Part shown: positions 1 to 50,640 of the stretch, in pieces | Numbering within the stretch: the first letter of the stretch is position 1 | Layout: the number at the start of each line of letters is the position of its first letter | Source: Paracoccaceae bacterium | Lineage (GTDB): Bacteria > Pseudomonadota > Alphaproteobacteria > Rhodobacterales > Rhodobacteraceae | Length of the DNA: 50,640 bases | Direction: 5' to 3' | Assembly (NCBI GenBank): GCA_027484915.1 | Contig: JAIXSA010000051.1 | Location: 1 to 50,640, forward strand | Notes under the pieces: generated by a model | Seen by the model: the letters and a program-made list of their open reading frames with translations, nothing else | What the model was told of the DNA's origin: nothing | Database searches by the model: none | Program-made: the position numbers and the translations under genes

Positions 1-5
1 AAACC

Positions 6-69
6 CTCGTCGTTCACTTCGTGTCCTCTTCGGACGGCGCAGCGAGGAGTGCGCAAAGTGCTCGACGAG
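6..69. repeat. Imperfect palindromic repeat, copy A
   Basis: This stretch of about 64 bp has outer arms CTCGTCG and CGACGAG, with inner pairings ACTT/AAGT and CCTC/GAGG, so it can fold into a long interrupted hairpin. It begins 12 nt beyond the stop codon of the minus-strand formaldehyde dehydrogenase gene. It is clearly related to the element at 44278-44342; both contain a GCGAGGAGTG core and end in CGACGAG. A looser relative lies at 7611-7670. It may act as a 3' processing or termination element; that role is inferred from position only. Confidence 0.6.
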
Positions 70-81
70 CGATCCGTTGGG

Positions 82-1212
82 TCAATAGACCACCACAGCC
101 CGGATCGACTTGCCCGCGTGCATCAGGTCGAAACCCTTGTTGATGTCGTCGAGCGTCAGGATGTGGGTGATCATGCTGTCGATCTCGATCTTGCCGTCCA
201 TGTACAAGTCGACGATCTTGGGCACGTCGGTCCGGCCGCGCGCGCCGCCGAAGGCCGTGCCTTTCCAGACCCGCCCGGTGACCAGCTGGAACGGCCGCGT
301 CTCGATGGTGGCCCCGGCGGGGGCGACGCCGATCACGATCGACTGGCCCCAGCCGCGGTGGGTGCATTCAAGAGCCGCCCGCATCACCTTGACGTTGCCG
401 GTGCAGTCGAACGAGTAGTCCACACCGCCGATCTTGTCGAAAGGCGTCTTCGTCATGTTGACGATGTGGGGGGCGATGTCGCCGTCGATCTTGGTCGGAT
501 TGACGAAATGGGTCATCCCGAACTTGCGGCCCCATTCCTCCTTGTCGTCGTTGATGTCGACGCCGATGATCTTGTCCGCGCCCGCAAGCTTCAGGCCCTG
601 GATCACGTTCAGCCCGATGCCGCCCAGGCCGAAGACGGCGGCGGTCGCGCCCTGCTCCACCTTGGCCGTGTTCAGCACCGCGCCGACCCCGGTGGTCACG
701 CCGCAGCCGATGTAGCAGATCTTGTCGAAGGGCGCGTCGTCGCGGACCTTGGCCAGCGCGATTTCCGGCAGCACGGTGTGGTTGGCGAAGGTCGAGCAGC
801 CCATGTAGTGATAGATCGGCGTGCCATCGAGCATCGAGAACCGCGCCGTCCCGTCGGGCATCAGACCCTTGCCCTGCGTATCCCGGATCGCGGTGCAGAG
901 GTTGGTCTTGCGGGACAGGCACGAGGGGCATTCGCGGCATTCCGGCGTGTAAAGCGGGATTACGTGGTCGCCCGGTTTCAGCGTCTTGACGCCGGGGCCG
1001 CATTTGACCACGACGCCCGCGCCCTCATGGCCCAGGATCGAGGGGAAGATGCCTTCCGGGTCCGCGCCCGAGAGGGTGAATTCGTCGGTATGGCAGATGC
1101 CGGTGGCCTTGATCTCGATCAGGACCTCGCCTTCCTTGGGGTCGTCGAGGTTGACCTCCATGACCTGCAGCGGTTGGCCTGCGGCAACGGCAACGGCGGC
1201 ACGGGTGCGCAT
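82..1212 (-). CDS. frmA: S-(hydroxymethyl)glutathione dehydrogenase (class III alcohol dehydrogenase)
   Basis: The 376-residue protein is a zinc-dependent medium-chain dehydrogenase that oxidises S-hydroxymethylglutathione, the adduct of formaldehyde and glutathione, to S-formylglutathione in the cytosol. Visible motifs are the catalytic zinc segment ICHTDEF, GHEGAG, the structural zinc cluster CRECPSCLSRKTNLC, and the NAD-binding GLGGIG. The length fits the family. An ATG 31 codons upstream is possible, but the chosen start at 1212 follows a strong AGGGAGGA ribosome binding site and gives the normal N-terminus. No formylglutathione hydrolase gene is visible; it may lie beyond the window edge. 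Confidence 0.95.
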   Translation of the reverse strand: MRTRAAVAVAAGQPLQVMEVNLDDPKEGEVLIEIKATGICHTDEFTLSGADPEGIFPSILGHEGAGVVVKCGPGVKTLKPGDHVIPLYTPECRECPSCLSRKTNLCTAIRDTQGKGLMPDGTARFSMLDGTPIYHYMGCSTFANHTVLPEIALAKVRDDAPFDKICYIGCGVTTGVGAVLNTAKVEQGATAAVFGLGGIGLNVIQGLKLAGADKIIGVDINDDKEEWGRKFGMTHFVNPTKIDGDIAPHIVNMTKTPFDKIGGVDYSFDCTGNVKVMRAALECTHRGWGQSIVIGVAPAGATIETRPFQLVTGRVWKGTAFGGARGRTDVPKIVDLYMDGKIEIDSMITHILTLDDINKGFDLMHAGKSIRAVVVY

Positions 1213-1304
1213 CTGGTATTCCTCCCTGAAGATTTCCCGGAACCTGTGCCAATCTGGGGCGTAAAGCAATGCGGGATTCGACTCGCACATGTGAGGATAC
1301 GACA

Positions 1305-1589
1305 ATGAAACGTGCCTTTTCCCTGCTGCTCTGCGCCCCCCTGCTGGCCGCTTGCGTGATGGAACCGTCGCCGGTGCCGGTTCCGCCCTCGGACAACCTT
1401 GCCAGCTGCGGTGCGGATGATCTGCAGTACCTGGTCGGTCGTCCCGGTGTCGTGCTGGACGGGATGCGCTTCAGCCAGGATGTCCGGGTCATCCAGTACG
1501 GCATGGCGGTGACGATGGACTACAATCCCTACCGGCTGAACTTCTGGCTGGACCGCCGCGACGTGATCGAGCGGGTCGTCTGTGGGTAA
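1305..1589 (+). CDS. I78-family peptidase inhibitor lipoprotein (first of a tandem pair)
   Basis: This 94-residue protein starts with a lipoprotein signal peptide ending in LLAAC, so it is probably anchored in the cell envelope. The mature part carries the pattern of the I78 inhibitor family: a Cys-Gly-Ala start, a short helix ending in LVGRP, then a compact strand region with DYNPYRLNFWLD. Family members inhibit serine peptidases; the target here is unknown. The start at 1305 was preferred over one 12 codons upstream because only this one gives a proper signal peptide. The next gene overlaps its stop codon and is a homologue, so the two are probably translated together. Confidence 0.75.
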   Translation: MKRAFSLLLCAPLLAACVMEPSPVPVPPSDNLASCGADDLQYLVGRPGVVLDGMRFSQDVRVIQYGMAVTMDYNPYRLNFWLDRRDVIERVVCG

Positions 1590-1836
1590 GGCGGCGCTGG
1601 TCCTGGTGCTGGGCCTTGCGGGCTGCGTGGCGGCTGTGCCGGAGCAGGATGCCTGCGGGGCTGCGGGTCTGCAGGACCTGATCGGGCAGAAGGACGACGC
1701 TCTGGCGGCGATGACCTTTCCGCAGGGCACGCGGTTCCTCTACCCCGGCACCCCGGTGACCGAGGACTACCGTCCCGACCGGCTGAACATCGACATCGAC
1801 CAGGCGGAACGGATCACCGGCGTCTGGTGCGGATGA
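1582..1836 (+). CDS. I78-family peptidase inhibitor lipoprotein (second of a tandem pair)
   Basis: This 84-residue protein has a short hydrophobic leader with a lipobox-like LGLAGC and a mature part homologous to the preceding gene: ACGAAGLQDLIGQ, then DYRPDRLNIDID and a terminal WCG, against VCG in its partner. The start is GTG and lies inside the end of the upstream gene, an 8-nt overlap that suggests coupled translation. A strong hairpin follows immediately after the stop. The pair looks like a local duplication that has diverged considerably, so the two may have different targets. Function is assigned by family pattern only. Confidence 0.7.
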   Translation: MGKAALVLVLGLAGCVAAVPEQDACGAAGLQDLIGQKDDALAAMTFPQGTRFLYPGTPVTEDYRPDRLNIDIDQAERITGVWCG

Positions 1837-1838
1837 GA

Positions 1839-1867
1839 AAAGGCCCCGGCGGATGACCGGGGCCTTT
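1839..1867. terminator. Bidirectional hairpin terminator
   Basis: The arms AAAGGCCCCGG and CCGGGGCCTTT form a perfect 11-bp stem with a 7-nt loop between convergent genes. The flanking A and T residues let it serve both the inhibitor pair (plus strand) and the cytochrome c' gene (minus strand). Confidence 0.85.
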
Positions 1868-1888
1868 CTGCAGTCTGGTGGTGGCGGA

Positions 1889-2329
1889 TCAGTTCGCCGC
1901 GCGGAATTCGGTGTGGCAGTCCTTGCAGGCCCCGCCGAGGGCACCCATCCCGGCGCCGATGCTTTCGGCCGAGGCGACGTCCACCGCGGCGGCAGCATCG
2001 CCCAGCTTCTTGGCATCGGCCAGGAACTCGTCCCAGTTCGCCCAGATTTCCGGTTTGGCTTCCGACGCCGGGTCGGCACCACCCTGGTCCTTGAAGGCGG
2101 CCTCGATGGCACCGGCATCCGCGATCAGCGCGGCCTTTGCCGTTTCGGCGGCGGCAGCGTCATAGGCGGCCTTGCCACCGGCCATGTCGCCGAGGACGCC
2201 GATGTTCTTGCCGATGTCGCGCATCAGGTCCGAGCGCGCCTTGGCGTTCGGGTCTGTGCGGTCGCCCTTGGCATAGGCGGCACCGGCAACCACCACGGCA
2301 CCGATGAGTATGGCTTTGACAAAATTCAT
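1889..2329 (-). CDS. Cytochrome c' / c-556 family (class II cytochrome c)
   Basis: The 146-residue precursor has a Sec signal peptide ending near AGAAYA, a four-helix-bundle-like alanine-rich body, and a single haem-binding CKDCH close to the C-terminus. A C-terminal CXXCH is the hallmark of class II cytochromes c. The product should be a periplasmic haem protein; family members bind nitric oxide or carry electrons. The gene has a GAGGGAG ribosome binding site and a TATAGT -10-like element (complement of 2361-2366). It stands alone between two terminator or promoter regions. Confidence 0.85.
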   Translation of the reverse strand: MNFVKAILIGAVVVAGAAYAKGDRTDPNAKARSDLMRDIGKNIGVLGDMAGGKAAYDAAAAETAKAALIADAGAIEAAFKDQGGADPASEAKPEIWANWDEFLADAKKLGDAAAAVDVASAESIGAGMGALGGACKDCHTEFRAAN

Positions 2330-2468
2330 TTACTGGCTCCCTCGATGACTTTCATCTTCCACTATAGACGCGACATTCCGTCGCGGTAGCAGATGAGTTG
2401 TGCTTTCACGCACTTGTCATCTGCGGTGGTGATGGACTCGACAGGATCGCGGCAGAGTGGCATTGTAA

Positions 2469-2483
2469 GAACATATCATGAAC
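2469..2483. promoter_or_regulatory. LexA (SOS) box, direct-repeat type
   Basis: The sequence GAAC-ATATCAT-GAAC is a perfect direct repeat with a 7-nt spacer. It equals GTTC-N7-GTTC on the other strand, the LexA operator form known for Rhodobacter sphaeroides and relatives. It lies 14 nt before the GTG start chosen for imuB, and this decides that start: longer frames would place the operator inside the coding region. Confidence 0.85.
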
Positions 2484-2497
2484 AATCGAGTCGGACA

Positions 2498-4174
2498 GTG
2501 GCGGGTCGGCGCATCCTCTCTCTTTGGTTTCCGCGCCTTGCGGCGGACCGCATCGTACGGCGGCGGGGCGACGTCGTGCCCGGCCCGCTGGCCGTGGTGG
2601 GCGACCGGAATGGTGCACAGGTCCTTGTCTCCCTTTCGGTCGAGGCCGAGGCGGCGGGGCTTTCCATGGGCCAGCCGCTGCGCGATGCGACCGCCATCTG
2701 CCCTGCCCTGCTGACCGTTCCTGCCGACCCGCTGGCCGAGGCGCGGTTCCTGCTGACGCTGCGCCGCTGGGCCGGGCGCTTCTCGCCCTGGGTGGCCGAG
2801 GAGCCCCCGGCCGGGTTGATGATCGACCTTACCGGGGCGGCCCATCTGCATGGCGGGGAAGAGGGCGTGCTGGCCCAGGTGGCCGAGGATTGCGAGGGGC
2901 TGGGCCTGACGGTGCGTGCAGCCATCGCCGACACGCCCGGCGCGGCCTGGGGGTTGGCGCGCTATGCCGGGGGCGGGCTTGGCACGGTGCGCTCGGGCGA
3001 TGCCATCGACCAGGAGGCGCGGGCGACCCGATCGCGGGCGGTGAAACGCCGGGGCTGGGAACGCGGCGGCGGGGCTCCTCGCCCGGTGGCGGCAAGGGGG
3101 GCGGAGGCGGCGATTATCGCGCCTCCCGGTCGGCTGCACGAGGCGCTGTCGGGCCTGCCGCTTGCCGCGCTGCGGCTGGACGGCGAGGTGGTCGACCGGC
3201 TGATGCGGCTTGGCCTGCGCCGGGTGGGCGACATCATGGGCCTGCCCCGCGCGGCACTGGCCCGCCGCTTCGGGGCGGATACGCTGCGCCGGCTGGACCA
3301 GGCGATGGGGCTGGAGGCCGAACCCGTCAGCCCGGCCCGCCCGCCGATGCATTTCGCGGTGCGGCTGACGCTGCCCGATCCGATCGGCCTGCGGTCCGAC
3401 ATCGAAGCGGCGCTGGACCGGCTGCTGCCGCCGTTCTGCGAGAAGCTCAAGGCCAAGGGCAGGGGCGCGCGCCGGGTCTTGTTCCAGGGGTTTCGCGCCG
3501 ATGGCGGGGTGTCGTCTGTCGAGGTGGGTCTGGCCCGCGCCGCCGACAGCCCCGACCGCATCCGCCCGCTTCTGCACCTGAAGCTTGACCAGATCGACGC
3601 GGGCTTCGGGATCGACTGCCTGCGGCTGGAAGCGCTGGCCACGGAAGCCGTCAGCGCCCTCCAGCACCGCGGGCAGCTGGAGGTGACGGCCCAGGCGCTG
3701 GCGCATGCCGGGCGGGTGCCCGCAGGCTCGGCCCAGGCGCTGGAGGACCTGGTGGGCCGATTGGGCGCGCGGCTTGGGACCGAGGCGGTCCTGCGGCTTC
3801 ACCCCGCCGACAGCCATGTCCCGGCAAAGTCGGCCAAACTGTTGATGGCCGCCTGGAGCCAGCCGCATGACGGGCCCTGGCCCGCCCCTCCGGCGCCGCG
3901 CCCGCTGGTGATGTTCCGCCCCGAACCCGTGGACGCACACGAGGTCCGCGACCTGCCCGACCGCTTCCGCTGGCGCAGGCGCGAGTTTGCCGTGCGGATG
4001 GCCGTCGGTCCCGAACGCCTGCAACCCGAATGGTGGTTCGAGGACCCCGACTGGCGCGGCGGTACCCGCGATTACTGGCGGGTCGAAACCGAGGGGGGCG
4101 AGCGGCTGTGGCTCTTTTACGGCCAGGGCGGGGCGGTGAACGCGCAATGGTATTGCGAGGGCGCCTTCGCCTGA
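2498..4174 (+). CDS. imuB: ImuB, Y-family DNA polymerase-like protein of mutagenic repair
   Basis: This protein of about 558 residues is a Y-family polymerase homologue of the ImuB type, which acts with ImuA/ImuA' and the polymerase DnaE2 in SOS translesion synthesis. The N-terminus RRILSLWFPRLAADR lacks the acidic metal ligand found in DinB, as expected for a catalytically dead ImuB that serves as adaptor. A helix-hairpin-helix stretch (LMRLGLRRVGDIMGLPR) and a little-finger region follow, then the C-terminal domain common in this family (WWFEDPDWRGG to WYCEGAF). The GTG start gives MAGRRILSLWF and places the LexA box upstream. Neither imuA nor dnaE2 flanks it, which departs from the usual cassette. 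Confidence 0.88.
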   Translation: MAGRRILSLWFPRLAADRIVRRRGDVVPGPLAVVGDRNGAQVLVSLSVEAEAAGLSMGQPLRDATAICPALLTVPADPLAEARFLLTLRRWAGRFSPWVAEEPPAGLMIDLTGAAHLHGGEEGVLAQVAEDCEGLGLTVRAAIADTPGAAWGLARYAGGGLGTVRSGDAIDQEARATRSRAVKRRGWERGGGAPRPVAARGAEAAIIAPPGRLHEALSGLPLAALRLDGEVVDRLMRLGLRRVGDIMGLPRAALARRFGADTLRRLDQAMGLEAEPVSPARPPMHFAVRLTLPDPIGLRSDIEAALDRLLPPFCEKLKAKGRGARRVLFQGFRADGGVSSVEVGLARAADSPDRIRPLLHLKLDQIDAGFGIDCLRLEALATEAVSALQHRGQLEVTAQALAHAGRVPAGSAQALEDLVGRLGARLGTEAVLRLHPADSHVPAKSAKLLMAAWSQPHDGPWPAPPAPRPLVMFRPEPVDAHEVRDLPDRFRWRRREFAVRMAVGPERLQPEWWFEDPDWRGGTRDYWRVETEGGERLWLFYGQGGAVNAQWYCEGAFA

Positions 4175-4280
4175 CCTGGGCGCGACCGGAATTCGTCCGC
4201 ATTCCGGACCGATCTGCGAAGGGAAACCGCGCCCGGCGCGGGCCTTGCGACAGTGCCCCATCCGTGGGAACCATTCTGCC

Positions 4281-5528
4281 ATGAAGTCCCGCAACCGCAT
4301 CTCGGTAGAGCAGACGCAGCGCATGGCGCTGACAACCGGGCTTGCCACCTCGATCCGCATCCTGCGCGCCGATGCGGCCGGGCTCAGCCGCTATCTTGAG
4401 GAAGCCGCTGCCGAGAACCCGCAGATCCTTCTGGCAAAGCCGCAGGTGCAGGACTGGCTGCCGCGCTGGAAATCCGCCTTCAACGCCGATGCCGAACGCC
4501 CCGAACAGGAAGCCGCCGGACCCAGCCTCGTCTCTCATGTCCTGGGCGTGATCGAGGCCCTCCGCCTGACCCCCACCGACCAGCGCATCGCGATGACGCT
4601 TGCCGAGGCGCTGGAGCCGTCGGGCTGGATCGGGCGGTCGCTTTCGGCCATCGCCGGACAGCTGGGGGTGGCCGTGCCCGCCGTCGAGGGCGTCTTGCGC
4701 CGCCTGCAGGACCGTGCCGAACCTACCGGCCTTTTCGCCCGCAACCTGTCGGAATGCCTGCGCCTGCAGGCCGAGGAGGCGGGAGAGCTGGACCGAGCGA
4801 TGACCGCACTTCTGGACCGGCTGGACCTTCTGGCCAAGGGCGAGATTGACCGCATCGCCCGCGAGGCGGGACTTGCGGTGGCCGACCTGCGCCAGGCCTT
4901 CGGGCGGCTGCGCAGCTATGACCCCAAGCCCGGCGCGGGGTTCGAGGTCAATGCGGCCCCGGTCCGCGAACCGGACCTGATCGCCGAGAAGGGCGCCAAC
5001 GGCTGGATCGTATCGCTGAACCGTTCGGCCCTGCCCTCGGTCTCGGTCGCAGAGGGGCGCGCCAAGGGCCGGGCCGAAGCGCGTGCGCTGATCAAGATGA
5101 TCGAGGGGCGGAACGCCACGCTACTGTCGGTGGCGCAGGACATCCTGACCCGGCAGACCGCAGCACTGGACCAGGGCCTGGGCGCGATGGTCCCGATGAC
5201 GATGGCCGAAGTGGGCGAGGCCTTGGGCCTGCACGAAAGCACGATCAGCCGGGTCGTTTCCGGCACGGCGGTGGACACGCCGCGTGGCACCTGGTGGCTG
5301 AGGTCGCTGTTCACCAAGGCCCCACGCGAGGGTGGTCCTGCGGCGGGGGCCTTGCGCGACCGGCTGGCCAAGCTGGTGGCCGAAGAGGACCCCGAGGCAC
5401 CGCTGTCCGACGAGGCGCTGGCCGCAGCGCTGGCCGAGGATGGCGCGCCCATCGCGCGGCGGACGGTGGCGAAATACCGGGCGATGCTGAACCTGCCCCC
5501 CGCGCATCGCCGCAGGCGTCGGCACTGA
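4281..5528 (+). CDS. rpoN: RNA polymerase sigma-54 factor
   Basis: The 415-residue protein has the sigma-54 layout: an N-terminal activator-interaction region (TGLATSIRILRADAAGLSRYLEEAAAENP), a core-binding middle, a helix-turn-helix (VGEALGLHESTISRV followed by TPRGTWWLRSLF), and the RpoN box ARRTVAKYRAML near the end. It directs transcription from -24/-12 promoters and needs an enhancer-binding activator. The start at 4281 opens directly into region I; an earlier ATG at 4245 would add 12 unlikely residues. Rhodobacter relatives carry several rpoN copies. This one is not next to nif, flagellar or ptsN genes, so its regulon cannot be read from context. Confidence 0.93.
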   Translation: MKSRNRISVEQTQRMALTTGLATSIRILRADAAGLSRYLEEAAAENPQILLAKPQVQDWLPRWKSAFNADAERPEQEAAGPSLVSHVLGVIEALRLTPTDQRIAMTLAEALEPSGWIGRSLSAIAGQLGVAVPAVEGVLRRLQDRAEPTGLFARNLSECLRLQAEEAGELDRAMTALLDRLDLLAKGEIDRIAREAGLAVADLRQAFGRLRSYDPKPGAGFEVNAAPVREPDLIAEKGANGWIVSLNRSALPSVSVAEGRAKGRAEARALIKMIEGRNATLLSVAQDILTRQTAALDQGLGAMVPMTMAEVGEALGLHESTISRVVSGTAVDTPRGTWWLRSLFTKAPREGGPAAGALRDRLAKLVAEEDPEAPLSDEALAAALAEDGAPIARRTVAKYRAMLNLPPAHRRRRRH

Positions 5529-5601
5529 TGTCGCTTCCGGGGCTGACAGCGGGGTGAAGCTGCTCTAGCTGGCGGGAAGCACAGGCGGATCAGGGACGGA
5601 C

Positions 5602-7602
5602 ATGGCCTATTTTCTGGGTGTCGACACCGGGGGCACCTATACGGATGCGGTGATCCTGGACGAGGCGGCGAATGTCGTCCTGGGCAAGGCGAAGGCTTTG
5701 ACCAGCCGCCACGATCTGGCCGTCGGGATCGGCGAGGCGGTCGACGCCGCCATCGCGGCGGCGGGGGTCAAGCCTGCCGACGTGGCGCTGGTCTCGCTCT
5801 CCACGACCCTTGCCACCAATGCCCTGGTCGAGGGCCAGGGCGCGCGGGTGGCGCTGATCTTCATCGGGTTCGACGACGCCGACCTTGGCCGCAGCGGACT
5901 GACCGAGGCGCTGAAAGGCGACCCTGTCGTCAAGCTTCCCGGCGGCCACACCCATGCCGGAACCGAGGTCGCGCCCCTGGACCTTGCACTTCTGGAGCTG
6001 ATGGTCCGCGAGCTTGGCGACGAGGTGTCGGGCTTTGCCGTCGCCGCGCAGTTCGCGACCCGCAACCCCGCGCACGAGATCGCGGCGCGTGACCTGATCC
6101 GCCGGGTGACGGGTCGCCCGGTGACCTGCAGCCACGAGCTGTCGGCCAACCTCAACGGCCCGAAACGCGCCCTGACGGCCGTGCTGAACGCCCGGCTTAT
6201 CGGGATGATCGACCGGCTGGTCGCGGCCTGCGAGCGCCACCTTGCCGTGGTCGGGATCGACGCTCCACTGATGGTGGTGCGGGGCGACGGGGCGCTGATC
6301 AGCGCCGCGATGGTGCGCGAACGCCCGATCGAGACGATCCTTTCCGGCCCTGCCGCCAGCATCGTCGGCGCGCGCTGGCTGACGGGGGCCTCGGATGCGC
6401 TGGTCAGCGACATCGGTGGCACCACGACGGATGTCGCGCTCCTGCGCGACGGATTGCCAGAGATTGACCCGCAGGGGGCGCGGGTCGGCGGCTTTCGCAC
6501 GATGGTAGAGGCGGTGGCGATGCGCACGACGGGCCTTGGTGGCGACAGCGAGGTGCATCTGGTGACCGAGGGGCTGAAGGGCGGCCTTCGACTTGGTCCG
6601 CGCCGCCTGATGCCGGTGTCCCTGCTTGCCGTCGACCACGGCCCGATGGTCCATGCGGCGCTGGATCGCTGGCTGATGTCCGAGGCGGTGGGCGAGATGG
6701 ACGGGCGTTTCGTCGTGCCGATGTCCGGCCAGCGTGGCGGGCTGAACGCCCGGGAACTTGCCGTACTGGAGCGGATCACCGTGCCGATGCCGATGGCCGC
6801 CGCGCTTACCTCGCGGCTGGAAGTGGCAGCGCTGGAACGGCTGGTGGCGCGGGGGTTGGTGATGATCTCGGGCGTCACGCCGTCAGATGCGTCGCATGTG
6901 CTTGGACGGCTGGACAGCTGGGATGCCGCTGCCGCCGGGAAGGCGCTGCGCCTGATCGCCAAGCGCCGGACCGGGGCAGGCGAACGCTTTGCCACGGGAC
7001 CGGAGGTCTTTGCGCAGGCCGTCGTGGACCAGCTGACGCAGCAGACGGTGGACTGCCTCTTGGAAGCTGCCTTCGGCGAGGACGCGGGTTTCGCTGGCGA
7101 GGCGCCTGAGGCACTGGCGCGGCACAAGTTGACCACAGCGGGATTGACGCAGCACCGGGGCGTGGTGGAGGTCGCGGTCAAGCTCGGCGTCCCCGTGATC
7201 GGTCTTGGCGCCTCGGCACCGTCCTACTACGGGGCGGTGGGCGAACGGTTGCACTGCCCGATGATCCTTCCCGAACACGCCGGGGTGGCGAATGCCATCG
7301 GGGCGGTGGCGGGCCAGGTCAGCCAGCGGGCGACGGGGACGGTGTCCTCGCCCGCCGAGGGGCGGTTCGTGGCACACCTGGCCGAGGGGCTGCAGGTTTT
7401 CTCAACGTCTGCCGATGCGCTGGCGGCGCTGGAAGCGGCCCTTGTCGCCGACGCGTCGTCCCGCGCGAAGGAGGCCGGCGCAGTGGACTTGCGGGTCACG
7501 GTGGACCGCGAGGTGAAGGAAGTGGAGATCGAGGGCCGCACCATGTTCATCGAGGCCCGCGTCACGGCGACGGCCTCGGGGCGGCCACGGGTGGCGCATT
7601 AG
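5602..7602 (+). CDS. Hydantoinase/oxoprolinase family protein (HyuA-like)
   Basis: The 666-residue protein begins with the hydantoinase/oxoprolinase N-terminal fold (FLGVDTGGTYTDAVI) and contains the ATPase-type phosphate motifs SDIGGTTTDVAL and LSGPAASIVGARW. Relatives hydrolyse cyclic amides such as hydantoins or 5-oxoproline in an ATP-dependent way. The length matches the A-type subunit. The usual partner HyuB is not adjacent, so it is either a stand-alone member or works with a distant subunit; the substrate cannot be named. An AGGGACGGA ribosome binding site precedes the ATG. Confidence 0.82.
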   Translation: MAYFLGVDTGGTYTDAVILDEAANVVLGKAKALTSRHDLAVGIGEAVDAAIAAAGVKPADVALVSLSTTLATNALVEGQGARVALIFIGFDDADLGRSGLTEALKGDPVVKLPGGHTHAGTEVAPLDLALLELMVRELGDEVSGFAVAAQFATRNPAHEIAARDLIRRVTGRPVTCSHELSANLNGPKRALTAVLNARLIGMIDRLVAACERHLAVVGIDAPLMVVRGDGALISAAMVRERPIETILSGPAASIVGARWLTGASDALVSDIGGTTTDVALLRDGLPEIDPQGARVGGFRTMVEAVAMRTTGLGGDSEVHLVTEGLKGGLRLGPRRLMPVSLLAVDHGPMVHAALDRWLMSEAVGEMDGRFVVPMSGQRGGLNARELAVLERITVPMPMAAALTSRLEVAALERLVARGLVMISGVTPSDASHVLGRLDSWDAAAAGKALRLIAKRRTGAGERFATGPEVFAQAVVDQLTQQTVDCLLEAAFGEDAGFAGEAPEALARHKLTTAGLTQHRGVVEVAVKLGVPVIGLGASAPSYYGAVGERLHCPMILPEHAGVANAIGAVAGQVSQRATGTVSSPAEGRFVAHLAEGLQVFSTSADALAALEAALVADASSRAKEAGAVDLRVTVDREVKEVEIEGRTMFIEARVTATASGRPRVAH

Positions 7603-7610
7603 GTCAGCTT

Positions 7611-7670
7611 CTCGTTCGATTGGGTCTCGTCGCCGCATCGGCCTTTGACGAGGAGACGACATCGAACGAG
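7611..7670. repeat. Imperfect palindromic repeat, copy C
   Basis: Perfect 10-bp arms CTCGTTCGAT and ATCGAACGAG enclose a second pairing, CTCGTC with GACGAG. The element starts 8 nt after the stop of the hydantoinase-family gene. In transcript orientation it resembles copies A and B at both ends (CTCGT..CGA to CGA..GAG), though the interior differs. The rest of the gap up to the tRNA promoter shows no gene. Confidence 0.55.
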
Positions 7671-7696
7671 GAGGCGTTGGGCGCGCCGATTCACCC

Positions 7697-7725
7697 TTGA
7701 CCTCGCCCCGCCGCGCCCTTAATCC
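7697..7725 (+). promoter_or_regulatory. Sigma-70-type promoter of the tRNA-Met gene
   Basis: TTGACC and TAATCC are separated by 17 nt and lie 10 bp before the mature tRNA 5' end. This spacing and position fit a housekeeping promoter for the tRNA gene. Confidence 0.7.
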
Positions 7726-7735
7726 GCGCCGCAGT

Positions 7736-7812
7736 GGCTAGGTAGCTCAGCTGGTTAGAGCGTGCGACTCATAATCGCAAGGTCGAGGGTTCGAGTCCCT
7801 CCCTCGCCACCA
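7736..7812 (+). tRNA. tRNA-Met (elongator), anticodon CAT
   Basis: A 77-nt cloverleaf with an encoded CCA end: D arm AGCTCAGCTGGTTAGAGC, anticodon stem TGCGA/TCGCA with CAT at 7770-7772, T arm GAGGG-TTCGAGT-CCCTC, discriminator A. The anticodon arm lacks the three G-C pairs of initiator tRNA, and the body matches alphaproteobacterial elongator tRNA-Met rather than tRNA-Ile(CAT). The acceptor stem GGCTAGG/CCTCGCC contains one T-C mismatch at position 4:69, where G-C would be expected. Confidence 0.93.
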
Positions 7813-7867
7813 ATTCCCCGACCGACCATGCGCAAGCGATTTCCGGGACAGGGGTAGGCCTGTGCCG

Positions 7868-8248
7868 CTAGCCCGCCGCTTGCAGCAGATAGGCCACGAC
7901 ATCCTCCAATTCGTTGTCGCGCTTCAGGCCGTTGAAATTCATCTTCGTCCCCGGAACCACCTTGCGCGGATTGGCGAGGTAGACCTTCAGCGTCTCTTCC
8001 GACCAGACGATGCCCGCGGCCTTCATCGGTTCCGAATAGACGTAGCCCTCCAGCGTGCCCGAGGTGCGGCCGATCAGCCCGATCAGGCTGGGGCCAAGCT
8101 TCTTGTCCTCGGTCGGTACCAGCGCATGGCACTCTCCGCAGCGGATCGCGAAAAGTTCGGCCCCGCGCGTGGCGTTGCCTTCTTCCGCCCGGGCCGACGC
8201 TGCGGTCAGTACGCTTAGCGCAAGGGCGGGAATGGAAAGGCACTTCAT
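7868..8248 (-). CDS. Class I cytochrome c
   Basis: The 126-residue precursor has a Sec signal peptide (cleavage near ASARA), a haem attachment site CGECH at about residues 37-41, and a downstream methionine ligand in GTKMNF. This is the pattern of a small soluble periplasmic c-type cytochrome, related to mitochondrial cytochrome c by the KKLGPSLIGLIGR segment. It lies 44 nt after an FAD-dependent oxidoreductase gene on the same strand and may share its transcript. Its redox partner is not shown by sequence. Confidence 0.88.
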   Translation of the reverse strand: MKCLSIPALALSVLTAASARAEEGNATRGAELFAIRCGECHALVPTEDKKLGPSLIGLIGRTSGTLEGYVYSEPMKAAGIVWSEETLKVYLANPRKVVPGTKMNFNGLKRDNELEDVVAYLLQAAG

Positions 8249-8292
8249 GGGAAATCTCCTTGTTCAATCTGGCCACGGAAAAGAGGGTGGGG

Positions 8293-9684
8293 TCAGCTCT
8301 CCGGCAGGATGTTCTGGTTGAAGCGGAACATGTTGCCCGGATCCCACTTGCCCTTGATCCGCGCCAGCCGGTCGTAGGACGCGCCATGTGCCCGCCGGGT
8401 GAGGTCCTGGCCATCCTCGTCCAGACCGGGGAAGTTCAGGTACATCCGTCCCTGCATCGCGTGCCGCCGGAACCGCGTCCAGGCGGCGCGCGTCCAGTCG
8501 CGCACCAGGTCGTCCTCGGCCGGGTCGGCCCAGACGGAATCGAGCGAGTACATCCAGCGGAAACTGCGGTCGCCGAAGGCCGTTGCCTCTGCCGGGACCC
8601 GCGCGGTTGCCCCGCCGAAGTTCCAGAAGGACGAGATCGACTTGTCCGAGGGGTTCGCCACGGCATTCGCCAGGCCTTCGTCGATCATCTCGTCCGATAG
8701 GTCGGCCATCAGATGGCTTTTCCAGTAGCAACGGTACTGGCCGGTCGGGAACAGCGGGTCGAACAGCGTCTGGACGTCGCAATAGGCCATCCGGCCCGAG
8801 AAATCCGCCACCTTGGGGCCGAGGTCGCGCAGGTGGGCGACAAGGGTCTCGCCCTCGGCCGCATCCCCGGCATAGACCGCGGCGATGGTATAGCAGCGCT
8901 GGCCCCAGTAGGCGCTGTCGTAGTCGGGGCTTTCCGGCACGGTCGAGAATTCGACCAGCGACCCAAGGACGTCGGCATGACGGGTGACGAAGTCACGCCA
9001 GACCCGGATCGGACCCGCCCCGGCCGAGGCCGGATAGATCGGGGCGCAGAACATGACCTCCGGGCCGAACGGATGCAGCGCGAAGCAGAAGCGCGAGACG
9101 ACGCCGAAGTTGCCGCCCCCGCCACGCAGGGCCCAGAAAAGGTCGGGATGGTGCGTGGCATCGGTCAGAACGATGTCGCCCTGCGCCGTGACCACTTCGG
9201 CCGCCAGAAGGTTGTCGACGGTCAGCCCATGCCGTGACCGCAGCCAGCCCACGCCGCCCGAAAGGGTCAGCCCCGCCACCCCGGTTTCCGAGATCAGCCC
9301 GCCGGGCGTGGCCAGCCCATGCGCCTGGGTCGCCCGGTCCACATCCTGCCAAAGGGCGCCCCCCTCGACCCAGGCCGTGCGGGCCGCGGGGTCGACGGTC
9401 ACGCCGCGCATCGGCGAGAGGTCCAGCATCAGCGAGCCTGCGCCGACCGCATGTCCGGCCACGTTGTGCCCCCCCGCCTTGATCGACACCGGCAGGCCCT
9501 GCGCCGCAGCCCAGAGGATGCCCGACCGGATATCGTCGGTCGTCCGGCAGGGCAGGATCGCGACGGGCATCCGGTCGATCATGCCATTCCAGACCACGCG
9601 GCTGCGGTCGAAATCGGCCATGCCGGGCCGCAATAGCCGCTGGTCCCATCCGGCGGGAATGGGGGTGCTGGGGTGGATCGTCAT
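8293..9684 (-). CDS. FAD-binding oxidoreductase of the PCMH/berberine-bridge (BBE) type
   Basis: The 463-residue protein has the PCMH FAD domain (VSIKAGGHNVAGHAVG, with the histidine of GGHN likely bound covalently to FAD), the CAGG-like region LTLSGGVGWLRSRHGLTVDN, and a C-terminal BBE segment ending in YDRLARIKGKWDPGNMFRFNQNI. Family members oxidise sugars, alkaloids or other alcohols, usually with oxygen. No signal peptide is visible, so it should be cytosolic. The start at 9684 follows a GGGAGG ribosome binding site; longer upstream frames run into the divergent promoter region. It is transcribed divergently from a GlxA-type regulator and followed by a cytochrome c gene. Confidence 0.85.
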   Translation of the reverse strand: MTIHPSTPIPAGWDQRLLRPGMADFDRSRVVWNGMIDRMPVAILPCRTTDDIRSGILWAAAQGLPVSIKAGGHNVAGHAVGAGSLMLDLSPMRGVTVDPAARTAWVEGGALWQDVDRATQAHGLATPGGLISETGVAGLTLSGGVGWLRSRHGLTVDNLLAAEVVTAQGDIVLTDATHHPDLFWALRGGGGNFGVVSRFCFALHPFGPEVMFCAPIYPASAGAGPIRVWRDFVTRHADVLGSLVEFSTVPESPDYDSAYWGQRCYTIAAVYAGDAAEGETLVAHLRDLGPKVADFSGRMAYCDVQTLFDPLFPTGQYRCYWKSHLMADLSDEMIDEGLANAVANPSDKSISSFWNFGGATARVPAEATAFGDRSFRWMYSLDSVWADPAEDDLVRDWTRAAWTRFRRHAMQGRMYLNFPGLDEDGQDLTRRAHGASYDRLARIKGKWDPGNMFRFNQNILPES

Positions 9685-9783
9685 CGTGGCCTCCCTCTCT
9701 TGTTCCCCTGACGATGCCAGATTCCGGCTTTTCGGTGAGAGGAGAAGCAGACAGAATAGGTCCAAATCGGACAGGAGCCCGCG

Positions 9784-10800
9784 ATGGAAGACCGGCGTCC
9801 CGTTGTTGCCATCCTTGTCGGCCCCACCACCTCGGCCGCCGTGCTCTACGGGATATTCGACGTCCTGCAGTCGGTCGGTTCGGTCTATCCCGACATGGTG
9901 TTCGGCGCGCCCGGAGGCGAGCGCCTGACCGTCCGCATCGTTTCGCAGGACGGCAAGCCCTTCCGCTGTCCGGGCAATGTCCTCGTCGAGCCGCACGACA
10001 GCCTAGACAGCCTGCAGGACTGCGACATTGCCATCGTCTGCGACATGTACAGCCCGATTCACAGCGTCCCGCGACGCGACTATGCGGTCTACGGACCCTG
10101 GCTGCGCGCGCTGCACGCCAAGGGGGTGCTCATCGGGTCGGTCTGTTCCGGGTCGCTTGTCCTGGCCGAGGCCGGATTGGTCGACGGGCGCGAAGTGGCC
10201 TCGCACTGGGCCTATGCCGAGCTTTTCGCCAAGGAATACCCCGCCTGCCGCCTGCACCGCGACAGCATCCTGTGCCTGACCCATGAGGCTGACCGGATCA
10301 TCACCGCTGGGGGCGTGACGTCCTGGCAGGAACTGGTCCTCTACGTCATCGCCCGGCTTTGCGGACGCGAGGCGGCGTTGCAGACGGCGAAGGTCCATCT
10401 GTTGGCCGGACACGAAAGCGGACAGCTGCCCTTTGCCGAGATGAACCGACATGTGGGCACCGGCGATGCGGTGGTCCTGGCCTGTCGCCGCTACATCGAC
10501 GAGACATTCACCGAGCCGAACCCGGTCCAGCGCATGGTCGATGTCTCGGGCCTGAACACGCGGACCTTTGCCCGGCGCTTCCGCAGCGAAACGGGCACGA
10601 CTGCGATCGACTATGTGGTCCGACTGCGCATCGAGGAGGCCAAGCGGATGCTCGAAGGCTCTCGCACACCGGTTGACGATGTGTCCTGGCAGGTGGGCTA
10701 CCAGGACCCGGCCGCCTTCCGTCGGGCGTTCCGCAAGCTGGTGGGAGAAACCCCGGCTGAGTATCGGCGACGCTTCTCGCTGGTCGGGATGCCGGCCTAG
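9784..10800 (+). CDS. GlxA-family transcriptional regulator (DJ-1/PfpI domain plus AraC DNA-binding domain)
   Basis: The 338-residue protein joins an N-terminal DJ-1/PfpI-like glutamine-amidotransferase fold (with SVCSGSLVLAEAGLVDGR around the nucleophile elbow) to a C-terminal AraC/XylS helix-turn-helix domain (FRSETGTTAIDYVVRLRIEEAKRML, then WQVGYQDPAAFRRAFRKLVGETPAEYRRRF). Such proteins sense small metabolites. It is divergent from the BBE oxidoreductase with a gap of about 99 bp, so that operon is its likely target. The gap holds a short GTCC/GGAC inverted repeat just before this gene. Confidence 0.9.
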   Translation: MEDRRPVVAILVGPTTSAAVLYGIFDVLQSVGSVYPDMVFGAPGGERLTVRIVSQDGKPFRCPGNVLVEPHDSLDSLQDCDIAIVCDMYSPIHSVPRRDYAVYGPWLRALHAKGVLIGSVCSGSLVLAEAGLVDGREVASHWAYAELFAKEYPACRLHRDSILCLTHEADRIITAGGVTSWQELVLYVIARLCGREAALQTAKVHLLAGHESGQLPFAEMNRHVGTGDAVVLACRRYIDETFTEPNPVQRMVDVSGLNTRTFARRFRSETGTTAIDYVVRLRIEEAKRMLEGSRTPVDDVSWQVGYQDPAAFRRAFRKLVGETPAEYRRRFSLVGMPA

Positions 10801-10812
10801 GGACCGCCGCCG

Positions 10813-12216
10813 TCAGCCTTGCGCCCAGGGACCATGCGGATGGTCCAGCCCGTCCAGCCGCTGGAACCCGTGCAGCCCGAAGAAGTCGCGCTGGCCCTGG
10901 ATCATGTTGGCGGTGCCGCGCGCGGTGCGCATCAGGTCGAACCAGGCCAGGCCCCCGGACAAGGCGGGCAGCGCATGGCCATGCAGCGCGCCTGCGGCCA
11001 CCACTCGGCGCAGGGCGGGGGTCGATTGGCGCAGAAGATCGGCGAAGAACGGGGCCAGCATCAGGTTGCGGGTCGGATCCTGGCCCAGCGCCTCGGCCAT
11101 GTCGTTCAGCATCGCCGAGCGGATGATGCAGCCTGCACGCCAGACCCGGGCGATGGCGGGCATGTCCAGCGCCCAGGCGAATTCGCCCGCCGCCGCCGTC
11201 ATCATCGCGAAGCCCTGCGCATAGCACAGGATCTTGCCCGCGATCAGCGCCTGTTCCAGATCGTCCAGCGCGACCTCGGCCCGCTGCGGGGCCGCGCCAT
11301 ACAGCGCCTCGCCCGCTGCCCGTTCGCCCCGACGGGACGAAACGTTTCGCGCCATCACCGCGGCCTCGATCACCGGGATCGGAGTGCCCAGGTTCTGCGC
11401 CTCGATCGCCGTCCAGCGCCCGGTGCCTTTCTGGCCCGCCGCGTCGACGATCATGTCCAGAAGCGGCCCACCCTTGACCGGATCGACAGCCCCCGCGACG
11501 GCGGCGGAAATCTCGACCAGATAGGACTGCAGGACACCTTCGTTCCAGCGGGCGAAGACCGGGGCGATGTCAGCCGCCGCCATCCCCAGCCCGTCGCGCA
11601 TCACGCCGTAGACCTCGGCGATCATCTGCATGTCGGCATACTCAATGCCGTTGTGGACCGCCTTGACGAAATGCCCGGCCCCAGTCTCGCCCATGTGGCC
11701 GGCGCAAGGCGTGCCGTCCTCGGCCTTCGCGGCGATGGCGCGGAAGACGGCGGCCATGCGGTCCCAGTCCGGACGCGTGCCCCCGGCCATGATCGCCGGG
11801 CCGTGCCGCGCGCCCTCTTCCCCGCCCGAGACGCCGATGCCCATGAAGCGGAACGGGAGACCGGCCGCCGCGCGGCGGTTGGTGTCGTGAAAGTTGGCGT
11901 TGCCCGCGTCGATCACCAGGTCGTCGGGCGCCAGGTGCGGCGCCAGTGCGGCCAGCATGTCGTCCACGGCCTGGCCCGCCGGGACCATCAGGATGATCGA
12001 CCTGGGCGCGGCCATCGCGGCGACCAGACCGGCCAGCGTGTCAGTGGGCACCACGCGGGGCGCAAGCTCGCCTGCACCCGCGCGGAACGCCTGCGTGACC
12101 GAAGCCGTGCGGTTCCAGACGGCGATGGGAAAGCCCTTCTCGGCGATGTTCAGCGCCAAGGCCGCGCCCATCGTGCCCAGGCCGATCAGTCCAACCTGCG
12201 GTTTCGTCACGGCCAT
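10813..12216 (-). CDS. gnd: 6-phosphogluconate dehydrogenase (decarboxylating)
   Basis: The 467-residue protein oxidises 6-phosphogluconate to ribulose 5-phosphate and CO2 with NADP in the pentose phosphate pathway. It has the Rossmann motif GLGTMG, the signature IDAGNANFHDTNRRA, the substrate motif GVSGGEEGARHGP, the catalytic lysine region HFVKAVHNGIEYADMQ, and the late GTGRWTAIEAQNLGTPI and RDFFGLHGFQR segments. The length is normal. Its start lies 10 nt inside the end of the upstream lactonase gene, so the two form an operon that feeds gluconate-derived carbon into pentose phosphates. Confidence 0.96.
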   Translation of the reverse strand: MAVTKPQVGLIGLGTMGAALALNIAEKGFPIAVWNRTASVTQAFRAGAGELAPRVVPTDTLAGLVAAMAAPRSIILMVPAGQAVDDMLAALAPHLAPDDLVIDAGNANFHDTNRRAAAGLPFRFMGIGVSGGEEGARHGPAIMAGGTRPDWDRMAAVFRAIAAKAEDGTPCAGHMGETGAGHFVKAVHNGIEYADMQMIAEVYGVMRDGLGMAAADIAPVFARWNEGVLQSYLVEISAAVAGAVDPVKGGPLLDMIVDAAGQKGTGRWTAIEAQNLGTPIPVIEAAVMARNVSSRRGERAAGEALYGAAPQRAEVALDDLEQALIAGKILCYAQGFAMMTAAAGEFAWALDMPAIARVWRAGCIIRSAMLNDMAEALGQDPTRNLMLAPFFADLLRQSTPALRRVVAAGALHGHALPALSGGLAWFDLMRTARGTANMIQGQRDFFGLHGFQRLDGLDHPHGPWAQG

Positions 12217-13109
12217 TGCGCGCCCTTCCGGTTAAGGACGACCGAGTAGAGCCCGGTCGTCGCGGTGATGAACAGCCGATGCTTCGCCCGCCCGCCGAAG
12301 CAAAGGTTGGACACGATCTCGGGCACCAGGATCTTGCCCATCAGATGCCCGTCTGGCGCAAGGCAGTGCACCCCGTCGCCAGCCGAGGACCAGAGGTTTC
12401 CCTCTTCGTCCATGCGGATGCCGTCGGCGCAGCCGGGTTCGATCCGGTGGAAGAGGGAACCCTTGCCGGGCCGCCCGGTTCCCGTGTCGAAGACCAGGAT
12501 GTGCCGGGGATCGTCATGGCCAACCCGTCCGGTATCGGCGACATAGAGGCGGCTTTCGTCGGGACTGAAGGCAAGGCCGTTCGGACAGGCCATGTCGGTG
12601 ATCACCGCCTCCAGCGTCCCGTCCGGGTCGACGCGGTAGACGCAGCAGGGAAGTTCGGAGTCCGCCTTGAAGCCTTCGTAGTTGCTGGCGATCCCGTAAT
12701 GCGGATCGGTGAACCAGATCGCCCCGTCACGGCTGACCACCACGTCATTGGGGCTGTTCAGCCGCTTGCCCCGGTAGCTGTCGGCGATGACCGTGATGGA
12801 CCCATCCCATTCCGTCCGCGCCACCCGCCGCGTGCCGTGTTCGCAGCTGATCAGCCGCCCCTGCCGGTCCCGCGTATGCCCGTTCGCGTAGTTGGCCGGC
12901 GCGCGGAATGTGGTCAGGCCCGCCTCGCTCCACCGCAGGATGCGGTCGTTGGGGATATCCGAGAAGAGAAGGCATTGCTGGTCGCCAAACCAGACCGGTC
13001 CCTCGGCCCAGTCGAAGCCCTCGGCGAGTTTCTTCAGCGGCGCGTTGAAGAGGACATACTGTCCGAACAGGGGATCGACGATCTCGAACCACGAAGCGCT
13101 TGCGGTCAT
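12207..13109 (-). CDS. SMP-30/gluconolactonase family lactonase
   Basis: The 300-residue protein is a six-bladed beta-propeller of the SMP-30/gluconolactonase type. Characteristic segments are EGPVWFGDQQCLLFSDIPNDRI, RLNSPNDVVVSRDGAIWFTDPHYGI, and PNGLAFSPDESRLYVADTG, which carry the metal ligands (Glu, Asn, Asp). It should open glucono-1,5-lactone or a related sugar lactone to the acid. No signal peptide is evident. It overlaps gnd and is divergent from the SDR and gluconokinase genes, so it probably supplies gluconate to this module. Confidence 0.88.
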   Translation of the reverse strand: MTASASWFEIVDPLFGQYVLFNAPLKKLAEGFDWAEGPVWFGDQQCLLFSDIPNDRILRWSEAGLTTFRAPANYANGHTRDRQGRLISCEHGTRRVARTEWDGSITVIADSYRGKRLNSPNDVVVSRDGAIWFTDPHYGIASNYEGFKADSELPCCVYRVDPDGTLEAVITDMACPNGLAFSPDESRLYVADTGRVGHDDPRHILVFDTGTGRPGKGSLFHRIEPGCADGIRMDEEGNLWSSAGDGVHCLAPDGHLMGKILVPEIVSNLCFGGRAKHRLFITATTGLYSVVLNRKGAQWP

Positions 13110-13174
13110 GGGTCACCTCCGTTAGCGCTCACTCTCGCCCAGCGGACGCGGGGGCACAAGACGCGGAGGGGCCG

Positions 13175-13930
13175 ATGTCGCATTCCTTGTTCGACCTGAC
13201 GGGGCGGCGTGCGCTGGTGACGGGGGCGTCACAAGGGATCGGCCTTGCGCTGGCGCAGGGGTTGGCCGGGGCCGGCGCGCAGGTGGTGATCAACGGGCGC
13301 GACCGGGCACGCGCCGAAGCGGCGGCAGCGGACATTCCGGGGGCCGAGGTGCTGGTCTTTGACGTGACCGACCACGATGCGGCGCGCGACGCCGTGGACG
13401 GGTTCGAGGCGGCGGGCAAGCCCATCGAAATCCTGGTCAACAACGCGGGCATCCAGCACCGGGCACCGTTGCAGGACTTCCCGGCCGAGGCCTTCGAGCG
13501 TCTGCTGCAGACCAACGTCGCAAGCGTCTTCCACGTGGGCCAGGCCGTCGCCCGGCACATGATCGCGCGGGGGCGCGGGCGGATCATCAACATCGCCTCG
13601 GTCCAGACCGCCCTCGCCCGCCCCGGAATCGCGCCCTACACGGCCACCAAGGGGGCCGTGGGCAACCTGACCAAGGGTATGGCGACCGACTGGGCGCGGT
13701 TCGGGGTGACCTGCAATGCCATCGCGCCGGGGTACTTCGAGACCCCGCTGAACGCCGCGCTGATGGCTGACCCGGAGTTCGACGCCTGGCTGAAGAAACG
13801 CACCCCCGCCGGGCGCTGGGGCAAGGTCGAGGAGTTGACGGGCGCCTGCATCTTCCTCGCCTCGGACGCGGCAAGCTTCGTGAACGGTCACATTCTTTAC
13901 GTGGACGGCGGCATATCGGTGTCTCTGTGA
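13175..13930 (+). CDS. SDR oxidoreductase, gluconate 5-dehydrogenase-like
   Basis: The 251-residue classical short-chain dehydrogenase has the cofactor motif GASQGIG, the structural NNAG, and the active-site serine (IASVQ) with YTATK. The opening LFDLTGRRALVTGASQGIG is typical of the gluconate 5-dehydrogenase (IdnO/Gno) group, which interconverts gluconate and 5-ketogluconate. The start at 13175 follows a GGAGGG site. The kinase gene starts within its stop codon. Assignment to gluconate rests on both sequence style and neighbours (lactonase, gluconokinase, gnd). Confidence 0.8.
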   Translation: MSHSLFDLTGRRALVTGASQGIGLALAQGLAGAGAQVVINGRDRARAEAAAADIPGAEVLVFDVTDHDAARDAVDGFEAAGKPIEILVNNAGIQHRAPLQDFPAEAFERLLQTNVASVFHVGQAVARHMIARGRGRIINIASVQTALARPGIAPYTATKGAVGNLTKGMATDWARFGVTCNAIAPGYFETPLNAALMADPEFDAWLKKRTPAGRWGKVEELTGACIFLASDAASFVNGHILYVDGGISVSL

Positions 13931-14427
13931 AGCGGATCGTGGTGATGGGCGTCTCGGGCTGCGGCAAGTCCTCGGCCGGCGAGGCGCTGTCCGCGCGGCT
14001 TGGCATCCCCTATTTCGACGGCGACGACCTGCATAGAGCGGACGCGGTGGCAAAGATGCGGCAAGGCATCCCGCTGACCGACGCGGACCGCTGGCCCTGG
14101 CTGGACCGGGTGGCGGGCGTCTTGCACGACAAGGCGCCGGTGATCGTCGGCTGTTCGGCGCTGAAACGCGGATACCGCGACCGCATCCGTGCCGGGGCTG
14201 GCGGACCGGTGATCTTTGTCCATCTTGCAGGCAGCAAGGAGCTGATTGCCTCCCGCATGGGGGCGCGGACCGGGCACTACATGCCGACCTCACTTCTCGA
14301 CAGCCAGTTCGCCGCGCTGGAACCGCCCGCACCGGACGAGGCGATCACCGTGGACATCGGGCTGGACTTGCCGGATCTGGTCCGGAGCGTGCTGGAGCAG
14401 TTGCCCGATGATCGGGGCGTCACCTGA
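13927..14427 (+). CDS. gntK: Gluconokinase
   Basis: The 166-residue P-loop kinase has Walker A GVSGCGKSS, the substrate region FDGDDLHRADAVAKMRQGIPLTDADRWPWL, and CSALKRGYRDRIRAG, all typical of GntK, which phosphorylates gluconate to 6-phosphogluconate. The start is GTG within GTGA, overlapping the stop of the SDR gene by 4 nt. With gnd and the lactonase across the divergent promoter it completes a lactone to gluconate to 6-phosphogluconate to ribulose 5-phosphate route. Confidence 0.95.
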   Translation: MKRIVVMGVSGCGKSSAGEALSARLGIPYFDGDDLHRADAVAKMRQGIPLTDADRWPWLDRVAGVLHDKAPVIVGCSALKRGYRDRIRAGAGGPVIFVHLAGSKELIASRMGARTGHYMPTSLLDSQFAALEPPAPDEAITVDIGLDLPDLVRSVLEQLPDDRGVT

Positions 14428-14457
14428 ATCGAGCGCTTCGCGCGGACCTTTCCTCTC

Positions 14458-14486
14458 GCGCTTTCGCGTGAAGGACGCGAAAGCGC
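14458..14486. terminator. Hairpin after gntK
   Basis: GCGCTTTCGCG and CGCGAAAGCGC form a perfect 11-bp stem with a 7-nt loop, 30 nt after the gluconokinase stop. No T-run follows directly, so termination is likely but not certain. Confidence 0.6.
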
Positions 14487-14497
14487 TCGGCGATTGA

Positions 14498-14547
14498 GGG
14501 CGCTTCGCCCCCCAAACCCCCCGAGGATATTTGTGCAAATGTGAAAG
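14498..14547. repeat. C-rich hairpin plus GAGGATATTT element, copy 1
   Basis: A GGGCG-CTT-CGCCC hairpin is followed by a C-rich run with AAA inside it, then GAGGATATTTGTGCAAATG and TGAAAG. The same order (C-rich hairpin, C-run, GGATATTT, GCAAA, TGAAAG) recurs on the opposite strand at 27561-27650. It resembles a dispersed intergenic repeat of Rhodobacteraceae, recalled from general experience rather than checked. Confidence 0.55.
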
Positions 14548-14620
14548 GCTGACGGGACCGGGCGGAACAGGGTCGCTTTCGGTCTTGATCCGGCCGGCCT
14601 TCCGTCGCACACAAGGGAAC

Positions 14621-14816
14621 GATGGTCCCGGCCAAGCCAAGCGCGGTCGGGTGAAAAGGGAACGGGGTGAGGTGTAGGCAACAGCCGCCGAATCCCCGAC
14701 TGCCCCCGCAACTGTAAGCGGCGAGCGACCCCTCACATGCCACTGGTTTGCCGTTCGAGCGGCGGGCCGGGAAGGCAAGGGGAAGCGGCGACCCGCGAAG
14801 TCAGGAGACCTGCCAT
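14621..14816 (+). ncRNA. Cobalamin (AdoCbl) riboswitch
   Basis: All hallmark segments are present in order: a closing stem GATGG (14621) with CCATC (14812), AAAAGGGAA, the core GCCCCCGCAACTGTAAGCGG, GCCACTGG, GGGAAGGC, and the B12 box AGTCAGGAGACCTGCC at 14798-14813. The element sits 46 nt before the ATG of a DUF1636 gene that heads a corrinoid uptake and cobyric acid synthesis operon. In this class, B12 binding represses the downstream genes. The stretch between the preceding repeat and the riboswitch (14548-14620) should contain the promoter; no clear match was seen. Confidence 0.95.
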
Positions 14817-14862
14817 CGAAGCAACCAACCACCCGGGCGGGGTGCCCCGGAAGGAGTGTTCG

Positions 14863-15312
14863 ATGGTCAAGACGCAGAGGCCCGCGGCCTCACCCCCCTA
14901 TTCCGTGGCGCAATCCGCGCCGCACCAGGTGCTTGTCTGCAAGGCCTGCAAACACAAGGGCGAGGCCTGCAAACCCGGCTTTGATCTTTTGAAAAGGCTG
15001 CGGGACGCGATCTCGGCGGCTGGGCTTGGCGAGGGGTTCGAGGTTTCGGGCACGGCCTGCCTTGCGGGCTGCGTGCCCGACCACGGCGGGCCCTGTGTCG
15101 TCGGCTGGCGCGCGACGGGCAAGGCGACCTGGCTGTTCGGGGACATCGATCCCGATCAGCCGCTGGACGAATTGATCGCCTTTGCCCGAAGCTATGCCGC
15201 ACGGGACGATGGCTGGATGACAGGCCGCGACCTGCCGTCGCGGCTGTGCGATACGACCCTCGCCCGCATCCCCGCCGCGATGATCGTGACCCGCGAAGGG
15301 GCGATCCAATGA
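14863..15312 (+). CDS. DUF1636 family cysteine-rich protein of the cobalamin operon
   Basis: The 149-residue soluble protein has a ferredoxin/thioredoxin-like cysteine pattern: VCKACKHKGEAC in the first half, then TACLAGCVPDHGGPCVV. This arrangement resembles metal or 2Fe-2S binding proteins found in B12-related operons (DUF1636). Its biochemical role is not established. The start at 14863 follows a GGAAGGAG site shortly after the riboswitch. The longer frame from 14737 would run through the riboswitch and was rejected. The ATPase gene starts inside its stop codon. Confidence 0.75.
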   Translation: MVKTQRPAASPPYSVAQSAPHQVLVCKACKHKGEACKPGFDLLKRLRDAISAAGLGEGFEVSGTACLAGCVPDHGGPCVVGWRATGKATWLFGDIDPDQPLDELIAFARSYAARDDGWMTGRDLPSRLCDTTLARIPAAMIVTREGAIQ

Positions 15313-16073
15313 CGGTGCTTGAACTTCGCAACGTCACCTGGGGGCCGAAACGGGCGCCGGCGATCCTGCATGACATCTCGTTCACGCTGGCGGCGGGCGA
15401 AGTGCTGGCGATCTGCGGGGCGAACGGGGCGGGGAAATCCTCGCTTCTGCGCCTACTTTACCGCCATCAGGCGCCCCTGTCGGGATCCGTCTTGGTCGAG
15501 GGGCGCGACTTGTGGCTGACCCCCGCCCGGCAGGCCGCGCAGACCGTGGCCGCCGTGCTGCAGGAACAGCCCACCGACTTTGCCCTGACCACGCGGGACA
15601 TCGTTGCTTTGGGTCGCCTGCCGCATCGGCAGGGGATGGGACCAGGGGCGCGCGACACGGCGATCACCGAGGCAGCCCTGATGCGCATGGACCTGTCGCA
15701 TCTGGCAGATCGCCGGTTCGGCACCCTGTCGGGCGGTGAACGGCAGCGCGTGATGGTCGCCCGCGCCTTGGCGCAGGAGCCGCGCATCCTTGTGCTGGAC
15801 GAACCCACCAACCACCTCGACATCCGCCACCAGCTGGAGCTTCTGCGCCTGCTGCGCGGGCTGGGCCTCGCCGTCGTCTGCACGCTGCACGACCTGACCC
15901 TGGCGGCCGAATTCGCCGACCGCATCCTGATCCTGGACCAAGGCCGCGTGATCGCCGATGCCCCGCCCGACGAGGCCTTGACCGAGGCCACCATCGCCCG
16001 CGCCTTCCAGGTGCTGCCCCGGATCGACCGGACCGGCAGCGCCCCCCGATTCTCATTCCAGTTGGACCGCTAG
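15309..16073 (+). CDS. ABC transporter ATP-binding protein, corrinoid/siderophore type (BtuD-like)
   Basis: The 254-residue ATPase shows Walker A GANGAGKSS, signature LSGGERQRVMVARAL, Walker B ILVLDEPTNHLDI and the H-loop CTLHDLTL. The sequence style is that of FecE/BtuD ATPases that power FecCD-type permeases. Control by the B12 riboswitch suggests the cargo is cobalamin or a precursor. The start overlaps the preceding stop by 4 nt (ATGA), and the binding-protein gene begins directly after its stop. Confidence 0.88.
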   Translation: MTVLELRNVTWGPKRAPAILHDISFTLAAGEVLAICGANGAGKSSLLRLLYRHQAPLSGSVLVEGRDLWLTPARQAAQTVAAVLQEQPTDFALTTRDIVALGRLPHRQGMGPGARDTAITEAALMRMDLSHLADRRFGTLSGGERQRVMVARALAQEPRILVLDEPTNHLDIRHQLELLRLLRGLGLAVVCTLHDLTLAAEFADRILILDQGRVIADAPPDEALTEATIARAFQVLPRIDRTGSAPRFSFQLDR

Positions 16074-17003
16074 ATGAAGACCGCCTGCCTGACCCTCCTC
16101 CTCCTCTCGACCCCCGCGCTGGCTTTCCCGGTCACCGTGCCAAGCTGCAACCGCGAGGTCACCTTCGACGCCCCGCCGTCCCGCGCCATCGCCAATGACG
16201 TCAACCTTATCGAGATGATGCTGGCGCTTGGCCTGCGTGACCGGATGGTCGGCTATACCGGGGTCTCGGGCTGGAAGACGCTGGACCCGGAGCTGCGCGA
16301 GGGCATCGCCGAACTGCCGGAGTTGTCCGCCAAATACCCCAGCCGCGAGGTCCTGCTGGGGGCCGAGCCAGACTTTTTCTTCGCCGGTTGGAACTACGGC
16401 ATGACCGTCGGCGGCGAGGTCACTCCCGAAACGCTGGAGCCCCTGGGCATCAAGACCTACGAGCTGACCGAAAGCTGCATCTTCGTCGGACCCAAGGCCA
16501 AGTCCTCGATGCAGGACATGTACAATGACCTTCTGAATCTCGGCACGATCTTCGGGGTCGAGGACCGGGCGAAGGCCCTTGTGGCAGGCTATGAGGCAAA
16601 GCTTGCCGAGGTGACCGCCGGGATCGACCGCAGCGCCCCCCTGCGGGTCTTCGTCTATGACAGTGGCGAGGAAACACCGTTCACCGCCGGGGCCTATGCC
16701 ATCCCGACCGCCCTGATCGAGGCGGCGGGGGGCGTGAACATCATGGACGACCTCGACAAGAGTTGGGCCACTGTGGCGTGGGAGCCGGTAGTCGAGCGCA
16801 ATCCGCAGGTCATCGTCATCGTCAACTACGGCGACGTGACAGCCGAGCAGAAGATCGCCTTCCTGGAAGCGAACCCCGCCTTCGCCAATGTCGACGCGGT
16901 GAAGAATGATCGCTACGTGGTCCTGGAATACGTCGAAGCCACCCCCGGCCCGCGCAACATCCGCGCGGTGGAAAAGCTGGTAAAGGGGTTCTGGGGGAAG
17001 TGA
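16074..17003 (+). CDS. ABC transporter periplasmic binding protein, corrinoid type
   Basis: The 309-residue precursor has a Sec signal peptide (TLLLLSTPALAF) and a TroA/FecB-like fold: a first lobe with FDAPPSRAIANDVNLIEMMLALGL, a long linking helix, and a second lobe with AAGGVNIMDD and WEPVVERNPQVIVI. It should deliver the ligand to the FecCD permease encoded next. It resembles iron-chelate binding proteins, but the riboswitch points to a corrinoid. The ATG directly abuts the stop of the ATPase gene. Confidence 0.85.
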   Translation: MKTACLTLLLLSTPALAFPVTVPSCNREVTFDAPPSRAIANDVNLIEMMLALGLRDRMVGYTGVSGWKTLDPELREGIAELPELSAKYPSREVLLGAEPDFFFAGWNYGMTVGGEVTPETLEPLGIKTYELTESCIFVGPKAKSSMQDMYNDLLNLGTIFGVEDRAKALVAGYEAKLAEVTAGIDRSAPLRVFVYDSGEETPFTAGAYAIPTALIEAAGGVNIMDDLDKSWATVAWEPVVERNPQVIVIVNYGDVTAEQKIAFLEANPAFANVDAVKNDRYVVLEYVEATPGPRNIRAVEKLVKGFWGK

Positions 17004-17036
17004 TGCACCCACGCGCCACGCCTGACCGCCTAGTCC

Positions 17037-17104
17037 CCGATTTCTTCAAAGAAATCGGACCGGAGCCTTTGCAGGCTCCGTTGCGGAGTTTTCGAAAACT
17101 CCGC
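17037..17104. repeat. Triple back-to-back hairpin repeat, copy 1
   Basis: Three palindromes follow each other within 68 nt: 17037-17058 (10-bp stem, 2-nt loop, CCGATTTCTT arm), 17061-17080 (CGGAGCCT arm, 4-nt loop), and 17083-17104, a perfect 22-nt palindrome centred on TTCGAA. The block lies in the 131-nt gap between the binding-protein and permease genes of the B12 importer. The same three-hairpin order recurs at 48347-48413. Confidence 0.8.
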
Positions 17105-17134
17105 ACCTGGACCTCACGGCGGTCCTGACCTGAA

Positions 17135-18190
17135 ATGACCGAAACCCCGCTCGCCACCTCCGCCTCTCCCACTCTGCGCCTCACGCGCCGGGCGGCCATC
17201 GCGCTCGGCGGCGTAGCGTTTCTTCTCCTCGCCGTCCTCATCGCCGTTTCGGTCGGCGCTGTCCCGGTCCCCCTCTCCACCGTCTGGGGCGTCCTTGCCA
17301 ACCACCTGATCCCAGGCCTTGTCACCCCCGACTGGACCGAAGGCCGCGCGGCCATCGTCTGGGACATCCGCTTTCCCCGCGCCCTCCTCGCCGCACTCGT
17401 CGGCGCAGGTCTTGGCATCACCGGCGCCGCCCTCCAGTCGGTCACGAGAAACCCCCTCGCTGACCCCCATCTTCTCGGCATCTCTTCGGGCGGGGCCTTT
17501 GGGGCAATCGCAGCACTTCTGCACACCGGCCTCTTCCTCGGACTTCTCACCGTCCCGGTCATGGCCTTCGGCGGCGCGCTTGCTGCGACCCTTCTTGTCC
17601 TTGCCATCGCGCGGATCACCGGGGCCACCAGTGCCGACCGCCTGGTCCTCGCCGGAGTCGCCGTCAGCTTCATCATCATGGCCGGGGCGAACGTGCTGAT
17701 CTTCCTTGGCGACCCCAAGGCCACCCACACCGTGGTCTTCTGGATGCTCGGCGGCCTTGGCCTGGCGCAGTGGTCGCACCTGATCTATCCGGTTGCTGTC
17801 CTTGTCCCCGCCGGGCTGTGGCTCTGGTCGCAAAGCGGTGCCCTCAACGCCATGTCGCTGGGAGACGAGACCGCCGCCTCCCTCGGCATCCCGGTCGCCC
17901 GCTTCCGCCTGACCGTCTTCGTGGCAGGCGCGCTGATCACCGGCGTCATGGTCGCCTTCTCGGGGCTCATCGGCTTTGTCGGCCTGATGATGCCCCACCT
18001 CGTCCGCTTCGCCGTGGGCGGCGACAACGCCCGCGTCCTGCCCCTCTCCGCCCTCGCCGGAGCCATCTTCCTCGTCGCCGCCGACACCGTCGCCCGCGTC
18101 GTCATGGCCCCCGAAGACATGCCCATCGGTGTCGTCACCGGACTTGTCGGGGGCGTCTTCTTCCTGTGGCTCATGGCGCGCAAGTCATGA
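17135..18190 (+). CDS. FecCD-family ABC transporter permease (BtuC-like)
   Basis: The 351-residue protein is predicted to cross the inner membrane about ten times. It shows the conserved FecCD features: [20 protein letters not shown], the region [19 protein letters not shown], and [11 protein letters not shown]-like [13 protein letters not shown]. It should form the channel with the adjacent ATPase and binding protein. Leucine codons are mostly CTC and CTT, unlike the CTG preference of many neighbours. cobQ starts within its stop codon (ATGA). Confidence 0.9.
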
Positions 18191-19629
18191 GGATCATGAT
18201 CCAGGGTGCGGGATCGAACGTCGGCAAGTCGATGCTGGTCGCGGGCCTGTGCCGTCTATTCAGCCGGCAGGGTCTGACAGTGCGGCCCTTCAAGCCGCAG
18301 AACATGTCCAACAACGCGGCCGTGGCCATGGGCGGAGAAATCGGACGCGCCCAGGCCCTGCAGGCCCGCGCCTGTGGCGTCGCGCCTCATGTCGACATGA
18401 ACCCGGTCCTCCTGAAGCCCGAGTCGGAAACCGGCGCGCAGGTAATCGTCCAAGGCAAGCGGCTGACCACCGTCCGCGCAAAGGACTACGCCACGCTGAA
18501 ACCACAGCTCATGGCCCCCGTCCTTGACAGCTTCCACCGCCTGCAATCCCAGGCCGATCTCGTGATCGTCGAAGGCGCGGGCAGCCCAGCCGAGGTGAAC
18601 CTGCGCGCAAACGACATCGCCAACATGGGCTTCGCCATCGCCTCGCAAACCCCGGTGATCCTGACCGGTGACATCGACCGCGGCGGCGTCATCGCCCAGC
18701 TGGTCGGAACCCAAGCCGTCCTCGACCCCGCCGACGCCGCGATGATCCGCGGCTTCCTGATCAACAAGTTCCGGGGCGACCCGCGTCTGTTCGACGACGG
18801 CTACCGCCTGATCGAACAGCGCACCGGCTGGCCCGGCCTTGGCGTGGTCCCGTGGTTCCCGGACGCCCACAAACTCCCCGCCGAAGACGCCGCCGATCTT
18901 GGCGGGACAAAGGGCACCGGCGACTTCCTCATCGCCGTACCCCACCTCAACAGGATCGCCAATTTCGACGACCTCGACCCCCTGGCGCAGGAGCCCGGCG
19001 TCACGCTGAAGATCGTCAAGCCGGGCCAACCCCTGCCGGTGGAGGCTGACCTCATCATCCTGCCCGGCAGCAAGGCCACCATCGCAGACCTCGCTCATTT
19101 CCGTGCGCAGGGCTGGGACATCGACCTTGCGGCTGCCCTGCGGCGGGGTGCACGGGTGCTTGGCCTTTGCGGCGGCTACCAGATGCTGGGCCGCGAAATC
19201 GCCGATCCGGAGGGGATCGAGGGCAAGCCGGGCAGCGTCCCCGGCCTTGGACTTCTGGACCTAACGACCGTCATGACCCCCGACAAGCGGGTGACCGAGA
19301 CGTCAGCGCTTCATCCGGCCTCGAACACGGTGGTGCGGGGATACGAGATCCACCTCGGCCGGACCGATGGCCCCGACCGCGCGCGCCCGCTTTTCACGGT
19401 GAGCGGCGACCCCGAAGGGGCGGTGCGCGCGGACGGGCGGGTGATGGGCAGCTACCTGCACGGGATGTTCACCGAAGACGCCTTCCGCCGTGCCTTTCTG
19501 GCTGGCCTTGGCGCGACGGCCGGCCACACCAGCTACGACCAGACCGTCGAGGATACCCTTGATGCCCTGGCCGATCACCTTGCAACCCATGTCGATTGCG
19601 CAAGGCTTCTGACGCTGGCGCAGGCGTAG
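18187..19629 (+). CDS. cobQ: Cobyric acid synthase (adenosylcobyric acid synthase)
   Basis: The 480-residue amidase uses ATP and glutamine to amidate adenosylcobyrinic acid a,c-diamide at four side chains. The N-terminal synthetase domain begins [19 protein letters not shown] and includes [14 protein letters not shown] and [11 protein letters not shown]. The C-terminal class I glutaminase domain carries the nucleophile in [11 protein letters not shown] and the late motif YLHGMF. The length is normal. Being last in a riboswitch-controlled import operon, it may act on imported precursors as well as in de novo synthesis. Confidence 0.96.
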
Positions 19630-19649
19630 GGTGGGCGATACCGCCCACC
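19630..19649. terminator. Hairpin between cobQ and znuA
   Basis: GGTGGGCG-ATAC-CGCCCACC is a perfect 8-bp stem with a 4-nt loop, directly after the cobQ stop and 4 nt before the end of the convergent znuA gene. It is followed by a pyrimidine-rich stretch. Confidence 0.75.
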
Positions 19650-19653
19650 TTCC

Positions 19654-20577
19654 TTACCCTCCCGCACATCCGGCAATCGCCTGGGCAATCCCAGTCAGCA
19701 GTGCTGCATAGGCCCCCGGCCCCGGCTCCAGTGACGAGCCCACAGGGTCCAGCGCGCCGCCGATCCTGACGCTTGTTCCTTCAGCCAGTTGCTCCGCCAG
19801 CGCCGGGTCATGCTGTACCTCGGGGAAAAGGCAGATGATATCACCGGCCTCCAGTTCGCCACGCAGCTCGGACAATCGCGCCGCCCCGGGCGAGGATGCA
19901 TCGCCCAGCGCAATGCTGCCCGCCAAGGTCAGGCCGTAGTGGTCTGCGAAGTACCCATAGGCGTCGTGGAAGGTGACCAGCCGCTTGCCCATGACGGGCG
20001 CAAGCAGTGCCGCCAGGTTGGCGTCCAGCGCCGCGATCCCGTCTCCGGCCTTCGCCGCATTGGCCGAATAGGCCGCCGCGTTCCCTGGGTCCAGACGGCC
20101 CAGTTCTGCCGCGATCAGACCCAGCCAGACCTGTGCGTTGCCGGGGTCAAGCCAGGCGTGCGGATCTTCGGACCCGTGATCGTGACCGTCGTGCTCCTCA
20201 GCGTCACCAGGCTCATCCCCGTGGCCGTGGTCGTCCGCCTTTGCCGCCCCATAGGCGCGCCGCGCGGTCTCTTCGGCATCCAGAAGCGCCAGCGCCGCCG
20301 CCCCCTCGGCCCGGCTGTCCAGCGCGCTGTCAAGCCAGGGGGTCAGGTCCGGCCCGATCCACACCACCAGGTCCGCATCCGCCACCGCCCCGGCCTGGCT
20401 GGGCTTCAGCTGGAAATCATGCTCATCGGCCCCCCGCGCCAGCAGCAGCTCTGGCTGACCCAGATCGCCCATCACCTGCGCCACCAGAGCGTGAACCGGG
20501 GGAATGTCGGTCACCACGCTTGGCACCTCGGCGAGTGCGGGGGTGGCAGTCGCAAGAAGAGTAATGATATAACGCAT
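19654..20577 (-). CDS. znuA: Zinc ABC transporter substrate-binding protein
   Basis: The 307-residue precursor has a short Sec signal peptide (TLLATATPALA) and the TroA/ZnuA fold. A histidine- and acid-rich loop runs from DDHGHGDEPGD to HDGHDHGSEDPHAWLDP, a zinc-gathering feature typical of ZnuA. Other likely zinc ligands are the histidine in PPVHALVAQVM and the one in VTFHDAYGYF. It captures periplasmic zinc for ZnuBC. It is divergent from zur-znuC-znuB across a 67-bp gap containing a Zur-like site. Confidence 0.94.
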   Translation of the reverse strand: MRYIITLLATATPALAEVPSVVTDIPPVHALVAQVMGDLGQPELLLARGADEHDFQLKPSQAGAVADADLVVWIGPDLTPWLDSALDSRAEGAAALALLDAEETARRAYGAAKADDHGHGDEPGDAEEHDGHDHGSEDPHAWLDPGNAQVWLGLIAAELGRLDPGNAAAYSANAAKAGDGIAALDANLAALLAPVMGKRLVTFHDAYGYFADHYGLTLAGSIALGDASSPGAARLSELRGELEAGDIICLFPEVQHDPALAEQLAEGTSVRIGGALDPVGSSLEPGPGAYAALLTGIAQAIAGCAGG

Positions 20578-20614
20578 CAGGTGGCTTCCCTCTTTCGTCG
20601 CCCCGTTCTATGTA

Positions 20615-20629
20615 TGTAATATCATAACA
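20615..20629. promoter_or_regulatory. Probable Zur operator
   Basis: TGTAATATCATAACA is a near-palindromic AT-rich 15-mer in an otherwise GC-rich region, centred in the znuA/zur divergent gap. Its form and location match Fur-family zinc operators. A second similar 13-mer, GTAATGATATAAC, lies at 20561-20573 over the first codons of znuA. Confidence 0.7.
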
Positions 20630-20644
20630 CGTCAAGAGCTCCCG

Positions 20645-21127
20645 ATGCCCGACCCCGATCTCGCCTTTGCGGCGCATGACCACGCGCATTGCGCGCATGA
20701 CGCCCTGACGCGGGCCGAGGCGGTGACCGCCGCCGCCGGCGCGCGGATGACGCCGGTGCGCCGCCGGGTGCTGGAGATCCTGCTGGAAGAACACAAGGCC
20801 CTTGGCGCCTATGACGTGCTGGCGCGGCTGGCGACCGAAGGCTTCGGCAACCAGCCGCCCGTCGCCTACCGCGCGCTGGAATTCCTTGTCGAACAGGGGC
20901 TTGCCCACCGCATCCAGCGCCTGAACGCCTTTACCGCCTGCGTCCATCCCGGTCAGGATCACGCGCCCGCCTTCCTCATCTGCCGGACCTGCCACACCGT
21001 CGCGGAAGCCGAGGCAACTGCCGCACGCGCCTCGCTCGACGCCGAGGCCGCGCGCGCGGGCTTCCAGGTCGAACGCTCGACCATCGAGGCGCTGGGGCTT
21101 TGCCCGAACTGCCGGGGCCAGGCATGA
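20645..21127 (+). CDS. zur: Zinc uptake regulator, Fur family
   Basis: The 160-residue Fur-family repressor has a winged helix (MTPVRRRVLEILLEEHKALGAYDVL) and zinc-binding residues in CRTC and CPNC of the C-terminal dimerisation domain. There is a histidine-rich N-terminus (HDHAHCAHD) and CVHPGQDHAPAFLICRTC. With bound zinc it should repress znuA and its own operon. The start at 20645 lies shortly after the operator; the transcript is probably led by zur. znuC overlaps its stop by 4 nt. Confidence 0.93.
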   Translation: MPDPDLAFAAHDHAHCAHDALTRAEAVTAAAGARMTPVRRRVLEILLEEHKALGAYDVLARLATEGFGNQPPVAYRALEFLVEQGLAHRIQRLNAFTACVHPGQDHAPAFLICRTCHTVAEAEATAARASLDAEAARAGFQVERSTIEALGLCPNCRGQA

Positions 21128-21903
21128 GCTTGCCCGGCCCCTCCCTGATCGCGGCCGAACATGTCTGCGTCCGCTTCGGGCCAGACGAGGTCCTGCATGA
21201 CATCAGCCTGAAGGTCGATCCGGGCGAAATCGTCACGATCCTTGGCCCCAACGGCTCGGGCAAGTCCACGCTGTTGCGCGCACTTCTGGGCATTGTCCCG
21301 GTGGCCGAGGGCCGCCTTCTGCGGCAGGACGGGCTGCGCATCGGCTATGTCCCGCAGAAGCTGACGGTGGACCGGACCATGCCAATCACCGTGCGCCGGT
21401 TCCTCTCGTTGCCGACGCTGGTCACCGACCAGGCCGCCGCCGAAGCCCTTGCGCGGGTGGGCATGGCAGGCCAGGGGGCCGAGCAGATGACAACGCTGTC
21501 GGGCGGCCAGCTTCAGCGCGTGCTTCTTGCGCGCGCGCTGCTGGGCAAGCCGCAGCTTCTGATGCTGGACGAGCCGACATCGGGCCTGGACCAGCCCGGC
21601 GAGGCCGCCTTCTACCGGCTGATCGAGGAGGTGCGCGCCGAAACTGGCGCAGCGGTCCTGATGATCAGCCATGACCTGCATGTGGTGATGGCCGCCAGCG
21701 ACCGCGTGATCTGCCTGAACGGCCACATCTGCTGCGAGGGGACGCCCCGCGTGGTGTCGACCGCACCAGAGTACCGCGCCCTCTTCGGGCTGGGCACGCA
21801 AGGGGCGCTGGCGCTTTACCGTCACGAGCATGACCACGCGCATGAGGACGGCCACCCACACCACCATCACCACCACCATGACCACGAGCACGATCATGTT
21901 TGA
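21124..21903 (+). CDS. znuC: Zinc ABC transporter ATP-binding protein
   Basis: The 259-residue ATPase has Walker A GPNGSGKST, signature LSGGQLQRVLLARAL, Walker B LLMLDEPTSGLD and the H-loop MISHDLHVV. A histidine-rich C-terminal tail (HPHHHHHHHDHEHDHV) probably binds zinc and may sense it. The start at 21124 (ATGA overlap with zur) is preferred over one eight codons earlier. The znuB start codon lies within its last codons. Confidence 0.94.
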   Translation: MSLPGPSLIAAEHVCVRFGPDEVLHDISLKVDPGEIVTILGPNGSGKSTLLRALLGIVPVAEGRLLRQDGLRIGYVPQKLTVDRTMPITVRRFLSLPTLVTDQAAAEALARVGMAGQGAEQMTTLSGGQLQRVLLARALLGKPQLLMLDEPTSGLDQPGEAAFYRLIEEVRAETGAAVLMISHDLHVVMAASDRVICLNGHICCEGTPRVVSTAPEYRALFGLGTQGALALYRHEHDHAHEDGHPHHHHHHHDHEHDHV

Positions 21904-22678
21904 CGATTTCCTGGTCCGCGCCGGCCTGGCTGCCGTCGGGCTGTCGCTGGCGACCGGCCCGCTTGGGTCGTTCGTGGTATGGCGGCGGATGGCCTATTTC
22001 GGCGATGCCACGGCCCATGCCGCCGTTCTGGGTGTGGCGCTGGCGCTGGCGACCGACCTGCCCATCGGCCTTGGCACCCTGACGGTGGCCCTTGCGATGG
22101 CCGTCACCGTCGCGGGCCTTTCGGCACGCGGCTGGGCGATGGACACCACGCTGGGCGTCCTTGCGCATTCCGCCCTCGCCTTCGGCCTTGTCGCCGTGAG
22201 CTTCTTCCCGACAGTCCGCACCGACCTGTCGAGCTATCTTTTCGGCGACATCCTTGCCGTCAGCCGGTCCGAACTCGCCCTGGTCTGGCTGGGTGCCCTG
22301 GCGGTCCTGGCCTTGCTTGCCTGGCGCTGGCAACGGCTTCTGACGGCCACCCTGTCCGAAGACCTTGCCCATGCCGCCGGGATCAATCCCGACCGTGAAC
22401 GGCTGGTCCTGCTCATCGCGCTGGCCCTGGTCGTGGCCGTGGCGCTGAAGATCGTAGGCGCGCTTCTGATCGCCGCCATGCTGATCATCCCCGCCGCCGC
22501 CGCCCGCAGCTTTGCCCGCACGCCCGAGGCGATGGCGGCGGCGGCCATCGTCGTCGGTGCAGTCTCGGGACTGGGGGGGCTGGGCCTTTCGCTTTGGCAG
22601 GACACGCCCACCGGCCCCTCGATCATCGTGGTCGCGGCGGCGCTCTTTGCGCTGACCTCTTTCGCCCGCCGGGTCTGA
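21896..22678 (+). CDS. znuB: Zinc ABC transporter permease
   Basis: The 260-residue integral membrane protein of the ABC-3 family has about eight hydrophobic helices. Recognisable segments are GSFVVWRRMAYFGDATAHAAVLGVALA and the later VALKIVGALLIAAMLIIPAAAARSFA. It forms the zinc channel with ZnuC and ZnuA. The start at 21896 overlaps znuC by 8 nt. The 76-nt gap after it shows no convincing terminator. Confidence 0.93.
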   Translation: MFDDFLVRAGLAAVGLSLATGPLGSFVVWRRMAYFGDATAHAAVLGVALALATDLPIGLGTLTVALAMAVTVAGLSARGWAMDTTLGVLAHSALAFGLVAVSFFPTVRTDLSSYLFGDILAVSRSELALVWLGALAVLALLAWRWQRLLTATLSEDLAHAAGINPDRERLVLLIALALVVAVALKIVGALLIAAMLIIPAAAARSFARTPEAMAAAAIVVGAVSGLGGLGLSLWQDTPTGPSIIVVAAALFALTSFARRV

Positions 22679-22754
22679 CAAAAAACTTTCCCGCTGCCCG
22701 AAGCTTGCCAAAATTCCCCGGTATCCAAGAGGCAAATCACCAAGGATTTGCCCC

Positions 22755-23984
22755 GTGTTTCGCCTGATCGGTTTTCTCGCGCTCTTCTCCGCCACGGCCG
22801 GCGGCTATCTCTACACGGACTACAAGATGTCCGCCCGCTGGTCCGGGCAGGATGATGCCGACGGACTGACCTTCACCGAATACCTTTCGGGCTTCGCGGA
22901 TCGCCTTGCCGGCCTTGGCGGTTCGGCCGCGGCGGCGGGCCTTCCGACCAGGCTTGTCGACATGCTGCCAACGCCGCCCGAGGGCTGGACCGTGCGGCCC
23001 ACCGTGGCCGAGGATGTCGCGGGGTTCCTGCCGAAGTCGACCAAGAAGGCCGACAAGGCAGCGCTTGCTGCCGTGAAGGCGGTCGGGGACGCAAAGGCCG
23101 ACTCGGGCACCGAGATTGCCGCGCTGACGTATGAGAAGGGCGACCGGAAAGTGGTGATCAAGGCCGTCCGCTACCCCAACGTGATTTTCTCCAGCGACGC
23201 CTCCATTCCCCAGCGGACCGAACTGCAGGCCAAGGGGGCCCAGTTTCGCGGGACCGAATTCATGACCGTCCGCGGCCTGGACGTTACCGAGGACCTTTTG
23301 CCCGAGGGCTTCCGGGGCCGCTACTTCCTGGCCGATGCCGGCGCGCAGATCCACCTTCGGGTGCTTGCGCCCAAGCGCATGGCGGACGAAGACCTGGTGC
23401 CGTTTTTCGAAACGCTGCATGTCCGGGCGATGAATGCCAGCGTGATCGACAAGGTCGAAGGTCTGGGCGATGTGCCGGTCATCGTGCTGGCCTCTGCCTT
23501 GGATGACGCCGGGCGCGAGGCCTATCTTGCCGATGTTGCGGCCCGTGCGGCCGCAGAGGCGCAACGTCAGGACACCCAGCGGGCAGAAGCAGAGGCCGCC
23601 GCCGCACAGAAAAACGCCGTCGTGGCCGCCGAGGGCACCAAGACCCAATCCCTGGGATCGTTCTTTGTCGGCCTCAACAAGACCTTCTTCGGCGAGGACG
23701 AGGGCGGCATGTCAGTCGAAGAGCGGAAGGCGCACGAGGCCGCCTTGCTGAAAGCGACCGAGTCCGGCGATGCGGCTGCAGTCGCTTTGCACGCCGGCGC
23801 GCTTTACGGCGCAATCGCGGAAGAGCTTGGCAAGGCCGAGATGAAGGCGGCCTCTGATTCAGGCGGCGGGTTTGCGACGGCGAATGGCTCGTCCGGGTCC
23901 AAGTCCAAGATCAAGGTCGGTGTCGGCAAGTGCACCGAGAAGGGCGGCAAGAAGTCCTGCACTGTCGAAAGCGCCCAGGACTGA
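22755..23984 (+). CDS. Hypothetical exported or membrane-anchored Ala-rich protein
   Basis: No family was recognised in this 409-residue protein. A hydrophobic N-terminus (FRLIGFLALFSATAGGYLY) looks like a signal anchor. A mixed region with a beta-strand pattern follows, then a charged alanine/glutamine-rich helix around residues 260-295 (AARAAAEAQRQDTQRAEAEA) that could form a coiled coil, and a lysine/serine-rich C-terminus with two cysteines (GKCTEKGGKKSC). The start is GTG after an AAGGA site. It is monocistronic and converges with the peptide-transporter genes. It may be specific to Rhodobacteraceae. Confidence 0.75.
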   Translation: MFRLIGFLALFSATAGGYLYTDYKMSARWSGQDDADGLTFTEYLSGFADRLAGLGGSAAAAGLPTRLVDMLPTPPEGWTVRPTVAEDVAGFLPKSTKKADKAALAAVKAVGDAKADSGTEIAALTYEKGDRKVVIKAVRYPNVIFSSDASIPQRTELQAKGAQFRGTEFMTVRGLDVTEDLLPEGFRGRYFLADAGAQIHLRVLAPKRMADEDLVPFFETLHVRAMNASVIDKVEGLGDVPVIVLASALDDAGREAYLADVAARAAAEAQRQDTQRAEAEAAAAQKNAVVAAEGTKTQSLGSFFVGLNKTFFGEDEGGMSVEERKAHEAALLKATESGDAAAVALHAGALYGAIAEELGKAEMKAASDSGGGFATANGSSGSKSKIKVGVGKCTEKGGKKSCTVESAQD

Positions 23985-23989
23985 TCGCC

Positions 23990-24003
23990 GGGCCACCTGG
24001 CCC
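23990..24003. terminator. Short hairpin between convergent genes
   Basis: GGGCCA-CC-TGGCCC lies in the 24-nt gap between the hypothetical gene and the end of the transporter operon. The stem is only 6 bp with a 2-nt loop and no clear T-run, so it is a weak candidate. Confidence 0.4.
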
Positions 24004-24008
24004 TTGGC

Positions 24009-24809
24009 TCAGGCCCAGACCTGCGCCGGATCGGGCAGCGGGATCGCCTCCAGAAGCTCACGCGTGTAGGCGGCCTTGGGGGTGGCGAAAAGGTCGGCCG
24101 TGGGGCGGTCCTCGACGATTTCTCCCCGATACAGGACGATGGTCCGCTGGCAAAGGCGTCGGATCACACTCAGGTCGTGGCTGATGAAGGCCAGCGTCAG
24201 GCCAAGGTCGCGGACCAGCCGTTCCAGAAGGTTCAGCACCTGGGCCTGCGAGGACACGTCCAGGCCCGAGACGATCTCGTCGGCCAGGATGAAGTCCGGC
24301 TCCAGCGCGATGGCCCGTGCGATGCCGACGCGCTGGCGCTGGCCGCCGGACAATTCGTGCGGATAGCGGGCGGCGAAGCTGCGGGCCAAGCCGACCTGGT
24401 CCAACGCCTGCGCCACCCGGTCGGGGACCCCGTCAAAGCCGTGCAGGCGCAAGGGCTCGGCGATGATGGTGCCCACGCGGTGGCGCGGGTTCAAGGAGGA
24501 CATCGGGTCCTGGAAGATCATCTGGAACCGCCGCCGCAGCGGGCGCAGCGCGGCTTCCGGCAGATGGGTGATGTCCGTCCCATCAAAGCGGATCGCCCCG
24601 CCCGACGGCTCCAGCAGCCTCACCAGAGCGCGACCCAGCGTCGACTTCCCTGACCCCGAGCCTCCGACGATGCCGATCACTTCGCCCTTCGGGATGGTGA
24701 AGTTCAGCCCGCGCAGGATCTCGATCCTGGGCGCGGCCCCCAGAAGCGGCTTTGCCGTCATGTCCGCCAGCGACAGCCGCAGGTTGTCGACGGTATAGAG
24801 ATCAGCCAT
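24009..24809 (-). CDS. Peptide/nickel-type ABC transporter ATP-binding protein (DppF-like)
   Basis: The 266-residue ATPase carries Walker A GGSGSGKSTLG, signature LSGGQRQRVGIARAIA, Walker B FILADEIVSGLD, and the H-loop FISHDLSV. It matches the DppF/OppF group, which pairs with a DppD-type ATPase. The start at 24809 overlaps the dppD-like gene by 8 nt and gives MADLYTV; a start six codons earlier is possible. It is the last gene of a five-gene importer operon. Confidence 0.9.
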   Translation of the reverse strand: MADLYTVDNLRLSLADMTAKPLLGAAPRIEILRGLNFTIPKGEVIGIVGGSGSGKSTLGRALVRLLEPSGGAIRFDGTDITHLPEAALRPLRRRFQMIFQDPMSSLNPRHRVGTIIAEPLRLHGFDGVPDRVAQALDQVGLARSFAARYPHELSGGQRQRVGIARAIALEPDFILADEIVSGLDVSSQAQVLNLLERLVRDLGLTLAFISHDLSVIRRLCQRTIVLYRGEIVEDRPTADLFATPKAAYTRELLEAIPLPDPAQVWA

Positions 24810-25671
24810 GCGCAACCCCCTTGTCAAAGGCGGCCACCTCGGCCTGGACAGCAGCGATCACCGCGTCGGGGACCGGCTGCAACCCGGCCAATGGATCAGT
24901 GTATTTCGGTGTGGCCGCCAGCAGCGCCGCCGAATAGGCGTGGCGCGGGGCGGCGAAGAAATCCGTCACCGAGGTATCCTCGACCACCATCCCCGCATAC
25001 AGGACCGAAAGCTTCTGGCAGACCTTGGACACGACCCCAAGGTCGTGGGTCACGAACAAAAGCGCCGTGCCATGCCGGGCCTGCATCCCCGCGATCAGCT
25101 TCAGGATCTGCTTCTGGACCGTCACATCCAGCGCCGTCGTCGGCTCGTCCGCGACGATCAGCCTAGGCTCGGCGGCAAAGGCGCTGGCGATCAGGATGCG
25201 TTGGCGCATGCCGCCCGAAAGCTCATGCGGATAGGACCGCAGCACCCGGTCGGGGTCGGGGATCTGCACCTCGGCCAGCAGTTCGCGCGCCCGGGCGTCG
25301 GCCTTGGGACGGGTCCAGCCCAGGATGTCGACCAGCCGGTCGGTGATCTGCGGCCCGATCCGGTGACTGGGGTTCAGCGCCGTCAGCGGGTCCTGCGGAA
25401 TCAGCGCCGCCATCGCCCCGATCCGCTTGCGGCGCTCTGCCAAAGGCAGGCGCAGCAGGTCCACGCCGTCCAGCAGGATCTCGCCTTCGGTCACCTCGAT
25501 GGACGGCGGCAGGATGCCCAGGACCGCCTTGCCGATCATCGACTTGCCCGCCCCGGATTCGCCCACCAGCCCCCGCACCTCGCCCGCCGCCACGTCCAGC
25601 GACACGCGGCGGAGGAGCGGCGGGCCCTTCTTCAGCCGGACGGACAGGTTGCGGATCGACAGGAAGCTCAT
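24802..25671 (-). CDS. Peptide/nickel-type ABC transporter ATP-binding protein (DppD-like)
   Basis: The 289-residue ATPase has Walker A GESGAGKSMIG, the DppD/OppD stretch IPQDPLTALNPSHRIG, signature LSGGMRQRILIASAFA, Walker B LIVADEPTTALD and H-loop FVTHDLGVV. The C-terminal part has the peptide-transporter extension (HAYSAALLAATPK). The start overlaps the permease stop by 4 nt (ATGA). It energises uptake together with the DppF-like protein. Confidence 0.9.
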   Translation of the reverse strand: MSFLSIRNLSVRLKKGPPLLRRVSLDVAAGEVRGLVGESGAGKSMIGKAVLGILPPSIEVTEGEILLDGVDLLRLPLAERRKRIGAMAALIPQDPLTALNPSHRIGPQITDRLVDILGWTRPKADARARELLAEVQIPDPDRVLRSYPHELSGGMRQRILIASAFAAEPRLIVADEPTTALDVTVQKQILKLIAGMQARHGTALLFVTHDLGVVSKVCQKLSVLYAGMVVEDTSVTDFFAAPRHAYSAALLAATPKYTDPLAGLQPVPDAVIAAVQAEVAAFDKGVAHG

Positions 25672-26534
25672 CGCAGCACCGGATCGAAGCGGTCCTTCAA
25701 CCCCTCGCCAAGCTGGCTGAAGGCAAGGACGGTCAGGAACAGCGTGACCAGCGGGAAGACCAGCACCCACCAGGCCTGATGGACACTCGTCCGCCCCTCG
25801 GCGATCATCCCGCCCCAGGTCGGGTCGTCGGTCGAGATGGACAGGTTCACGAAGGACAGGATCGCCTCGACGATCACGGCGATGCCCATCTCCAGCGTCA
25901 GCAGGACGACGATGGTCGGTAGCACGTTCGGCAGGATCTCTCGCACCATCGTCCCCAGCCGCCCCCGCCCCGCAACACGCGCCGAGGCGACATAGTCCAT
26001 CGCACCCTGCGCCATCGCCTCGGCACGGACGACGCGGGCAAAGCGCGTCCAGTCGATCACGACGATGGCGATGATGATCGAAATCAGCCCCGGCCCAAGG
26101 ACCGCGATGAGAAGGATCGAGAACAAGACAGGCGGAAAAGCCATCCAGATGTCGATCAGTCGGCTGATCACCATGTCCACCCAGCCGCGCAGGAACCCGG
26201 CCAGCAGCCCCAGCGTCGCCCCGATCACACAGGTGATCGCGCCCGCGACCAACGCCACAGTCAGAGCCACCCGCGCGCCGTGGATGATGCGGGACAGCAC
26301 GTCCCGGCCAAGGCTGTCGGTCCCCAGCCAATAGCCCGGCTCGGCCCCCTGCACCCAGAAAGGCGGCAAGCGACCCAGGAACAGGTCCTGCGCCAGCGGG
26401 TCCTTCGGCGAGATCCAAGGGGCAAGGAGGGCCACGATGCACAGAAGCGTCAGCCACCCGGCGGACAGCCAAAGCCGCAGCCCCGCCCGGCGGCGGACCA
26501 GTGACCGGCCGTCCAGGACCTTTGCTTCAGCCAT
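25668..26534 (-). CDS. Peptide/nickel-type ABC transporter permease (DppC-like)
   Basis: The 288-residue inner-membrane protein has an N-terminal helix, a periplasmic segment with the family motif GTDSLGRDVLSRIIHGAR, and five further helices with the EAA loop (DYVASARVAGRGRLGTMVREILPNVLP). This is the DppC/OppC/GsiD subunit type. It overlaps the DppB-like gene by 8 nt and the ATPase gene by 4 nt, so the importer is one transcription unit. Confidence 0.9.
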   Translation of the reverse strand: MAEAKVLDGRSLVRRRAGLRLWLSAGWLTLLCIVALLAPWISPKDPLAQDLFLGRLPPFWVQGAEPGYWLGTDSLGRDVLSRIIHGARVALTVALVAGAITCVIGATLGLLAGFLRGWVDMVISRLIDIWMAFPPVLFSILLIAVLGPGLISIIIAIVVIDWTRFARVVRAEAMAQGAMDYVASARVAGRGRLGTMVREILPNVLPTIVVLLTLEMGIAVIVEAILSFVNLSISTDDPTWGGMIAEGRTSVHQAWWVLVFPLVTLFLTVLAFSQLGEGLKDRFDPVLR

Positions 26535-27537
26535 GACGCAGCCTCGGGTTCAGGACGGTGTAAAGCAGGTCCACGATCAGGTTCACCCCGGTGAAGATCA
26601 CCGCGAACAGGATCACGATGCCTTGGATCAGCGGCAGGTCGCGGTTGATCACCGCATCGATGGCCATGTTGCCAAGGCCCTCGTAAGAAAACAGCCGCTC
26701 GATGATCACCGTCCCGCCGATCAGGAAGGTGAACTGCACCCCCACCAGCGTCAGCGTCGGCAGGGCGGCGTTGCGCAGCGCCTCGCGCAGGATCACCCGC
26801 GTCTCGCCATAGCCCTTGGTGCGGGCGAGCGTCACGTAATCCAGGTTCACCGTCTCTTTCAGGCTCTGCTTCAGAAGCTGCCCGATGATCGCCGCAAGCG
26901 GGATCGCCAAAGCGAGCGCCGGCATGAACATATGCGCGACGATGTCGGCCCAGAGGTCAAAGCGCAGGCGGATCAGGCTTTCGAAAAGGTAGAAATTCGT
27001 GGTGAACGGCAGCTCCAGGCTGGGTGTCACCCGGCCCGAGATGTGGAAGACCGGCATCAGCACCCCGAACAGCAGGATCAGCACCAGCCCCCACAGGAAA
27101 TCCGGCACCGAGAGGGCCATGCCGTTCGCCACGTCAATCGCGCCCTCGGTCCGGCCACCGCGAAACCGCGTCCCGGTCAGCGCCGCCGCCCCGCCCAGGA
27201 TCATCGCCATGATTAGCGCCATGATCGACAGCTCCAGCGTCGCGGGCAGGCGGCCAAGGACTAGGTCCAGTACCGGCTGGCGCGTGGTGATCGAGGTGCC
27301 GAAGTCGCCCTGTATGACTCCCGCGACCCAGATGCCGAACTGCGTCAGCAAGGGCTTGTCGAGGCCGTACAGCGCCGAAAGCCGGGCGATGTCGTCCTCG
27401 GTCGCGCCGGGGGGCAGCATCATGGCGATGGGGTTGCCTGGGACGACCCGGATCACGAAGAACACGATCACGGCGACACCGGCCAGGGTAATGGCGGTGG
27501 TGGCAAGCCGCGTAAAAAGAAGTCTCAGTACCTGCAC
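26527..27537 (-). CDS. Peptide/nickel-type ABC transporter permease (DppB-like)
   Basis: The 336-residue membrane protein has the DppB hallmarks: FFVIRVVPGNPIAMMLPPGA near the N-terminus, YGLDKPLLTQFGIWV, and the EAA loop NLDYVTLARTKGYGETRVILREALRNAALP. It should form the translocation pore with the DppC-like subunit. It is separated from the upstream binding-protein gene by a 128-nt gap with strong hairpins, suggesting lower expression than the binding protein. Confidence 0.9.
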   Translation of the reverse strand: MQVLRLLFTRLATTAITLAGVAVIVFFVIRVVPGNPIAMMLPPGATEDDIARLSALYGLDKPLLTQFGIWVAGVIQGDFGTSITTRQPVLDLVLGRLPATLELSIMALIMAMILGGAAALTGTRFRGGRTEGAIDVANGMALSVPDFLWGLVLILLFGVLMPVFHISGRVTPSLELPFTTNFYLFESLIRLRFDLWADIVAHMFMPALALAIPLAAIIGQLLKQSLKETVNLDYVTLARTKGYGETRVILREALRNAALPTLTLVGVQFTFLIGGTVIIERLFSYEGLGNMAIDAVINRDLPLIQGIVILFAVIFTGVNLIVDLLYTVLNPRLRHG

Positions 27538-27560
27538 GGTGAATGGCCCCGTCCGGGCCC

Positions 27561-27650
27561 CCTTTCATCTTTGCGGAAATATCCCGCGGGGGTAGCATAT
27601 TGGTTTCGCCATAGGTTCGAGAAACCAATGTGCTGGGGGGCGCGAAGCCC
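27561..27650. repeat. C-rich hairpin plus GGATATTT element, copy 2, with inserted hairpin
   Basis: On the minus strand this reads GGGGGGCTTCGCGCCCCCC, then a hairpin of two 14-nt arms at 27594-27607 and 27621-27634 (AGCATATTGGTTTC against GAAACCAATGTGCT, one wobble pair, 13-nt loop), then a C-run, GCGGGATATTTCCGCAAAG and TGAAAG. Apart from the inserted hairpin it has the same layout as 14498-14547. It lies between the binding-protein and permease genes. Confidence 0.65.
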
Positions 27651-27665
27651 CCCGGGGGTTGGGCC

Positions 27666-29189
27666 TTACGCGCGCTTCATCAGATGCGGCAACAGTGCCC
27701 CGCTTGCATGCGGCGTCACGACCACGCCGGGGGCGTGCAGGATCGGCTGGACATACTGCAGCAGCGGGATCACCAGCGCATTCTCGGCGATGTACTTGTC
27801 CACCGCCTTCCAGCCCTCGATCCGCTTGGCCTCGTCCGCCTCGCCCCACAGCGGGCCGATCATGTTGATCAGGTCCTCACCATCCCAGACCGAGTGCGGG
27901 CTGGGGCCAAACATCGCGAAGCCGGTCGAGGTCGTCGGGTCGCCCACCGAGTTGCCCCAGTTGTAGAACGCCGCAGGGGCCAGTTGGTCGGCCGCGCGCA
28001 GTTCATAGTGCTTGGCGATCTCGTAGACCTCGATCTCGGCCTCGATCCCGACCTTGCGCCACAGGCCGACAATGGCCTGGATCATCTCATAGTCCTTGGG
28101 CTTGAAGCCCTTGGTGGTCTGGATCTTGAACTTGACCGGGTTTTCCGGGCTGTAGCCCGAGGCCGCCAGCAGCTCGATAGCCTTCGCCTCGTCGTAGGGC
28201 ACGGTGATCGAGGCGTCATAGGCGCTGTATTCCGGCGTCTGCAGCGTGTCGATCTTGACGCCATAGCCCGACAGCAAGCGGTTGATGATCGCCTGCTTGT
28301 CGATGGCATGGGCGGCGGCCTTGCGGACGTTGGGGTCGGTCATCACCTCGATGTCGTTCAGGAAGATCATCCCGATGTCGCTGATCGGCGCGGCGACCCC
28401 CGTCAGCGGGCCACCCTTCAGACGGTCGTATTCCTCATACGGCATCTCCAGCGTGACGTGGGAGTTCCCGGATTCCACCTCGGCCACCCGGGCGGCGGCG
28501 TCGGGGACGAACTTGATCGTCACGGTGTCGAAGTCGGGTTTGCCGCCCCAGTAGTTGGCGTTGGCCTTCAGCCGCACGAAGGCGTTGCGCTCGAACTTCT
28601 CGACCATGTAGGGGCCGGTGCCGATGGGCGCGGCCTCGAAGCCCTCGGCCCCGACCTTCTCGAAATAGGCCTTGGGCAAGACGTAGCCGGTCAGGAAGTA
28701 CATCCACTTGAAGATCGTCGGGTCGAACTGCTTGACGTCGGCGGTGACGGTGTTGCCGTCCACCGCGAAGTTCGCCAGCGTCCCCCAGACGAAGTTGATC
28801 GGGTTGCCCGTCGCCGGGTCGGCGGCACGGGCCAGCGACCAGGCCACGTCCTCGGCGGTGAAGGGGCTGCCGTCGTGCCAGGTCACGCCCTCGCGCACCT
28901 TCATGACGACCTTGGTCCGGTCCTCGTTCCAGCCCCATTCGGTCAGAAGGCCGGGTGCGGGCGACAGGTCCGGTTGCTGCAGGATGTACTGGTCGAAGAC
29001 CGACTGATACAGCCCCTGGATCGTCGGGTTCACCGCGCTGGGGCCGACGGTCGGGTCCCACGAGGGCAGGTTGACGTTGTAGGCGATGACCAGCTCTTCG
29101 ATCCCTTGGGCAAAGCTGGGCAGGCCGACGGTTCCCGCCGCGAAGGTTGCGGCAGAGAGCTTCAGAAGGCTCCGGCGGTTGAGGTTCAT
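27666..29189 (-). CDS. Peptide/nickel-type ABC transporter substrate-binding protein
   Basis: The 507-residue precursor has a twin-arginine-like signal (NRRSLLKLSAATFAAG) and the long SBP_bac_5 fold used for peptides, opines, glycosides or nickel chelates. Family segments include VREGVTWHDGSPFTAEDVAWSLARAADP, PIGTGPYMVEKFERNAFVRLKAN and the hinge region DPNVRKAAAHAIDKQAIINRLLSG. The start at 29189 follows an AGGGAA site. The substrate is unknown, but co-orientation with a PYROXD2-type flavoprotein and divergence from a catabolic operon suggest the pathway substrate. Confidence 0.9.
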   Translation of the reverse strand: MNLNRRSLLKLSAATFAAGTVGLPSFAQGIEELVIAYNVNLPSWDPTVGPSAVNPTIQGLYQSVFDQYILQQPDLSPAPGLLTEWGWNEDRTKVVMKVREGVTWHDGSPFTAEDVAWSLARAADPATGNPINFVWGTLANFAVDGNTVTADVKQFDPTIFKWMYFLTGYVLPKAYFEKVGAEGFEAAPIGTGPYMVEKFERNAFVRLKANANYWGGKPDFDTVTIKFVPDAAARVAEVESGNSHVTLEMPYEEYDRLKGGPLTGVAAPISDIGMIFLNDIEVMTDPNVRKAAAHAIDKQAIINRLLSGYGVKIDTLQTPEYSAYDASITVPYDEAKAIELLAASGYSPENPVKFKIQTTKGFKPKDYEMIQAIVGLWRKVGIEAEIEVYEIAKHYELRAADQLAPAAFYNWGNSVGDPTTSTGFAMFGPSPHSVWDGEDLINMIGPLWGEADEAKRIEGWKAVDKYIAENALVIPLLQYVQPILHAPGVVVTPHASGALLPHLMKRA

Positions 29190-29227
29190 GGTCAGTTTCC
29201 CTGTTGGTGGTTCTTGGTTGGTGGTCT

Positions 29228-30796
29228 TCAGTTTCCGGCAAGCTTTCTGGCCAGAAGGTATCCGGGTCCCGCCCCCGTGCCTGCGCCGGGCCAGACGGCC
29301 GCGCCGGTCAGATGCAGGTTGGTGACGGGCGTGCTGCCGTCGGCATGGCCCCGCGCGGGGCGGAACAGGAAATGCTGCGACAGATGGTGACTGCCGCAGA
29401 CCTGGTCGCCGCCGACAAGGTTGGGGTTGTCCGCCTCCAGCTCGACCGGGGTCACGATGCGGCGGCCCAGGATCTTCGCCCGCGTGCCGGGGGCATGGGC
29501 CTCCAGGATGGACAGCGCGCGGTCGGCGAAGGCATCGGCGGCCTGGGTCCAGTCCGTGGCCGCAATCTCGCCCTTGGAGTCGCCCGCAATGGTGCCGGGG
29601 GCCATTCGGACCTGCACCCACAGGGTGTGCTTCCCTTCGGGTGCGCGGCTGGCATCGAACACTGTCGGTTGCCCCACCACCAGAATCGGCTCGTCCGGCA
29701 AAAGACCCGCCTGCGCCTGGGCATAGGTGCGCGCCATCTGGTCCAGGCTGGGTGCCAGGTGCACATAGGCATAGCGCTGCAACGCCGCGCCCGCGCGCCA
29801 GTCGGGCAAGCCGTCCAGCGCCAGATGGATCATCATCGTCCCCGGCGCATGGCGGAAGCCGTCCATCGAACGGTCGAAGGTCGGCGTGGTGTCCCCCACC
29901 AGTTTGCGCAATCCCTTCGGCGAGGTCCCGGCGATCACCGCACGGCCGGCCTTGACGATGCGTCCGTCGGCCAGCTCGACGCCGGTGGCCCGCCCACCCT
30001 CACGCAGGATGCGGTCAACCGGCGCCCCAGTCTGGACCACACCGCCGCGCGCGGTGATCGCCGCGACAAGCGCCTTGACCACCGTATCCGCGCCACCCTT
30101 TCCGATCACCATCCCGAAGGCCTGGCCCGCCATCCCCTCCAGGTAGGGAAACATCGCGCCCCCGGCGACATCTGGGGCGAAGTCCAGGTGCATCCCCCAG
30201 GCCCCCAGCAGCGCGCGGATGTGCGGGTGCTGGAACGTCTCCTCCAACCATGCCCGGGGCGAAGAGATCAGAAACCGCCCCATGTCCAGCGTTCCTGCCA
30301 TCCCCTTGGCGCGCAACGTTTTGAACATGAAATATGCAAGCGCACGGAGTTTCATCTCGGACCCGAGAAGGCCGAAAAGGTGCGGGGCCTCCGCCCCGAA
30401 TCGGCTGGTCAGATCCGTCCAGGTCCCTGCGTCCTTCGGCGACAGCGCCCGGAACGCGGTTAGCGTCTCGTCGCCCACGGTTGAGACACCCGCCCAGCTT
30501 CCATCCGGAAAGGACGAGGAAAACGGGCGATCCACCGGCACGAACTCGCAGCCATGCCGACCCAGTTCCGCGCCATAAGCCTTGAAAAAAGGGCTTCCGG
30601 CGAAAAGAGATAGGTTCATCGCCGCCCAGTCGTGGCGGAAACCGGGCAACGTGTAGTCCCCCGTCTTCACCGCCCCGCCTGCCGTCGCGGCCTGCTCGAA
30701 CACGCCAACCTTCCAGCCCTTCGCGGCCAGATGCAGCGCGGCGGCCAACGTGTTGTGGCCCGCCCCGATCAGGACTGCATCGAAGGTCTCGGCCAT
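29228..30796 (-). CDS. PYROXD2/phytoene-desaturase-like FAD oxidoreductase, paralogue 1
   Basis: The 522-residue flavoprotein opens with an FAD Rossmann motif (AVLIGAGHNTLAAALHLAAKGWKVGVFEQ), continues with ATAGGAVKTGDYTLPGFRHDWAAMN, has a central MVIGKGGADTVVKALVAAITARGG, and ends with the second FAD segment NLHLTGAAVWPGAGTGAGPGYLLARKL. This is the CrtI-like/PYROXD2 superfamily of desaturases, isomerases and oxidases. It lies 38 nt before the binding-protein gene on the same strand and is divergent from an operon encoding its own paralogue. Carotenoid genes are absent, so a desaturase role in pigments is unlikely. Confidence 0.82.
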   Translation of the reverse strand: MAETFDAVLIGAGHNTLAAALHLAAKGWKVGVFEQAATAGGAVKTGDYTLPGFRHDWAAMNLSLFAGSPFFKAYGAELGRHGCEFVPVDRPFSSSFPDGSWAGVSTVGDETLTAFRALSPKDAGTWTDLTSRFGAEAPHLFGLLGSEMKLRALAYFMFKTLRAKGMAGTLDMGRFLISSPRAWLEETFQHPHIRALLGAWGMHLDFAPDVAGGAMFPYLEGMAGQAFGMVIGKGGADTVVKALVAAITARGGVVQTGAPVDRILREGGRATGVELADGRIVKAGRAVIAGTSPKGLRKLVGDTTPTFDRSMDGFRHAPGTMMIHLALDGLPDWRAGAALQRYAYVHLAPSLDQMARTYAQAQAGLLPDEPILVVGQPTVFDASRAPEGKHTLWVQVRMAPGTIAGDSKGEIAATDWTQAADAFADRALSILEAHAPGTRAKILGRRIVTPVELEADNPNLVGGDQVCGSHHLSQHFLFRPARGHADGSTPVTNLHLTGAAVWPGAGTGAGPGYLLARKLAGN

Positions 30797-30822
30797 GCTT
30801 CCCCCGCCCGACTGACGCAGGG

Positions 30823-30844
30823 ATATTTGCAAATGCATTTAAAT
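30823..30844. promoter_or_regulatory. Overlapping palindromes in the divergent promoter region (candidate MarR operator)
   Basis: Within 22 nt three palindromes overlap: ATTTGCAAAT (30825-30834), AAATGCATTT (30831-30840) and ATTTAAAT (30837-30844). The AT-rich block is isolated in GC-rich surroundings, in the 129-bp gap between the minus-strand importer operon and the plus-strand cyclase operon that encodes a MarR protein. TTGCAA at 30828 and TAGCAT at 30850 could form a plus-strand promoter with a 16-nt spacer. Confidence 0.5.
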
Positions 30845-30925
30845 CTGTCTAGCATGATTCCAAGACGACCGGGACAGCACCCGGCATGGGCTTGCCGGAC
30901 GGGTCCGGCCAACAGGGAGAGTGTG

Positions 30926-31717
30926 ATGACTTCAGCAAACGTGCTGCAATCCTTGGCGGGGATGCTCGCCTCGGGCGGGATTACGGTAGTGGACTGCTCG
31001 GGCGTGCTTGGCCCGGAAACGCCGCTTCTGAAGCTGCCGCCGGATTTCGCCAAGGACACCCCGCCGATCAAGATCCACCGGATCAGCGAGTACGACAAGG
31101 ACGGTCCGTTCTGGGCCTGGAACTGGCTGGAGCTTGGCGAACACTCGGGCACCCACTTCGACGCGCCGCACCACTGGATCACCGGCAAGGACTATGCCGA
31201 CGGTTACACCGACACGCTGGACGTGCAGCGCCTGGTGGCCCCGGTGAACGTGCTGGACTTCAGCGCCGAATGTGGCGCCAACCCCGACTTCCTTCTGACC
31301 ATCGACCACGTGAAGGCGTGGGAGGCCAAGCACGGCGCCATCGGCAAGGGCGAGTGGGTCGTGCTGCGGTCCGACTGGGACAAGCGCGCGCATGATGAAA
31401 ACCTGTTCCTGAACGCGAACGAGACCGGGCCGCATACGCCGGGACCGACCGCCGAAGTGATCGACTACCTGATCAGCAAGGGCATCGTCGGTTGGGGCAG
31501 CCAGTGCATCGGCACCGATGCGGGCCAGGCGGGCGGCATGACCCCGCCGTTCCCAGCGCACAACCTTCTGCACAAGAACAACTGCTTCGGTCTGGCTTCG
31601 CTTGCCAATCTCGACAAGCTGCCCGCCAAGGGCGCGATCCTGATTGCCGCGCCGCTGAAGATCAAGCAGGGCACCGGCTCGCCCATCCGGGCGCTGGCGC
31701 TGGTGCCGAAGTCGTAA
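30926..31717 (+). CDS. Cyclase family metal-dependent hydrolase (kynurenine formamidase-like)
   Basis: The 263-residue protein has the metal-binding signature of the cyclase/KynB family, HSGTHFDAPHHW, and a second conserved stretch WGSQCIGTDAGQAGG. KynB hydrolyses N-formylkynurenine; other relatives open cyclic imides or isatin. The substrate is not determined by sequence. The start at 30926 follows an AGGGAGA site. It heads a tight operon: the next gene begins 1 nt after its stop. Confidence 0.82.
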   Translation: MTSANVLQSLAGMLASGGITVVDCSGVLGPETPLLKLPPDFAKDTPPIKIHRISEYDKDGPFWAWNWLELGEHSGTHFDAPHHWITGKDYADGYTDTLDVQRLVAPVNVLDFSAECGANPDFLLTIDHVKAWEAKHGAIGKGEWVVLRSDWDKRAHDENLFLNANETGPHTPGPTAEVIDYLISKGIVGWGSQCIGTDAGQAGGMTPPFPAHNLLHKNNCFGLASLANLDKLPAKGAILIAAPLKIKQGTGSPIRALALVPKS

Positions 31718-31718
31718 G

Positions 31719-33284
31719 ATGCGGCCCGATCACGTCATCATCGGCAGCGGGATCAACGCGCTGGTCGCCGGGGCGATGCTTGCCCTGAAAGGCGACCGCG
31801 TGCTGCTATTGGAACGCGAGGCCGTCCCCGGCGGCTGCCTTCGCACCGAGGAGATCACGCTTCCCGGTTTCAAGCATGACGTGATGGCCGCGACCTGGGT
31901 CCTGTTCATGACCTCACCGGCGGGGGCCGCGCTTGGCCCCCACCTCGCGCGGCACGGCTTTGACTACTGCCATACGCCGCACCCGACCGCCGTGTTGCGG
32001 CCCGACGGGCAGGCGCTGGTGCTGACCACCGAACGCGCGAAGAACGTCGCCGCGTTCAACGCCCTGGCGGCAGGCGACGGTGATGCCCATGCCCGCGACG
32101 TCGGCGGTATCGAAGCCGACGCGCCGTTCCTCTTCGCGCTTCTCGGCGGCGCGCTCTGGTCCTGGCCCACGGCGAAGCTCCTCTGGGGTCAGGTCCGCAA
32201 GCGCGGCCTTCGTGGCCTTGCCGCGTGGTTCGGCCGCGCCCTCGTCCCTGCGCGGGGCTGGCTGGAAACGACCTACAGCTCTCCCACCGTCCAGGCACTG
32301 TACGCGCCTTGGGTCCTGCACTGCGGCCTGACGCCCGAGTCGACTTACTCCGGCCAGATGGGCAAGGTCATAGCCTTTGCCTTGGAGGCTGCGGGCGCGC
32401 CCATCGTCAAGGGTGGCTCCGGTGCCGCCGTCGCCGCCTTCAAGGCCCTGATCGAGGAGAAGGGCGGCGAAATCCGCTGCAACGCCGACGTTGACCGCAT
32501 CCTGGTGAAGGACGGCAAGGTCCGCGGCGTGGTACTTGCGAGCGGCGAGGAAATCCCCTGCCCGTCCGTCCTCGCCTCCGTCGCGCCCGGCCAGTTGCAG
32601 GACCGTCTGCTGCGCGACGTGAACCTGCCCGAGGACAAGGCCGCCGCGAAAACCTTCCGGCATGGACGCGGCAACTTCCAGCTGCACTATGCGCTCGACC
32701 GGCACCCCGAATGGCTGTCCCCCGGCCTCGACGACGTGGCACTGATCCACCTTGCCGACGGGATCGACTCCGTCTCGAAGGCCTCGAACGAGGCCGAACG
32801 CGGGATGCTCCCCGCCACGCCGACGATCTGCGTCGGCCAGCCGCACCGCCTCGACCCCTCACGCTGCCCAGAGGGCAAGGCGATCCTCTGGCTCCAGATC
32901 CCAGACGCGCCCCGCGCGGTGAAAGGCGACGCCGCAGGCGAATTCTCCACCGATGGCACCTGGTCCGACACCACCCGCGAAGCGTTCGCCGACCGCATCG
33001 AAGCGATCCTGAAACGCCACATCAAGGACTTCGACGCCATCAAGCTTTCCCGCCGCGCCTATTCCCCTGCGGATCTCGAACGGATGAACATCAACCTCGT
33101 CGGTGGCGACCCATACGGCGGGCTTTGCACCATCGACCAGTTCTTCATCTTCCGCCCCTACGCCCATTCGACCAACGGCACCAACCTTGTGCGCGGCTTT
33201 ACCCACATCGGCGCATCAACCCACCCCGGCCCCGGCCTGGGCGGCGGTTCGGGCTTTCTCGCGGCGAAAAGGCTTGGCGCATGA
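31719..33284 (+). CDS. PYROXD2/phytoene-desaturase-like FAD oxidoreductase, paralogue 2
   Basis: The 521-residue flavoprotein has the FAD motif HVIIGSGINALVAGAMLALKG, then PGGCLRTEEITLPGFKHDVMAATW, a middle GGSGAAVAAFKALIEEKGG, and the C-terminal FTHIGASTHPGPGLGGGSGFLAAKRL. It is co-linear with paralogue 1 at 29228-30796 but clearly diverged; both end with an FIFRP/FLFRP segment before the second FAD motif. The two may work as a heteromer or on successive substrates. The MarR gene overlaps its stop by 4 nt. Confidence 0.82.
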   Translation: MRPDHVIIGSGINALVAGAMLALKGDRVLLLEREAVPGGCLRTEEITLPGFKHDVMAATWVLFMTSPAGAALGPHLARHGFDYCHTPHPTAVLRPDGQALVLTTERAKNVAAFNALAAGDGDAHARDVGGIEADAPFLFALLGGALWSWPTAKLLWGQVRKRGLRGLAAWFGRALVPARGWLETTYSSPTVQALYAPWVLHCGLTPESTYSGQMGKVIAFALEAAGAPIVKGGSGAAVAAFKALIEEKGGEIRCNADVDRILVKDGKVRGVVLASGEEIPCPSVLASVAPGQLQDRLLRDVNLPEDKAAAKTFRHGRGNFQLHYALDRHPEWLSPGLDDVALIHLADGIDSVSKASNEAERGMLPATPTICVGQPHRLDPSRCPEGKAILWLQIPDAPRAVKGDAAGEFSTDGTWSDTTREAFADRIEAILKRHIKDFDAIKLSRRAYSPADLERMNINLVGGDPYGGLCTIDQFFIFRPYAHSTNGTNLVRGFTHIGASTHPGPGLGGGSGFLAAKRLGA

Positions 33285-33769
33285 CAGACCAGTCGCCCCC
33301 GGAAAAGCCGCCCGAGACCCTGCCGCAGCTGGGCGAGATCGGCCTGACCAACTACGCGCCCTACCTGATGAACCGCATCATGGGCCGCTACAACGCCTCG
33401 CTTCGGGACGAGATGGCAGAGCTTGGCCTGACCACCCCGAAGATGCGCGCGCTGGCGGTCCTGTCGGTGATCGAAGGCCCGCTGATCCGCGAACTCGCAG
33501 TCTATTCCGTCGTCGAACAATCCACCCTCTCGCGCGCCTTGGACCAGCTTGCCGCCGAAGGGCTGATCCGCCGCGAATCCGACGCCGCTGACAGCCGCGC
33601 CACCCGGATTTTCATCACCGAGGCCGGGCGCGCCCGCTTCCAGACCCTCTGGCCCCGCATGGCCGAGGCGCACGACCGCATGTTCCGCGGCGTCCCCGCC
33701 GACGAGCGCCGCGCCTTTGTCGGGACGCTACAGAAGATGCTGACCAACATCCGCAAGCACGAGATCTGA
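33281..33769 (+). CDS. MarR-family transcriptional regulator
   Basis: The 162-residue protein has the MarR winged helix: GLTTPKMRALAVLSVIEGPLIRELAVYSVVEQSTLSRALDQLAAEGLIRRESDAADSRATRIFITEAG includes the recognition helix (EQSTLSRALDQLA) and the wing (DSRATRI). MarR proteins are usually released from DNA by phenolic or aromatic ligands. Its place in the middle of the operon suggests autoregulation and control of the divergent 30797-30925 region. The start is ATGA-coupled to the flavoprotein gene. Confidence 0.9.
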   Translation: MTDQSPPEKPPETLPQLGEIGLTNYAPYLMNRIMGRYNASLRDEMAELGLTTPKMRALAVLSVIEGPLIRELAVYSVVEQSTLSRALDQLAAEGLIRRESDAADSRATRIFITEAGRARFQTLWPRMAEAHDRMFRGVPADERRAFVGTLQKMLTNIRKHEI

Positions 33770-33770
33770 G

Positions 33771-35918
33771 ATGGCCGAACGTTCCTTCAAGGCCGAAGTC
33801 GAGCACCTGCGCAAAGGCGAAGGCGACACCTTCACCGGCGAGGGCATCCTCGCCATCACCAAAGCTCTGCTGGAAAACGGCGTCGGTTATGTCGGCGGCT
33901 ACCAGGGCGCGCCGATTTCCCACCTGATGGACGTGCTGGCTGACGCCGAGGACCTGATGGCCGAGCTTGGCATCCGGTTCGAGGCCAACGCGAACGAGGC
34001 CGCGGCCGCGGCGATGCTGGCGGCTTCAGTCCATTACCCGATCCGGGGGGCAGTTACCTTCAAAGGCTCCGTAGGCGTCAACGTCGCGTCGGACGCGCTG
34101 GCGAACCTTGCGTCTTCGGGGGTGAACGGCGGTGCCCTGATCATTGTGGGCGAGGACTACGGCGAAGGTTCCAGCATCATGCAGGAACGCAGCCACGCCT
34201 TCGCGATGAAGTCGCAGTTCTGGCTTTTGGACCCGCGCCCGAACCTGCCCTGCATCACCAAGGCCGTGCAGGACGGCTTTGAACTTTCCGAGGCCTCGAA
34301 CACCCCCGTCATGCTGATGGTCCGCATCCGGTCCTGCCATGTCACCGGCAGCTTCCAGACCCGCGACAACCAGCGCCCCAAACTTTCGGTCAAGGACGCC
34401 CTGTCGAACCCGCAGTCCGACTTCGCCCGCGTCGTCCTGCCGCCGATGTCCTTTGCCCACGAGCAGGACAAGATCAAGAACCGCTGGCCCAACGCCGAGA
34501 AATTCATCCGCGACCGGCAGCTGAACGAGGTCTTCGGGCCGAAGACCGCCCCCGTCGGCATTGTCCTGCAAGGCGGAATGTACAACGGCGTCATCCGCGC
34601 CTTGCAGCGGCTGGGGCTGGCGGACATCTGGGGCAACACCGAGGTTCCCCTCTACGTCCTGAACGTCACCTACCCGCTCCTCTCCTCCGAGTTCCTCGAC
34701 TTCTGCGAGGGCAAAGACCAGGTCCTGGTGATCGAGGAAGGCCAGCCCGAGTTCATCGAACAGCAGCTTTCCACCTTCCTCTACCGAGCCGGATCGCAGG
34801 TCAAACTGCGCGGCAAGGGCATCCTGCCGATGGCCGGGGAATACACCGGGCAGGTCATGCTGGACGGGATCACCGCCTTCCTCAAGGAAGCCGCACCGCA
34901 GATGCTCCCCGCCCTCGTCCGCGCGCCGAACGAGGACAAGCCGCAGATCCCGGACCTGACCAAGACCGTCCCGATCCGCCCCCCCGGCTTTTGCACCGGC
35001 TGCCCCGAACGTCCGATCTTCGCCGCGATGAAGCTGGTGCAGAAGGAAACCGGCAAGCTCCAGATTTCCGCCGACATCGGCTGCCACCTCTTCGGCTCGC
35101 TCCCCCCGTTCGAGATCGGGGGTGCCACGATGGGCTACGGCCTTGGCCCCGCCGCCAACGCGGCCTTCGACGGGGGCGGGGAACGCCGCCCGGTCTCGAT
35201 CATCGGCGACGGCGGGTTCTGGCATAACGGCCTGTCCTCCAGCTTCACCAACATGGCCTTCAACAAGTCCGACGGCGTGGCGGTGATCGTCGACAACTAT
35301 TACTCCGCCGCGACGGGGGGGCAGGACATCATGTCCTCCCGCGCCGACAACCCGACCAAGGCGACGAAGCACCCGATCACCAAGGCGCTGAAGGGCATCG
35401 GCATCGACTGGGTGCGGCAGGTCGACCGGACCTACGATGTCGGCCACATGCGCGACGTGTTGCGTGAGGCGCTGACCACCGACGCCCCCGGCCCCAAGGT
35501 CATCGTCGCCTCGTCCGAATGCATGCTGAACAAGCAGCGCCGGGAAAAGCCCCTGGCCGCAAAGGCCATCAAGGAAGGCCGCCGGGTCGAGGCCCCCCGC
35601 TTCGGCGTCGACGAAGACGTCTGCACCGGCGACCACGCCTGCATCCGCCTGTCCGGCTGCCCCTCCCTGTCGCTTAAGAAACTCGACGACCCCCTGCGCG
35701 ACGACCCCGTGGCCTCGATCGACCAATCCTGCGTAGGTTGCGGCAACTGCGGCGAGGTGGCGGACGCCGCCGTCCTTTGCCCGTCCTTCTACCGCGCCGA
35801 CGTGGTCCACAACCCATCGAAATGGGAGGTCCGCATGGCCGCCTTCCGCTCCAAGGTGATCGGCTGGCTCCAATCCCGCCGCGCCGCGCGCCGTCTCAGC
35901 TTCGAAGGCCCCGCATGA
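33771..35918 (+). CDS. Indolepyruvate:ferredoxin oxidoreductase alpha-type subunit (IorA-like)
   Basis: The 715-residue protein oxidatively decarboxylates 2-oxo acids, in this family aryl-pyruvates, to acyl-CoA with ferredoxin as acceptor. It has an N-terminal pyrimidine-binding domain (YVGGYQGAPISHLMDVL), a thiamine-diphosphate motif (SIIGDGGFWHNGLSSSFTNMAFNKSDGVAVIVDN), FCTGCPERP, and C-terminal cysteine clusters (CTGDHACIRLSGC and CVGCGNC..C) for Fe-S binding. The first cluster is spaced irregularly compared with a classical ferredoxin. The IorB gene overlaps its stop by 4 nt. Confidence 0.88.
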   Translation: MAERSFKAEVEHLRKGEGDTFTGEGILAITKALLENGVGYVGGYQGAPISHLMDVLADAEDLMAELGIRFEANANEAAAAAMLAASVHYPIRGAVTFKGSVGVNVASDALANLASSGVNGGALIIVGEDYGEGSSIMQERSHAFAMKSQFWLLDPRPNLPCITKAVQDGFELSEASNTPVMLMVRIRSCHVTGSFQTRDNQRPKLSVKDALSNPQSDFARVVLPPMSFAHEQDKIKNRWPNAEKFIRDRQLNEVFGPKTAPVGIVLQGGMYNGVIRALQRLGLADIWGNTEVPLYVLNVTYPLLSSEFLDFCEGKDQVLVIEEGQPEFIEQQLSTFLYRAGSQVKLRGKGILPMAGEYTGQVMLDGITAFLKEAAPQMLPALVRAPNEDKPQIPDLTKTVPIRPPGFCTGCPERPIFAAMKLVQKETGKLQISADIGCHLFGSLPPFEIGGATMGYGLGPAANAAFDGGGERRPVSIIGDGGFWHNGLSSSFTNMAFNKSDGVAVIVDNYYSAATGGQDIMSSRADNPTKATKHPITKALKGIGIDWVRQVDRTYDVGHMRDVLREALTTDAPGPKVIVASSECMLNKQRREKPLAAKAIKEGRRVEAPRFGVDEDVCTGDHACIRLSGCPSLSLKKLDDPLRDDPVASIDQSCVGCGNCGEVADAAVLCPSFYRADVVHNPSKWEVRMAAFRSKVIGWLQSRRAARRLSFEGPA

Positions 35919-37477
35919 CCCTGCACGAAACCATCGGCTCGGAACTCGGGGCCAAACAGGCTGACCCGCGCCTGTCCGGCATCATCAAACTCGCGATCCT
36001 CGCCGTCGGCGGCCAGGGTGGCGGCGTCCTCACCGGCTGGATCGAGGACGTCGCCCGCTCGCAAGGCTATGCCGCACAGGCGACCAGCGTCGCAGGCGTC
36101 TCGCAGCGCACCGGGGCCACGGTCTACTACGTCGAGATGGCCCCGCAGAACCCGGGCGAGCCGGTCCCGGTCTTCTCGCTCATGCCCGCGCCCGGCGACG
36201 TGGACATCATGATCACCGCCGAGATGATGGAGGCCGGCCGCTCCATCATCCGCGGCTTCGTCACGCCGGACCGGACCACGCTCATCACCTCGACCCACCG
36301 CGCGCTGGCGGTGTCGGAAAAGATGGTCCCCGGCGACGGCATTGCCTCGTCCGACGAAGTGATGGCCGCCGCCGAAATTGCCGCCCGCCGCGTCATCGCC
36401 GCCGACTTCGACGCGCTGGCGATCCGGAACGGCTCCGTCATCTCCGCCTCCCTCTTCGGCGCACTCGCCGGGGCAGCCGTCCTCCCCTTCCCGCGTGAAG
36501 CCTTCGAGGCCGCGATCAAGGCAGGCGGCAAGGGAACCGAAGCCTCGCTGAAGGCCTTCGCCGCCGCCTTCGACGTGGCCGCCAACCCCGCGCCCGAAGC
36601 CGCTCCAGCGGCGCAGGCGAAGCTTGAACCAAAGGTTCAAGGCCCCGCCCGACTGATGGCCGAATGGGACCGCCTCACCGCCCGCGTCGCCGCCCTCCCG
36701 GTCACGGTCTCGGAACTTGCGCTCCCCGGCCTTCGCAAGGTCGTGGACTTCCAAGACCTGCGCTACGGTTCCGAGTACCTCGACCGACTGTCCAACGTCA
36801 TGGCAAAGGACGACGCCGCCCACGGCTGGGTCCTGTCGCGTGAGGCCGCGAAATACATCGCCAATGCGATGGCCTATGACGACATCATCCGCGTCGCCGA
36901 CCTCAAGACCCGCGCCCGCCGCTTTGACCGCATCCGCACGGAAATGCGGGTGAAAGACGCCAACGTCCTGCAACTGACCGAATTCTTCCACCCCCGCGCG
37001 CAAGAGATCGTCGGCATGTTCCCCGCCCGCCTCGGCGCGAAGGTGGAGGCCGACCCGAAATGGATGGCCCGCCTGACCCGCTGGTTCGACAAAGGCCGCC
37101 GGTTGCGCACTGACAGCCTGCCCGCCTTCCTCACCCTCCATATCCTCAGCGGGATGAAAGGCTGGCGCCGCCGCACCCTGCGCCACGCGCAGGAACAGGC
37201 GCACCTCACCCACTGGCTGGACACCGCGCTTGCGGAAATCCCCCGCAACTACGCCCTGGCGGTCGAGCTGATCCGCTGCCGCCGCCTGATCAAGGGCTAC
37301 TCCGACACCCATGTCCGCGGCTATGCGAAATTCGACCGCGTGCTTGCCGCCACCGCCCGGATTGCCACCCGCGACGACGCCGCCGACTGGTGCCGCCGCC
37401 TGCGCGACGCCGCCCTGCAGGACGAAGAGGGGAAGGCGTTGGACGGTGCGATCCGGACCATCGACAGCTTCACCTGA
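35915..37477 (+). CDS. Indolepyruvate oxidoreductase beta-type subunit fused to a long C-terminal domain (IorB-like)
   Basis: The 520-residue protein has an N-terminal gamma/beta-type oxidoreductase domain (ILAVGGQGGGVLTGWIEDVARSQGY, SQRTGATVYYVEM) of about 200 residues, followed by an alanine-rich linker and about 250 residues of helical sequence (AAKYIANAMAYDDIIRVADLKTRARRFDRIRTEM and later GMKGWRRRTLRHAQEQAHL) matching the extension seen in large aerobic IorB proteins (DUF6537, recalled). The role of the extension is unknown. It completes the 2-oxo-acid oxidoreductase with IorA. Confidence 0.86.
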   Translation: MTLHETIGSELGAKQADPRLSGIIKLAILAVGGQGGGVLTGWIEDVARSQGYAAQATSVAGVSQRTGATVYYVEMAPQNPGEPVPVFSLMPAPGDVDIMITAEMMEAGRSIIRGFVTPDRTTLITSTHRALAVSEKMVPGDGIASSDEVMAAAEIAARRVIAADFDALAIRNGSVISASLFGALAGAAVLPFPREAFEAAIKAGGKGTEASLKAFAAAFDVAANPAPEAAPAAQAKLEPKVQGPARLMAEWDRLTARVAALPVTVSELALPGLRKVVDFQDLRYGSEYLDRLSNVMAKDDAAHGWVLSREAAKYIANAMAYDDIIRVADLKTRARRFDRIRTEMRVKDANVLQLTEFFHPRAQEIVGMFPARLGAKVEADPKWMARLTRWFDKGRRLRTDSLPAFLTLHILSGMKGWRRRTLRHAQEQAHLTHWLDTALAEIPRNYALAVELIRCRRLIKGYSDTHVRGYAKFDRVLAATARIATRDDAADWCRRLRDAALQDEEGKALDGAIRTIDSFT

Positions 37478-37481
37478 AGAA

Positions 37482-37503
37482 AAGGGGGCCGCAAAGCCCC
37501 CTT
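37482..37503. terminator. Terminator after the IorAB operon
   Basis: AAGGGGGC and GCCCCCTT form a perfect 8-bp stem with a 6-nt loop, 4 nt after the iorB-like stop and before the convergent flavin reductase gene. Confidence 0.85.
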
Positions 37504-37525
37504 CATCCTCCGATGATCAGACGCC

Positions 37526-38020
37526 TTACTCCGCCAGCGCCCGATATCCGCCGTTCCAGTAGACCAGCGCCCCGGCCCCGGGAGTAACCCGGACCGCCCG
37601 CACCCGGCCGATCAGAATCGTATGCGTTGCCCGGTCGATCATCTCTTCCACCGTGCAGTCAAACGCCGCCGGGGCCCCCGCCAGCAGCCGCGCGCCGGTG
37701 ACCGCGGTCTCCCACGCGGCCCCCTCATACCGCGCCGCACCCTTCACTCCGCCGAAGCCCGAGAACCGCTCGGCCACCGCCTGATGCGCGGCCCCGAGCG
37801 ACGACCATCCGAACCGGCCGTACTTCACCAGCAACGGATGCGCCGAGGCGGTGCGGTTCACGCAGGCCAGCAGCAAGGGCGGCTCCGCCGACAGCGAGAT
37901 GGCCGAAGTCACGACCAGGCCCGAGGCTTCGTCGCCGTCGCCCACGGTCAGGATGCTGCAATTGCCCACGAAGGCCCGCATCGCATCGCGGAACTCTTTC
38001 CCGGTCGGTTCTTCGGCCAT
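37526..38020 (-). CDS. Flavin reductase (HpaC/RutF-like)
   Basis: The 164-residue protein belongs to the FMN-binding flavin reductase family: FRDAMRAFVGNCSILTVGDGDEASGLVVTSAISLSAEPPLLLACVNRTASAHPLL covers the flavin site, and GRVRAVRVTPGAGALVYWNGGYRAL the C-terminal strand. It should reduce FMN or FAD with NAD(P)H for a partner monooxygenase. The LLM-class monooxygenase lies immediately upstream with a 9-nt gap, so the two form a two-component system. Confidence 0.88.
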   Translation of the reverse strand: MAEEPTGKEFRDAMRAFVGNCSILTVGDGDEASGLVVTSAISLSAEPPLLLACVNRTASAHPLLVKYGRFGWSSLGAAHQAVAERFSGFGGVKGAARYEGAAWETAVTGARLLAGAPAAFDCTVEEMIDRATHTILIGRVRAVRVTPGAGALVYWNGGYRALAE

Positions 38021-38029
38021 CGTCTTCCC

Positions 38030-39121
38030 TTACCTGATCCCGGCCGCAGCCAGCTTCGGCAGCACCGTATCGCGGAAGTACGGGAATTCCTCGACATAGT
38101 CGACGAAGGACAGCGTCGTGCCCGCAAAGCCCGTCGCGTGCAACTTCAGGATGCCTTCTGCAACCTGGTCCGGCTTGCCGATCAGCGGAAAACCCCCGTG
38201 GCCCAGCGCGAAGAGGTGCTTGATCTGCGCCAGAAGGTCATGCGGGAAACTGTGCGCATGGGCGAACTGCAGGCGGACGAGGTTGTCCACGGCATCGGTG
38301 TCCGCGTTCTGCACCGCCGTGTAATCCGCATAGGCCTTCGCCTCCGCCTCGGTCGGGCGGCAGATCACGTGACTGAAGGTGAGCACGTTCACGTCCCGCC
38401 CCTTGGCCCTGGCCTGCGCCTTCAGCTCGGCGATCTCCACCTTCGACCGCTCCAGATCGATGGCTGGGGTGAACAGGAAGTTGGCGTTGTCCGTCGCGAA
38501 CTCGCGGCCTTGGGGCGAGCCCGCCGCGTTGATGATCGGCACCGTCCCGCGCAGGGGCTTCGGGTCGCCCTTCACCCGCTTGGCTTTGAAGTACTTGCCA
38601 TCCCAGTCGAAATGTTCATCCGAGGTCCACAGCTTCTGGATCAGGTCGTACCATTCCTGCGCATAGGCATAGCGCGTCTCGTGGTCGTCCGGCAGCGTCA
38701 GGCCCAGCGCCTCGTATTCCGGCTTGTTCCAGCCCGCCACGATGTTCAGCCCCGCGCGGCCGTGGCTGATGTGGTCGATGGTCGCCATCTGCTTGGCCAC
38801 CACCACGGGATGGTTGGCCGCCGTGTGGATCGTGGCGAAGACCGCGATGTTCTTCGTTGCGGCCAGCAGGCCGGCGGCCCAGGTCATCGTCTCCAGCACG
38901 CCGCCGTGGAAATCCGTCTCGCCGCCGTAGCCGATCCAGCGCGCAATCGGCAGCATGAAGTCGATCCCGGCCTCGTCCAGCATCTTGGCGAGTTTCAGGT
39001 TGTTGTCCCAGCTGTTGACCCAGCGCTCCGGCGCCTTGGTGGGGGTCATCCCCGAAGAGCAGTTGGTGGAAAAAGTGCCCAGGCGAAAGCGATCGCCCGA
39101 GAGCATCGGGTGTTGCGGCAT
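38030..39121 (-). CDS. LLM-class flavin-dependent monooxygenase (RutA/SsuD-like)
   Basis: The 363-residue protein has the bacterial luciferase-like barrel with AATKNIAVFATIHTAANHPVVVAKQMATIDHISHGRAGLNIVAGWNKPEYEALG, the flavin and phosphate-binding core of RutA/SsuD/DszA-type oxygenases. These use reduced flavin and oxygen to cleave C-N, C-S or similar bonds. The substrate is unknown. The start at 39121 follows an AGGGAAG site. It is followed by a flavin reductase and is divergent from a winged-helix regulator. Confidence 0.88.
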   Translation of the reverse strand: MPQHPMLSGDRFRLGTFSTNCSSGMTPTKAPERWVNSWDNNLKLAKMLDEAGIDFMLPIARWIGYGGETDFHGGVLETMTWAAGLLAATKNIAVFATIHTAANHPVVVAKQMATIDHISHGRAGLNIVAGWNKPEYEALGLTLPDDHETRYAYAQEWYDLIQKLWTSDEHFDWDGKYFKAKRVKGDPKPLRGTVPIINAAGSPQGREFATDNANFLFTPAIDLERSKVEIAELKAQARAKGRDVNVLTFSHVICRPTEAEAKAYADYTAVQNADTDAVDNLVRLQFAHAHSFPHDLLAQIKHLFALGHGGFPLIGKPDQVAEGILKLHATGFAGTTLSFVDYVEEFPYFRDTVLPKLAAAGIR

Positions 39122-39235
39122 CTTGGTCTTCCCTGTTGCAGTTTTAGTGATATTTTATGTTTGAAAGTCTATCGTAAAATCCATTTGCGTCAACGGTTCC
39201 GTGCGGCCATGTTCAGCCAGGGAAGGGGACCGGAC

Positions 39236-39790
39236 ATGTCCAGGAAATCTGAAGGAAATCCGAAGGATGGGCCGCAAAGGGGCCTTGACTGGCATTGGCA
39301 CCTCGCCGAAGGCCCGGTCGAGGTCGACACGACCGAACTGGAATTCGCACTGATGCGCACGTTCGAGGGATTCGGCCGCTGGCAGTCCGAATGCCTCGCC
39401 TCGGTCTGCGATCTGGCGGCGACGGGGCCGGAGAATGCGCTTTTGCACATCATCCGGATGAACGACCGTCCCAAGACGATCAAGGACCTCGCCCGGCTGA
39501 CCAACCGCGATGACGTGCCGAACATCCAGTATTCCTTGCGCAAGCTGATCGGCGCGGGCCTTGTCTTGCGCAAGGGCGCAGGGCGGTCCGGCGTGACCTA
39601 TGAGGTGACCGACGAAGGCCGCCGCGTCACCGACGACTATGGCGCAGTGCGGCGGCGGCTTCTGATCCAGGCGGTCACCAGCGTCCCCGGCTTCTCGGAC
39701 CGGCTGGCGGATGCGACACGGACGCTGAACCTTCTCTCGGGCATCTACGAAGAAATCTCCCGCGTCGCCGCCACCCATCGGCGTGGCTAG
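39236..39790 (+). CDS. Winged-helix (MarR-type) transcriptional regulator
   Basis: The 184-residue protein carries a winged-helix core: LHIIRMNDRPKTIKDLARLTNRDDVPNIQYSLRKLIGAGLVLRKGAGRSGVTYEVTDEGRRVTDDY. This fits the MarR superfamily, with an N-terminal extension containing HWHLAEGPVEVDTTELEFALMRTFEGF. It is divergent from the LLM monooxygenase across a 114-bp gap with an AT-rich stretch including TTTTA and TAAAA arms (about 39151-39178), a likely operator. The start at 39236 follows a GGAAGGGG site. Confidence 0.8.
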   Translation: MSRKSEGNPKDGPQRGLDWHWHLAEGPVEVDTTELEFALMRTFEGFGRWQSECLASVCDLAATGPENALLHIIRMNDRPKTIKDLARLTNRDDVPNIQYSLRKLIGAGLVLRKGAGRSGVTYEVTDEGRRVTDDYGAVRRRLLIQAVTSVPGFSDRLADATRTLNLLSGIYEEISRVAATHRRG

Positions 39791-39808
39791 GGCCGCCGGA
39801 AAAGCCGC

Positions 39809-41320
39809 TCAGGCAAGCGCGGTCCTGCCCACTGCGCCCTTTGGCCGGTCCAGACGCTTGTGCAACTCCTCCGCCACCCGGGCATAGCGCCCCGGCTTGA
39901 CCGGCATCTGCCATTCGATGAACCGCTGCATCCCGCCGATCCCCAGCCCCATGTCGTCCAGCAGTTCGTCGATCTGGTGCATCGAGAACGGGATGATGTT
40001 CGTCCCCCGCGCATGCTTGCCCTCGGTCCGTGCCTCCATCCAGCGCAAGCGGGCGTCGGTCGCGGCGATCTGGTCGCGCTCGGGCGGCAGCGCCAGCGCC
40101 TTACCCAGCAGCGCCGCGATCCACAACGCGCCCATTTCCGCCGACAGGGGCGAGAAGAAGGAAGAGTTGTAGCCGTTGAACGCAAGGTTCTTCACGCCCG
40201 TCGGCAGGATACAGCGGTAAAGCCGGAAGTTGCCCCGGTCGTCCATGATCCGCGCCTGCAGGTCCGCGTCCAGGAACGGCACCTCCTGCCGCCAGCCCGT
40301 GCCGCAGATCACGATGTCGGCCGGGATCTTCTCGCCGGTCTTCAGCAGCGCAAAGCGCCGCCCGCCTTCGACGATCAGCTGGTCGATGGCCGTATCCCGC
40401 TTGATCGCGATCCGCCCCTTGCCGACCAGATCGAAGAAGCCGTCGGTCACCAGACTGACGGTCGACCGCGCGATCCTCTCGAACGACCCCCGCGGCAGGG
40501 CACCCAGCTTCTTCAGCTTCAGCTGCTTGGTGATGACCGACTGCACCGACCCCAGCATCGAATTGCGCACCGGCTTGCCCGCGCCGTGCAGAAACTTCTC
40601 GACCCCCTGCAGCCGGATATAGGGGAACAGCCCCTCGCCCATCCGGGTCAGGAACAGGTACTTGTAGTTCAGGACCCCGGCGAGCTTCTTCGGCATCTTC
40701 CAGATCAGCTCGCGCGCCACGACAGTCATGCTGGCCGCCGCATCGACCAGCCCCACGGCCACATCGCAGGACGACTTGCCGTAGCCGATCACCACGACAT
40801 GCCTGCCCCTTGCCTGCTCGAGGCCCAGGAACTCGGACGAATGGCAGATCGTGCCGCCCGCCGCCTTGAACTCTGCCGCGCCGGGGAAGTCGGGGACAGC
40901 GGGGGCCGAGAAGATGCCGTTGCAGATCGTCAGGAAATCGAATGTCTCCGACTGCTCCAGCTGACCCTTCGGCTGGAAGGTCACCGTCCAGCGCCCGTCC
41001 GACCCTTGCGCGGCGTGAGTGACAGGGGTGGACAGCCGGATCAGCGGCTTCAGCCGGAACTGGTCGGCATAATCGTTGAGATACTCTTGCACCTGCTGGC
41101 CGCTGGGCCATTCCGGATAGTGCTTCGGCATCGGAAGGTCCGAGAGGCAATAGGTGTCCTTGCTGTTCTGCGTGCTGACGCCGGGGTAAAGCCGCGTCGT
41201 GCTCCAGACCCCGCCGACGTCATGGACCTTCTCGAAGACGGTCACGTCATGGCCAAAGTCGCGCAGATGGCGGGCGGTGGTCAGGCCGGCGAAACCAGCC
41301 CCGATGATGGCGATCTTCAT
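39809..41320 (-). CDS. Flavin-containing monooxygenase (FMO/Baeyer-Villiger type)
   Basis: The 503-residue protein has an FAD motif (IAIIGAGFAGLTTARHL), an NADPH motif (VVVIGYGKSSCDVA), and between them an FMO-like fingerprint F..AGGTICHSSEF. Such enzymes insert one oxygen atom into N, S or carbonyl substrates using NADPH. The fingerprint departs from the exact BVMO pattern, so N- or S-oxygenation is as likely as Baeyer-Villiger oxidation. It lies 15 nt after the SDR gene on the same strand. Confidence 0.85.
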   Translation of the reverse strand: MKIAIIGAGFAGLTTARHLRDFGHDVTVFEKVHDVGGVWSTTRLYPGVSTQNSKDTYCLSDLPMPKHYPEWPSGQQVQEYLNDYADQFRLKPLIRLSTPVTHAAQGSDGRWTVTFQPKGQLEQSETFDFLTICNGIFSAPAVPDFPGAAEFKAAGGTICHSSEFLGLEQARGRHVVVIGYGKSSCDVAVGLVDAAASMTVVARELIWKMPKKLAGVLNYKYLFLTRMGEGLFPYIRLQGVEKFLHGAGKPVRNSMLGSVQSVITKQLKLKKLGALPRGSFERIARSTVSLVTDGFFDLVGKGRIAIKRDTAIDQLIVEGGRRFALLKTGEKIPADIVICGTGWRQEVPFLDADLQARIMDDRGNFRLYRCILPTGVKNLAFNGYNSSFFSPLSAEMGALWIAALLGKALALPPERDQIAATDARLRWMEARTEGKHARGTNIIPFSMHQIDELLDDMGLGIGGMQRFIEWQMPVKPGRYARVAEELHKRLDRPKGAVGRTALA

Positions 41321-41335
41321 GGGGTCTCTCCGGGT

Positions 41336-42103
41336 TCAGGACATCAGCAGGGGAATGGCAGGCTCGGCCCGTTCCGGCCCCATCGCGGTATAGCCGCCGT
41401 CGACGCGGATATCGGTGCCGGTGATGAAGCTGGCCTCGTCCGAACACAGGAACAGCACCGCCGAAGCGACCTCTTCCGGGTTCGCCACACGGCCCAGCAG
41501 ATGGAAGGGTGCCGCCACGCTGTCGGTCTTGGCGCGATTGCCGTGGGTCAGCTGGTCCATGATGTTCGACCAGGTCCAGCCGGGGCTGACCGCGTTCACC
41601 CTGATGCCCTTCGGTGCCAGGTCCATCGCCTGATTGCGCGTCAGTTGCAGGATCGCGGCCTTCGACACCGGGTAAAGCCAGCGCCCCGTCTGCGCCACCC
41701 GCGACGAGATTGACCCGAAATTGACGATGGCCCCACGGTTCTTCGCCAGCTCCTCCTCCGCCGCCTGCATCAGCATGACCGAGCCCACGACGTTCACATC
41801 CAGGCTCTCCAGCCACTCGACGCGCGTCGAGGCCGCGCCGTTGTCCAGATAGGAGCAGGCCACGTTGACCAGGAAATCGATCCGTCCGAAGCGGTCCTTC
41901 GTCGCCTGCACCAGCGCCGCGATCTGGGCATCGTCGCGCAGGTCGCAGGGCTGGAAACCCACCCCTTCCGCGAATCCCCCGCCCTCGGCGATGTCGGCCA
42001 CCATGACCTTGGTGCCCGCTGCCACGAAGGCATCGACCACCGCCCGCCCAATCTTGGTGCAGCCGCCCGGCACGATGGCCACCTTTCCCTCCAACCCGCG
42101 CAT
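41336..42103 (-). CDS. SDR family oxidoreductase with altered cofactor motifs
   Basis: The 255-residue short-chain dehydrogenase retains the catalytic serine (GSISSR) and YPVSK, and the C-terminal GTDIRVDGGYTAMGP. Two structural motifs deviate: the cofactor loop reads VPGGCTKIG instead of VTGG...G.G, and NNAG is replaced by NVAC. It probably still binds NAD(P) but may use it differently. It leads a two-gene operon with the monooxygenase, so it may make or remove the carbonyl substrate. An AGGAAGAGG site precedes the ATG. Confidence 0.83.
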   Translation of the reverse strand: MRGLEGKVAIVPGGCTKIGRAVVDAFVAAGTKVMVADIAEGGGFAEGVGFQPCDLRDDAQIAALVQATKDRFGRIDFLVNVACSYLDNGAASTRVEWLESLDVNVVGSVMLMQAAEEELAKNRGAIVNFGSISSRVAQTGRWLYPVSKAAILQLTRNQAMDLAPKGIRVNAVSPGWTWSNIMDQLTHGNRAKTDSVAAPFHLLGRVANPEEVASAVLFLCSDEASFITGTDIRVDGGYTAMGPERAEPAIPLLMS

Positions 42104-42269
42104 CCTCTTCCTCCCGGCTATTCTTTGAATTTGAAGGAATTCTGAACGACCCGCCGAAGGGGTCTATCCGCCCGGCGCGCGGATTATCCGGAAAACGAAA
42201 AAATCGACGCCCGCCCGCGCCGGATTGCCGCAGGGCGTGTTAGCCTTGTCGCGGAAAGGCTAGGGCCGA

Positions 42270-43241
42270 ATGACCAGACCGCTGCTGCGCAACCACACGC
42301 TCTTTCACTCGCGCGACCTTGACGAGGCGCGGGAACGGGTCGCTGCCGTCTTCTGCCCGCACCGGCTGGAGACTTTGGGCGCCCGCAACCTGTTTGACGC
42401 CTGCCACCACCACCTGCCGGGCGAACGACTGTCGCTGAACTACATAGAATACGGCGCAAAGACCCTGATCGCGCCGGGCGAGCTGGGGAACTTCTACCTG
42501 TTGCAGATCCCGCTCGACGGCGGGGCCGAGATCACCAATGGCCGCCAGACCTACCTCTCCACTCCCGACCGCGCTGCGATCCTGAACCCGCATCTGCCCA
42601 CCCGCATGACGTGGGAGGAGGGGACTCGCCAGGTCCTGGTGCAGATTTCCCGCCGCGCGATGCAGGACCATCTGGCCGCCCAGCTTGGTGGCCCGTCAGA
42701 CCGCCCGCTGACCTTCGACGGACCGCTGGACATCTCCACCGGCCCCGGCGCGGCGCTGCGTCGGCTGGTCATGTGGCTGGTGGCCGAGACCGATGCCGGC
42801 CAGCCCCCGATCGGCCCCAGCCTGATGGCGCGGCAGATCGAAAGCACGCTCCTCTCCGGCCTCTTGGAGGCGCAGCACGACCATCAGGCCCAGCTTGCCC
42901 GCAGCCGCGCCGCCCCGCGCCCCCGCCACCTGCGGCTCGCGGAAAGCTTCATCGAGGCGCACCTGGACCAACCGATCACCATCGAGGACATGGCCCAGGT
43001 CGCCGGCATCTCGCCCCGCGCGCTGCAGCTTGCCTTCCGCGAACACCGCGGCACCACGCCCCTTGGCTTCTGGCGCGAGGCGCGGCTCGCGCGCGTCCAT
43101 GCCGACCTGCTGGCCGCCCCGCCCGGCACCCGCGTGACCGAGATCGCGCTCCGCTGGGGCTTCACCCATTTCGGCCGCTTCGCCGAACTTTACCGCGCCC
43201 GCTATGGCCTTTCGCCCCGCGACACGCTGAAAGCTGGCTAG
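42270..43241 (+). CDS. AraC-family transcriptional regulator
   Basis: The 323-residue protein has an N-terminal AraC-binding-like domain (cupin style, LNYIEYGAKTLIAPGELGNFYLLQIPL) and a C-terminal AraC/XylS double helix-turn-helix (AESFIEAHLDQPITIEDMAQVAGISPRALQLAFREHRGTTPLGFWREARLARVH, then EIALRWGFTHFGRFAELYRARYGLSPRDTL). It is divergent from the SDR-monooxygenase operon across a 166-bp gap, the likely site of control. Its stop overlaps the end of the convergent ureohydrolase gene by 4 nt. Confidence 0.9.
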   Translation: MTRPLLRNHTLFHSRDLDEARERVAAVFCPHRLETLGARNLFDACHHHLPGERLSLNYIEYGAKTLIAPGELGNFYLLQIPLDGGAEITNGRQTYLSTPDRAAILNPHLPTRMTWEEGTRQVLVQISRRAMQDHLAAQLGGPSDRPLTFDGPLDISTGPGAALRRLVMWLVAETDAGQPPIGPSLMARQIESTLLSGLLEAQHDHQAQLARSRAAPRPRHLRLAESFIEAHLDQPITIEDMAQVAGISPRALQLAFREHRGTTPLGFWREARLARVHADLLAAPPGTRVTEIALRWGFTHFGRFAELYRARYGLSPRDTLKAG

Positions 43242-44212
43242 AACACCAGCCCAGAGAACCGCGAGGGGTTCTGCGGCACGCCGGGCAGCACGCACAGCAT
43301 CTCGTACAGGAAGTTCGCCGCGATCAGCGCGGTGTTGCCCGACGGGTCATAGGGCGGCGAAACCTCGACCAGGTCGCAGCCGACAAGGTTCAACCCCGCG
43401 CAGCCCCGGATGATCTCCAGCCCCTGCCATGTCGACAGGCCCCCCGGCTCCACCGTCCCGGTGCCGGGCGCAAAGGCCGAATCCAGGCTGTCGATGTCAT
43501 AGGTCAGGTAGATCGGCGCATCACCGATCTTCTCCCGCACGATCTTCATCAAGGGCGTCAGCGACTTGTGCCAGCACTCTTCGGCCTGCACCACCGTCCA
43601 GCTCTTGTCGCGGCCCCAGTTGAAGTCGTCCGCCGCATAGCCCGTGGCGCGGAGGCCGATCTGGAACACCTTGTCGTTGATCAGGCAGCCATCCTCCCAG
43701 GCCCGGCGGAAGGGGCAGCCATGCGCGACTGTCTCGCCGAACATCGTGTCATTGATGTCGGCATGGGCATCGATATGGATCAGCGCGACCGGCCCGTGCC
43801 GCTCCTTGATCGCGCGCAGGATCGGCCAGGTCAGCGTGTGGTCCCCACCCAACGTCAGCGGGATCACCCCCTCGGCCAAGACCCCCCGGTAATGCGCGGT
43901 GATGATGTCCACGGTCTTCTTCAGATCAAACGTGTTGATCGGCACATCCCCCAGGTCCGCCACCTGCAGATGCTCGAACGGTGCCGCGCCTGTCGCCATG
44001 TTGTAGGGCCGGATCATCCGGGACTCATCCCGGATCTGCCGGGGTCCCAGCCGCGTGCCGGGGCGATTGCTGGTCCCGTGATCCATCGGGATGCCCAGAA
44101 ACGCCACATCCAGCCCCTTCGCACTGGTCGCCGCAGGCAAACGCATCATCGTCGCCGGTCCGCCGAAACGCGGCATCTCATTGCCGCCGAGGGGTTGGTT
44201 GAAACGGGTCAT
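43238..44212 (-). CDS. Ureohydrolase: agmatinase or guanidinobutyrase
   Basis: The 324-residue enzyme shows the binuclear manganese motifs of the arginase family: GGDHT, IHIDAHADIND and YDIDSLDSAFAPGTGTVEPGG. It hydrolyses a guanidino compound to urea and an amine or amino acid. The sequence with DHGTSNRPGTRLGPRQIR and MFGETVAHGCPFRRA fits agmatinase/guanidinobutyrase rather than arginase; the exact substrate needs assay. The start at 44212 gives MTRFNQPLGG; a frame 41 codons longer is spurious. Confidence 0.88.
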   Translation of the reverse strand: MTRFNQPLGGNEMPRFGGPATMMRLPAATSAKGLDVAFLGIPMDHGTSNRPGTRLGPRQIRDESRMIRPYNMATGAAPFEHLQVADLGDVPINTFDLKKTVDIITAHYRGVLAEGVIPLTLGGDHTLTWPILRAIKERHGPVALIHIDAHADINDTMFGETVAHGCPFRRAWEDGCLINDKVFQIGLRATGYAADDFNWGRDKSWTVVQAEECWHKSLTPLMKIVREKIGDAPIYLTYDIDSLDSAFAPGTGTVEPGGLSTWQGLEIIRGCAGLNLVGCDLVEVSPPYDPSGNTALIAANFLYEMLCVLPGVPQNPSRFSGLVF

Positions 44213-44277
44213 TGGGCGCGCTCCTTCTGGACGGCGCCAACCTTGCGCAGAACCGCCGGAACGGCAAGGGACCCCTC

Positions 44278-44342
44278 CTCGTTCGCCTTCGGCTCCTCGT
44301 CGGCAGCGCGCCCCAGCGAGGAGTGACGAAGTCATCGACGAG
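44278..44342. repeat. Imperfect palindromic repeat, copy B
   Basis: This element of about 65 bp pairs CTCGT with ACGAG, CTTCG with CGAAG and TCCTCG with CGAGGA. It starts 7 nt past the stop of the C13 peptidase gene on the minus strand and fills much of the 137-nt gap before the ureohydrolase gene. It closely resembles copy A at 6-69. Confidence 0.6.
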
Positions 44343-44349
44343 CGGCGGT

Positions 44350-45639
44350 TCAGCGCGCCAGCACCCGGTCCAGCACCGCCCCGATTTCAGACCCTTCGGA
44401 GATCTGCGGCAGGCTTGGCGTCAGCTCGTCCGCCAGTTCCTTGCGCGTCACATCCTCGACCGCCACGTGAAACGCGTTGCGCGGGTCGGGCTCGGCTCTA
44501 AGAGCCTTGTCAAAGAACGACTCCCCGAACTCCGTCCACTCCGCCCCATCGCGGCAACCGAACGAGGTCCGGTCCCCGCGCGCCGCCGTGATGACCAGCC
44601 TGTCCGGCGCGGCAATGTCGTCGATGAAGGATCCCGAATGGCACGCCGAGACCACGATCACCGCCGGGCCGATCCCGCTGTCGTCCAACATCTGACGGAA
44701 CTCCGGCGCGGTCAGGTCGGTCGTCCCGGCCTCGGCGAAGTCCAAGGAAAAGAGGTCCTCTTTCCCGTGCGAGGTCAGGAACAGGAAGGCCAGGTCCTCC
44801 GCCCCCTGCCGCTGGCCGATCTCCTTCAGCGCGCGGGCCAGGTTCGCCCGGTTCGCCATAGGATAGCGCATCGGATGGTCGTGGCTGTTCGCCAGCTTCA
44901 GCGTCCGCGCACCCGCGCCGTACTGCGCATCCAGAATGGCCGAGACATTCTCCACCTCGGTCAGGAACACCGACTGATCCTCGGTCCCGCCCAAAGCCAA
45001 CGCAAAGACATCCGTCTGACCCGGCACCTGCGGTGCCAACGCCGTCACCTGCTCTCCCATCAGCCGATCCTGCGCGGCATACAGCGCCTCGACATCGACG
45101 GGCGTGTAATCTTCGGCCCAGGCCGCATCCGGGAAAACGTAAAGCTCGTCGACGCTGAACCAGCGCAACGCCACCTCCTTCGTCCCCAGGAACACCACCG
45201 CCATTACAAGCCCCGCCCGCAGCCACTGCCGCGGCGGCGCGCGTAGAAGCCAGACCAGAAGTGCGATCTGCACCAGATGCGACAGATTGCGGATCAGGCT
45301 GACCCCCGCCTCGGTCTCGTAAAGCTGCGGCGCCTCGCGGAACAGCGTCCAAAGCGCCAGGTTCAGCACCGCGACCAGCAGGAACAGCAGCGTCACCATC
45401 CGCGCCAGAAGGTCCATCCGCCTGACCAGCGCCAGCCCGATCACCAGCCCGGCGACCACCACCGCGCTTTGCGCCACGGCCACCTGCACGCCCCAAAGGG
45501 ACAGCTCGCCCCCCGGCCCGAATGCCCCCACCTGCGCCGCATATTCCGCCAGCCACGACAATAAGATCGCCGCCAACGCCACCAGCGCGGGGCGGGCGGG
45601 GCTCTTGTGCTCAACCGTCAACGATTCTGTCGATTCCAT
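44350..45639 (-). CDS. Membrane-anchored C13 (legumain-like) cysteine peptidase
   Basis: The 429-residue protein has four or five hydrophobic helices in the first 155 residues, then a soluble caspase-fold domain. The catalytic dyad of clan CD is visible: histidine 291 in FLFLTSHGKEDLF and cysteine 333 in VIVVSACHSGSF. The spacing and motif style fit Peptidase C13 (legumain/GPI-transamidase type), which cut after asparagine or aspartate in eukaryotes; bacterial targets are largely unknown. It lies upstream of the ureohydrolase on the same strand, with a repeat element in between. Confidence 0.82.
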   Translation of the reverse strand: MESTESLTVEHKSPARPALVALAAILLSWLAEYAAQVGAFGPGGELSLWGVQVAVAQSAVVVAGLVIGLALVRRMDLLARMVTLLFLLVAVLNLALWTLFREAPQLYETEAGVSLIRNLSHLVQIALLVWLLRAPPRQWLRAGLVMAVVFLGTKEVALRWFSVDELYVFPDAAWAEDYTPVDVEALYAAQDRLMGEQVTALAPQVPGQTDVFALALGGTEDQSVFLTEVENVSAILDAQYGAGARTLKLANSHDHPMRYPMANRANLARALKEIGQRQGAEDLAFLFLTSHGKEDLFSLDFAEAGTTDLTAPEFRQMLDDSGIGPAVIVVSACHSGSFIDDIAAPDRLVITAARGDRTSFGCRDGAEWTEFGESFFDKALRAEPDPRNAFHVAVEDVTRKELADELTPSLPQISEGSEIGAVLDRVLAR

Positions 45640-45846
45640 GGGTTGAGTTCAAATCCAAGAAACAGGCAACACTGCGGCAATGCGGTGGAAAGCCCCTGGC
45701 AGCAAGACCTGCGAGCAATCTGCTGGCGCACCGATCCCGCCCAATACCGACCCCATGTCGTTTTCTGACGCCAAAGGTCGGGTGGACTTGCCCGCTTTCC
45801 CCCGCCTCTGGCAGATAGGGGCAAACCTATTGCGGGAGTCCCTTCC

Positions 45847-48345
45847 ATGAAAACCCACGTCAAGGCCCTCGTCGTCGGCGGCGGCGCAGTCGGCACCGGG
45901 ATCGCCTACCACCTGGCCAAGGCCGGATGGGACACCATGCTGGTCGAGCGGGACGAGCTGACCGCCGGCTCCACCTGGCACGCCGCGGGCCTGTTGCCCC
46001 TCTTCAACATGAGCTACGCGACGACCCACATCCACAAGTACTCGGTCGACTTCTACAAGGGGCTGGAGGCCGAGACGGGCCTCAATCCCGGCTTCTACGT
46101 CGTCGGAAACCTGCGCATGGCCCAACACCAGCAGCGCATGGACGAATACATGCTCTACTCCTCGGTCGCCGAAACCGCCGGGGTCTACCACGAGTTCCTG
46201 ACGCCGAAAGAGATCAAGGACCGCTGGCCGCTCGTCCGGACCGAAGACCTGATCGGCGCGCTCTACCACCCGCAGGACGGCTACATCAATCCGGCCGACG
46301 TGACGCAGGCGATGGCCAAGGGCGCGCGGCAGCTGGGTGCGACCATCGAACGGAAAATCCAGGTCGACGGCTACCGCTGGACCGGGTCGGAATGGATCGT
46401 CTCCTGCACCCGGCTTGAAGAAAAAGGCGGCATGCTCGTCGCCACCGAAGACAAGTTCGACATAACCGCCGAACATGTCGTCACCGCCACCGGCAACCAT
46501 GCCCAGCGCACCGCCAAGCTCCTCGGCATCAAGACCCCCGCCGTCGTCGTCGAACACCAGTACATCGTGACCGAGCCCGACCCGGCCCTCGTCGAATGGC
46601 GCAAGACCAACCCGCAGCACCCGGTCCTCCGTGACGCCGACGCCAAGTGGTACGTCCGCGAAGAACGCGGCGGCTGGATCCTTGGCCCCTACGAAAAAGG
46701 CGCCCCGGCCCGCTTCCAGTATGGCGTCCCCGACAGCTTCCGCGCCGACCTCTTCCCGCTCGACCTCGAACGGATCGAGCAGGAATACATGTCCTTCATC
46801 CACCGGATCCCGTCCTCGGAAACCGTGGGCCTCAAGGACGATTACAACGGCCCGATCTGCTACACCCCCGACGGCAACCCGCTGGTCGGCCCGGCCCCGG
46901 GCCTGCGCAACATGTGGCTGGCCGAGGGCTTTTCCTTCGGCATCACGGCGGCGGGCGGCACCGGCTACTACCTTGCCCAGCTGATGACCCAAGGAGAGGC
47001 CGAGATCGACATGGCCTCCCTCGATCCCAAGCGCTTCGGCGGCTGGATGACCACGGAATACGCCTCGCGCAAGAATGAGGAGTGCTATGACCACGTCTTC
47101 ATCCTGCACCACCCCGATGAGGAGCGCGAAGCCTGCCGCCCCCTCCGCACCGCCCCCGCCTATGACCGGCAGAAGGAAATGGGCGCGCAGTTCGGCCAGG
47201 TGAACGGCTGGGAACGCCCGAACTACTACGGCCCGAAGGATGCCCCTGCCGACTTCGACCACAACTCCCGCAGCTTCCGGCGCGGCGACTGGTGGCAGTA
47301 TGCCAAGGCCGAGGCCGAAGCTGTCCGCAACACCGTCGGCATCATCGACGCCAGCGCCTTCACCAAGCACCTGGTGCGCGGCCCCGGCGCCACCGCTTTC
47401 CTCGACCACTTCACCTGCAACAAGCTGCCGAACGTGGGCCGGATCAACCTGACATACGCGCTGACCGACCACGGCACGACGCGGACCGAATACACCATCG
47501 TCCGCCTGAAACAGGACGAATACTACCTGATCTCCGCTGGCGCCTGGACGGCCTACGACTACGACTTCCTGCAAAAATCCGCCGACGACTGGATGGCGGC
47601 GGGCAAAGGCCACATCGACATCCACGACGTGACCACCCAGTGGGGCGTCTATGCGCTGGCCGGCCCCAACGCCCGCGCCCTTCTGAAGGACATCGTCAAG
47701 GACGCCGACCCCGACACCGTCCTGTCGAACAAGCGCTTCCCCTGGCTGTCCTACCGCGACATCGAGCTTGGCATGTGCCCCGTCCGCGCCGTCCGCGTGG
47801 CCTATACCGGCGAGCTTGGCTGGGAACTCCACTACCCGATCGAATTCGGCCGCTACCTCTGGGACCTGATCTGGTCGGTGGGCGAGAAGCACGGCCTCAA
47901 AGGCGTCGGCGCCCGCGCGCAGAACTGGCTGCGGCAGGAGAAATCCTACCGCGCCTTCGGCAACGAGCTTGGCCGCGACGCGACCCCGCTGGAGGCCGCA
48001 CTCGACCGCTTCGTCGACCTCACCAAGGACTTCCGCGGCAAGGAAAAGATGCTGGCAACCGGCATTCGGTCGAAATGTGTCACCCTCCTGATCGACGGGC
48101 CTTCGGACACCGACCCGTGGGGAAAAGAGGCGATCATCCATGACGGCATCAAGGTCGGTCGCCTGACCTCGGGCGGCTACTCGGTCGCCTTCGGCAAGCA
48201 GATCGGCATGGGCTATGTCCCCGCCGCGCTGGCGGAACCGGGCCAGAAGCTGAAGGTCAAGATCCAGCTCAAGGAATGGGACGCAGTCGTGACCGAAGAC
48301 AGCCCCTTCGACCCGACGAACGCCCGCATCCGCATCGACGGGTAA
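45847..48345 (+). CDS. Dimethylglycine/sarcosine dehydrogenase-like GcvT-family FAD oxidoreductase
   Basis: The 832-residue protein joins an N-terminal DAO-type FAD domain (ALVVGGGAVGTGIAYHLAKAGWDTMLVERD, then STWHAAGLLPLF, whose histidine is the covalent FAD site in this family) to a C-terminal GcvT-type tetrahydrofolate domain (NTVGIIDASAFTKHLVRGPGA, YTGELGWELHYP, PFDPTNARIRIDG). Such enzymes oxidatively demethylate N-methylated amino acids and pass the one-carbon unit to folate. The exact substrate (dimethylglycine, sarcosine or other) is uncertain. The 207-bp gap before it has no other gene. A GGGAGTCC site precedes the ATG. Confidence 0.9.
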   Translation: MKTHVKALVVGGGAVGTGIAYHLAKAGWDTMLVERDELTAGSTWHAAGLLPLFNMSYATTHIHKYSVDFYKGLEAETGLNPGFYVVGNLRMAQHQQRMDEYMLYSSVAETAGVYHEFLTPKEIKDRWPLVRTEDLIGALYHPQDGYINPADVTQAMAKGARQLGATIERKIQVDGYRWTGSEWIVSCTRLEEKGGMLVATEDKFDITAEHVVTATGNHAQRTAKLLGIKTPAVVVEHQYIVTEPDPALVEWRKTNPQHPVLRDADAKWYVREERGGWILGPYEKGAPARFQYGVPDSFRADLFPLDLERIEQEYMSFIHRIPSSETVGLKDDYNGPICYTPDGNPLVGPAPGLRNMWLAEGFSFGITAAGGTGYYLAQLMTQGEAEIDMASLDPKRFGGWMTTEYASRKNEECYDHVFILHHPDEEREACRPLRTAPAYDRQKEMGAQFGQVNGWERPNYYGPKDAPADFDHNSRSFRRGDWWQYAKAEAEAVRNTVGIIDASAFTKHLVRGPGATAFLDHFTCNKLPNVGRINLTYALTDHGTTRTEYTIVRLKQDEYYLISAGAWTAYDYDFLQKSADDWMAAGKGHIDIHDVTTQWGVYALAGPNARALLKDIVKDADPDTVLSNKRFPWLSYRDIELGMCPVRAVRVAYTGELGWELHYPIEFGRYLWDLIWSVGEKHGLKGVGARAQNWLRQEKSYRAFGNELGRDATPLEAALDRFVDLTKDFRGKEKMLATGIRSKCVTLLIDGPSDTDPWGKEAIIHDGIKVGRLTSGGYSVAFGKQIGMGYVPAALAEPGQKLKVKIQLKEWDAVVTEDSPFDPTNARIRIDG

Positions 48346-48346
48346 C

Positions 48347-48413
48347 CGATTTCTTCGAAGAAATCGTGTCGGAGCCTTCAAAGGCTCCGGCCCGAAATTT
48401 TCGAAGATTTCGG
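48347..48413. repeat. Triple back-to-back hairpin repeat, copy 2
   Basis: Starting 2 nt after the dehydrogenase stop, three palindromes follow: CGATTTCTTCGAAGAAATCG (48347-48366, perfect), CGGAGCCTTCAAAGGCTCCG (48370-48389, 9-bp stem), and an imperfect 22-nt palindrome at 48392-48413 centred on TTCGAAG. Order, sizes and the first two sequences match the block at 17037-17104; the third hairpin keeps its centre but differs in its arms. Confidence 0.8.
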
Positions 48414-48493
48414 CGCCCTGAACTGCGGGCGGATTGCAGCCATGTCCGGCCCGCCCGCCTTGAAGCGTGACACGGACAACCCATCTTAATCCG

Positions 48494-48811
48494 ATGGCCG
48501 CCAAACAAAGACGGGAACGCAGGTTCCAACGACAGTTCGACGCGCTGGGGCGCCTCGTCCCACCCCTGCGCGGCCCCATGTCCACGTTGAGGCAAGATAG
48601 CTGGTTTCCCATCCGCTTCCCGGTGGCGCTTCTTCTGATTGCAGGCGGCGTCTTTTCCTTCCTGCCGGTCCTCGGCATCTGGATGCTCCCGCTGGGCCTT
48701 CTCCTTCTGGCCGTGGACCTACCGATCCTGCGTGGTCCGATTTCCGCCGTTGTCATCCGGGCACGAAGAAAGGGCCGCTTGCTGGCACATCGCTGGAAGC
48801 GCAAACACTAG
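48494..48811 (+). CDS. Small two-helix membrane protein (tandem paralogue 1)
   Basis: No family was recognised in this 105-residue protein. It opens with a basic region (RRERRFQRQFDALGRLVPPLRGP), followed by the hydrophobic hairpin WFPIRFPVALLLIAGGVFSFLPVLGIWMLPLGLLLLAVDLP, and a basic C-terminus. Both ends are strongly positive, so they should lie in the cytoplasm. It is homologous along its whole length to the next gene. The start at 48494 gives MAAKQRRERR; an ATG nine codons earlier is possible. Confidence 0.75.
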   Translation: MAAKQRRERRFQRQFDALGRLVPPLRGPMSTLRQDSWFPIRFPVALLLIAGGVFSFLPVLGIWMLPLGLLLLAVDLPILRGPISAVVIRARRKGRLLAHRWKRKH

Positions 48812-48866
48812 CCGCCGTCGTATCCCTGTTATGACCGCGTGCTAACAGCCTCACAGAGGTCAGGGC

Positions 48867-49172
48867 ATGTCACGGCGCGAGCGGAGGTTTCACCGGCAGT
48901 TCCACGCGCTGGAACGCCTGGTCCCGCAATTGCGGGCCCCACTCACGCACCTACGCCGCGACCGCTGGTTTCCCCTCCGCTTTCCGCTGGCGCTGCTTCT
49001 GACCGTTGGCGGCCTGTTCTGGTTCCTGCCGATCCTGGGCCTATGGATGCTCCCGGCTGGGCTCCTCCTCCTCGCCATCGACCTGCCGCATCTGCGCGGG
49101 CCGATCTCGGCAGCGATCATCCTGGGACGCCGGACCAGCCAACGCTGGCTGCGACGCTGGCGCAGGCGTTAG
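48867..49172 (+). CDS. Small two-helix membrane protein (tandem paralogue 2)
   Basis: This 101-residue protein is a close relative of the preceding one: RRERRFHRQFHALERLVPQLRAP, then WFPLRFPLALLLTVGGLFWFLPILGLWMLPAGLLLLAIDLP, RGPISAAIILGRR and a basic tail. The gap between the two genes is 55 nt and has an AGAGGTCAGGG site. The FLPILGLWMLPAGLLLLAIDLP hairpin recalls small PGPGW-type transmembrane proteins, but this is only a resemblance. Its stop overlaps the end of the convergent ArsR gene. Confidence 0.75.
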   Translation: MSRRERRFHRQFHALERLVPQLRAPLTHLRRDRWFPLRFPLALLLTVGGLFWFLPILGLWMLPAGLLLLAIDLPHLRGPISAAIILGRRTSQRWLRRWRRR

Positions 49173-49498
49173 TCCTCCTCGGTCAGTTCCTGCTCCAGGA
49201 ACCGCTCGAAGGCGTCAAGGTCCAGGGGATCGACCTGCCCGAAGGCCCGCATCCACACCGTCGCCTCGCGCATCGCCTCGGGTTCCAGCTTGCACCAGAT
49301 CACCCGACCGCGCTTTTCGCGGCTGATGAGGCCAGCGTCCGACAGGACCGCCAGGTGTTTGGAAATCGCCGCCAGACTCATCGCGAAGGGTTCGGCCACG
49401 TCGGTGACGGCCATGTCGTCCTCCAGCAGCATGGCAAGGATCGCCCGCCTCGTCGGGTCGGCCAAGGCGGCAAAGACGGCATCCAGTCGGTCGGTCAT
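49169..49498 (-). CDS. ArsR-family transcriptional regulator
   Basis: The 109-residue protein has the ArsR winged helix: LDAVFAALADPTRRAILAMLLEDDMAVTDVAEPFAMSLAAISKHLAVLSDAGLISREKRGRVIWCKLEPEAM. No metal-binding ELCVCDL motif is present, so it is not a classical arsenic sensor; it fits the group often paired with SRPBCC (AHSA1) proteins, though no such partner is adjacent. The start at 49498 gives MTDRLDAVF; longer frames cross its operator-like palindrome. Confidence 0.88.
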   Translation of the reverse strand: MTDRLDAVFAALADPTRRAILAMLLEDDMAVTDVAEPFAMSLAAISKHLAVLSDAGLISREKRGRVIWCKLEPEAMREATVWMRAFGQVDPLDLDAFERFLEQELTEED

Positions 49499-49529
49499 GG
49501 AGGGACTATCCAGCGGCCCCCAGCAATCG

Positions 49530-49545
49530 TCAACCGCGGGGTTGA
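49530..49545. promoter_or_regulatory. Probable ArsR-type operator
   Basis: TCAACC-GCGG-GGTTGA is an inverted repeat with perfect 6-bp arms, 31 nt upstream of the ArsR start codon. CAACC/GGTTG arms are common in operators of this ArsR subgroup (recalled). Autoregulation is the simplest reading. Confidence 0.6.
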
Positions 49546-49635
49546 ATATGGGAAAGCGCCGCCCTGCGGCAATCGGGCCCAAGTCCGTCGGCCAAAGCAC
49601 CATGATTCCAATAACATAGGCCGTGTCCTGCACCC

Positions 49636-49664
49636 TTGACTCTGTACCCCCCTCTCCGTAGAAC
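49636..49664 (+). promoter_or_regulatory. Promoter of the FO ATP synthase operon
   Basis: TTGACT and TAGAAC are separated by exactly 17 nt and lie 27 nt before the atpI start codon. The -35 element is close to consensus. An AAGGAC ribosome binding site follows. Confidence 0.65.
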
Positions 49665-49691
49665 CGCCTCGACCGTGAAAGGACCTGTCCG

Positions 49692-50021
49692 ATGGCGTCC
49701 GAACCCGATCCAGACCATCTGAAGGCTTTGGAAGCGAAGCTGCAGAAGGTGAAGGAAAAGGCACCGCCGCCGCAGGCCAACACGGTCAAGGGTTTCTCGC
49801 AGGGCGAGGTGGCCTGGAGGATGGTGATCGAGCTGGTGACCGGGATGCTTCTCGGGATGGCCATCGGTTACGGGCTGGATGTGCTGTTTGGCACCTTGCC
49901 GATCTTCCTGATCATCTTCTCGCTCTTCGGCTTCGCCGCGGGCGTCAAGACGATGCTTGGCTCGGCGCGGCAACTGGCACGGAAAGCGGCGGAAGACGCC
50001 GCCAAGGACGAAGGGAACTGA
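49692..50021 (+). CDS. atpI: F0F1 ATP synthase subunit I
   Basis: The 109-residue membrane protein has a charged, lysine-rich N-terminus ([21 protein letters not shown]), then two hydrophobic helices ([48 protein letters not shown]) with the conserved glycine pattern of AtpI. AtpI assists assembly of the c-ring and possibly Mg or Ca handling. The subunit a gene follows after 2 nt, the normal order in Rhodobacteraceae, where FO genes are separate from F1. Confidence 0.93.
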
Positions 50022-50023
50022 CG

Positions 50024-50640
50024 ATGGCGACGGAAGAACACGGCAGCGGCCTGCAGATCCACCCGATGGATCAGTTCGTGGTCAAGCCGCTGTTCGGCGA
50101 CGGCCCGATCGAGTGGTACACCCCCACCAACGTCACCCTCTGGATGGGCATCGCCGTCCTTGCGATGATCGCGCTTCTGGTCCTGTCCACCCGCCGCCGC
50201 GCCATCGTCCCCTCGCGCGGGCAGTCGGTGGCCGAGATGTTCTACGGCTTCATCCACAAGATGGTCGAAGACGTCGCCGGCCCCGAAGGCCTGAAGTTCT
50301 TCCCCTACATCATGACACTCTTCATGTTCGTCTTCCTGTCGAACATGCTGGGCCTGATCCCGATGTCCTTCACCACCACCTCGCACATCGCGGTCACGGC
50401 GGTCCTGGCGCTCATGGTTTTCCTGACCGTCACCCTCGTCGGCTTTTACCGCAAGGGCATCGGCTTTCTCGGCATGTTCTGGGTCTCCTCGGCCCCGCTG
50501 ATCCTGCGCCCGATCCTCGCGGTGATCGAGCTCATCTCCTATTTCGTGCGCCCCCTCAGCCACTCCATCCGTCTTGGCGGCAACCTGATGGCCGGTCACG
50601 CCGTGATCAAGGTCTTCGCGGGCTTTGCCGGAGCGATGGG
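50024..50640 (+). CDS. atpB: F0F1 ATP synthase subunit a, 5' part (cut by window end)
   Basis: About 205 codons are visible before the window ends. The reading starts [18 protein letters not shown] and contains several hydrophobic helices, with [29 protein letters not shown] and, near the end, [21 protein letters not shown], which carries the essential arginine facing the c-ring. Subunit a forms the proton half-channels of the FO motor. The gene is intact as far as seen; the final helix lies outside the window. Confidence 0.95.

Follow-up and report, generated by a model that had tools for sequence, protein, structure and literature searches.

A gene cluster of a Tabrizicola-like genome that probably serves indole catabolism by way of isatin

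Which substrate is handled by a locus that combines two CrtI-like flavoproteins, a cyclase-family hydrolase, a MarR regulator, a 2-oxo-acid oxidoreductase and an importer of its own? We analysed a 50,640-nucleotide stretch of a Tabrizicola-like genome (the window, Table 1). Every gene named in an earlier note is present in the sequence (importer, FlavA, cyclase, FlavB, MarR, IorA, IorB), and the tight packing described there was seen as 1-nt gaps (cyclase/FlavB, MarR/IorA) and ATGA overlaps (FlavB/MarR, IorA/IorB). The five-gene importer is indeed co-oriented with FlavA; however, it spans 24009-29189 and not the interval 29228..37477 in which it had been placed. The genes on either side of the promoter region are FlavA and the cyclase, not the two flavoproteins, which are 37% identical to each other. 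An end of the unit at 37477 is also too early: the functional neighbourhood probably reaches about 43.2 kb and takes in FMO, SDR, and AraC genes at 39.8-43.2 kb, probable upper-pathway genes that had been overlooked.

We consider it probable (roughly 0.6) that the locus is an indole catabolic cluster that proceeds via isatin, and that probably also accepts an imported, already oxidised indole. The ring-opened product most likely enters metabolism as a coenzyme-A ester. Homology, gene order, co-occurrence, and the common operator-like element are shown directly; apart from isatin opening, the reactions are inferred. The idea of a coherent catabolic unit, conserved in relatives and with its own importer, stands: a ring amide would be hydrolysed, a flavoprotein would carry out an oxidation, and a 2-oxo acid would be decarboxylated to give a CoA ester. 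The match to isatin hydrolase moves the substrate family from aryl-pyruvates, kynurenine, or opines to indole and isatin.

Table 1. Features of the locus, with window coordinates and basis of assignment
Feature	Coordinates	Strand	Basis
Importer ATPase 2 (Opp/Dpp type)	24009..24809	-	NCBIfam peptide/nickel ATPase models, below equivalog cut-offs
Importer ATPase 1	24802..25671	-	NCBIfam DppD/NikD-type models
Importer permease C	25668..26534	-	NCBIfam Opp/Nik/Dpp permease models
Importer permease B (GTG start)	26527..27537	-	NCBIfam Opp/Dpp permease models
Extracellular binding protein, SBP_bac_5 family	27666..29189	-	Pfam SBP_bac_5, 251 bits
FlavA, CrtI-like flavoprotein adjoining importer	29228..30796	-	Pfam Amino_oxidase
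Conserved operator/promoter-like element between divergent arms	30822..30855	no strand	Intergenic comparison
IsaH, isatin hydrolase by homology, 263 aa	30926..31717	+	Isatin hydrolase B match; start set from sequence
FlavB, CrtI-like flavoprotein, proposed dioxindole-to-isatin oxidoreductase	31719..33284	+	Family: Pfam/curated models; role: context only
MarR regulator	33281..33769	+	Pfam MarR_2
IorA, 2-oxo-acid oxidoreductase TPP subunit	33771..35918	+	IOR_alpha 288 bits, cut-off 651
IorB, POR + DUF6537 domains	35915..37477	+	PRK08312 682 bits, cut-off 348; Pfam
Flavin reductase, accessory module	37526..38020	-	Pfam Flavin_Reduct
Luciferase-like monooxygenase, accessory module	38030..39121	-	Pfam Bac_luciferase
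Winged-helix regulator opposite luciferase-like gene	39236..39790	+	Pfam HTH_27
FMO-type monooxygenase, proposed indole oxygenase	39809..41320	-	Pfam FMO-like
SDR, proposed maker of 3-hydroxyindolin-2-one (dioxindole)	41336..42103	-	SDR homologues in Alloyangia, Azospirillum
AraC-family regulator opposite SDR	42270..43241	+	AndR model 168 bits, cut-off 350

The cyclase, here called IsaH, matched isatin hydrolase B of Labrenzia aggregata (4j0n, 4m8d) with 485 bits, and 201 of 257 aligned residues (78%) were identical in a nearly full-length alignment. Judged by this close likeness to characterised enzymes, IsaH is an isatin hydrolase and would open isatin to isatinate (2-aminophenylglyoxylate). 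The available text on isatin hydrolase relatives describes Mn-dependent hydrolysis and a readout of isatinate formation at 368 nm (PMC6117287). Against kynurenine formamidases the score of IsaH was only about 27 bits, and the arylformamidase model TIGR03035 gave it 32 bits where the cut-off is 223, which places it outside KynB and does not bear out the KynB-like function first assigned to it.

This bears on the route that the earlier note had favoured, in which an imported aryl-pyruvate, kynurenine, or similar acid is opened in a KynB-like manner and decarboxylated like indolepyruvate. IsaH does share the Pfam family Cyclase with bacterial kynurenine formamidase, and IorB is a member of the indolepyruvate oxidoreductase beta family, passing the broad model PRK08312. 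In contrast, IorA falls far short of the equivalog cut-off for IOR alpha. A sequence search for solved relatives of IorA (E up to 1e-5) found none. Given the curated cut-offs and the isatin hydrolase match, we regard this route as very improbable and rejected its kynurenine and aryl-pyruvate forms. Both subunits of the postulated aryl-pyruvate:ferredoxin oxidoreductase are present, but its substrate is more likely isatinate than an aryl-pyruvate. IorAB would convert isatinate and CoA to 2-aminobenzoyl-CoA by oxidative decarboxylation, for which the phenylglyoxylate oxidoreductases provide the analogy.

The CoA ester may then be taken on by a fused enzyme of the type that hydroxylates 2-aminobenzoyl-CoA or salicylyl-CoA. 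Such a gene lies on another, short contig of the same genome; its 761-aa product matches flavin monooxygenases over residues 1-358 and OYE-type proteins over residues 394-744, as in the fused architecture (~760 aa) of 2-aminobenzoyl-CoA monooxygenase/reductase. The curated NCBIfam name of the family is salicylyl-CoA 5-hydroxylase (the Alloyangia copy scored 1219 bits, cut-off 1078) and not 2-aminobenzoyl-CoA, which counts against the pathway. In one relative (G077), the fused gene lies beside beta-oxidation-type genes, a ligase-family gene, and RidA. The 2-aminobenzoyl-CoA pathway of Azoarcus evansii, as far as the accessible text of PMC4539516 describes it, includes a similar fused flavin monooxygenase/OYE-type gene; there anthranilate is activated in an ATP-dependent manner, whereas here entry would be by decarboxylation of isatinate to the CoA ester and not solely by such activation. 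Variovorax did not require iadA/iadB to yield anthranilic acid: the region iadC-K2 was enough, according to the part of PMC12633357 available. An IorAB-type enzyme is thus not needed there, which also counts against the pathway.

How could isatin arise? In the iif clusters, an oxygenase and an SDR produce 3-hydroxyindolin-2-one, according to the accessible portions of PMC6221969 and PMC12538310. The FMO, SDR, and AraC genes of the window correspond in order and homology to such upper indole pathways, which suggests that the FMO would epoxidise or hydroxylate indole and the SDR would turn the resulting diol into dioxindole. The SDR shares 78% identity with its Alloyangia counterpart and 58% with the one from Azospirillum, both of which adjoin styrene/indole monooxygenase genes. 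The FMO is about 56% identical to an FMO placed between FlavB and SDR on a Tsukamurella plasmid (L139); its solved relatives are distant (best 121 bits), which counts against the pathway. StyA-type oxygenases occupy its slot in relatives: among the six genomes with the SDR, the neighbour was a StyA-type oxygenase in four and an FMO orthologue in two, and both together in none. The AraC regulator would control the FMO/SDR pair, and is 42% and 39% identical to AraC proteins opposite the SDRs of two other loci (L087 and L084).

Since the iif-type upper half ends at 3-hydroxyindolin-2-one, one oxidation to isatin is missing ahead of IsaH. FlavB would fill this step, as its genomic context suggests. 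In the records, such CrtI-like flavoproteins are annotated merely as NAD(P)/FAD-dependent oxidoreductases. A carotenoid role was dropped, as both proteins scored far under the cut-offs of CrtO (FlavA 180 bits, FlavB 143, cut-off 1000) and crtI_fam (134 and 84, cut-off 238). An AlphaFold model of FlavB, with 26 close sequences in the input, was poor (mean pLDDT 60.3).

We tentatively go further, at somewhat less than even odds, and propose that FlavB is an oxidoreductase dedicated to the step from dioxindole to isatin, and that IorAB acts as an isatinate:acceptor oxidoreductase whose product is 2-aminobenzoyl-CoA. Indole breakdown in aerobes of two phyla would then have isatin as a true intermediate and would not need free anthranilate, and FlavA with the importer would be a second entry, for external oxidised indole, under the same MarR operator.

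The gene set recurs in relatives more than expected by chance, as the neighbourhood comparison proposed earlier revealed. Among 80 loci fetched by the cyclase, several of them short contigs, homologues (E up to 1e-10 over >30% of the query) were present for IorA in 75, MarR in 74, IorB in 67, and FlavA and FlavB in 66 each. For the importer, where some counts are low-identity paralogues, the numbers were 58 (binding protein), 54 (permease B), 53 (permease C), and 51 for each ATPase. Across 149 genomes of the family, in raw counts that ignore kinship, isatin hydrolase occurred in 18/18 genomes with FlavB and 11/131 without, IorA in 18/18 and 16/131, the salicylyl/2-aminobenzoyl-CoA hydroxylase-type gene in 17/18 and 37/131, and the window SDR in 6/18 and 0/131. 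In 17 of the 18 FlavB genomes, FlavA and the cyclase share a contig and are divergently oriented; in the last, a contig end splits the arrangement. Of the 17 genomes that have both the hydroxylase gene and FlavB, 5 carry the two on one contig and no more than 15 kb apart. Two genomes count against the pathway: in G148, IorA and FlavB share a contig but are separated by 186 kb, and in G102 they are on different contigs. In class-wide sampling, FlavB occurred in only 4 of 385 genomes.

Outside the family, the Tsukamurella plasmid, from another phylum, carries FMO, SDR, AraC, FlavB, hydrolase, IorAB, and hydroxylase within 15 kb. In Azospirillum and Alloyangia, the SDR and a styrene/indole monooxygenase with its reductase are joined with FlavB and the cyclase. 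No cyclase, FlavB, or SDR adjoins IorA in the Hydrogenophaga and Variovorax boronicumulans regions; a Burkholderia region without annotation was left out of the comparison.

The divergent arms are separated by an element in which a 2-base centre lies between two TGCA half-sites, within overlapping palindromes ATTTGCAAAT and AAATGCATTT. It was matched at ≥24 of 34 positions in 77 of 80 distinct intergenic sequences, and its core pattern occurs once in the window against 0.01 expected. MarR, which matched 3cjn with 195 bits, may act at this single predicted operator; if so, the importer and FlavA would belong to the same regulon, as a second entry. No copy of the element was found at the FMO/SDR pair, which counts against the pathway. 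By eye, face-to-face hexamers can be seen in the element (TTGCAA-17-TAGCAT forward, TAGACA-17-AAATAT reverse); these are a mere suggestion, because a sigma-70-type promoter scan of 30700-31050 gave no match at 9/12.

It is rather unlikely, though worth weighing, that the importer, FlavA, and FlavB handle some other, non-indole import, with the isatin genes as a co-regulated neighbour and FMO/SDR as a third unit. The SDR orthologue is absent from 12 of the 18 FlavB genomes, and this greater rarity also counts against the pathway itself. So do a Mesorhizobium locus (L085) with importer, FlavA, and FlavB, and an Agrobacterium locus (L086) with FlavB, both without a cyclase in view. In Sulfitobacter indolifex, the importer-FlavA-FlavB genes adjoin hydroxyproline-type genes, 64 kb apart from the isatin genes; yet the element stands once upstream of each half and is common to both. 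FlavB is, moreover, found in 6/6 SDR genomes, and the indole-type clusters of Azospirillum and Tsukamurella hold FlavB without FlavA or importer, in the one FlavA/B-like place on each plasmid. The best solved relative of the binding protein was 5u4o (151 bits).

The indole pathway via isatin also has to be weighed against an ordinary iad-type indole-3-acetate locus, in which isatin hydrolase, IorAB (IadAB), and MarR form the lower half and the flavoproteins are accessory. The accessible text of PMC9613470 names iorA/iorB as iad marker genes on a route that passes isatin and isatinic acid, and 7kym, the structure deposited with that work on the iad MarR, is related to the window MarR (85 bits). 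Isatin/isatinate, a cyclase-family hydrolase, IorAB, and MarR control are shared with the iad loci of Variovorax and Bradyrhizobium as described in the available parts of PMC9613470 and PMC12633357, and all three kinds of gene occur together in the window. An Azospirillum locus (L134) carries IorAB with Rieske, ligase, and hydroxylase genes. In contrast, the 20 genes called at 24.0-48.3 kb include none of the iad upper half (Rieske dioxygenase IadCDE, AMP ligase IadF, thiolase IadG); this stretch instead holds a peptide-type importer and the pair of CrtI-like flavoproteins. The neighbours of FlavB, in the window and in three further records, are genes for an SDR and an oxygenase of the indole type. 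We therefore set a plain iad locus aside as distinctly improbable.

The iif, ind, and WHOP (ipo-dho) indole clusters, as far as the accessible text of PMC6221969 and PMC12538310 goes, may resemble the proposed upper half in their AraC, SDR, and flavin-dependent indole oxygenase; the oxygenase there is two-component, whereas the window has an FMO and adds FlavB, isatin hydrolase, and IorAB. This likeness is drawn from the homology and order that SDR and AraC share with relatives. IifA has a SnoaL fold (PMC7225977), and no SnoaL family was named among the 20 genes at 24.0-48.3 kb, six of them classified by NCBIfam only. The earlier remark that no characterised pathway with this gene set is known holds in that our searches found no single characterised operon, but the lower half (isatin hydrolase, IorAB, MarR) has the same genes as published iad loci, so some of it is already known. 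A search of the open-access literature, paywalled work lying outside it, found no published cluster of this kind. The cluster would combine iif-type indole and iad-type isatin metabolism.

A 2018 review, in its accessible part, asked whether iif is the sole indole cluster, whether isatin lies on the indole pathway, and which genes are responsible for later conversion of the product (PMC6221969). The cluster offers candidates for the genes that form isatin, open it, and use isatinate. If the proposed pathway is true, genes would be assigned to a step in dispute among indole researchers, and CrtI-like flavoproteins of otherwise generic annotation would gain a candidate role. The cluster also suggests a possible job for IadA/IadB in auxin (iad) loci.

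Between IorB and the FMO lies the accessory module. Its luciferase-like monooxygenase, present in 28 of the 80 cyclase loci, scored below the cut-offs of both SfnG (182 bits) and RutA (160 bits), and the winged-helix regulator was present in 25.

Our analysis revealed that the cyclase gene in the window encodes, judged by its sequence, an isatin hydrolase (IsaH). In a search of solved structures, the protein matched isatin hydrolase B (4j0n/4m8d) with 485 bits and three more isatin hydrolase sequences with 267–276 bits, versus about 27 bits for kynurenine formamidases; 201 of 257 aligned residues were identical to those of 4j0n. The label “KynB-like” in the earlier note was not borne out, since the curated arylformamidase model, whose cut-off is 223 bits, gave 32 bits. 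Isatin hydrolase converts isatin to isatinate, as described in PMC6117287. The same genome, a 3.84-Mb draft of 173 contigs, has another isatin hydrolase-like gene on a different contig (G000:C138:13172-13957), with 72% identity to that of the window. The best named matches to the locus came from Tabrizicola and other Rhodobacteraceae.

The gene coordinates confirmed the claimed tight packing of the plus-strand genes, with 1-nt gaps or ATGA overlaps, and the claimed five-gene importer co-oriented with one of the two CrtI-like flavoproteins (FlavA and FlavB, 37% identical), which is FlavA. Genes for a flavin reductase, a luciferase-like monooxygenase and a facing winged-helix regulator lie between IorB and FMO. 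Downstream are genes for an agmatinase-family enzyme, a C13-peptidase-domain protein and a DAO/GcvT-type dehydrogenase, for which we found no connection to the cluster.

Positions of the genes and the shared intergenic element in the window
Feature	Position	Strand	Remark
Five-gene importer	24009-29189	minus	after FlavA
FlavA	29228-30796	minus	CrtI-like flavoprotein
Shared element	30822-30855		in FlavA–cyclase gap
Cyclase-family hydrolase	30926-31717	plus	263 aa; start set at 30926 from sequence
FlavB	31719-33284	plus	CrtI-like flavoprotein
MarR regulator	33281-33769	plus	
IorA	33771-35918	plus	2-oxo-acid oxidoreductase subunit
IorB	35915-37477	plus	2-oxo-acid oxidoreductase subunit
Flavin reductase, luciferase-like monooxygenase, winged-helix regulator	37526-39790		regulator facing
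FMO	39809-41320		with SDR and AraC, same trio as in Tsukamurella
SDR	41336-42103		faces AraC
AraC	42270-43241		faces FMO/SDR pair
Agmatinase-family, C13-peptidase-domain, DAO/GcvT-type genes	43238-48345		

A check of gene neighbourhoods in relatives, proposed in the earlier note, demonstrated that the unit is conserved. Among 80 loci fetched by the cyclase (presence counted at E up to 1e-10 and >30% of the query), IorA was found in 75, MarR in 74, IorB in 67, and FlavA and FlavB in 66 each, with misses that include truncation because several loci are short contigs. The importer's binding protein was found in 58, its permeases in 53–54 and its ATPases in 51; a few of the matches counted for importer, SDR and reductase genes are paralogues of low identity. 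A luciferase-like gene was close to the cyclase in 28. In a minority of the loci (e.g. L045, L060, L075 and L078), FlavA, FlavB and the adjoining importer are missing, and the cyclase, IorA, IorB and mostly MarR are present. Facing away in L045 (6162-9762) and L078 (6171-9759), which have cyclase and IorAB and no flavoproteins, are three genes whose translations, as we read them, resemble the large, the small and the FAD subunit of a molybdenum hydroxylase.

Of 149 genomes sampled from the family (by tally one for each genus, own genome included), 18 had FlavB; in 17 of these, FlavA lay divergent and close by on the FlavB contig, and in G068 a contig end intervenes. Isatin hydrolase was found in 18/18 genomes with FlavB versus 11/131 without, and IorA in 18/18 versus 16/131. 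IorA does not always adjoin FlavB, lying 186 kb away in G148, on another contig in G102 and on the far side in G014. In a class-wide sample of 385 genomes, four carried FlavB, always together with FlavA; two of the four belong to other families.

An upper indole pathway probably adjoins the unit. In Azospirillum thermophilum (L084), AraC faces a run of SDR, styrene/indole monooxygenase, flavin reductase, transporter, FlavB (60% identity) and cyclase (50%). The Alloyangia pacifica locus (L087) has three gene groups, plus importer genes. In the first, AraC faces SDR, styrene/indole monooxygenase and reductase; the second combines SDR, thioesterases and RidA with a salicylyl-CoA 5-hydroxylase-type gene; and the third holds cyclase (69%), FlavB (57%), MarR, IorA and IorB. 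A plasmid of the actinomycete Tsukamurella tyrosinosolvens (L139) carries FAH, cupin, thioesterase, ligase, hydroxylase (48% to the Alloyangia copy) and MFS genes; nitrilase and cyclase (45%); IorA (58%) with IorB; a run of FlavB (40%), FMO (about 56% identical to that of the window) and SDR (54%); and AraC (36%). This is the plasmid's single FlavA/B-like place, and FlavA and the importer are absent from the 20 kb seen. The window SDR is 78% identical to that of Alloyangia and 58% to that of Azospirillum.

SDR was present in six of the 149 genomes, all FlavB-positive; the oxygenase beside it is StyA-type in four and an FMO orthologue in two, the window genome included, and in none are both present. 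FMO and StyA-type, two unrelated oxygenases, share one slot. Seven further FMO matches in the 149 genomes are 35–38% identical and occur in genomes without SDR. FlavB was found in 18 of the 19 fetched loci with SDR, FMO or StyA-type genes, the 19th being a short contig (the locus sets overlap partly), and none of these genes was found in eight loci that lack FlavB and extend 10 kb or more downstream. In L110, the StyA-type protein matched 7z4x, which we take to be an indole monooxygenase, with 612 bits, versus 119–129 bits for styrene monooxygenases. Dioxindole is 3-hydroxyindolin-2-one. Known iif-type clusters are described as converting indole to this compound via an oxygenase and SDR (PMC6221969, PMC12538310). 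FlavB and isatin hydrolase are the next genes here, so that FlavB, provided that it acts in this line as its context suggests, would have one oxidation to carry out, from dioxindole to isatin.

Isatinate, or 2-aminophenylglyoxylate, belongs to the aryl 2-oxo acids, and IorAB would decarboxylate it oxidatively with CoA to 2-aminobenzoyl-CoA. IorB exceeds the cut-off of its broad family; IorA is far under the IOR alpha equivalog cut-off. The proposed product is supported by co-occurrence of FlavB with a fused flavin monooxygenase/OYE-type gene (hydroxylase-type), present in 54 of the 149 genomes: 17/18 with FlavB versus 37/131 without (one-sided Fisher 6.5e-8, uncorrected for phylogeny). The Alloyangia enzyme scored 1219 bits on NF006101 (cut-off 1078); NCBIfam names the family salicylyl-CoA 5-hydroxylase, so that the ester used here may be either salicylyl-CoA or 2-aminobenzoyl-CoA. 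In five of the 17 genomes (G034, G077, G104, G121 and G142), this gene and FlavB share a contig and are no more than 15 kb apart. Azospirillum L134 and Tsukamurella L139 have it close to IorAB; in the own genome it is on a short contig, with neighbours that we read as SDR and MarR genes. In G077, it accompanies enoyl-CoA hydratase, 3-hydroxyacyl-CoA and acyl-CoA dehydrogenase-type genes, RidA and a benzoate-CoA-ligase-like gene (355 bits, cut-off 375), and a similar run in G142 includes tryptophan 2,3-dioxygenase (413 bits, cut-off 391). For Azoarcus evansii, a 2-aminobenzoyl-CoA monooxygenase/reductase followed by beta-oxidation is described (PMC4539516). Counting against the IorAB step to 2-aminobenzoyl-CoA, anthranilic acid formation in Variovorax was reported to be restored by region iadC-K2 without iadA/iadB (PMC12633357).

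Twelve of the 18 FlavB genomes, some of them incomplete drafts, have no SDR orthologue and thus no sign of this indole entry; 11 of the 12 have the hydroxylase-type gene. The importer and FlavA were not seen in L084 and L139, where FlavB has only indole-type companions, and this context makes them the natural candidates for a second entry. On a plasmid of a marine Paracoccaceae member (L137), cyclase, FlavB, MarR, lyase, IorA, IorB, FlavA and importer all run in one direction. On Mesorhizobium (L085) and Agrobacterium (L086) plasmids, FlavB relatives lie near cupin, Ldh-type, RidA and FAH genes with no isatin hydrolase/cyclase in view, which speaks against FlavB being strictly tied to isatin; these relatives perhaps act on another substrate. 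The AlphaFold model of FlavB was of poor quality.

The lower half of the unit resembles the known indole-3-acetate (iad) loci, for which iorA/iorB are described as markers and the intermediates include isatin and isatinic acid (PMC9613470); the upper half is similar to iif. IadI, which is annotated there as kynurenine formamidase (PMC12633357), may do in iad loci what the cyclase does here. Both halves are of known kinds; their combination, with FlavB as the proposed link, was not found in the open-access literature searched. The cluster touches a point of dispute presented in PMC6221969, the position of isatin within indole degradation. In A. thermophilum, IorAB, Rieske dioxygenase, ligase, SDR and the hydroxylase-type gene form an iad-like run on plasmid unnamed3 (L134), and a different plasmid of the same strain holds FlavB and cyclase together with the indole-type genes.

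The 129-base gap between FlavA and the cyclase holds GATATTTGCAAATGCATTTAAATCTGTCTAGCAT, and a strict promoter scan of the gap found no promoter. This element consists of two TGCA half-sites flanking a 2-base centre, inside the overlapping palindromes ATTTGCAAAT and AAATGCATTT, and is a putative MarR operator. From 93 loci, partly mutual copies, we obtained 80 distinct intergenic sequences, 77 of which keep the element at at least 24 of 34 positions (exceptions: L129, L126 and L132). A matrix built from the 77 was run on loci outside its training set. It gave no match in L084–L087, L090, L128 and L129; the stretches of L111 and L113 do not include the element's place. Among seven loci without FlavA beside the cyclase, a match preceded the cyclase in L009, L041, L045 and L078 and none did in L060, L073 and L075. 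Across the 50 kb of the window the matrix matched once, and the FMO/SDR pair had no match. In Sulfitobacter indolifex, the two halves lie 64 kb apart on one plasmid. The importer–FlavA–FlavB half (L088), with no MarR gene annotated in 25 kb, had a single match >8 bits, of 34.8 bits between FlavA and FlavB, and the cyclase–MarR–IorA–IorB half (L089) likewise had one, of 41.7 bits, ahead of the cyclase.
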